Shown piece by piece: positions 1 through 29,541 of a stretch of 29,541 nucleotides of DNA; the first letter of the stretch is position 1, and every line of letters starts with the position of its first letter. Under the pieces are notes generated by a model, which saw nothing but the letters and a program-made list of their open reading frames with translations, made no database searches and had not been told where the DNA came from. The stretch comes from a virus. Position numbers and translations under genes: made by a program. The stretch is taken from positions 1 to 29,541 of IMG/VR virus record IMGVR_UViG_3300008459_000259; one strand, written 5' to 3'.

Positions 1-43
1 CATCGGCTCTGTTATAGCCTTGGATGTTTTCAAATAAGTTCAT
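1..43 (-). CDS. Probable major capsid protein (gp23-type), N-terminal fragment only
   Basis: An ATG at 43 opens a frame that runs off the left edge. Only 14 codons are visible (MNLFENIQGYNRAD). It begins 11 nt after the scaffold stop codon, and the leader between them is AT-rich with no Shine-Dalgarno sequence. The identity is inferred from position. In T4 and its relatives the order is protease (21), scaffold (22), major capsid (23), and the first two are recognised immediately upstream here. The residues themselves are too few to show the HK97 capsid fold. The reading frame is directly visible; the product is synteny-based. Confidence 0.55.
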   Translation of the reverse strand, partial: MNLFENIQGYNRAD

Positions 44-54
44 GTTTTTAATAA

Positions 55-1128
55 TTAAGATTTTATAATTCCTGCAAGTTGTTTGAATCTGTTCATTTGT
101 TCGTTACCTTCGTTAATCACTTGTGTCTTCTTTACAGGAGCAGAAGCAAAGTTTTCAACTACAGGCTTTTTGGCTTTCACAACTGGTGAGTTGAATGACT
201 CACAAAGGGTTGCGTAGATTAGTTTTGTCTCACGAACGTTTTTAGCACGATCGAAAGTTTCAATGATCTTAACCTTTTGTGTTTCTGATAAACCATTCTT
301 TCTGAAGAGCTTGTTAACATAAAGCAACTTAGCGTTCAAAAGGTTTACTTCTGAGAGCTTTTCACGAAGATATTTAACGGCAGTGTAAGCCTCATTGAGC
401 TCTTCTTCCATTTTCTTCATCTTCTTACGCTCATCTAATACATCACCATGGCCACCTTTAGCAGCGTCCATTGCTTGATCAGGAGCTTTTTTATACTCTT
501 CATCGTCACCTTCTTTTAAAGCTTGGATAAGTTCGTCGAGATTAATTTCTTCATCCATCTCTTCTTTTTCTTCAGACTTCTCCATATCCATAGTTTCAGT
601 CTTCATTTCGTCCTCATCCTCTTCTTCGGCTTCACTAACCATTTCTTCATCTTCTTCAGTTTCTTCTTCTAACTGACGAAGTAATTCATCTAATTCAGCA
701 TCTTCATCACCCATTCCTTCTTCGTCACCCATTTCGTCTTCTTCACCTTCGATAGGTGTTACTTCGTACTGGGTTCCGTTAAGTGTAAATGTAGCAGTGT
801 CTCCACCTTCCATGTCTCCGAGATCTTCATCTCCCATGTCAAGATCATCACCACCCATTTCGTCTTCAGCACCTGCTTCTGGTTCTGCTTCAGCAATACC
901 AGCTAATTCTTTCATTCTCATAGAAGTTTCATCGGCAGTTTCAAGTGAAGTAGGATCCATATTTAAATCCTCCTCTTCCTCAGTACCCATCTCTTGCATG
1001 ATCTTGTTAGATAGCATTGATTGTAATTTTGGAGCGAACGCTTCTTCAAGTGCTATTTTGGCTTGGGCAAGTGCTGTTTCACGTACAGCTTTTGCATCAG
1101 CAATAGCATCTTTTAATAGTTTGTTCAT
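55..1128 (-). CDS. Prohead core scaffolding protein, gp22-type
   Basis: This 357-residue, extremely acidic protein lies between the protease cluster and the capsid start, where T4 encodes its scaffold gp22. The N-terminus (residues 1-45) is an alanine-rich helix with A-D-A-K and A-L-E-E-A-F segments, of a kind I associate with marine T4-like scaffolds. Residues about 49-215 are low-complexity Glu/Asp/Gly/Met sequence. Residues about 240-310 are a basic helical region, and the C-terminus ends in a short K-Q-L-A-G-I-I segment. An internal I-A-E/A site near residue 80 matches the (I/L)-x-E rule of gp21-type proteases, as expected for a core that is digested during head maturation. A terminator-like hairpin upstream suggests its own transcript start. 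The role is inferred from composition and synteny; no enzymatic motif is present. Confidence 0.8.
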   Translation of the reverse strand: MNKLLKDAIADAKAVRETALAQAKIALEEAFAPKLQSMLSNKIMQEMGTEEEEDLNMDPTSLETADETSMRMKELAGIAEAEPEAGAEDEMGGDDLDMGDEDLGDMEGGDTATFTLNGTQYEVTPIEGEEDEMGDEEGMGDEDAELDELLRQLEEETEEDEEMVSEAEEEDEDEMKTETMDMEKSEEKEEMDEEINLDELIQALKEGDDEEYKKAPDQAMDAAKGGHGDVLDERKKMKKMEEELNEAYTAVKYLREKLSEVNLLNAKLLYVNKLFRKNGLSETQKVKIIETFDRAKNVRETKLIYATLCESFNSPVVKAKKPVVENFASAPVKKTQVINEGNEQMNRFKQLAGIIKS

Positions 1129-1262
1129 TGTAATAAGTTGTTTGATTTCTACGACTATTTGAGCCGCAATGTGGATTATAATAACAAAAACGCTATATTA
1201 TGATAGCGTACTCACATATAAGTATAACACTTATTAAAAAATAGACAAATATAAGAAAAAAA
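1129..1262. other. 134-nt intergenic region upstream of the scaffold gene
   Basis: This is the longest non-coding gap in the window. Read on the minus strand it holds first a T/A-rich stretch, then a 7-bp hairpin with a T-rich tail (annotated separately), then a TATAAT-like hexamer at 1180-1175 with no convincing -35 box, then about 45 nt of leader up to the scaffold ATG. The arrangement looks like the end of one transcript and the start of a scaffold/capsid transcript. No clear Shine-Dalgarno sequence precedes the ATG. Confidence 0.5.
1181..1209 (-). terminator. Hairpin terminator before the scaffold gene
   Basis: On the minus strand ACGCTAT (1209-1203) pairs perfectly with ATAGCGT (1196-1190) around the 6-nt loop CATAAT, and is followed by TTTTGTTAT. 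The short stem with a U-rich tail fits an intrinsic terminator for the transcript that carries the protease and small head genes. Stem stability is modest, so partial read-through is likely. Confidence 0.6.
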
Positions 1263-1631
1263 TTATAATAAATCAGAAAAACTTACAAAAATTTCTGATT
1301 GATCTGGCATTTTTACTGTTAAACCTAGCTTTGTAACACCTACAACAGTACCCTTATTTCCTTGAAAAGATCTTTTATTGTATTTTCTAACTCTCGTTGG
1401 ATTGAAGCTAATTTCTATTGGTTTGCTTTCCGCTGTACCTTCTGTATCAGTTTCATCGCCACCTTCAGCGCCTCCCTCAGCATCTGCCTCTTCACCACTA
1501 GCATCTTCACCACCAGTAGCTGCAAATGGGTTTTCTGCCGCTCCTGCGTCATCTCCTCCAGCTGTTTCAGTGTCTTTTTCTTCATCAGCTTCTTTGAGTA
1601 CGTTTAATGGTATTAGTGATTTGAGTTTCAT
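1263..1631 (-). CDS. Small acidic head-region protein with MKLK leader
   Basis: This 122-residue protein starts with a basic hydrophobic leader (MKLKSLIPLNVLKEADEE) whose L-K-E/A matches the (I/L)-x-E cleavage rule of T4 gp21. Residues about 20-70 are an acidic Asp/Glu/Gly/Ala linker. Residues about 75-122 are basic then beta-rich (K-G-T-V-V-G-V-T), resembling a small KOW/SH3-like barrel, though this is only pattern-level. Its ATG overlaps the upstream stop as TAATG, so translation is probably coupled. It lies between protease and scaffold, where T4 encodes or borders its small core proteins (gp67, gp68), so a prohead core or internal head role is plausible. No homology-level identification is possible from the sequence alone. 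Confidence 0.75.
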   Translation of the reverse strand: MKLKSLIPLNVLKEADEEKDTETAGGDDAGAAENPFAATGGEDASGEEADAEGGAEGGDETDTEGTAESKPIEISFNPTRVRKYNKRSFQGNKGTVVGVTKLGLTVKMPDQSEIFVSFSDLL

Positions 1632-1837
1632 TACTTTAGTTCTTTTTCTTTTTCTTTAGCAAGTTTGGCTTGTAACTCTGCCTCCTTTGTTTTTAAAGGT
1701 GCCATTGACTTATTCATAGGCTCCAACTTCTTTTTTACAACATCTAACTCCTTTTGTACAGAAGCTGAATCTTCTGACATGATAGACTTTATCTCATTGC
1801 GTATTAAATTCCGCAATTCTGTTAGTTTAGAGTTCAT
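1631..1837 (-). CDS. Small coiled-coil head-region protein with LIRxEI leader
   Basis: This 68-residue protein starts with the leader MNSKLTELRNLIRNEIKSIM-S-E, an amphipathic helix of the L-R-x-x-I-R-x-E-I type also found in the genes at 8196-8471 and 7874-8194. The rest is a highly charged coiled coil (V-K-K-K-L-E, E-A-E-L-Q-A-K-L) ending in a Lys/Glu tail. It starts inside the last codons of the upstream gene (11-nt overlap), which suggests translational coupling. Its position in the protease-scaffold cluster and its size suggest a minor core or internal head protein. That role is inferred; I do not recognise a named family. Confidence 0.7.
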   Translation of the reverse strand: MNSKLTELRNLIRNEIKSIMSEDSASVQKELDVVKKKLEPMNKSMAPLKTKEAELQAKLAKEKEKELK

Positions 1838-2210
1838 AGTATCTGTTTAATGTGCTGCCAATTTCTTCGTATAATGCTTCTAATCTTTGTTGTAATTTAG
1901 AAACTTCGTGCACAGATTGATTAAATTGTTTTACATTCTCTCTCAACTGTTTCATATTTCTCTTGACTGTTATTTCATCAAACCACTCATCCGTCTCTTG
2001 CAGCATTATGTTTTCAGCTTTTTCAGTTAGACTTGATATAGCTTCTGCCACTTTTTTTAAATCAGCTGTTCTATAAATTACAGATTCGTATGCTGTAAAT
2101 TGCTTTACTTCTTCCAAAAAAGCTGCTTTATCAGACTTAGATGCTTTTGGTTGTTGTGTATCAAAATCTTCAAGTAGAGATTTTAATTTTATACCTTTAT
2201 TTGATTTCAT
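1827..2210 (-). CDS. Helical head-region protein with IKLKSLL leader
   Basis: This is a predicted 127-residue all-helical protein. I choose the ATG at 2210, which overlaps the protease stop as TGATG. A GTG one codon earlier (2213) could add one residue. The N-terminus reads M-K-S-N-K-G then IKLKSLLED, related to the MKLK leaders of neighbouring genes, with L-L-E/D as a possible gp21-type cleavage site near residue 15. The remainder is rich in heptad-like helices (K-Q-L-R-E-N-V-K-Q-F, L-Q-Q-R-L-E-A-L) and ends in Tyr-Tyr-Glu-Leu. It sits directly after the protease gene. A prohead core or internal protein role is inferred from position and leader; no catalytic motif is visible. Confidence 0.72.
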   Translation of the reverse strand: MKSNKGIKLKSLLEDFDTQQPKASKSDKAAFLEEVKQFTAYESVIYRTADLKKVAEAISSLTEKAENIMLQETDEWFDEITVKRNMKQLRENVKQFNQSVHEVSKLQQRLEALYEEIGSTLNRYYEL

Positions 2211-2812
2211 CACTGTAGTGTTATAATATCGTTAATAATCTGATTAACTTTTCCGTATTTCGATGCAATGTTATGAGTTACGCTTTCATTCACTGGATTC
2301 ATAAATGCTCCTTGAGTTGAAGGATTTGATACTAAATCCCAACATACGATAGTATAATCGTCTTGCACTTCTACTTTACCTTCACCAATAGACTTAACTG
2401 ATCCCATTCCTCTTGATGATATACCTAATCTTATTCCAGCTTTTAAAAGCTCCTTAGCTATGTTGCCGGAAGGTGTTGGTAGTATTTCAATCTTGCCCAT
2501 GAGATTGTTACCATCCCACCAAAGATCTAATACGTTATGAGATACATTTGCTAAGTTAACTACTGGACTTTCTGGATGATCTAATTCACCTAAAGCTCTT
2601 TTTTCTGATATGAAAACTTTTTTGTAGTTATCTGCCTCTCTTCTCAACACATCAGTTGGGTATGATCTATTGTTTTGGTTCAAAGAATCACAACGCTGCA
2701 TGACACCAGCTAGTATTAGCTTGCCGTCATTTTTTAGCATAGACTCATTGATCTGCTGCGGTGTAAGTTCAAATGCACCAACATAGTCAACTATAAGTCT
2801 TTTATTTTCCAT
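2210..2812 (-). CDS. Prohead core protease, gp21-type (200 aa)
   Basis: This is the maturation protease that digests the scaffold and trims head proteins before DNA packaging. Its length (200 aa) matches T4 gp21 (212 aa). Family blocks are visible in order: N-R-S-Y-P near residue 47; A-L-G-E-L-D-H-P near residue 75, with the probable catalytic His; a D-L-W-W-D-G-N block; and G-I-S-S-R-G-M-G-S-V near residue 130, with the probable catalytic Ser. T4 gp21 has corresponding N-K-R-L-Y-P, A-L-G-E-L-N-H-P and S-S-R-G-L-G-S blocks. It cuts after (I/L)-x-E in T4, and such sites occur in the leaders of several small proteins in this window. A TATTTATA motif lies 7 nt upstream of its ATG. Confidence 0.93.
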   Translation of the reverse strand: MENKRLIVDYVGAFELTPQQINESMLKNDGKLILAGVMQRCDSLNQNNRSYPTDVLRREADNYKKVFISEKRALGELDHPESPVVNLANVSHNVLDLWWDGNNLMGKIEILPTPSGNIAKELLKAGIRLGISSRGMGSVKSIGEGKVEVQDDYTIVCWDLVSNPSTQGAFMNPVNESVTHNIASKYGKVNQIINDIITLQ

Positions 2813-2819
2813 TTTTAAT

Positions 2820-2827
2820 TATAAATA
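2820..2827 (-). promoter_or_regulatory. TATTTATA motif upstream of the protease gene
   Basis: The sense strand reads CATATTTATAATTAAAAATG, so the box ends 7 nt before the start codon. It is one of eight near-identical boxes placed just before genes in this window. It is the reverse complement of the T4 late promoter box, and its function is unknown. Confidence 0.5.
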
Positions 2828-2832
2828 TGTTG

Positions 2833-3564
2833 CTATGATAATTTATTAATAATCTTTTGCACTATATCTTTATCATTTATAGTACCAACTACCTCACCCT
2901 TATCATCTTTAATGCTATTGTCAACGACATCAAATCCTATAGGTTCATTATTTACAAATACATCAAATCCATTACCATCCTCTGTCTTTTCGGCATCTAA
3001 CGCAAATGCTTGCAACTGAGTTATTATTCTATCAACTTTTGAGTCATTAAGCTGCTTTTCTATTTCTCTCAAGTTTGCAAATTTGCGAGTTTTTTGTGCA
3101 ACTTCGTTCATTCGCTTTGAAATCTTCAACAAAGCTTCATTGGTCTTTTTCCAGTGTGCTGTATCGTCTAAGTTTGACTCTAGTTTTAATTTATGGGCAT
3201 GTGATATTAATGTATTAATTTCTCTAAGTTTTCTATTAATATCAATGATGGATTCATTTACTTTTTGTATAGTAGACCTCGTTTCATCACTCTTAAACTC
3301 ATTATAATTAACCTCATGCAAATCTATTGAGTGTTTTCTAGTTTTAGGTGCCTTTTTATCATAAGCTGTTGCGTGTGATATTCTTTTTATATCAGTTGCA
3401 CCATCACCACCTTCCTCGCCAGTAAATGCAGCTGGTGTAAGAAAGCCTGGAACTCCAGCAGTTGTGCTGCCTTCATTCTTTAGCTTTTTAACTTTCTTAA
3501 CGTATTTCTTTATTTCGCTAAGCTCGTTACTTGTGAGCGCTTTCAAGTTCTTTTTTGAGTTCAT
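2833..3564 (-). CDS. Helical protein of unknown function between portal and protease
   Basis: This 243-residue protein has a Lys-rich N-terminal helix, a G-V-P-G-F-L-T-P-A-A-F-T-G segment near residue 37, a long central helical region (about residues 95-180) and a beta-rich C-terminus (about residues 195-235, with F-D-V-F-V-N-N-E-P). The start ATG lies 38 nt inside the upstream gene, the longest coding overlap I accept here. No nearby downstream Met offers a better start. Its place between portal and gp21-type protease corresponds to the T4 gp67/gp68 region, so a prohead core or neck role is possible. I recognise no enzyme motif and do not assign a function. Confidence 0.78.
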   Translation of the reverse strand: MNSKKNLKALTSNELSEIKKYVKKVKKLKNEGSTTAGVPGFLTPAAFTGEEGGDGATDIKRISHATAYDKKAPKTRKHSIDLHEVNYNEFKSDETRSTIQKVNESIIDINRKLREINTLISHAHKLKLESNLDDTAHWKKTNEALLKISKRMNEVAQKTRKFANLREIEKQLNDSKVDRIITQLQAFALDAEKTEDGNGFDVFVNNEPIGFDVVDNSIKDDKGEVVGTINDKDIVQKIINKLS

Positions 3565-4384
3565 GGTATAATAATAAAGAGAGTACGTTATTTTCTTGCA
3601 CAGTTTTAAGCTTTTTGTACTTATCTAATAAATTTGCTACCTCAACTAATTTAATCTTAATTACTTTGTCTTTTATTTTTTTAGAGGCTTTTTGTAAGTT
3701 TTCTTGTAAAGATAGTGCTTCTTTTTGGACGTACTCTCTTAGACTTGTTGTATTAGATACATTATTAATGTACTCTTTTAATATCTCTTTTTGTTTTAAT
3801 GATAAGTTTTTATATTTATCGTTAAACTTATCAACTAGTAACCTATAAGCAAGTAGCCTAACATCTTCGCTTTGGTTTCTGTACTCTTTTATAATAGTGT
3901 TATCTGCTGCTAGTTTTGGTTTTTTCTTATTGGTTATGTGCTCAATTATAGTAAATCTACTCTCAACTAATTCATGTGGGTTAATGAAGTTTGTACCTTC
4001 AAAGACACGATATATAGAAGCATATAGCTTATAGTCATTAAGTGATGTTTTGAACATCTCTTTAGCATCATAATGCCTACTTATTTCTCTAATAATATTA
4101 TACTTTTCCTCTTTGAGCTTTTTAATGTTTATCTTTTTGCGAGCATCCAACACTGCCTCTATTAAATAAGAAGCTTTATCAGTAGACTTGTAGCTCTCCT
4201 TAATGAGTGCTTGATACAATGCCAACTCTTTTGCTAAATTTGTATTAGAGTTAAAGTACTCTTTTACTATTTTAATAGCAGGTGAGTTATCAACACCTTT
4301 TACGGTATCAGATGCTATCTGCCTAGTTAGCAATTCAAATAAAATTGCTGTGTTTTTTATCTTAGAATGAGTTGACTTCTTCAT
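3527..4384 (-). CDS. Helical protein of unknown function downstream of the portal gene
   Basis: This 285-residue protein is basic and almost entirely alpha-helical by composition. It starts M-K-K-S-T-H-S-K-I-K-N-T and has an I-L-F-E-L-L-T-R-Q-I segment near residue 15. My recollection is that T4-like marine phages carry comparable proteins next to the portal gene, without an established function. The start follows an 18-nt perfect palindrome overlapping the portal stop codon. No transmembrane segment, signal peptide or catalytic motif is visible. A capsid-assembly role is inferred only from the packaging/head location. Confidence 0.8.
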   Translation of the reverse strand: MKKSTHSKIKNTAILFELLTRQIASDTVKGVDNSPAIKIVKEYFNSNTNLAKELALYQALIKESYKSTDKASYLIEAVLDARKKINIKKLKEEKYNIIREISRHYDAKEMFKTSLNDYKLYASIYRVFEGTNFINPHELVESRFTIIEHITNKKKPKLAADNTIIKEYRNQSEDVRLLAYRLLVDKFNDKYKNLSLKQKEILKEYINNVSNTTSLREYVQKEALSLQENLQKASKKIKDKVIKIKLVEVANLLDKYKKLKTVQENNVLSLLLYHELKKELESAHK

Positions 4385-4388
4385 ATGT

Positions 4389-4406
4389 AATAAATATATA
4401 TTTATT
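4389..4406 (-). promoter_or_regulatory. 18-nt palindrome containing the TATTTATT motif, overlapping the portal stop codon
   Basis: AATAAATATATATTTATT is a perfect palindrome spanning the portal stop codon (4402-4404) and ending 4 nt before the next start codon. Its half-sites resemble the TATTTATA box seen before seven other genes, here as TATTTATT in the sense direction and AATAAATA in the other. It may be a variant of that signal. Confidence 0.45.
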
Positions 4407-6228
4407 CATCTAATATACTTTTTTCATCAAGCAAACCTGTATTATCTTGCACTTTTTCTTCTGTTAACGTCTGTTTCATAGCTGCTGGTTTTTGACTACG
4501 AAAGTTAATTGCCTCTCTAACCCTTTCTGCGTCGCTTGTTTCATAAACTTTTCTATTTTCTTTGTTACCATGTGGATCCCATCCAAGCGGATGACTATGC
4601 GTACCATAAGTACCAGGCTCTTCAGGCCTACCTGCACCTGGCCAACCACCTTTTGGTATCCTTTCATTATATCCTGGAGGTACACCGCCATTGCCTTTGT
4701 ACAAGCTTGCTATGTCATGTGCTGTACCAAAGGATTGGCCTGTTTTCATTGGATCATTACCCTCAGTTTTTATCTGCTCTAATTGGAAGAAGTCTTTGTT
4801 ATCTTGAATCATTCTTTGCTGTTCAACTGTAAACTGTTCTGGTGACAAGTTAAATATCTTCTGGTATATCCACTCTTTACTAAAGAGCTTCTTTTCCATC
4901 ATATCACCCGCAAGTGTCATTTTAGCTGTCCACAATTCAATCTTCTCTTTCTCGTAAACAGTGGACGGAGCTGTGAATCCTAGTTCAAAGTCTACAACTT
5001 CCTCGTCGGTAAATCCTTGTGAGTATAAGTGTATAATAGCCATCTTGTATAGCTCGGAAACAATTATACGCTGTACTCTTTCAATTGTACGCGCAAATCT
5101 AAAATCCTGTGAAGCTAGCGTAGCCTTACCACTTATATCTTCTTCATAACCTAAATAAGCTTTTGGTATTTTGAGTGATCCAAGCAATCTACCTTTCAAG
5201 TATTCTATATCTTGTATACTATCAAAATTCAAACCACCTAAATTTTCAATCGATGTACCACTTTCACCACCACGTACAGGCAAGTAAAAGTCTTCCATCA
5301 TATTTTGAATATTGAATTTTAAGTTATATTGACCAGTTTCTGGATCCATGTATGGAACTTTTTTCATTTTGTTGACTGTAAGTTCCATAAAAGCTTCTAC
5401 CTCATTGGGTGGTATATTACCAATATCAATCTTAAATACACGCTTATCGGCTGCTCTCATAATACGGTGAATTAACATCGCATCTTCCATTAAAACAATC
5501 TGCTTCCACACCTTTCTTGATGGTTCAATAATAGATCTGCCGTATGGTAAAAAGTTTGTATCTGTTAGCAATCTAAAGTGAGCTATCTCATAGTTATCGT
5601 ATTCCTCACCCTGCTGGTTAATCGTAGCGTATCCACTGATTGCGGATACATCTCTTTTAAATCTAACTCTATGAGGATTATCTGGATCAAACATCTCCTC
5701 ACGTATCATCTCATATGCGGATATAGGTTCAACACCTATAATTCCAAACTTCTCTGCTATATTAAGTTTTAAGTAAAAATCGCCGTATTTGAGCAAGTTC
5801 CTTGTCCAAGGCCACATATTGAACTCTATGTTTAATATGTCATAGAAAAGGTTACGTAACACTTTATGTACCCTTTCGTTTTGAGATCTTATTGTAAGTA
5901 CATCGCCAAACTCATCTTTATTTGTACACTCATCTGCGTATATGTCTAGAGCTGACGCTATAATACTATCTGTATCCATTGCTTCGTAGTCTCTAAACAA
6001 CTCAATACGCGAGCTGTGCAGTAATTGACCTTGATAATAACTTAGACCTGGTACATTCTGATATACTCTAGACCATCTGTCAACTCTTCTATTTGTTTCA
6101 ATATTACCGGCTGATTGGATCCTATCTGTGTCAATAACCTTGAGCTGGTTACCACCGACATTTCTAATGATAACATCCGTCGAAAATAATCTTTTAAGCC
6201 TATTAAATAAACTATTAGGTTCGGCCAT
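4402..6228 (-). CDS. Portal vertex protein, gp20-type (608 aa)
   Basis: The portal forms the dodecameric ring at one capsid vertex through which DNA is packaged and to which the neck attaches. The N-terminus L-F-S-T-D-V-I-I-R followed by G-G-N-Q-L-K-V-I-D-T matches my recollection of marine T4-like portals. Further family-like blocks are I-A-S-A-L-D-I-Y-A-D-E-C-T near residue 90 and P-K-A-Y-L-G-Y-E near residue 355. It is longer than T4 gp20 (524 aa), with the excess in a Pro/Gly-rich segment (about residues 505-555, P-P-G-Y-N-E-R-I-P-K-G-G-W-P-G) and a charged C-terminal tail. It lies directly downstream of the terminase gene with a 34-nt gap holding a TATTTATA box. Identification rests on family blocks, length and synteny. 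Confidence 0.92.
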   Translation of the reverse strand: MAEPNSLFNRLKRLFSTDVIIRNVGGNQLKVIDTDRIQSAGNIETNRRVDRWSRVYQNVPGLSYYQGQLLHSSRIELFRDYEAMDTDSIIASALDIYADECTNKDEFGDVLTIRSQNERVHKVLRNLFYDILNIEFNMWPWTRNLLKYGDFYLKLNIAEKFGIIGVEPISAYEMIREEMFDPDNPHRVRFKRDVSAISGYATINQQGEEYDNYEIAHFRLLTDTNFLPYGRSIIEPSRKVWKQIVLMEDAMLIHRIMRAADKRVFKIDIGNIPPNEVEAFMELTVNKMKKVPYMDPETGQYNLKFNIQNMMEDFYLPVRGGESGTSIENLGGLNFDSIQDIEYLKGRLLGSLKIPKAYLGYEEDISGKATLASQDFRFARTIERVQRIIVSELYKMAIIHLYSQGFTDEEVVDFELGFTAPSTVYEKEKIELWTAKMTLAGDMMEKKLFSKEWIYQKIFNLSPEQFTVEQQRMIQDNKDFFQLEQIKTEGNDPMKTGQSFGTAHDIASLYKGNGGVPPGYNERIPKGGWPGAGRPEEPGTYGTHSHPLGWDPHGNKENRKVYETSDAERVREAINFRSQKPAAMKQTLTEEKVQDNTGLLDEKSILDE

Positions 6229-6240
6229 CTACGCTTTTTT

Positions 6241-6248
6241 TATAAATA
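6241..6248 (-). promoter_or_regulatory. TATTTATA motif upstream of the portal gene
   Basis: The sense strand reads AGTATATTTATAA followed by an A-rich stretch, and the box ends 12 nt before the portal ATG, in the 34-nt gap after the terminase stop. Same motif as at seven other starts. Confidence 0.5.
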
Positions 6249-6262
6249 TACTAAATTTTAAT

Positions 6263-7846
6263 TTACAAGAGCCAATTTAAATCTTCTTGTTTACCTTGTC
6301 TCGTATCCATCTTCCATGGATTATTTTCTGGTCTACCTCCAACTACAATAGACGGTGTTTGTCTAACAATATTTGATACTGCTGCTTTATTAATATCTAT
6401 ACCCATTTGACGCAGCTTTAATGCTGTATCTCTAACCCACAGACCTTCACAGTAGGCAAGTATCAAGTCATCGTTATAACCACTTTGTGCTTGTGCTTTA
6501 TCATTTTTCCATACAAATACCATCAACTCATCTATCAAACGCTTACTTCTAATAGTACCGCTTCCTTCTCTAATATATTGTTCCATTTTAGATACAGCAA
6601 GTGGTCTTATTCTAGGACTCATTGTAAATCCAGCTACCATATCAGTTCGACTTGCCATATCATATCCCTTCATTAAGAAACGATCTGTGTCAAACACATT
6701 TTCTTTGTACGAGTAGTATAAATTCTTATACTCTCTTTCTTGTATCTGTTGTATTGTTGCCCATCCAATATTTGCATTTTCAACTACTAGCAATGCATCA
6801 TTGTACTCAGTTGCTGCTAGCACAAGCATGTTACCAAAATCTCTAGTGCTAAGTTGACCTTTATATTCTGCAACCTGTACTGCTGATTCGACATCAATTA
6901 TATGAAAGGTTGAATAGTCACTACCATCACCTCTTGCAACGTCTGCTGCTACTATGTAGTTTTTAGAATAGTCAGGATGTTCCCAAATCCAATAGTTACC
7001 ATCAAATCCCTTTTTTTCAATTGGTTCTTTAACAGTCTTTTTTATTAATTCATTTAACAACACGGGTGATATAACAGTATTACCGGAAGTAGAAAAATCA
7101 CAATCACATTCCTGGGCTGCTAATCTTATACCTAATTCTACATCCTGTTTTTGTCTCCATGTGATGTCTCTTTCGGGATGTACTTGCCAAGGTAGTCTTA
7201 TTGTATTAAAATTATTCTCACCAGTTTCTGCCATGGTCCACATTTTGTGGAAAAAGTTACCGGTACCATTTGGTGTTGATAATAATACTGCTCTACCTCC
7301 AGTTGATAGTGTTTGTTGCAATGATGCCCATAACTCTTCTGCATTGTCGACGAAAGCTGCTTCGTCTATAATAACCAACGACAATGCTTCAGATCGACCA
7401 GATGTGCCTGTAGATGCTACAGCTTTTATTTGAGAGCCATTGACCAACCTAAGTGATAATTTATTATCCTCTGCTGATTTCATTTTTAGCCATGATGGTA
7501 AATTTTCATACATGACTCTAACCTTTGTTACTAGATTTTTAGATGTAGTTTGGTCAATCGCTACTACAAGTATGTTTTTGTCATTATTAAACAAAATCAT
7601 CCACAATGAGTATCCAGCTATTAGTGTAGATATACCTAGTTGTCGTGATTTTAATATAATATTTCTATCAAACTTGTTAAAAGAATCTATTGCATCTTCT
7701 TGATATGGATATAGTTGAAAAGGTATTTTACCTTTAGTTGGATGCTGAATAACGCAATACTTTTTCATAAAGTATGCGGGAGATAGTGCACATTTTTTGT
7801 ACTCTTCTCTAATAATTTCTTTAATAGACTTTTGCTGATCGCTCAT
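6263..7846 (-). CDS. Large terminase subunit, gp17-type (527 aa)
   Basis: This is the packaging motor ATPase and headful nuclease. The N-terminal ATPase has the P-loop region L-K-S-R-Q-L-G-I-S-T-L (residues 65-75), Walker B V-I-I-D-E-A-A-F (158-165) and the coupling motif L-L-S-T-P-N-G-T-G (188-196). The C-terminal RNase H-like nuclease shows acidic residues in V-A-A-D-V-A-R-G-D (D302), L-V-V-E-N-A-N (E356) and Y-N-D-D-L-I-L-A (D459/D460). The P-loop lysine sits upstream (K66) and the usual GK[ST] position has Ile, a variant known in terminases such as lambda gpA. The portal follows immediately. No tail sheath or tube genes lie between them, unlike T4. The start has no clear Shine-Dalgarno sequence. 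Confidence 0.95.
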   Translation of the reverse strand: MSDQQKSIKEIIREEYKKCALSPAYFMKKYCVIQHPTKGKIPFQLYPYQEDAIDSFNKFDRNIILKSRQLGISTLIAGYSLWMILFNNDKNILVVAIDQTTSKNLVTKVRVMYENLPSWLKMKSAEDNKLSLRLVNGSQIKAVASTGTSGRSEALSLVIIDEAAFVDNAEELWASLQQTLSTGGRAVLLSTPNGTGNFFHKMWTMAETGENNFNTIRLPWQVHPERDITWRQKQDVELGIRLAAQECDCDFSTSGNTVISPVLLNELIKKTVKEPIEKKGFDGNYWIWEHPDYSKNYIVAADVARGDGSDYSTFHIIDVESAVQVAEYKGQLSTRDFGNMLVLAATEYNDALLVVENANIGWATIQQIQEREYKNLYYSYKENVFDTDRFLMKGYDMASRTDMVAGFTMSPRIRPLAVSKMEQYIREGSGTIRSKRLIDELMVFVWKNDKAQAQSGYNDDLILAYCEGLWVRDTALKLRQMGIDINKAAVSNIVRQTPSIVVGGRPENNPWKMDTRQGKQEDLNWLL

Positions 7847-7873
7847 TGTCTTTATTGTAACCTAATAAGATAA

Positions 7874-8194
7874 TTATTTATCTTTTTTTGCCGCTTGGAT
7901 TGCCTTATCTCTAGCACCTTTCCACTCATCTTCGGACTTTTCAACCTTACCATCTTTGTCGTAGTCCTTGTTGGCCATTTCTTCTCTAATTACACTTCTT
8001 ATTTCTCTACGTATATACTCACGTAGTGTTTTTTGCTTTGATTCCATAATTGTATTTTCTTTTGCGTTAATATGTAAAGCAGCTAAGTATTTTCTTAGCT
8101 CTTCTTTAGTTCCTCCTGTTGCTCCAACTCTTTCACCAGAGTCCTTTTTATAGACAACATATTCATCACCTATTTTTTTATACTTGTACGGCAT
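7874..8194 (-). CDS. Small composite protein: basic N-terminal domain, LIRxEI-type helix, EF-hand loop
   Basis: The 106-residue frame has three parts. Residues 1-49 (M-P-Y-K-Y-K-K-I-G-D, then G-G-T-K-E-E-L-R-K-Y-L-A-A-L-H) look like a small domain I recall from marine phage proteins. Residues 50-72 (M-E-S-K-Q-K-T-L-R-E-Y-I-R-R-E-I-R-S-V-I) are a leader-type amphipathic helix like those that begin the 68-aa and 91-aa proteins, followed by I-R-E/E. Residues 77-88 fit a 12-residue EF-hand calcium loop: D77, D79, D81, G82, V84, E88. An ATG at 8047 could also start a 57-residue product beginning at that helix. The gene is 1 nt downstream of its neighbour. Function is unknown; calcium binding is inferred from the loop only. 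Confidence 0.75.
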   Translation of the reverse strand: MPYKYKKIGDEYVVYKKDSGERVGATGGTKEELRKYLAALHINAKENTIMESKQKTLREYIRREIRSVIREEMANKDYDKDGKVEKSEDEWKGARDKAIQAAKKDK

Positions 8195-8195
8195 G

Positions 8196-8471
8196 CTATA
8201 GTTGCAATTTTCCTTTAATATTCCTAAGTACGCCTATCATCATACCCCTTTCGTATCCTAACTTATTCATAATATCCATAAATGCGTCAGCTAGTTCATC
8301 GGAATTAACATCTTGCATATTATTTCTTATAGCTCTTGTATAAGCTGAGTTAATTTTTGCCATTGCATCTACTCTATTAACTTCTGGTTCTTCTGCCTGA
8401 TCCTTTTCAACATTTTCAGATAGGATGTTTTGTATCTCCTTGCGAATGAGATCTCTAAGTTCTTTTTGCAT
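8196..8471 (-). CDS. Small helical protein with LIRxEI leader
   Basis: I choose the ATG at 8471, which follows the upstream stop as TAA-T-ATG and yields 91 residues beginning MQKELRDLIRKEIQNIL-S-E. An ATG 12 nt earlier (8483) would add four residues and overlap the previous gene. The leader is an amphipathic helix of the L-R-x-x-I-R-x-E-I type shared with the genes at 1631-1837 and 7874-8194. L-S-E/N fits the gp21-type (I/L)-x-E cleavage rule. The remainder has Y-T-R-A-I-R-N-N-M and A-D-A-F-M-D-I-M-N-K-L-G-Y-E-R-G-M helices. No enzyme motif is seen. A capsid-targeted internal protein is a reasonable hypothesis, not an established identity. Confidence 0.75.
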   Translation of the reverse strand: MQKELRDLIRKEIQNILSENVEKDQAEEPEVNRVDAMAKINSAYTRAIRNNMQDVNSDELADAFMDIMNKLGYERGMMIGVLRNIKGKLQL

Positions 8472-8472
8472 A

Positions 8473-8880
8473 TTATTTTGCATCTTTATATATTTCTAGA
8501 AACTTAGTTGTTTTTGCATCAAAGTTCTTTTTATCTTTATCATCAAACATTATATGCTCAACCTTACCATCTTTCATTTTCATCTTACATACAGTTGCAT
8601 CAGACATTTCGAGTCCAGTCAAAGTATATATTACACCAAATACAGCTTGCTTTTCCTCAATCTTTGCCATTAACACTGCTTCTTTAATGATAAGATCTAA
8701 TTGTCCAACATTTGGTAATTCTGCAGTGAATATATGTTGCTCTGATTTTGTGCCTATAAATTTAAATAATGGCTTGTATCCATGTGCTGTTTGGAATTCA
8801 CGGAAATAAGGCAAAGCCATGAGTTCTGGACTCATTTCCTCTTTTGCCTCTTTAATTGGTATTAAGTTTTTCAGTTTCAT
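8473..8880 (-). CDS. Small protein with MKLK leader, unknown function
   Basis: This 135-residue protein starts MKLKNLIPIKEAKEE, closely parallel to the leader of the acidic head-region protein at 1263-1631 (MKLKSLIPLNVLKEADEE). I-K-E/A is a possible (I/L)-x-E cleavage site. The body (residues about 20-135) is mixed alpha/beta with an F-K-F-I-G-T-K-S-E-Q-H-I-F-T-A-E-L segment and a Lys/Asp-rich C-terminus. It overlaps the upstream stop by 4 nt (ATGA), implying coupled translation. No known domain is recognisable by eye. The shared leader and the phage-encoded protease suggest a processed, head-associated protein. Confidence 0.75.
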   Translation of the reverse strand: MKLKNLIPIKEAKEEMSPELMALPYFREFQTAHGYKPLFKFIGTKSEQHIFTAELPNVGQLDLIIKEAVLMAKIEEKQAVFGVIYTLTGLEMSDATVCKMKMKDGKVEHIMFDDKDKKNFDAKTTKFLEIYKDAK

Positions 8881-9125
8881 AGTATGATGATTGCTATTTT
8901 TCTATTGTGTATCACAAGTGCCAATTCTGCTAATTCATTTTTGATTCTAGCATATTCCGGATCACCTGTGTCTTTTAGCATTTGCAAAGTATCTGCTATC
9001 CAAGCTTTTGTTATTATTCTTGGCTCTTCGTCTTGTGCCTGATCTTGTAAGAAAGATATCATATCACTACTTAATTGTAGATCGTCTAACATTACAGCGT
9101 TATATATCCTTGGATTTCCATTCAT
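8877..9125 (-). CDS. Small hypothetical protein (82 aa)
   Basis: This 82-residue protein reads M-N-G-N-P-R-I-Y-N-A-V-M-L-D-D-L and then alternates acidic and hydrophobic helices, ending with a hydrophobic I-A-I-I-I-L tail that is too short to be a transmembrane segment. It starts a translationally coupled group (82, 135, 91 and 106 residues). A TATTTATA box lies 13 nt upstream, and an A-rich leader precedes the ATG. No motif allows a functional call, and I do not recognise the family. Its gene status rests on tight packing, the 4-nt overlap with the next gene and the upstream box. Confidence 0.65.
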   Translation of the reverse strand: MNGNPRIYNAVMLDDLQLSSDMISFLQDQAQDEEPRIITKAWIADTLQMLKDTGDPEYARIKNELAELALVIHNRKIAIIIL

Positions 9126-9138
9126 CTTTTGTGTTTTT

Positions 9139-9146
9139 TATAAATA
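9139..9146 (-). promoter_or_regulatory. TATTTATA motif upstream of the 82-aa gene
   Basis: The sense strand reads GAGATATTTATAAAAAACAC, ending 13 nt before the ATG, in a 37-nt gap. It has the same GATATTTATA core as the copies before the genes at 12943 and 17634. Confidence 0.5.
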
Positions 9147-9162
9147 TCTCAAAGGCACATAA

Positions 9163-9474
9163 TTATGCGTTTGGTACATATTTGTACATCAGCGGTTTTG
9201 TAACTTCTACATCTCCTTGTTGTTGTATACTAAAAAAGCCACATTCACCATATTCGTTATTAATTAAATTTGTTAATGGATCAATAACAGTATTAAATCC
9301 AAATTTATTTATCATTTCAAATAATCTAGACTGATCTTGTGGATATGCAACAATCGATCCATCAGGTAGCTGGTATAAGGCATAGTACATATCGATTTGT
9401 CTTATTGTTACCTTTTGGTGACCTAAAGACACTTTCTCGCTCTCTTCTCTTAATAATGACTTTAACTTTATCAT
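9163..9474 (-). CDS. Small protein with MIKLKSLL leader, unknown function
   Basis: The open frame extends to 9531, but I choose the ATG at 9474. It follows the upstream stop as TAA-T-ATG, and the resulting 103-residue protein begins MIKLKSLLREESEK, matching the leader family of neighbouring genes. L-R-E/E is a possible gp21-type cleavage site. The body contains V-T-I-R-Q-I-D-M-Y-Y-A-L-Y-Q-L-P-D-G-S-I-V-A-Y and a C-terminal G-E-C-G-F-F-S-I-Q-Q segment, suggesting a small mixed alpha/beta domain. No catalytic motif is evident. An internal or head-associated role is inferred from the leader alone. Confidence 0.72.
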   Translation of the reverse strand: MIKLKSLLREESEKVSLGHQKVTIRQIDMYYALYQLPDGSIVAYPQDQSRLFEMINKFGFNTVIDPLTNLINNEYGECGFFSIQQQGDVEVTKPLMYKYVPNA

Positions 9475-9475
9475 A

Positions 9476-10267
9476 TTACCATTTTCTACAAGACCAATAT
9501 CTTGCTTTGTGTTTTGGTCCTGGGTTGTCACAATTATGTCTTGCTCTGAATGATTTTCTTCGCTCAGGGTTAGATTTTTTAATTCTCATGTTAGGATCAC
9601 CAAAGTTTACTTTCACAACTTTGTCACCCTTTTTAACATAAACTTTGAATTTTTTTACATCACCTCTCATTGGTTTATTGAGAGGTACGTTTCTACCTTG
9701 GTACTCAGCTTCTGTTATTGAAAACTGACCACTTCTCATATCCTCGAGTAATGCAATTGCACACTCATTACATACCGATACCTCGTTAAAAGAACCACCT
9801 TTTGTTAACATAATGTCCGTTGTTTTCTCCTCTGGGTACCTTACCTTTTTGACTTTGATGTCTGGTGGTAGCTTTTGTAATAGGCTTTGCCACGCTCTTT
9901 CTGCTTCTGCTGATCTAAACACAGAATGCATTACTATACCCGGTTTCTTGTTTAATAAAGTAACAATAGCTTTTTGGTAGTATCCTTTGCCTCTATGTGC
10001 TGGATCTATATTGGCGTCTATTATTGTATAATGTACATTGTCGTAGGTTTCTAATTCAAATGTCCCAATTACCTTATCATTCTCAATAATGGAAACTGTC
10101 ATGCCATCACCTGACTCTTGTACTTTTATTTCTTCGTTTGTAGCATTTATTTTTTTAGCTGCTGCAACTGCTTTGTTATACTCTTCCGAACCTTTTCGTG
10201 CAGGCTTTTCCCCTCGAGCCCTTTTTGCTCGAATATTGTGCCAAAGTCCTTTTGATTCTTCATTCAT
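9476..10267 (-). CDS. Fusion: basic N-terminal segment, GNAT acetyltransferase domain, C-terminal basic domain
   Basis: I choose the ATG at 10267 (263 aa); a TTG at 10273 is less likely. Residues 1-45 (L-W-H-N-I-R-A-K-R-A-R-G-E-K-P) are basic and phage-typical. Residues about 55-155 resemble a GNAT fold with the acetyl-CoA loop A-H-R-G-K-G-Y (90-96), so N-acetyl transfer to an unknown acceptor is plausible. After F-S-I-T-E/A-E-Y-Q-G (182-191), an (I/L)-x-E site, comes a basic Cys-containing domain (about 198-263: K-F-K-V-Y-V-K, F-G-D-P-N-M-R-I, R-R-K-S-F-R-A-R-H, Y-W-S-C-R-K-W) that I recognise as a DUF5872-like phage domain of unknown function. The start overlaps the upstream stop by 8 nt. 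The GNAT call is moderate. Confidence 0.8.
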   Translation of the reverse strand: MNEESKGLWHNIRAKRARGEKPARKGSEEYNKAVAAAKKINATNEEIKVQESGDGMTVSIIENDKVIGTFELETYDNVHYTIIDANIDPAHRGKGYYQKAIVTLLNKKPGIVMHSVFRSAEAERAWQSLLQKLPPDIKVKKVRYPEEKTTDIMLTKGGSFNEVSVCNECAIALLEDMRSGQFSITEAEYQGRNVPLNKPMRGDVKKFKVYVKKGDKVVKVNFGDPNMRIKKSNPERRKSFRARHNCDNPGPKHKARYWSCRKW

Positions 10268-10730
10268 TTTCAATGTTTTTTAAATCTTGTTTTGCTTGCT
10301 CAATATGAGATTCTGTTAACTCCTCTAACCTCTTTCCTGAGTTACCTATCCATGCTTCAACGTCGCCATCTTCTGTAATAAGATTGTTATTTGATTCTTT
10401 TATAAACTCAGTCATGTAAGATTCTAAATCAACCATAAATCCTTTAGCGTTGGATAGTATGCGATTTTTTTCATATTCCTCGTACTTACCTTGCTTACGT
10501 AATTCGTGTTCAAACTCTATTGTGCAATCATGGCAACATCCATTAAATGTGAACATTTTTTGATCTAGCCAATGACTTAAACTCTTACTACACTTTGGAC
10601 ATGCCAGTGGAGTGTGAAGCTTTTTACGTGTTTCACTCATTTTTGTAACAGTGCGCTTGACACCATTTTTAATGGTCCAAGTTTTACCTCTTTCTGTCCA
10701 AACATCACCTTCTTTATAACTGTTGATCAT
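10260..10730 (-). CDS. Zinc-ribbon protein of unknown function
   Basis: I choose the ATG at 10730 (156 aa; M-I-N-S-Y-K-E-G-D-V-W). An upstream in-frame start at 10781 would overlap the previous gene by 68 nt. Residues 12-30 are a basic beta segment (R-G-K-T-W-T-I-K-N-G-V-K-R-T-V-T-K). Four cysteines in C-P-K-C (44, 47) and C-C-H-D-C (65/66, 69) form a probable zinc ribbon. The C-terminal half is helical and acidic. Comparable proteins occur in T4-like marine phages to my recollection, but no function is established. A nucleic-acid or protein-binding adaptor is possible. It is translationally coupled with both neighbours. Confidence 0.75.
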   Translation of the reverse strand: MINSYKEGDVWTERGKTWTIKNGVKRTVTKMSETRKKLHTPLACPKCSKSLSHWLDQKMFTFNGCCHDCTIEFEHELRKQGKYEEYEKNRILSNAKGFMVDLESYMTEFIKESNNNLITEDGDVEAWIGNSGKRLEELTESHIEQAKQDLKNIENE

Positions 10731-11073
10731 CTTGTTCTGGTTTTTCTTCTGCTTTTGGTTGTAAATTATATTTCTTAACAATATATTTCATATTTTTATT
10801 AAGACGAGCAACAGCTTTTTGTAATTCATGCTTTACTGCTAATCTAAACTTGTCTTTCTCTGCTTCATCTCCTACTATCCTAGCAAAATCCTTTCCACCT
10901 GTTGAGCTTATGCTTATTGTAAAGTTTAACTCAGGTTTGCCTGAATCACCTACACTATGGAAAGTATGGTTTAAGTGAAATGTAAGATTGAGTAATGGCA
11001 CCTCACCAACTGCTTCTTTTTTCTCTCTAAGCAGTAAAGCATCTCTATGTGCTAATAATTCTTTTAGTTTCAT
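10714..11073 (-). CDS. Small protein with MKLKELL leader, unknown function
   Basis: This 119-residue protein begins MKLKELLAHRDALLLREKKE, another member of the MKLK leader group, although its possible cleavage site (L-R-E/K) lies slightly further in. A beta-rich middle (about residues 27-60: L-N-L-T-F-H-L-N-H-T-F-H, then L-N-F-T-I-S-I-S-S-T-G-G) is followed by a basic helical region (about 70-105) and a Glu/Gln-rich tail. It lies 4 nt downstream of the nucleotidyltransferase/ligase fusion gene, so the two are probably co-translated. No known domain is recognised. Confidence 0.7.
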   Translation of the reverse strand: MKLKELLAHRDALLLREKKEAVGEVPLLNLTFHLNHTFHSVGDSGKPELNFTISISSTGGKDFARIVGDEAEKDKFRLAVKHELQKAVARLNKNMKYIVKKYNLQPKAEEKPEQDDQQL

Positions 11074-11077
11074 ATTA

Positions 11078-12943
11078 TTAAAATCTTAGGTATCCTAATA
11101 TTTGATTTATTGGTGCAAAGGCACCAGTTAACTTGTACAACTTACCATTATATGTAAACACTAAGCCTTCAGTTGGTACAATTGCCTCATACCCACCAAG
11201 CTCTTTAAGTCTATTTAATTCTCTTTTTAAGAAAGCTGTTGCTACCGCACTGTCCTGGTATGATGGTGATTTTGCTGCAGCCTTAATTTTTGATATAGCA
11301 TTTTTAAGACTCGTCTTCATATTCCTAACAGAAGCATCAGGATTAGCTGATACTAAATTTTCTATATTTCTCAAAACTCTTGCACCTAACCTCAAGAAAA
11401 GCATTTCTACTGGTCTTCCAGCCACTTTCTTTTGATCTGCTAATTGGTTTGCTTCAAAATCCGTCATCCATGTTTTAAAATCCTCGTTATCGACCATATT
11501 ACGGATATCTCTTATAGATGTTGATTTGTCTGTAAATGCCCATCTTTTTATCAACAAACGCAAAACATCTTTTGGTATCTTATACTTGTAATTTTTTGCA
11601 TTTTGCGTTATAAAATCTTTCCACCAATTTAAAAAATATAATGACAATTTATCATCATCTTTCAAACTATATTTACTTTTTATGTCACTCAACTGATTAA
11701 GAAATTCATTCCTTTTGTTTTTATAATCCTCATCTGGTCTTATAGTAGCTGGGTCTGTTGATCTTATCTGATATGTTTTTTGTGTAGTTGCTTTGACTTG
11801 ATCCAATGCTGCTTGCAATCTTGCAACAGGACCTTGATCCTCTGAAACAACATTACCATTTTCATCATATGTTTTTATGTGATGCATTCTTATTTGTGCT
11901 GCACCATATGGTATTACGTTTGCAGTACCAGGGTACAGTATTTCTAAAGAAATAAAGTTTTGACCATCAGCAAAGATTTCTTCTTTTTCCTGTGGTGGTA
12001 GCTTCTGAATAGCGGATTCTAAATCCCTCATGGCCTCAACAAATGCAGTTTGTATTTCTCCTCTATTGCTAAACTGTTTTTGCATCTGTTCTATAGACAA
12101 AGAATTTTCACCATGATTTTTAATTTGACCTTTATTCCTAGCTGCTACTACTTTACCATTTTTGTAAGATACCATTAGATTTTGTCCGTCTAATTTTTCT
12201 TGAGCTAACTCTAACTTACCAGTAAGAGCTGCGTCAATCATATTTTCAATATCTTTAAATGTCAAATTAACATCTTCATACGGATGGGCTAAATGGCCTG
12301 CTGCACCTCCTTCATTAATAATCTCTTTTATATATTTTGTTAGTATACTAAATATTTGTTTTACTATATCATCCGGTACATCAGGGTAGTTAGTTGCGAA
12401 GTTATTTAAATTTTTATTTTTAAGATCTGATCTTAATACCGATGCACTTATACCTTTCTTATCAAAAGAATCATCTCTTCCACTATACAACAAAGGCTTT
12501 GTGTTTACAGGTAGCTCTTGTACTATCACGCCGTCTCTTCTATACTTGCCAGTATTTCCGTGATCTTCTACAAACTTTTTTACTCTCAAATAATCATCCC
12601 CTTTGCTACTAGATGCTAACGCATAATTACCTTGAGGTGCATTTTCAATGTATTCGTAGGCTGCTGATAATGGTGATTCTACATTAGTTGGCATTACTTC
12701 TACATTTGGTAAATCTTTTGTTAAGAGTTTCCATATTGCTATTGATTGATCTCTTGTTATACCATCTCTGGACTTAGGACCAACTAAAATTACAACCTTT
12801 TCAACTTGTTGTAAACCAAAATAGGCCATAACAAGCTCTAAATGGCCTGCGTGTGGTGGCTTAAATCCACCTGGTAGTAACACAGTTATACCACCTGTTC
12901 TCTCTATAAGATTCTCTATTAGATATTGCGCTAAACTATTCAT
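11078..12943 (-). CDS. Fusion of HxGH nucleotidylyltransferase and ligase-like covalent nucleotidyltransferase
   Basis: A 621-residue two-enzyme protein. Residues about 18-205 form a cytidylyltransferase/NMNAT-like Rossmann domain: G-G-F-K-P-P-H-A-G-H (25-34, HxGH) and I-S-A-S-V-L-R (165-171, ISxTxxR-type). Residues about 215-621 carry the motifs of ATP/NAD-dependent ligases and capping enzymes: I, E-K-L-D-G (K250 probable adenylated lysine); A-R-N-K-G (268-272); III-like, S-L-E-I-L-Y-P-G (332-339); IV, E-G-L-V-F (592-596); V, K-L-Y-K-L-T-G (601-607). A helical insert of about 200 residues separates III from IV. Substrates are unknown. NAD-related chemistry, nucleotide activation or RNA/DNA end joining are options. 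The N-terminal Y-L-I-E-N-L-I-E/R segment also fits a gp21-type leader. It overlaps the upstream gene by 8 nt. Confidence 0.85.
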   Translation of the reverse strand: MNSLAQYLIENLIERTGGITVLLPGGFKPPHAGHLELVMAYFGLQQVEKVVILVGPKSRDGITRDQSIAIWKLLTKDLPNVEVMPTNVESPLSAAYEYIENAPQGNYALASSSKGDDYLRVKKFVEDHGNTGKYRRDGVIVQELPVNTKPLLYSGRDDSFDKKGISASVLRSDLKNKNLNNFATNYPDVPDDIVKQIFSILTKYIKEIINEGGAAGHLAHPYEDVNLTFKDIENMIDAALTGKLELAQEKLDGQNLMVSYKNGKVVAARNKGQIKNHGENSLSIEQMQKQFSNRGEIQTAFVEAMRDLESAIQKLPPQEKEEIFADGQNFISLEILYPGTANVIPYGAAQIRMHHIKTYDENGNVVSEDQGPVARLQAALDQVKATTQKTYQIRSTDPATIRPDEDYKNKRNEFLNQLSDIKSKYSLKDDDKLSLYFLNWWKDFITQNAKNYKYKIPKDVLRLLIKRWAFTDKSTSIRDIRNMVDNEDFKTWMTDFEANQLADQKKVAGRPVEMLFLRLGARVLRNIENLVSANPDASVRNMKTSLKNAISKIKAAAKSPSYQDSAVATAFLKRELNRLKELGGYEAIVPTEGLVFTYNGKLYKLTGAFAPINQILGYLRF

Positions 12944-13448
12944 TACTTATAAATATCTTCTGTTTTAGATTGACTAACTCGTTTTCAAGTATTTCAATGC
13001 GATTCTGCATTTGTTTTACCAAAGCTACTAAGCTATCTATGTTGTTTGGTGATTTAAAAATGATATCTTCTAAAACAACCTTTCCGTCCACAAATAACTT
13101 ATAGTTGCTGTACGTATGTTCTTCCGGTGAATGGCCAATGTATACTTTCTCAACGTTTCTAAGAGGTATTAACTCTCTTTTCTCTATCTGCTTCGTTAGT
13201 GGATTATAAGCGTGGTATTTTGTAAATAAAAAGATCCTATCCTCCTTCATCTGCTTATCGGTTTGTGGTAAACCAATGCGTAGTGTAAATGGATTATTTT
13301 CATTTTTGTTTACAATCTCACCAAAGTTTTCACCTCTCCATTGTTGGTATATATTTTTTAACTTTATCCTACCAAGTATAGATGGACCTCCCATACTTTC
13401 GACTGCTGGGAAAGATACTTTTGCTTTTTTAATGTTTTTTGATATCAT
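12936..13448 (-). CDS. Small structural-like protein with C-terminal coiled coil
   Basis: This 170-residue protein is beta-rich for the first about 125 residues (S-F-P-A-V-E-S-M-G-G-P-S-I-L-G-R-I, then Y-K-L-F-V-D-G-K-V-V-L-E-D) and ends in a coiled coil (about residues 137-165, L-V-A-L-V-K-Q-M-Q-N-R-I-E-I-L-E-N-E-L) that could drive trimerisation. It begins 1 nt after the giant fibre-like gene, which suggests a partner: a small fibre, a fibre connector or an assembly chaperone. The last codons contain the TATTTATA box of the next gene. No named family is recognised; a virion or assembly role is inferred from context. Confidence 0.75.
   Translation of the reverse strand: MISKNIKKAKVSFPAVESMGGPSILGRIKLKNIYQQWRGENFGEIVNKNENNPFTLRIGLPQTDKQMKEDRIFLFTKYHAYNPLTKQIEKRELIPLRNVEKVYIGHSPEEHTYSNYKLFVDGKVVLEDIIFKSPNNIDSLVALVKQMQNRIEILENELVNLKQKIFISNE
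12948..12955 (-). promoter_or_regulatory. TATTTATA motif inside the end of the coiled-coil gene, upstream of the fusion enzyme
   Basis: The sense strand reads AAGATATTTATAAGTAATG. The box lies within the last codons of the 170-aa gene (encoding K-I-F-I-S) yet still sits 4 nt before the next ATG. Its presence inside coding sequence argues that it is more than a by-product of AT-rich intergenic DNA. Confidence 0.5.
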
Positions 13449-13449
13449 T

Positions 13450-16400
13450 TTAATCTTGTATTATCGTTCCACCTTCCCATGTACCTCTCTTGGGCTTTTG
13501 GATAAAGGTGTCTCTAAAATTAGCTGGCTTAATGAAGTTTGGATCAGTTGTAGTTCCTATTTTACACCATTCAATATCCGATATCATACCTCCCCACAAT
13601 GCTGGGGAGCTAGGAAGGACACTACTTACGTGGTTTATGTTATAGTAATCGTTGTTTTGCAATGTTAGTTCAATACCACTTGCATCGAATGTCAACTGAG
13701 CTCTATCACCATATTGTACTAGAATAATGTCAAAGGTTTCAACATATGCTCCCGATCCAGAATCGTAATACCTTAACAAAGGTGCTGTTCCATACCCATT
13801 CCCTATTGTCACTATATTATTGTTGGGTGGGTAGAAGCCTGGTGTTCCTTTCTGCCACTTTGATCCAGTTAGTAATGGAGATGCAACATCGTGTATATAT
13901 ACCATTAACTTTGCTCCATCTTGTGTTGCATATCTATTATTTATATCCACCGCAAGAGCCCAGTCAAGTACTTGATTATTTGCACCCGTCCAACCAAGGT
14001 CCTCGTAGGTTACTCCTGGTACAGGAAAAGGTGTACCGTTATTAGTAAGGGACGCAACACCTGCTTGTTTTGTCTTTTGTGGAAATCTCTTTAATTTAAA
14101 ACGTACATTATATATTCCACCATTTTCGTTGAAACCGTAAATATAAGTCTCATTATTAGTTGGAAAATACAATCTTGTTTGTTTTAAGTAATTATTTAAA
14201 TTATTTGTTTCAGCTTGACTTTGTTGTATAGTAAAGCTGCTACTATACTGCAAATTATCTACTGCTTTGGCAATGTCTATTGTTTGTATTACTGCTCCAT
14301 GTGTCTTTGTAAACGATTGACCATCCTCACCAAGTGATTGCGTTACTGATATTGTATTAATACTATGCATTTGCAAAAAAGGTGATGTTCCAGGCATTAC
14401 TTGATCATACATTGGCATGATTGGATCAAATCTTCTCCATAGTGAATTTATTGTATTTGACGATGTAGTCCACGACAAACTTTCACTACTATACTTTATA
14501 CCAACGTTATAATTTTGAATATTCCAATAAAAACCATTAGAGGTGTTCAAACTATATGTTGGCCAAAAATAAATGGTCGATGGTGGTGGATCAATGTCCC
14601 ATATCATACTTCTAACATAGCTATCCGGATCACTAGTAACATATGAGGATGGTGACAATAAGCTAGCAATAGATGATACTGTACTATTAACTGTACCATT
14701 AGTAGATGCTTCGTAGTAAAGAGGACAGTGGTCATTAAAACGAGCTGCTTCTGCTGAGCAAAATCCAGGTACCTCTGTTATAAGATTCATTTGCACATTT
14801 GGTATGTACGTTGAGAATTCTGATTGCTTCCCTTCATAATTAAAGTATTCTACTTTTAAATCTATTGATTGTGTAAGTGATGCATCGTCATCTTGTAGAA
14901 TCCATATACTATCTGGTACCGATGCTGCAAACTGAAGTATAGTTGGTGTGTATCCAACTAAATCTAACGGTGTTACGCTAATAGATGAAACGTATGCGTT
15001 TTTATCAATTGTGCTGTTGGTGTTCAAAAACAAAACAGGTCTTCCATAACCGTCTGCGTCTGCAAAAAAGTCAAATACTACGTTGTCATAACTCTTTGTT
15101 GTACTACCACTAATATTTGATATCTTACCAATCATCTTACCAAACTTATTATAAGCTTTGGAAATAGTAGGGTCCATATTTCTTGATTCATTAAAAGCTT
15201 TTGGACCCTGAATACCTATAACACCATCTTTCAAAGGCGTACTACCCATGTACACTTCTAACTCACAGCCTGGGTCTAATGTACAGTAAAAAGATAGAGA
15301 GAAAGGCTGGTTTGGTATATATGTTTGGTAATATCTACTCGCTATACCTTTTTTAAGTGTGTTTTTACTTGTTATAACAACTGCATTTGCGAGTGGATAT
15401 GAGCTAGTGGTGTTGTAGTTGTACTGGTATATATTTTTGTCAGCTTCTACACCAAAACCTCTCCAATATTGATCTGCAATTGATGCGTCAGTAAACTCTC
15501 CATAAACGAAAGAATCGCTTTTATTTTTAGCGTATGCAGCTTGGTTTGGCTTATCCGAATCTATTAAATACTCAGGTGGTACAACTATGTGATCGTTTAA
15601 TTGCTTGTATTCTGTGTTTGAACCTGCCTCTTTTACATAAGTTTTTATTCTATAAACATCGCCAGCAATTGGCTCTAAATCTGTTATTGTAAATTGAATA
15701 AATGATGAGCTAAGGTTTTGTGACGATATTACATTTAATGATGATGTTGGATATATAAAGGAGCCTGATATATTTGATACTTTTCTAAATGTTTGATTAT
15801 ATCTTACTGGATTTATAGTGTTCCTACTATCAAATACTTGTACACTTAGTGGTGTATCTAATAAGGCATATTTATTACTAATAACATAAACAATCTTAGC
15901 TTTATAAGAATCAAGTTGACTAACCACGTTAGATACTGGGGTTATCGTACTAGATGTGTATGGTGGTGTAAAGCTGTAACTCGATGTGTAGGATAATCCA
16001 TCATTTGTGTTTTCAAAGCTAAATATGGATCCTTCCATATCCTTTGTAAATCTATTCTGATTATCTACTAATATTGTATTATATCTTGAATATTCAGAAT
16101 ATACAAATCCATTTGTAATGTCGTTATCATACCTTCTGATATTTGTTTCTATTGTACTTGTTGTTATTGATTCACCAAAGTAGTTGTATGTATTATCTTT
16201 ACTCGCTTCATCTAATATATCAATTGTTCTATTATTAGAGAAGTCAAAGCCAGCATTATCTGACCTAAGTAGTGTTAATCCATACAAGCTTTGTGATGTC
16301 AGTCTCGATGCCAATGCATATGTTCCTAAATTAAATTGATATGGAACAAGTACTTGTGATACTTCAACTGTTGGTGATTGCTCAAAGACTATATCCTGGT

Positions 16401-17634
16401 TATTTCGTTTATATGGATCTATATCTACTAAAGCAACCCAAGCTAAGTTTTCTTTATCTGTTGCTGGTAGTGGATTTAAATTTTGATCGTGACTTGCATA
16501 TCCAACAAAACAAATAGTTCCAACTCCTGGTGGTGTTGTGTCGTATACGTATATTACAGCATAGTAATATCCTAGTCTATCTTGGTAATTTGCTACCTCT
16601 GTATATAAGGGGTTACCTCTACTATCAAGTACTTCAAAATCAACTGGCTGATTGTATCTCATACAACGGCCGTTAGCTGCAAACTTTATGACATTTTTAC
16701 CTGCTGTAAGACTTATTCTATTTATTGGAGCTGCTTCTGTGGACATTCTATTAATAATAGCTCTACCATCTCCTGCTTCGTAGCCATCTTCAATGCCACC
16801 TCCAATTATTCTACTAACAATAAATCTTTGATCACCTTGTTCATATCCATCTTCTATTCCACCACCCGATGTTCTGCTTACTAGACTTCTAAGTTCTCTT
16901 GGTCCACCTATAGGTGGTAGTTCACCAAATCTGCTTGAATTGCCTCTACTAACCAAAGATCTAGCATCTGTCACGCTTCCTGGTTGTATTACTATGGGCT
17001 GATTGCCTAGTCTGCTTGAATTGCCTCTACTCACCACTGCTCTTTGATCTACAACACCAGGCTGTGTGGTTGGTGGTGGTTGGCCTACTCTACTAACTAT
17101 ACTTCTTGCTGGTAATGGTCCACCGATAGGTGGTGGTTGGCCTACTCTACTAACTATACTTCTTGCTGGTAATGGTCCACCGATAGGTGGTGGTTCACCA
17201 AATCTACTAGTATTACTCCTATTCACTAACGCACGAGCATCATTACTGCCAATTGGTATTGTAGGCGTTGTATTTGACATGCGATTTACCAATATGCGAC
17301 CATCTGCTGCTAATCTATTAGTAACAACTCTTCCATCATCTATCATACGACTAACAACTGCTCTCTGATCACCATACTCGTAACCATCCTCATTCCCACT
17401 CATTCTATTAACAAGTATTCTTCCTGGTGTTATGTCTACATTACCGATTCTATTAACCAGAGCTCTTGCAGGCTCAACTACACCAGGTAAATCGGTAAAG
17501 TTAAAGTAGTTTTCTGAAAATTGTGATTGATCAAATACAGTATACTGTTGAGATATATAATCTCTTTTTAGTTTTGTTTTATAAACATTTTCTAAAACAC
17601 CAGTTCCGTAGCGATTAGCAAGCGCTCTAGCCAT
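13450..17634 (-). CDS. Giant fibre-like virion protein with N-terminal RALVNR repeats (1394 aa)
   Basis: Residues 1-300 contain about 14 copies of a short motif R-[ASIVF]-[LVI]-[VAIT]-[NS]-R (for example R-A-L-V-N-R, R-S-I-V-S-R, R-I-L-V-N-R), separated by Gly/Pro/Asp-rich linkers such as G-Q-P-P-P-I-G-G-P-L and G-G-I-E-D-G-Y-E. Two copies lie in a 57-bp DNA tandem repeat. Residues about 310-1394 are Ser/Thr/Asn/Tyr-rich beta sequence with sandwich-like stretches, typical of tail fibre or baseplate-attached adhesins. No enzyme motif, signal peptide or membrane segment is seen. It is followed 1 nt later by a coiled-coil protein and preceded by the recombination gene. Host-surface binding is inferred from size and composition; the repeat block may be an attachment or flexible stalk region. 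The call as a virion structural protein is firmer than its exact place. Confidence 0.8.
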   Translation of the reverse strand: MARALANRYGTGVLENVYKTKLKRDYISQQYTVFDQSQFSENYFNFTDLPGVVEPARALVNRIGNVDITPGRILVNRMSGNEDGYEYGDQRAVVSRMIDDGRVVTNRLAADGRILVNRMSNTTPTIPIGSNDARALVNRSNTSRFGEPPPIGGPLPARSIVSRVGQPPPIGGPLPARSIVSRVGQPPPTTQPGVVDQRAVVSRGNSSRLGNQPIVIQPGSVTDARSLVSRGNSSRFGELPPIGGPRELRSLVSRTSGGGIEDGYEQGDQRFIVSRIIGGGIEDGYEAGDGRAIINRMSTEAAPINRISLTAGKNVIKFAANGRCMRYNQPVDFEVLDSRGNPLYTEVANYQDRLGYYYAVIYVYDTTPPGVGTICFVGYASHDQNLNPLPATDKENLAWVALVDIDPYKRNNQDIVFEQSPTVEVSQVLVPYQFNLGTYALASRLTSQSLYGLTLLRSDNAGFDFSNNRTIDILDEASKDNTYNYFGESITTSTIETNIRRYDNDITNGFVYSEYSRYNTILVDNQNRFTKDMEGSIFSFENTNDGLSYTSSYSFTPPYTSSTITPVSNVVSQLDSYKAKIVYVISNKYALLDTPLSVQVFDSRNTINPVRYNQTFRKVSNISGSFIYPTSSLNVISSQNLSSSFIQFTITDLEPIAGDVYRIKTYVKEAGSNTEYKQLNDHIVVPPEYLIDSDKPNQAAYAKNKSDSFVYGEFTDASIADQYWRGFGVEADKNIYQYNYNTTSSYPLANAVVITSKNTLKKGIASRYYQTYIPNQPFSLSFYCTLDPGCELEVYMGSTPLKDGVIGIQGPKAFNESRNMDPTISKAYNKFGKMIGKISNISGSTTKSYDNVVFDFFADADGYGRPVLFLNTNSTIDKNAYVSSISVTPLDLVGYTPTILQFAASVPDSIWILQDDDASLTQSIDLKVEYFNYEGKQSEFSTYIPNVQMNLITEVPGFCSAEAARFNDHCPLYYEASTNGTVNSTVSSIASLLSPSSYVTSDPDSYVRSMIWDIDPPPSTIYFWPTYSLNTSNGFYWNIQNYNVGIKYSSESLSWTTSSNTINSLWRRFDPIMPMYDQVMPGTSPFLQMHSINTISVTQSLGEDGQSFTKTHGAVIQTIDIAKAVDNLQYSSSFTIQQSQAETNNLNNYLKQTRLYFPTNNETYIYGFNENGGIYNVRFKLKRFPQKTKQAGVASLTNNGTPFPVPGVTYEDLGWTGANNQVLDWALAVDINNRYATQDGAKLMVYIHDVASPLLTGSKWQKGTPGFYPPNNNIVTIGNGYGTAPLLRYYDSGSGAYVETFDIILVQYGDRAQLTFDASGIELTLQNNDYYNINHVSSVLPSSPALWGGMISDIEWCKIGTTTDPNFIKPANFRDTFIQKPKRGTWEGGTIIQD
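16740..17634 (-). repeat. Block of degenerate RALVNR-type coding repeats
   Basis: About 14 degenerate copies of a six-residue motif with variable linkers fill the 5' fifth of the fibre-like gene. Related longer units are G-N-S-S-R-[LF]-G followed by Pro-rich sequence (two copies) and G-G-[GI]-E-D-G-Y-E-x-G-D (two to three copies). Codon usage differs between copies except in the 57-bp pair, so most copies are old and protein-level conserved. Confidence 0.8.
17084..17197 (-). repeat. 57-bp tandem repeat, two near-identical copies
   Basis: Bases 17084-17140 and 17141-17197 are identical at 55 of 57 positions. Each encodes a 19-residue unit (P-A-R-S-I-V-S-R-V-G-Q-P-P-P-I-G-G-P-L). The unit is a whole number of codons, so expansion or contraction keeps the frame. 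The near identity points to a recent duplication by slippage or recombination inside the RALVNR block. Confidence 0.9.
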
Positions 17635-17648
17635 TAACGTATTTTACA

Positions 17649-17656
17649 TATAAATA
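17649..17656 (-). promoter_or_regulatory. TATTTATA motif upstream of the giant fibre-like gene
   Basis: The sense strand reads GAGATATTTATATGTAAAAT, ending 14 nt before the ATG in the 24-nt gap after the recombination gene. Confidence 0.5.
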
Positions 17657-17658
17657 TC

Positions 17659-20600
17659 TCACGGATACTTTATGTGACTAAATTCATTGGCTCTATCTAT
17701 TGTTATTATATGATCCACCATATCTCGCACAACATCGATGTGAGATATTACTAGTGTATGTTTAAACAAACTCTTCATATGAGTAAATAGCATATGCATT
17801 GAGTTTAGATTTGTTGAATCTAACACACCCAATCCTTCATCCAATGCTATAAAGTTAGGCTTTGGCAGGCTAGTTATTTTTATTAAAGCAATTCGTATTG
17901 CAAGTGAACTTAAAAACCTTTCCATTCCTGATGACAACTCCAATGGCCACTTACCACTATCATATTTAATGTATGTGTTTATATGCTTGCCGTCAGTTTC
18001 AAACTCTAATGTAAAATCAATTATTTGCGACAAGATATTATTAACATACTGCTCTACAAACGGTATTGCTTTTGATATTAAGATATAAGGTATACCATCT
18101 CTACTCATTGTTTGCAAGTAGTAATTATAAGCTATTTGCTTATCTACCAATTCTTGCATATGCTCTATGCTTTTTGTTGCTTCACCTATAGTTTTATCTG
18201 CTACAGCTATTTTACCATGTAACTCCTGCAATTTTTTAGTTTCAGCTGATTCCTGCAACTTAATCTTTGCAACTACAGTATTTGTGTGATTGATACTTTG
18301 CTGGATTTGTTTGTTGTGGTTTATATCCTTCTCATTAGCATGATACAAGTTTATAGAATCTTCTGTTGCTTGTAATCTATATTGTAAATTTTGTATATCG
18401 CTATCAATTGTGCTTTTTCTTGACTTTTGTAGTTTTACATCATTGATAATAGAATCAAGCTCAGCTTTATGTAACTTGTATGTTTGGTGTGCAATATTAT
18501 ACGATTCATTATCGGTTAGGAAAGATTCTACCTTTTTACGAGATTCTAAGAACATTGCAACTGATTGTTTGTCCTTTTCTAAATCCTCTTTTGTTTGTAT
18601 TGCGTCTTTTACAAACACATTATTAACGCAGTAGCTACAATTTGGATCATACTCATGTTTTTCAAGCTTTTCTAGCTTTTCTAGTTTTGCCTTTGTTGTT
18701 ATCTTTAGTTGTTCCAATTGCTTATCTAACTGCTCTTTTTGCTTTAATGTGCTATTATAAAGTGCATAATTTTCTTCGATCTCCTGTACATTGTAAGCAG
18801 CTAACGAAGACTCTGCGGACTTAAACTTAGCAGCTAATCCATCTATGATTACTTCAAACTCCTCTTTCTTTTTTGTCTTTGTTATTATCTCTCTACTCAA
18901 GTCTTCTTTTTGTTTCTCTAGCTGAGTTATGTCTAACCCATCCGCCTTTGTCTGCTTGAGTTGCTTTGTTAATGTAAGTACATCTACATTTAGTTTGTCT
19001 AACTCAGCCTTAGTCTTAGCTAGCGCTTCTTCTACTTTAATGTACTCAGCTTCACAATCTTCTTTAACTCTTTCTGCCTCACCTAATCTTGTTTCAAAAT
19101 CTTGTTTTTGGTACTCTTCAAGCAGTATTGCTGAATTGCGATTTTCCTTATTAGCTAGCTCATACAACTGATCAAATATGCATAAGTCTAAGAAATTTGC
19201 TAATAATTCTTTTCTCTCACTTTGTGTTTTGTCAATAAAGTTTGAATTGTTGTTTTGTAGTTGTAATGCAGTTAAAATAAAGTCATCGTATGTGCCTATA
19301 TAAGATTGTATAGTCTTATCCGTATCTCTACGCTGCTCACCATTAAGTGATACCCTATCACCGTTTTCGTCTATATACCAAAAGTCTATATCTACTCTTA
19401 GCTTACCTGCTAAGGGACCTTTTGCGTACTTTGTTGCTCGCTTTTCTATAAAGTAATCATGTCCATTTAACTCAAAATTAAACTTACAAGTAAACCACTG
19501 TGACTTGTTATTTAAGACTTGATCAGCCTTACTTGCTCTGAAAGAGTGGTCAAACAAGCAAAAGCATAAAGCGTCTAGTACAGCTGATTTACCTGCGTGA
19601 TTTGGTGCAAATAAACCACACAAACCATTCATACCACTAAAGTCAATTGCATTGTCTTCACCATATGAAAACATATTTGAAAACTCAAATCTCTTTGGAT
19701 TCCATACAACATTTCTAACTAATTCTGTTTGTGGTAGTGTTGAGTTTAATTGACGATTAATTGTGTAAATTTGCTCAAGTGTCTCATCGTCAACATTCTT
19801 ATCGATGAGGTACTCTCTAATTAAATCGTTTTGATATTCAACTCTTCTAATATCTCCACTGCTAAAACTTATATCTGATGATTTATTGTTATCTTTTGGA
19901 TCAATATAAGTTATGGCAGGATCCGTATTGTTATACTGCTTTTTAATAGTTGCCAACACTCTCTTCATTTGTGCTGGTGTAGTGTTTTTAACTTTTAATC
20001 TTAGGTTTGTTTTAGATGTAATTGGTAATCCGGTTGGAACCTCTCCATCATCTACTTGTAGCGTGTAATATCCATAACTGTTTGGTAAGTCTAAAAACTC
20101 ACACTCAAGTGTGTTTACGTTTAATATAGCTGGCCCGTGACCTTCAAAATCTTCTCCAAAGTTTTGTTGTATCAAACTACCAGGATAAAAGATAAACGGA
20201 CTCTTTCTAAGTATCTGCCTTTTGTGTATATCACCAAGCAATGCTACATCATATCCGTCAAATGTATCGATTTTAAGACCCTGCAATAACTTAATACCAG
20301 TATCTGTTGAACTATTTTCAACGGTACCGTGATACAATGCAAACTTACGCTTATACTTCTTTTTTATATCCACAGCCTTAATATAACTGTCTTCTGGTTG
20401 TAACAACGACATTACTGATAAGCAAACATCACCAACCTCGTATACACCAGTATCTTTTAGATAAAACAAATTAGGCTGTTTTAGTGCTTTAATAATCGGT
20501 GATAAGGCATCTAATCTATTGTTATTATTTAAGTTGGTATCGTGATTACCACATATAACAAACGTTGGTGCTAGTGTTGCTAAGTTAACAAAAAAGTCAT

Positions 20601-20817
20601 TGACCATATCGATCAGTTCAGGACTCATGTCGGTTTTAGCGTGAACAATGTCACCACCTACAGTTACTATAGTGTTTGGTGGTGAATTCTTTACTAAGGT
20701 GTATAACTTATCAAACACCTCTCTATACTCAGTGTGTCTTTTCCAGTTACGTATGTGTATATCCGCAACGTGTACAATGTAATCAATCTTATCTAATCCA
20801 CAATCTATCTTCATCAT
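17659..20817 (-). CDS. Fused Mre11/Rad50-type recombination nuclease (gp47 + gp46 in one chain)
   Basis: This 1052-residue protein joins two subunits that are separate in T4 (gp47, gp46) and cells (SbcD/SbcC, Mre11/Rad50). Residues 1-360 are a calcineurin-type nuclease: V-A-D-I-H (D19, H21), G-G-D (D56), G-N-H-D (90-93), Y-H-G (H163) and G-D-I-H (195-198). Residues about 370-1052 are an SMC-like ATPase: P-loop F-A-P-N-H-A-G-K-S (403-411), long coiled coils, a zinc hook N-C-S-Y-C near 725, signature L-S-S-G-M-E-R-F near 962, Walker B F-I-A-L-D-E-G near 990 and H-loop V-I-S-H near 1022. The complex resects double-strand ends for recombination-dependent replication. The start overlaps the primase stop (ATGATG). 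The frame is continuous, with no internal stop between halves. Confidence 0.95.
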   Translation of the reverse strand: MMKIDCGLDKIDYIVHVADIHIRNWKRHTEYREVFDKLYTLVKNSPPNTIVTVGGDIVHAKTDMSPELIDMVNDFFVNLATLAPTFVICGNHDTNLNNNNRLDALSPIIKALKQPNLFYLKDTGVYEVGDVCLSVMSLLQPEDSYIKAVDIKKKYKRKFALYHGTVENSSTDTGIKLLQGLKIDTFDGYDVALLGDIHKRQILRKSPFIFYPGSLIQQNFGEDFEGHGPAILNVNTLECEFLDLPNSYGYYTLQVDDGEVPTGLPITSKTNLRLKVKNTTPAQMKRVLATIKKQYNNTDPAITYIDPKDNNKSSDISFSSGDIRRVEYQNDLIREYLIDKNVDDETLEQIYTINRQLNSTLPQTELVRNVVWNPKRFEFSNMFSYGEDNAIDFSGMNGLCGLFAPNHAGKSAVLDALCFCLFDHSFRASKADQVLNNKSQWFTCKFNFELNGHDYFIEKRATKYAKGPLAGKLRVDIDFWYIDENGDRVSLNGEQRRDTDKTIQSYIGTYDDFILTALQLQNNNSNFIDKTQSERKELLANFLDLCIFDQLYELANKENRNSAILLEEYQKQDFETRLGEAERVKEDCEAEYIKVEEALAKTKAELDKLNVDVLTLTKQLKQTKADGLDITQLEKQKEDLSREIITKTKKKEEFEVIIDGLAAKFKSAESSLAAYNVQEIEENYALYNSTLKQKEQLDKQLEQLKITTKAKLEKLEKLEKHEYDPNCSYCVNNVFVKDAIQTKEDLEKDKQSVAMFLESRKKVESFLTDNESYNIAHQTYKLHKAELDSIINDVKLQKSRKSTIDSDIQNLQYRLQATEDSINLYHANEKDINHNKQIQQSINHTNTVVAKIKLQESAETKKLQELHGKIAVADKTIGEATKSIEHMQELVDKQIAYNYYLQTMSRDGIPYILISKAIPFVEQYVNNILSQIIDFTLEFETDGKHINTYIKYDSGKWPLELSSGMERFLSSLAIRIALIKITSLPKPNFIALDEGLGVLDSTNLNSMHMLFTHMKSLFKHTLVISHIDVVRDMVDHIITIDRANEFSHIKYP

Positions 20818-21737
20818 GCAAACAGTTTATATCTTACAAGGTCTCCAAATGTAAAGACCTTACAACTATTAATTAATTCAATCATCTTGTTAAATCCTAA
20901 CTCATTAGGATCCTTGCCAACAAGATCAACATAGTAAACTTCAATACCTTGATTAAGAAAGTATTCAAGTTCTTCGAGCGCGTCGGTAACTGCATCTTTA
21001 TCTAAACTTATATATAATTTTGGAACTTTATTGTCAATTATTGACTGTTTTAACTTTGGTAGTATTTTTTTGCCAAACAAAGGTATGGTATTTCTCTTTG
21101 TTGATATTGCATCAAATGCACCCTCTACTAGAACAAGTGGTTGTTTAAAAGATATTTGATTCTCAAAACCAACAACATCTTTACTCCATGTTGGATTTTT
21201 ATGCTTCATAAATGCACCATCATAATAGCTTCGACCAACAAAATAGTTTAATTGGTTGTTGGCATCATAACTTGGTATAATGATCATACCACTATACTCA
21301 CCCTCTTCACAGTAACCCACATTATACCTAAGTACATCAAGTGGTGTCAATCCTCTTTTATTTATAACATAGTGTAATGCATTTTTATAATCAGGTGATC
21401 CAAAGTTAATGTGTAGTGGTCTAAACTCAGCTGGTAATTGTTTATCAAATGTTTCTTTTTCCTGCTGTATGCTGTCGGATACAGATATCTCTTTAGCAAT
21501 ATCAGTTAAGTTACTACTTGCTTTTGTTTTACGAAATAGGCTATACAATCCTCTACCTCTCATATTGCAAACCCAACAATGGTATGCTTGGGTTGCTAAA
21601 TTAATTTGTAGTTTCTTTTTATAATGATTGCAATTAGGACAATAAAAACTAGCTTCACCATTTTTATGATATGAACCATTACCTAAATGTGCATTGAGTA
21701 CATTTTTAGCCTTTTCTATTTGTAGTTCTATCCCCAT
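20814..21737 (-). CDS. DNA primase with zinc ribbon and TOPRIM domain (gp61-like)
   Basis: This 307-residue protein makes RNA primers for lagging-strand synthesis. The N-terminal zinc ribbon has C33, C36, C54 and C57 (C-P-N-C and C-W-V-C). A DnaG-type catalytic region follows (G-Y-C-E-E-G-E-Y-S-G-M-I-I-I-P near 141-155). The TOPRIM fold shows V-E-G-A-F-D-A (204-210, E205) and S-L-D-K-D-A (244-249, D246 and D248), with G-K-D-P-N-E near 274. Its length is near T4 gp61 (342 aa). The replicative helicase (gp41 type) is not in the window. It overlaps the recombination gene by 4 nt (ATGA), so the two are probably co-translated. It lies inside the late structural cluster rather than an early block. 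Confidence 0.93.
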   Translation of the reverse strand: MGIELQIEKAKNVLNAHLGNGSYHKNGEASFYCPNCNHYKKKLQINLATQAYHCWVCNMRGRGLYSLFRKTKASSNLTDIAKEISVSDSIQQEKETFDKQLPAEFRPLHINFGSPDYKNALHYVINKRGLTPLDVLRYNVGYCEEGEYSGMIIIPSYDANNQLNYFVGRSYYDGAFMKHKNPTWSKDVVGFENQISFKQPLVLVEGAFDAISTKRNTIPLFGKKILPKLKQSIIDNKVPKLYISLDKDAVTDALEELEYFLNQGIEVYYVDLVGKDPNELGFNKMIELINSCKVFTFGDLVRYKLFA

Positions 21738-21761
21738 TAATACTTAATATACAGAAAAAGA

Positions 21762-22160
21762 TCACGTGAGCCAACTATCTGGTATTTCCTTTTCTGCATA
21801 TATAAATCCATTCTTATCGCACCACTCTGCGTATGTAGTTTTGGATTTTTTACTCAGCCTGTTATTAGCATTGTAAAATAAAAACCGTATATCCAAATCA
21901 GGATATTGTTCTTTTATTAATAAGTGTTTTTTTCTATCTGCAGCTGTAAATCTACCTTTTGTTTCAACAAATATACCATTTGGTAATTTAAAATCTGGTG
22001 TGTATTTGTGCTTCGATGCTGGCTTTGTGTAGTGAACTTTATGTTGTTCGTATTCACCATCTACACCCTTAGCTTTAAGGGCCTCATCAACAGTTTCTTC
22101 TAAACCACTTCTATATCCCTTTATTCTTGCTGCTTGTCTTTTTGTAACCTTTTTTTTCAT
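21762..22160 (-). CDS. Endonuclease I, T7 gp3-type Holliday junction resolvase
   Basis: This 132-residue enzyme is clearly related to T7 gp3 (149 aa). It cuts branched DNA, including Holliday junctions, so that recombination and replication products can be packaged. The nuclease residues are present with T7 spacing shifted by one: E21 in R-S-G-L-E-E, D56 in Y-T-P-D-F, and E66 and K68 in F-V-E-T-K-G, against T7 E20, D55, E65, K67. R-K-K-H-L-L-I-K-E-Q is also shared with T7. T4 uses an unrelated resolvase (gp49), so this is a non-homologous choice. The ATG overlaps the upstream tail gene stop as TAATG. The primase follows after 24 nt. Confidence 0.95.
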   Translation of the reverse strand: MKKKVTKRQAARIKGYRSGLEETVDEALKAKGVDGEYEQHKVHYTKPASKHKYTPDFKLPNGIFVETKGRFTAADRKKHLLIKEQYPDLDIRFLFYNANNRLSKKSKTTYAEWCDKNGFIYAEKEIPDSWLT

Positions 22161-23812
22161 TATCTGTCAAATCTAACTACAAACGTTGTGTCTGTCGTTC
22201 GTGATGTTTGTATAGGTGTTGACAACTTACCAACAGCAACTAAATTATAACTATTATCATACAAACCTATAGTTGTTACGTATGGTCTAAAGGATGATGA
22301 TAAATATCTACAACCAATTTCAAATTGATTTGTAGCTGAATTCCAAGCGTGTACACTTCTGTTGTGAGTTGTTGTAAACTCTCCTGGTCCTACTGTACAA
22401 AACACTTCTGTTTCTAACAATGTTACCGATCCTCTTACTGTTAGCCTTGTTAGTGGTTCATCAACAATTTTTGGATGTGTTATCACTACAAAACCTAAAT
22501 TATAAAAAACATTACCACAAAAGCGATTTATTGAACCAGTTGTCTGATAAACGTCGGTTATTTCGTTTGTAGTTAGCGATCTGTCAAAAATATGTATGTA
22601 ATCTAAATTGCCACTAAAACCTTTAGATAATGAATAATCGTTACCAAGTCTCAACATACTATCATTAGCGCAAAGCATGTCTGATTTATTCTCGCACGGA
22701 TTTTCTGTGTAAAAAGGATCAGTTGCTGATGTGTTCAATGCGCCGTTTATGTACATCTGTATAACAGAGCCAGATCTTTGTATAACACAACTGTATTCTT
22801 GTCCTGGTGTAAGTGTTCCGCTTTCTAAAGTTAAAGTGGATATTGAATTACTTTTTGTAAACTTTAATTTTGGTGCATTAGTTATCTCCAGCTTGTATGG
22901 ATATTGACTTGGTACACTACTTTCTGTAAACGGATATCCTTGCAAATTAACTCCAATGTCTTCTCTTAAATCCTGCTTTGCAAGTAACACTGCATTGGCT
23001 GCTGGTGTGTTGTTTATCTTAAATCTAAAGGCAAAAGAGTAGTCTTTATTAATAAAGTTGTAAGTGTCTCTAAAACTAACATCTTCTGGTAAAAAGGATA
23101 TAATCGAGTTTAGTGATCCACTAAATTTTGCAGCTATTGATCCTTTACTATCAACTCTTTCAAATTGCATATTTGTAAAGTTGGCTTTTAGTCTTGTAGA
23201 CCCATAAGTTGCTTCAAGTATAGTATCTAAAGGTCCTTCATTAGCATATTTGTAATATCTATTAAACGTATAACTAAGCATAAGGTTATCATAATCACAT
23301 GGATCTGGTGATGTTAAGCCTGTTGCAGTTTTGAGTATCAAGTTTCCAGCACTATCGTCTACTATTGTATAACCACTACCAGTTATAACTAAAGATCCAG
23401 GTAATATGCCTTCACCTATCGAATGGTTAGGTAAACTTATTACCTTAGCTTTATAACCTAAATCTCTATATTGAAAATTTATGTTACCGCTTCCGCCCAA
23501 AGTAGCTTTATTGTTTGTAATATAGTCTCTATAAAACAAGTGGTCTATTTGACTATGTATAGCAGTTTTAAAATAACCGTCAGTGGTTGTTGCAAAAACC
23601 GGTTCAAATTCAGGATGTGTATTACCCTGATCTATGCTAGTAACTCCTTGTTGATAAAAATTATAAGACGATGATAATGAGTTTTCAGCTTGGAAAACTT
23701 TACAGTAAGAAGAACTTTCATTTCCATCAAAATTAGCAACTACGAGCTTGTGAGCCATAAACGGAGTTACTACTATATCCTTAGGTTGTAATGATTTAAA
23801 TACACCACTCAT
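22160..23812 (-). CDS. Virion structural protein with LamG-like domain (550 aa)
   Basis: Residues 1-60 (M-S-G-V-F-K-S-L-Q-P-K-D) lead a beta-rich N-terminal region. About residues 195-440 look like a concanavalin/LamG jelly roll (Y-S-F-A-F-R-F-K-I, C-V-I-Q-R-S-G-S-V-I-Q-M-Y-I-N-G, L-D-Y-I-H-I-F-D-R-S-L). Such domains often bind carbohydrate or mediate subunit contacts. The last about 50 residues (Y-V-T-T-I-G-L-Y-D-N-S-Y-N-L-V-A-V-G-K-L-S) match the C-terminus of the 326-aa protein just upstream, indicating shared ancestry or a shared docking module. A terminator hairpin and a TATTTATA box precede it, so it probably heads a transcript including the endonuclease and primase. Tail or baseplate location is inferred from neighbours. 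Confidence 0.8.
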   Translation of the reverse strand: MSGVFKSLQPKDIVVTPFMAHKLVVANFDGNESSSYCKVFQAENSLSSSYNFYQQGVTSIDQGNTHPEFEPVFATTTDGYFKTAIHSQIDHLFYRDYITNNKATLGGSGNINFQYRDLGYKAKVISLPNHSIGEGILPGSLVITGSGYTIVDDSAGNLILKTATGLTSPDPCDYDNLMLSYTFNRYYKYANEGPLDTILEATYGSTRLKANFTNMQFERVDSKGSIAAKFSGSLNSIISFLPEDVSFRDTYNFINKDYSFAFRFKINNTPAANAVLLAKQDLREDIGVNLQGYPFTESSVPSQYPYKLEITNAPKLKFTKSNSISTLTLESGTLTPGQEYSCVIQRSGSVIQMYINGALNTSATDPFYTENPCENKSDMLCANDSMLRLGNDYSLSKGFSGNLDYIHIFDRSLTTNEITDVYQTTGSINRFCGNVFYNLGFVVITHPKIVDEPLTRLTVRGSVTLLETEVFCTVGPGEFTTTHNRSVHAWNSATNQFEIGCRYLSSSFRPYVTTIGLYDNSYNLVAVGKLSTPIQTSRTTDTTFVVRFDR

Positions 23813-23815
23813 GTC

Positions 23816-23823
23816 TATAAATA
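23816..23823 (-). promoter_or_regulatory. TATTTATA motif upstream of the 550-aa structural gene
   Basis: The sense strand reads AAAGATATTTATAGACATG, ending only 3 nt before the ATG. If this were a -10 box, transcription would begin inside the gene, so this copy is important for judging the motif's role. Confidence 0.5.
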
Positions 23824-23826
23824 TCT

Positions 23827-23857
23827 TTATGAAAAGAAACCCTCCAATAAGGAGGGT
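23827..23857 (-). terminator. Intrinsic terminator between the 326-aa and 550-aa structural genes
   Basis: On the minus strand ACCCTCC pairs perfectly with GGAGGGT (23857-23851 with 23845-23839) around the 5-nt loop TTATT, followed by TTCTTTTCAT. It is the most GC-rich stem seen in this AT-rich window, 29 nt or so after the 326-aa gene stop. It probably ends the upstream tail transcript. Confidence 0.75.
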
Positions 23858-23886
23858 CTGTATTATAATTCTATAATAAGTTACGT

Positions 23887-24867
23887 TTAATAATCGATCT
23901 TAACTTTAATAAGGGCTTCTCTATTAAATGTTTTTAACAAAGGTCTTGACAACTTTGCTACAGCAAGTAGACGATTGTTATTATCATACATACCAATTGT
24001 TGTAACATATACTTGTGGATTTCTTACCATAGTTGACCATCTGAATGTACCAGCGGATCCAGTTACAAATGTTGGATTGTTACTAAAGTTAAACTCTCTA
24101 TTTGTTATCCTAACAAAGTAGTGATTTGACGTCACTCTTTCTTCAGTTCTTGCAGAAAAATAAGCAGATCTAGATACCGCAAGAAACGCTTGATATGAAT
24201 TAGTTGCTGCGGTAGCAGCCGATCTATTAACGGTAAATCCTACTGATTGTGATATTGCTGCATTTAAAATAATAACACCCAAATCAGGATATACTAGACC
24301 ATATACCGTATTACTTGCTGTTACCCCACCTGAACCTGAGTAAACATTAAATATTCTACCCGCTTCGTTTATAGATGGATTTTCTCCTGCGCCACTACCA
24401 TCAATTAATTTCATGTTTGCAACAGATCCTGACAATCTAAGTTCCCAGTTACCTGGATCTAGTTTTTGTTTAATGCGAGCACGGTTCATATTAAAAACAA
24501 ACACGTCATCTACACTTGCATTATTAATTGTAAAAGCAGTTTGTGTTGGTGGTAATAATAAATTTCTATACTGTGAATATATAGCTTTTGATGGAGTATT
24601 GTAAGAGCTGTCAACGATATCAACATCGCCTTTAGATCCACTACCCAGTCTATGTCCATATGCTATAGAAAACTGCACAGCTGCCGTATCATCTGCAATA
24701 GGGTTTTTATCGTAAGCAGGAATGTAATATTCCCAACTAGAAGTTGTACTACCTGTAAAATAGGTAGTTAGTGGATTTATATCACCTGACCATACTGGGC
24801 TACTAACTGTTTGAACGTCACCAAGTAGGACATCATCTTCTGTAAATCTTTTGTATATTTCGGCCAT
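23887..24867 (-). CDS. Virion structural protein of marine T4-like type (326 aa)
   Basis: A 326-residue beta-rich protein with M-A-E-I-Y-K-R-F at the start, an N-M-N-R-A-R-I-K-Q-K-L-D-P-G-N-W segment near residue 128, and a C-terminal module (about 280-326, V-Y-V-T-T-I-G-M-Y-D-N-N-N-R-L-L-A-V-A-K-L-S-R-P-L). That module is paralogous to the end of the 550-aa protein downstream. I recall such proteins as conserved structural components of marine T4-like phages, without a firmly known location. It lies 34 nt after the 268-aa gene and before a strong terminator, making it the last gene of the upstream tail transcript. No enzyme motif is visible. Confidence 0.8.
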   Translation of the reverse strand: MAEIYKRFTEDDVLLGDVQTVSSPVWSGDINPLTTYFTGSTTSSWEYYIPAYDKNPIADDTAAVQFSIAYGHRLGSGSKGDVDIVDSSYNTPSKAIYSQYRNLLLPPTQTAFTINNASVDDVFVFNMNRARIKQKLDPGNWELRLSGSVANMKLIDGSGAGENPSINEAGRIFNVYSGSGGVTASNTVYGLVYPDLGVIILNAAISQSVGFTVNRSAATAATNSYQAFLAVSRSAYFSARTEERVTSNHYFVRITNREFNFSNNPTFVTGSAGTFRWSTMVRNPQVYVTTIGMYDNNNRLLAVAKLSRPLLKTFNREALIKVKIDY

Positions 24868-24901
24868 TTTATTTAATTTCTAATCTTGTATTACTAGTTT
24901 A

Positions 24902-25708
24902 TTATGCACCTAAGCCAGTGTCTGCTTGTATGTCAACGTAATTTGGATTAATTGTATCTGTTACTGTTATAACCACAGTCTTGAATCCACCAGTTTCATT
25001 ACCAATAATAGTCAACAATGCTGACTTAGTTCCAACTACACCACGTGGTTTTAGTACAAACTTACCTCTACTAACCTTGGTTATCGTTCTACCGGCAGTT
25101 GTAATATCTGCTGCTTCATCATCTAAGAAACTACCAACATCTGCAGCGGCAAATTGAGCTGTTCTATTAACAAGTGCACGGCCATCGGTTCCCATTCTTA
25201 ATGTGTCTGAACCTGCGCTACCTTCACTCACAACACCGGCGGTACCCATTTGATTAGTCTGTAAAAGCAGTGAATCTGCTGCTGGTGCTAATGAGCAAAC
25301 TGTATCGTCTGATAATATTGCTGTATAACCAAGTGTTCTATTTCCGTTGGATAAATTGAGTGTATCGGCTGAAATGGTAATTGTTTGATTAATATTAACA
25401 AAGGATACTGTACTAGGTTGAACACTAATAACCGGTATACCTATAACGTCTTTTGGCAGTGTTACAAGTTTATACCTAAGCATTTGTGTTTCATCTGGTA
25501 CTGCTTCGATAATAGGCATATTTTCAATAACTGCACCATAGTAATTAGTGCCTAAGGAGTGTGCAGGATTCCACAATGTGTAATCCACTTCATCATCCGA
25601 TAAAGCAAACTTAGTTATTGTTAACTGACCACCTTGTGCTAGAATTTGCCTACCTTTGTTTGTTAATATAGCGTCTACTGTGACGGTTGTATTATCTAAA
25701 TATCCCAT
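24902..25708 (-). CDS. Virion structural protein carrying one RALVNR motif (268 aa)
   Basis: The N-terminus (V-D-A-I-L-T-N-K-G-R-Q-I-L-A-Q-G, then F-A-L-S-D-D-E-V-D-Y-T-L-W) matches my recollection of a conserved structural protein family of marine T4-like phages. Residues about 105-165 are an Ig-like beta segment with L-G-Y-T-A-I-L-S-D-D. Near residues 174-182 it carries D-G-R-A-L-V-N-R-T, the same motif repeated in the giant fibre-like protein. The C-terminus (about 205-268) has a beta-rich G-K-F-V-L-K-P and V-V-I-T-V-T-D segment. A TATTTATA box lies 19 nt upstream. Tail or baseplate placement is inferred from neighbours. Confidence 0.8.
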   Translation of the reverse strand: MGYLDNTTVTVDAILTNKGRQILAQGGQLTITKFALSDDEVDYTLWNPAHSLGTNYYGAVIENMPIIEAVPDETQMLRYKLVTLPKDVIGIPVISVQPSTVSFVNINQTITISADTLNLSNGNRTLGYTAILSDDTVCSLAPAADSLLLQTNQMGTAGVVSEGSAGSDTLRMGTDGRALVNRTAQFAAADVGSFLDDEAADITTAGRTITKVSRGKFVLKPRGVVGTKSALLTIIGNETGGFKTVVITVTDTINPNYVDIQADTGLGA

Positions 25709-25727
25709 ATCTCTGCTGTGATTTTAT

Positions 25728-25735
25728 TATAAATA
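25728..25735 (-). promoter_or_regulatory. TATTTATA motif upstream of the 268-aa structural gene
   Basis: The sense strand reads TTGTATATTTATAATAAAAT in a 62-nt gap, ending 19 nt before the ATG. This is the longest spacing among the eight copies. Confidence 0.5.
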
Positions 25736-25770
25736 TACAATTATTTAAAAAACATATCTACTGTTGTGTT

Positions 25771-28700
25771 CTATAAAACAGGATTATTTAATGGTAAAGC
25801 TGTTGATGATACTATTGTTGGATTAACAGTATTTACTCTTATAACCGGACCTCCATCTATTGTATCTGGACTATTAACGTTGATATCGGCTGCGGTTAAT
25901 TTGCAACCCTCATAATAAGAACTTCGCCTACCTGCCCATCTCATATCACTATCTTGAACTTGAGCTTTTGCTATACGTTCTACTCTTAAATACTGCAGTG
26001 TTGCTGTTCTGCCTGTAGTTGATGTGCTGTATGCAGTATTAAATCTAAGTGTTGGGTAGCTAGCTGATACAAAGACCCTAAAGTCGAATCCAATCTCACT
26101 TAGTCCAGTTGCATTACCTGCTGCGCCGTATAAGTTAATTGTTGATAAAGATGTATTTACTTGCTGTATTCTAAGAGTCTCTAAACCGACGCTATCGCTA
26201 ACTGTTATCTTACCTCTTATCCTATATAAGCTTTGTGATGGTTGTGTAAAGCAGTTTAATATGTTATAATTAAATGTGCCACTTGATCCTCCTGTCTGAG
26301 TTGCTTGTATACCATACCTACTAGTACCAAGTGGTACAACTTGTGCATTGGATGGAAATCCTAAATTTCTCAACAACTCTCCTTGAAACACCGATCCTGA
26401 TAGTCTTCTTAGATTGTTTGATCTAAACACATTTCTAAATCTATCAATTCTAGTTTCATAAATGTCACTTAGTCTGTTATCCCAATATATAGGTTGAATA
26501 GGATCATACATATCTACACCTACAGCTGACGAATATCTCCAATCATTGTCTCCCGATCCAGTTTGAAACCACGTAAAATATCTATATTGGCTCGGTTGGT
26601 CATTACCTAAATCTATACCAGGTATGTTTAATGCAAGAATGCTATCGTTGTTATATTCATTGATATATGCAATAGGTGTTGTAAAGTCTATTTGCATACT
26701 TGGAGTGTTCAGTATTGTTGTCTCCTCTAAGTTTTGTTGAGGTATAGACATCGGTACTGGCTCCATTGTACCTTCCAACTGTGTAGTGTCACCCAACGTA
26801 CTATAAGGCCTATTTATCTCAGTTTCAAAAACATAGCCACCTGGTACTCTTTCATCACCATCCATATCTTGCACAAATCCTAAAGGATCCCTGACTATGC
26901 TAAAGGAACTTGTGTAAGTGTCGTCTGTGTATGATGGTTTAACTTGTTTTACTTTATTTCTATGTAGTAAATGGGATTCAATAAGTAATCCAGTTTGCAG
27001 TGCTGCTCTTTCTGGTACAAATTGCTTTATTAATTGAAATAATGATGAGTCATAATTTTGAGTTAAGCGTATAAAGCCTTGTACATTATTCCTCTTTTGA
27101 TACTTTTTGAAGTAATTATTTTTTATACCCTGCAATCCAGTATACTCATCCCTATAATAATCTGCTGGGTCGCCTAGGTAATTGTCTAAATTGAGACCAC
27201 CAAACTGTTCTGATATATCCTCATTAACTTCATCAGTTGGCGAAAAAGCAACCGCAACTCTTGCAGAGTCAATAGGATACAAATCTTGCACTGAGTCTTG
27301 AATTGTACCTTCTCTATAAAGCTGCTCATCTGCAGCTATAGTATTTTCTATTCTTATTTTATTACCAACGTTTCTATTTGCACCACCATCTACATATTCT
27401 AAATATTGCGTTTCTATTTGAGGTGACCAGTAAGATGATGAATTTGATGTATATCCACTAAAAGCTGCACCTCTAACAGCTGTAGATGTGTATCTTAGGC
27501 TAGTTTGATCTGGGTGAGAGCTTGTTATACTAGTTGTTGTGGCTAAATTATATTTTTTACCATCAGATCCTAGTGTAAATCTAACTTTTAATTCATCAAA
27601 TGAAGAAGTACTTCCTACCACATTATCTGCTGATAATGAACCTTGAAAGCTTGTACCCGCTAGTACGTGATTTTCAAATGAAGCTAAGTCTAAGTTATTT
27701 TTCCACAATCTAAACTCATTAACAAGTCCATAAAACTTCGTACCACCACTACTACCAGGTATGAGTGCTGTTGATGGGCTAGTTATTGATCCTGGTGATG
27801 CTGAACTAGAATATATAACAGCTTTACCATATCTATTTGCTCCAACATACGCCTTTGACCCAGCATTAACCAGAACATACCACCAATCTGTATCAGGTTC
27901 TGCTATAGATGCTGAAAATGTCTGCGATCCAACTGTTATTATTCCAACACCTGGATTCATTGTTATTGTTATTGGTCCTGATAATAAATCATATGTTTGA
28001 TTTTCCGACAAAATGCTAGTGTCTAATCTAAATCGTAATTCCAATGCACTGTATCCACCTATCTCTCCATCACTATCACTGTAATTTGCAACTGGTATTG
28101 TTATTTGTGAACTACCACTACCAACCAATAAACCATAATAAAATTGATCATACTCAAGTTGTGACGATGTATAAAAATCAGGTTCTGGTCCACCATACTC
28201 TTTTACTCTAAGTATAGTGCTTGGTATACCATAACAATTTACTAATGCCCTTATACCTCTTGATGTGCCTTTTGTTCTAAGCAAATAAGGTAAGTTTGTT
28301 ATAATACGCTTCCAAGTTTCTTTAGTTTTGTCACCCGTAGATGTTGCGTAAGTTGTAGATAATAACGATGAGTCTTGATTTGTACCAAGAACGTATGACC
28401 ACAATTCATCAAACTGATTACCATTTTCTGTTGATAAGCCTAAATTTTTACCTATTGTATAAACTAAATCCTTTGCAAAACCTTCTGTTACAGATTCATA
28501 TCTTTCATGTATACTTGTGATTTGTTTAACATATTGATAAATAATATCAAAATAATGACCCATCATATCTACAAACAAGACATATTGATCGTTTGTAGGG
28601 TTTGAGTATATATGCTCTGGTATCAACTGTCTCAAGCTGGCACCATTACTCAAATCGTATATACTTGCTGATGATATTATACCATTAAACCACTCAATTC

Positions 28701-29541
28701 CTTGTGATGAAGTTACAGAGTAATTTATGTATGGCCTAGTACTATTGGATTTAGGCCAAGTGCTTGGTGTAAATTCTCCAAAAGAGCTAGATTCGTATGA
28801 GGAACTTTGATAGTACAGGTAGTTTTCGTATCCATCAAAACCACCTAGTATAGCACTTTTTTTGTTCTTTGCATCTAATACATTACTAACGTAATATTCA
28901 GATCCAGTCAAAGCACTATTAGCTGTAAATGCTGGTGTTGTTGCATATGATTGCGATAAAGCGTTAATACGCGCATCATAAAACTCTAATAGCTCTAATT
29001 TGTATTTGAAGTTTCTTAACCTTTCTTCAACTGATCCAAAATGTACAAAGTTCTCAAACTTTTTATAATCGACATTTAATGCTACACCTTCGACTAATGA
29101 TCCACTAAACAATTTTTGTATAATTGCAAGTGAAGTGTCCGTGTTTGTTGATAACACATCATCCCATGATCTATACTCAGTTGCTCCATTTGTGATTGTG
29201 TCTGCTAGCACATCATAATTTGGTGGAGCTATGTAGGTGTAACTTACTTGAGGCTTTGGTGGTATGATTGTAATCGAATCAGTAAGTGGCGCTGCTACTT
29301 CTTGCGCAACCCACACTAAATCATCTACTTGTAGAGATAAAGGTAATGGAGCAGTTAATTTAAAAATTATACTGTGTGGGAAATCCTCCGTTGTTATTGT
29401 ATCTTGTACATAATCAAATACCTTATATGCTTCAAAAATTGTCTTGTATACATAAAGGTTTGGCAGTACGTAACTTTTTTCTAGAGCAAAAAAATCAATG
29501 CCAAAAGCATTATCGAGGATATTTCCTTCTGTATCTGAGTA
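25771..29541 (-). CDS. Large tail/baseplate-type structural protein, 5' end beyond the window (at least 1256 aa)
   Basis: A GTG at 29316 could be read as a start, but the same frame stays open to the right edge and encodes plausible protein (Y-S-D-T-E-G-N-I-L-D at the edge; L-S-L-Q-V-D-D-L-V-W-V-A-Q-E across the GTG). The gene is therefore truncated by the window. Visible parts are a helical region with E-R-L-R-N-F-K-Y-K-L-E-L-L-E, an L-L-R-T-K-G-T-S-R-G-I-R-A-L-V-N-C-Y-G segment resembling the K-G-T-x-x-x-I-R-x-x-L region of phage tail protein I/baseplate proteins, a LamG-like jelly roll about 75 residues further on (L-E-L-R-F-R-L-D through F-R-L-W-K-N-N-L-D), and a long C-terminal Ser/Tyr-rich part. 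A baseplate role is inferred, moderately. Confidence 0.82.
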   Translation of the reverse strand, partial: YSDTEGNILDNAFGIDFFALEKSYVLPNLYVYKTIFEAYKVFDYVQDTITTEDFPHSIIFKLTAPLPLSLQVDDLVWVAQEVAAPLTDSITIIPPKPQVSYTYIAPPNYDVLADTITNGATEYRSWDDVLSTNTDTSLAIIQKLFSGSLVEGVALNVDYKKFENFVHFGSVEERLRNFKYKLELLEFYDARINALSQSYATTPAFTANSALTGSEYYVSNVLDAKNKKSAILGGFDGYENYLYYQSSSYESSSFGEFTPSTWPKSNSTRPYINYSVTSSQGIEWFNGIISSASIYDLSNGASLRQLIPEHIYSNPTNDQYVLFVDMMGHYFDIIYQYVKQITSIHERYESVTEGFAKDLVYTIGKNLGLSTENGNQFDELWSYVLGTNQDSSLLSTTYATSTGDKTKETWKRIITNLPYLLRTKGTSRGIRALVNCYGIPSTILRVKEYGGPEPDFYTSSQLEYDQFYYGLLVGSGSSQITIPVANYSDSDGEIGGYSALELRFRLDTSILSENQTYDLLSGPITITMNPGVGIITVGSQTFSASIAEPDTDWWYVLVNAGSKAYVGANRYGKAVIYSSSASPGSITSPSTALIPGSSGGTKFYGLVNEFRLWKNNLDLASFENHVLAGTSFQGSLSADNVVGSTSSFDELKVRFTLGSDGKKYNLATTTSITSSHPDQTSLRYTSTAVRGAAFSGYTSNSSSYWSPQIETQYLEYVDGGANRNVGNKIRIENTIAADEQLYREGTIQDSVQDLYPIDSARVAVAFSPTDEVNEDISEQFGGLNLDNYLGDPADYYRDEYTGLQGIKNNYFKKYQKRNNVQGFIRLTQNYDSSLFQLIKQFVPERAALQTGLLIESHLLHRNKVKQVKPSYTDDTYTSSFSIVRDPLGFVQDMDGDERVPGGYVFETEINRPYSTLGDTTQLEGTMEPVPMSIPQQNLEETTILNTPSMQIDFTTPIAYINEYNNDSILALNIPGIDLGNDQPSQYRYFTWFQTGSGDNDWRYSSAVGVDMYDPIQPIYWDNRLSDIYETRIDRFRNVFRSNNLRRLSGSVFQGELLRNLGFPSNAQVVPLGTSRYGIQATQTGGSSGTFNYNILNCFTQPSQSLYRIRGKITVSDSVGLETLRIQQVNTSLSTINLYGAAGNATGLSEIGFDFRVFVSASYPTLRFNTAYSTSTTGRTATLQYLRVERIAKAQVQDSDMRWAGRRSSYYEGCKLTAADINVNSPDTIDGGPVIRVNTVNPTIVSSTALPLNNPVL

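Follow-up and report, generated by a model that had tools for sequence, protein, structure and literature searches.

Putative capsid-targeting propeptides with a gp21-type cut site on unrelated proteins of a T4-like phage contig

The DNA analyzed here, referred to as the window, is a T4-like viral contig of 29,541 nucleotides (IMG/VR record IMGVR_UViG_3300008459_000259, positions 1 to 29,541). Five small genes on its minus strand, all with ATG starts, encode KLKxLL-type leaders followed by (I/L)-x-E: 1263–1631 (N-terminus MKLKSLIPLNVLKEA), 1827–2210 (MKSNKGIKLKSLLEDF, in which six residues precede IKLK), 8473–8880 (MKLKNLIPIKEA), 9163–9474 (MIKLKSLLREES), and 10714–11073 (MKLKELLAHRDALLLREKKEA). 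A preliminary description of the window had proposed that these genes join near-identical leaders to unrelated bodies, with (I/L)-x-E in most of them. The coordinates and N-termini were confirmed and the motif is present in all five, at most 20 residues into the protein, with the P1 residue at position 14, 14, 11, 10, and 17, respectively. The bodies fall into separate clusters and have no convincing match in Pfam or PHROGs, which bears out the claim that they are unrelated. The likeness of the leaders is above chance. Pairwise comparison of the N-terminal 22-mers of the window gave 10 pairs with a score of at least 26, compared with a mean of 2.6 pairs for shuffled N-termini and 2.1 for random internal 22-mers; 10 pairs were reached in 0/300 trials with either control.

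The leader of 1263–1631 (1590–1631) reads MKLKSLIPLNVLKE/A, where the slash marks the cut predicted after E14, and that of 1827–2210 (2169–2210) reads MKSNKGIKLKSLLE/D. The leader of 8473–8880 (8848–8880), aligned across 13 orthologs, is MKLKNLIPIKE/A, while 9163–9474 carries the 10-residue leader MIKLKSLLRE/E (9445–9474), in the register of T4 gp24 and IPIII. In 10714–11073 the leader (11023–11073) is MKLKELLAHRDALLLRE/K, and its orthologs read MELKKLLSE/K and MRSTRLKTLLE/K. The set extends beyond the five genes originally described: leaders of another type, LRxLIRxEIxxIxxE (type B), also occur on the minus strand. This motif starts the 68-residue protein encoded by 1631–1837 (leader 1772–1837, MNSKLTELRNLIRNEIKSIMSE/D, with LSE/D, IKE/A, and LRE/Q at the cut site of relatives) and the 91-residue protein encoded by 8196–8471 (leader 8415–8471, MQKELRDLIRKEIQNILSE/N). 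It is internal in 7874–8194, where residues 50–72 (7979–8047, MESKQKTLREYIRREIRSVIREE) follow a conserved N-terminal domain. The N-terminus of a nucleotidyltransferase-like protein (11078–12943, minus strand; MNSLAQYLIENLIE, with MNSLARYLIESLIKE/A in a relative) is a possible further leader of uncertain status. The N-terminus of TerL (6263–7846, KSIKEIIREEY) mimics the leader pattern and is a false positive. For any single protein, (I/L)-x-E alone is weak evidence.

The window encodes a protease that could process these leaders. As the preliminary description had recognized, the product of 2210–2812 (minus strand) is a gp21-type prohead protease (Peptidase_S77; Pfam E 2.2e-28, PHROG 207 E 9.5e-57), and alignment with T4 gp21 shows that it keeps the catalytic-triad residues H79, S132/133, and D159. 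The gene at 55–1128 (minus strand) occupies the gp22 position and encodes a scaffold with an internal MRMKELAGIAE motif, a C-terminal NRFKQLAGIIKS motif, and 14 (I/L)-x-E sites compared with 8.4 expected. Between protease and scaffold lie 1827–2210, 1631–1837, and 1263–1631. The first of these, directly after the protease, encodes a 127-residue protein with 6 (I/L)-x-E sites compared with 2.4 expected. Its syntenic family beside the protease has such sites throughout (5.2 compared with 2.25 expected, and above expectation in 46/49 genes). Many internal gp21 sites and a gene adjoining gp21 are features of core proteins of the gp67, gp68, and gp22 kind. Because of this site-rich family beside the protease, 1827–2210 probably encodes a prohead-core protein that would be cut to pieces at maturation, a better reading than the injected cargo suggested earlier. 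The 122-residue product of 1263–1631 is acidic and Gly/Ala-rich, has a conserved C-terminal domain, is conserved near gp22, and is also a probable core component. T4 gp67, gp68, and gp22 are likewise small or acidic, encoded near gp21, and rich in (I/L)-x-E, and the products of 1827, 1631, 1263, and 55–1128 are likely their analogues; homology was compared at the scaffold position only. In T4 the core genes precede gp21, while here they follow it.

The case for cleavable leaders draws its strength from an offset of the cut motif that is fixed across relatives, rather than from (I/L)-x-E alone. Of 127 N-terminal leaders in proteins retrieved through homology to the protease, 63 have (I/L)-x-E at the exact offset, compared with 14/249 internal look-alikes (p 1e-22). 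One leader can replace another on a given body without loss of the cut-site Glu. In the ortholog alignment of 1263–1631, E14 is invariant among leader sequences of four kinds, and in the 8473 family a single body carries MKLKNLIPIKE, MKLKDLLPLQPINE, or MMKLKNILNE. It is improbable that the leader is instead an uncleaved helix that docks the protein to an assembly or host factor, for instance as a core or portal anchor, with (I/L)-x-E incidental to a Glu-rich amphipathic helix. TerL N-termini do look like the leader, Glu is common in these proteomes, and the residue after the cut-site Glu (P1′) is unconstrained, and therefore gives no confirmation of cleavage. However, a docking helix accounts poorly for the exact offset, for the Glu that is invariant on leader swap, and for the association of the leader with S77 contigs described below. 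Another proposal, that recombination or regulatory DNA at gene starts shuffles small genes and the peptide is a by-product, fits the adjacent runs of leader genes in some genomes and the exchange of cargo bodies between genomes. It is nevertheless very unlikely, as different leaders replace each other on one body with the cut site kept. Further, synonymous codons vary within the leader, with Leu and Ile codons varying roughly as in the bodies, and conservation is therefore at the protein level.

We scanned for DNA encoding MIKLK[D/N]xLxE, with the same codons reversed as a control. The scan yielded at least 120 viral stretches compared with 2 for the control, and the motif coincides with the start of a called gene at 66/79 viral loci compared with 8/60 loci in cellular genomes (p 2e-17). 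A short motif of common residues might arise by chance or from the composition of K/L/E-rich N-termini, but these counts, together with the shuffles of the window N-termini, refute that explanation. The S77 protease is present in 24/40 leader contigs and in 2/21 random contigs (p 1e-4); the 16/40 leader contigs with no S77 match, two of which are 126 and 207 kb long, may be fragments or may use other proteases, which are not distinguishable here. These observations support a leader that is specific to viruses and associated with contigs encoding S77. The retrieved leader proteins comprise at least 129 body families, most with no domain annotation. Among the remainder are NUDIX, GNAT, zeta-toxin-like kinase, RimK, and muralytic enzymes. 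The muralytic leader proteins (M23 plus lysozyme, and a cell-wall hydrolase) would fit a tail or lysis role more naturally, which counts against the packaging reading. So does a NUDIX leader with D as its tenth residue, a substitution that blocks processing in T4 IPIII. The 111 aligned members of the body families all have L4 and E10, with K3, K5, and L8 nearly invariant and a mean column identity of 4%, but most of those positions are fixed by the pattern with which the loci were picked. Therefore, independent support comes from the fixed-offset counts in the protease-anchored relatives. A scan of the leader proteins for defence families gave weak, scattered matches only. A nine-member family, L351, resembled an ADP-ribosyltransferase by eye, but its model had low confidence and no fold match, and the assignment was rejected.

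The principle of targeting by a leader is already known from T4. There, IPI, IPII, and IPIII likewise share a 10-residue leader on unrelated small proteins, with (I/L)-x-E and a gp21-family protease (PMC9026906, PMC12373910). The first 10 residues of IPIII suffice for packaging, with residues 4 and 7 important for targeting and residues 8 and 10 for processing (PMC9026906). The IPII/IPIII leader MKTYQEFIAE/A has the register of MIKLKxLLxE, with hydrophobic residues at 4, 7, and 8 and Glu at 10, as do the 9163 leader and the MIKLK set; the other window leaders are shifted or longer. The sequences themselves differ, with KTYQEF in T4 and KLKxLL or LRxLIR here, and the window leaders are not MKTYQEF-like. 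The T4 gp24 propeptide, MAKINELLRE/S, is nearly the same decapeptide with the same cut position, although gp24 is a shell vertex protein rather than internal cargo. This closeness makes it doubtful that the window proteins are an independent set, as had been suggested. The window shares with T4 a short leader (about 7–20 residues) on unrelated mature parts, (I/L)-x-E at its end, and an S77 protease of the gp21 type with its catalytic residues in the same genome. T4 has three internal proteins and about ten are reported in T-even phages, compared with the at least 129 body families counted here from sequence alone, and the leader proteins are partly recognizable enzymes, unlike the T4 internal proteins. 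T4 Alt, an ADP-ribosyltransferase that is packaged and injected, is also an enzyme with a gp21-cleaved propeptide (PMC5694885, PMC9026906), but its propeptides are a 6-residue N-terminal and a C-terminal segment, and the bodies here include no confirmed ADP-ribosyltransferase. In phiKZ and SPN3US, inner-body propeptides are removed after Glu by an S77-related protease, and the paralogues gp53/gp54 have identical N-termini (PMC5694885); the SPN3US motif is A-x-E, and these propeptides are mostly longer than the leaders here. A literature search of open-licence papers found no report of a KLKxLL leader in marine or Far-T4 phages.

Within the window, the strongest candidates for cargo are the products of 8473–8880, 9163–9474, and 10714–11073, together with type-B 8196 and 7874. 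The 135-residue product of 8473–8880 is modeled by AlphaFold as a helix with an antiparallel sheet, in which the body folds and residues 1–14 are unstructured (pLDDT <50); a PDB fold search with this model gave no significant match. The 103-residue product of 9163–9474 has 4 relatives, and the 119-residue product of 10714–11073 belongs to a cluster of 7 relatives. All three occur sporadically among relatives and show no excess of internal cut sites (observed/expected 3/2.2, 2/1.3, and 2/1.8, respectively). Were all leader proteins of the window prohead-core components analogous to gp67/gp68, degraded and expelled with none injected, the position of 1827, 1631, and 1263 between protease and scaffold and the cut-site richness of genes in the 1827 slot would be explained. 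However, these three sporadic proteins and the enzymes encoded by leader-bearing genes elsewhere do not fit, and we consider that alternative unlikely.

We favor the reading, to which we assign a probability of roughly 0.85, that the leaders are T4-type capsid-targeting propeptides cut by S77 and carried by both core proteins and cargo. The register of T4 gp24, IPII, and IPIII, the S77 link, and leader exchange support the proposal of the preliminary description that the leaders target proteins to the capsid and are cut at gp21-type sites, with the exception of 1827 as cargo. A late-expressed leader protein would attach to the prohead core or shell during assembly, using a short stretch whose hydrophobic residues match the T4 register. 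Once enclosed, it would be freed by the gp21-type S77 protease, which would cut after the (I/L)-x-E that ends the leader. The products of 1827, and probably 1631 and 1263, would serve in the core, where they would be cut up and for the most part expelled, while the variable block upstream of TerL (8473, 9163, and 10714, with type-B 8196 and 7874) would supply cargo that remains inside the head and is probably delivered to the host along with the DNA. Packaging, cleavage, ejection, and host function of the cargo are what we infer beyond the direct observations.

Two Flavobacterium-phage leaders resemble the C terminus of their own scaffold (phage immuto), which offers a concrete, testable idea on targeting. 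Comparison of scaffold C termini with N-termini found this likeness in phage immuto only, with nothing in the window, G001, G002, or seven other loci. General scaffold mimicry by the KLKxLL leader was rejected: the best-scoring segment of the window scaffold, KLQSMLS at residue 34, is also present in homologous scaffolds, yet for a single protein it loses significance when the ~350 segments compared are taken into account.

What is new is the breadth of the leader, the putative enzymatic cargo, and the two Flavobacterium-phage leaders that resemble a scaffold C terminus. Few phages have had their head-carried, injected proteins identified, in most cases with mass spectrometry. We see roughly even odds that T4-like phages infecting uncultured aquatic hosts fill their heads with a broad, rapidly changing enzyme repertoire (NUDIX, GNAT, kinase, ATP-grasp, peptidase) for delivery at infection, by means of short, interchangeable address tags that in some cases resemble the scaffold end. 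If this is true, the injected repertoire of a phage would be readable from its gene starts. As T4 internal proteins inhibit type IV restriction enzymes (PMC12373910), the leader families are candidates for counter-defence and host take-over. Because well over a hundred protein families of uncultured phages carry the tag, sequence is enough to draw up a list of candidate injected proteins, and a sequence-readable decapeptide tag would turn the search for injected proteins into a genome search.

The head genes of the window, a 29.5-kb IMG/VR phage fragment with nearly every gene on the minus strand, follow a T4-like order: TerL (6263-7846, -), the portal gp20 (4402-6228, -), two genes without assignment (3527 and 2833, both -, named by first coordinate), the S77 prohead protease gp21 (2210-2812, -), three small genes (1827, 1631, and 1263, all -), and a scaffold in the gp22 place (55-1128, -), after which relatives encode the major capsid protein (MCP). 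Among cultured phages, the closest proteases are those of Flavobacterium phage immuto and Microcystis phage Mel-JY01 (~52% identity). Because the 2833 family (window 2833-3564, -) and the relatives' MCP (QLIKEGSATTAG) both carry an E|(A/G)S(V/T)T stretch behind an N-terminal helix, the sequences suggest that both lose an N-terminal piece.

The preliminary description reported near-identical starts in at least five genes with unrelated bodies: 1263 (1263-1631), 1827 (1827-2210), 8473 (8473-8880), 9163 (9163-9474), and 10714 (10714-11073). These leaders are real and lie at those coordinates, and their mutual similarity exceeds that of shuffled N-termini and of random internal segments, although the N-terminus of TerL, which belongs to the terminase core, also scores as a member of the set. 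The five are alike, but 1827 has MKSNKG ahead of IKLKSLLE.

The position of the gp21 cut motif, (I/L)-x-E, was examined in the residues following KLKxLL-type motifs, in loci fetched through protease similarity rather than through the leader. The motif occurs at one exact offset after 63 of 127 N-terminal KLKxLL-type motifs vs 14 of 249 internal ones, counts that include orthologues and are not all independent. In an alignment of 53 leader proteins with mostly different bodies, E10 is the sole near-invariant column; as this set was picked partly for an (I/L)-x-E near the N-terminus, it illustrates fixed placement rather than proving it.

The spread of the leader was assessed by DNA scans. A degenerate pattern for MIKLK[D/N]xLxE found at least 120 stretches in viral contigs, its control with reversed codon order found 2, and a second pattern, MKLK[D/N]ILxE, also found at least 120. 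The motif sits at a called gene start in 66 of the 79 loci stored from the first scan. Of the 60 matches to that pattern in 257 Gb of cellular genomes, 8 lie at a gene start, and for several of these 8 the contig bears further leader genes. BLAST sorted the non-redundant leader proteins of both viral scans into at least 129 body families. Among 111 leader proteins, Pfam matched NUDIX, GNAT, zeta-toxin/AAA_33 kinase, RimK ATP-grasp, MPTase-PolyVal (weakly), M23 with phage lysozyme, and cell-wall hydrolase domains, with no Pfam match for the majority; the protease-anchored set contributes NUDIX, 5'-nucleotidases (NT5C), and a weak MPTase-PolyVal. The M23 and phage lysozyme domains stand behind a KLKHIL-type leader in one locus (L199 6468-7706, -) and are unexpected as head cargo.

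Among contigs of at least 40 kb, S77 was detected in 24 of 40 leader contigs vs 2 of 21 picked by an arbitrary 15-mer; some of the 16 leader contigs without a match are explained as fragments, but two exceed 100 kb. Leader-like N-termini of three kinds are fivefold commoner within 14 kb of the protease in five long genomes and the window, with a density that differs between individual genomes, some of which have separate islands of leader genes.

Across 49 relatives, the gene directly 3' of the protease (the slot that 1827 fills here) has 5.2 (I/L)-x-E motifs vs 2.25 predicted by composition, exceeding expectation in 46 of them; these are orthologues and not independent. The window scaffold and 3527 likewise exceed the predicted number, an excess that fits core proteins cut to pieces. 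For 8473, 9163, and 10714 there is no such excess over composition, and their occurrence among relatives is sporadic; for these two reasons they are the better candidates for head-enclosed cargo. An AlphaFold model of the 8473 protein is disordered at residues 1-14 and folded in the remainder, and it matched no PDB fold.

Orthologues of 1263 place MKLKSLIPLNVLKE, MKENLNELRDLIRSYVVKALRE, MRYGKSLLERHIRKIIKEYLRE, or MKLVTNKNTLIDILGELMLE ahead of one NPFAA body, with the cut-site Glu as the only invariant leader residue besides Met, and the 8473 family likewise has three leader forms on one body. These exchanges tie the KLK and LRxLIR leader types together functionally.

Some leaders may also imitate the end of the scaffold. 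Two immuto genes with unlike bodies (at 111675 and 25061) both start MKKQILSEQF[RK]RMQ[KF]LAGIITES, close to the immuto scaffold C-terminus, SEVSEQVSRWQKLAGIIK, and 1 of 2000 shuffles of that end reached the better of the two scores anywhere among the proteome N-termini. A third leader type, MKKSRLQELAGIKE-like, is related to the scaffold C-terminus, and the window scaffold ends in NRFKQLAGIIKS. Such mimicry, seen in 1 of 10 genomes tested, is a lead and not a result. The MKKSRLQELAGIKE-like leaders precede different bodies in a run of small genes in one relative (G002 103040-106318, equal to L098 5540-8818), and in immuto (L082, L084) four different bodies, gp003, gp092, gp077, and gp076, have the leader F[D/N]L[K/R]xFLxEN[K/R]LTxNSxxL in common.

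Further features of note lie in other minus-strand genes of the window. Mre11-type and Rad50-type parts, which T4 encodes in the separate genes 47 and 46, are united in a single 1052-aa ORF (17659-20817): a phosphoesterase (Metallophos) at residues 14-125 and an ATPase (AAA_23) at residues 380-620. The product of 11078-12943, without a Pfam match, has a nucleotidyltransferase-like N-terminus and a long second part with EKLDGQN, resembling a nucleotidyl-transfer (ligase-type) motif; Mel-JY01 and two uncultured jumbo phages encode relatives of its residues 208-621. A 1394-aa protein (13450-17634), also without a Pfam match, repeats (R)ALVNR/SIVSR many times within its first 330 residues, and a 268-aa protein (24902-25708) has one copy of the phrase, GRALVNRTA. 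In 9476-10267, the segments on either side of a GNAT-like centre (Pfam E 0.0014), of which the C-terminal one is a Cys/His stretch, match separate PHROG families without known function. Finally, this T4-like contig has a Holliday-junction nuclease of the T7 type: 21762-22160 encodes Phage endonuclease I (PF05367, E 5e-57).

In T4, gp24 begins MAKINELLRE and IPII and IPIII begin MKTYQEFIAE. The N-terminal decapeptide of IPIII suffices for packaging, with residues 4 and 7 important in targeting and 8 and 10 in processing (PMC9026906). The 9163 leader, MIKLKSLLRE, resembles IPIII in being hydrophobic at 4, 7, and 8 with Glu at 10. The underlying principle is that of T4; what is new is the leader class, its spread, and its candidate enzyme cargo, for which packaging is predicted. 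As immuto is a cultured phage, the leader idea can be tested there.
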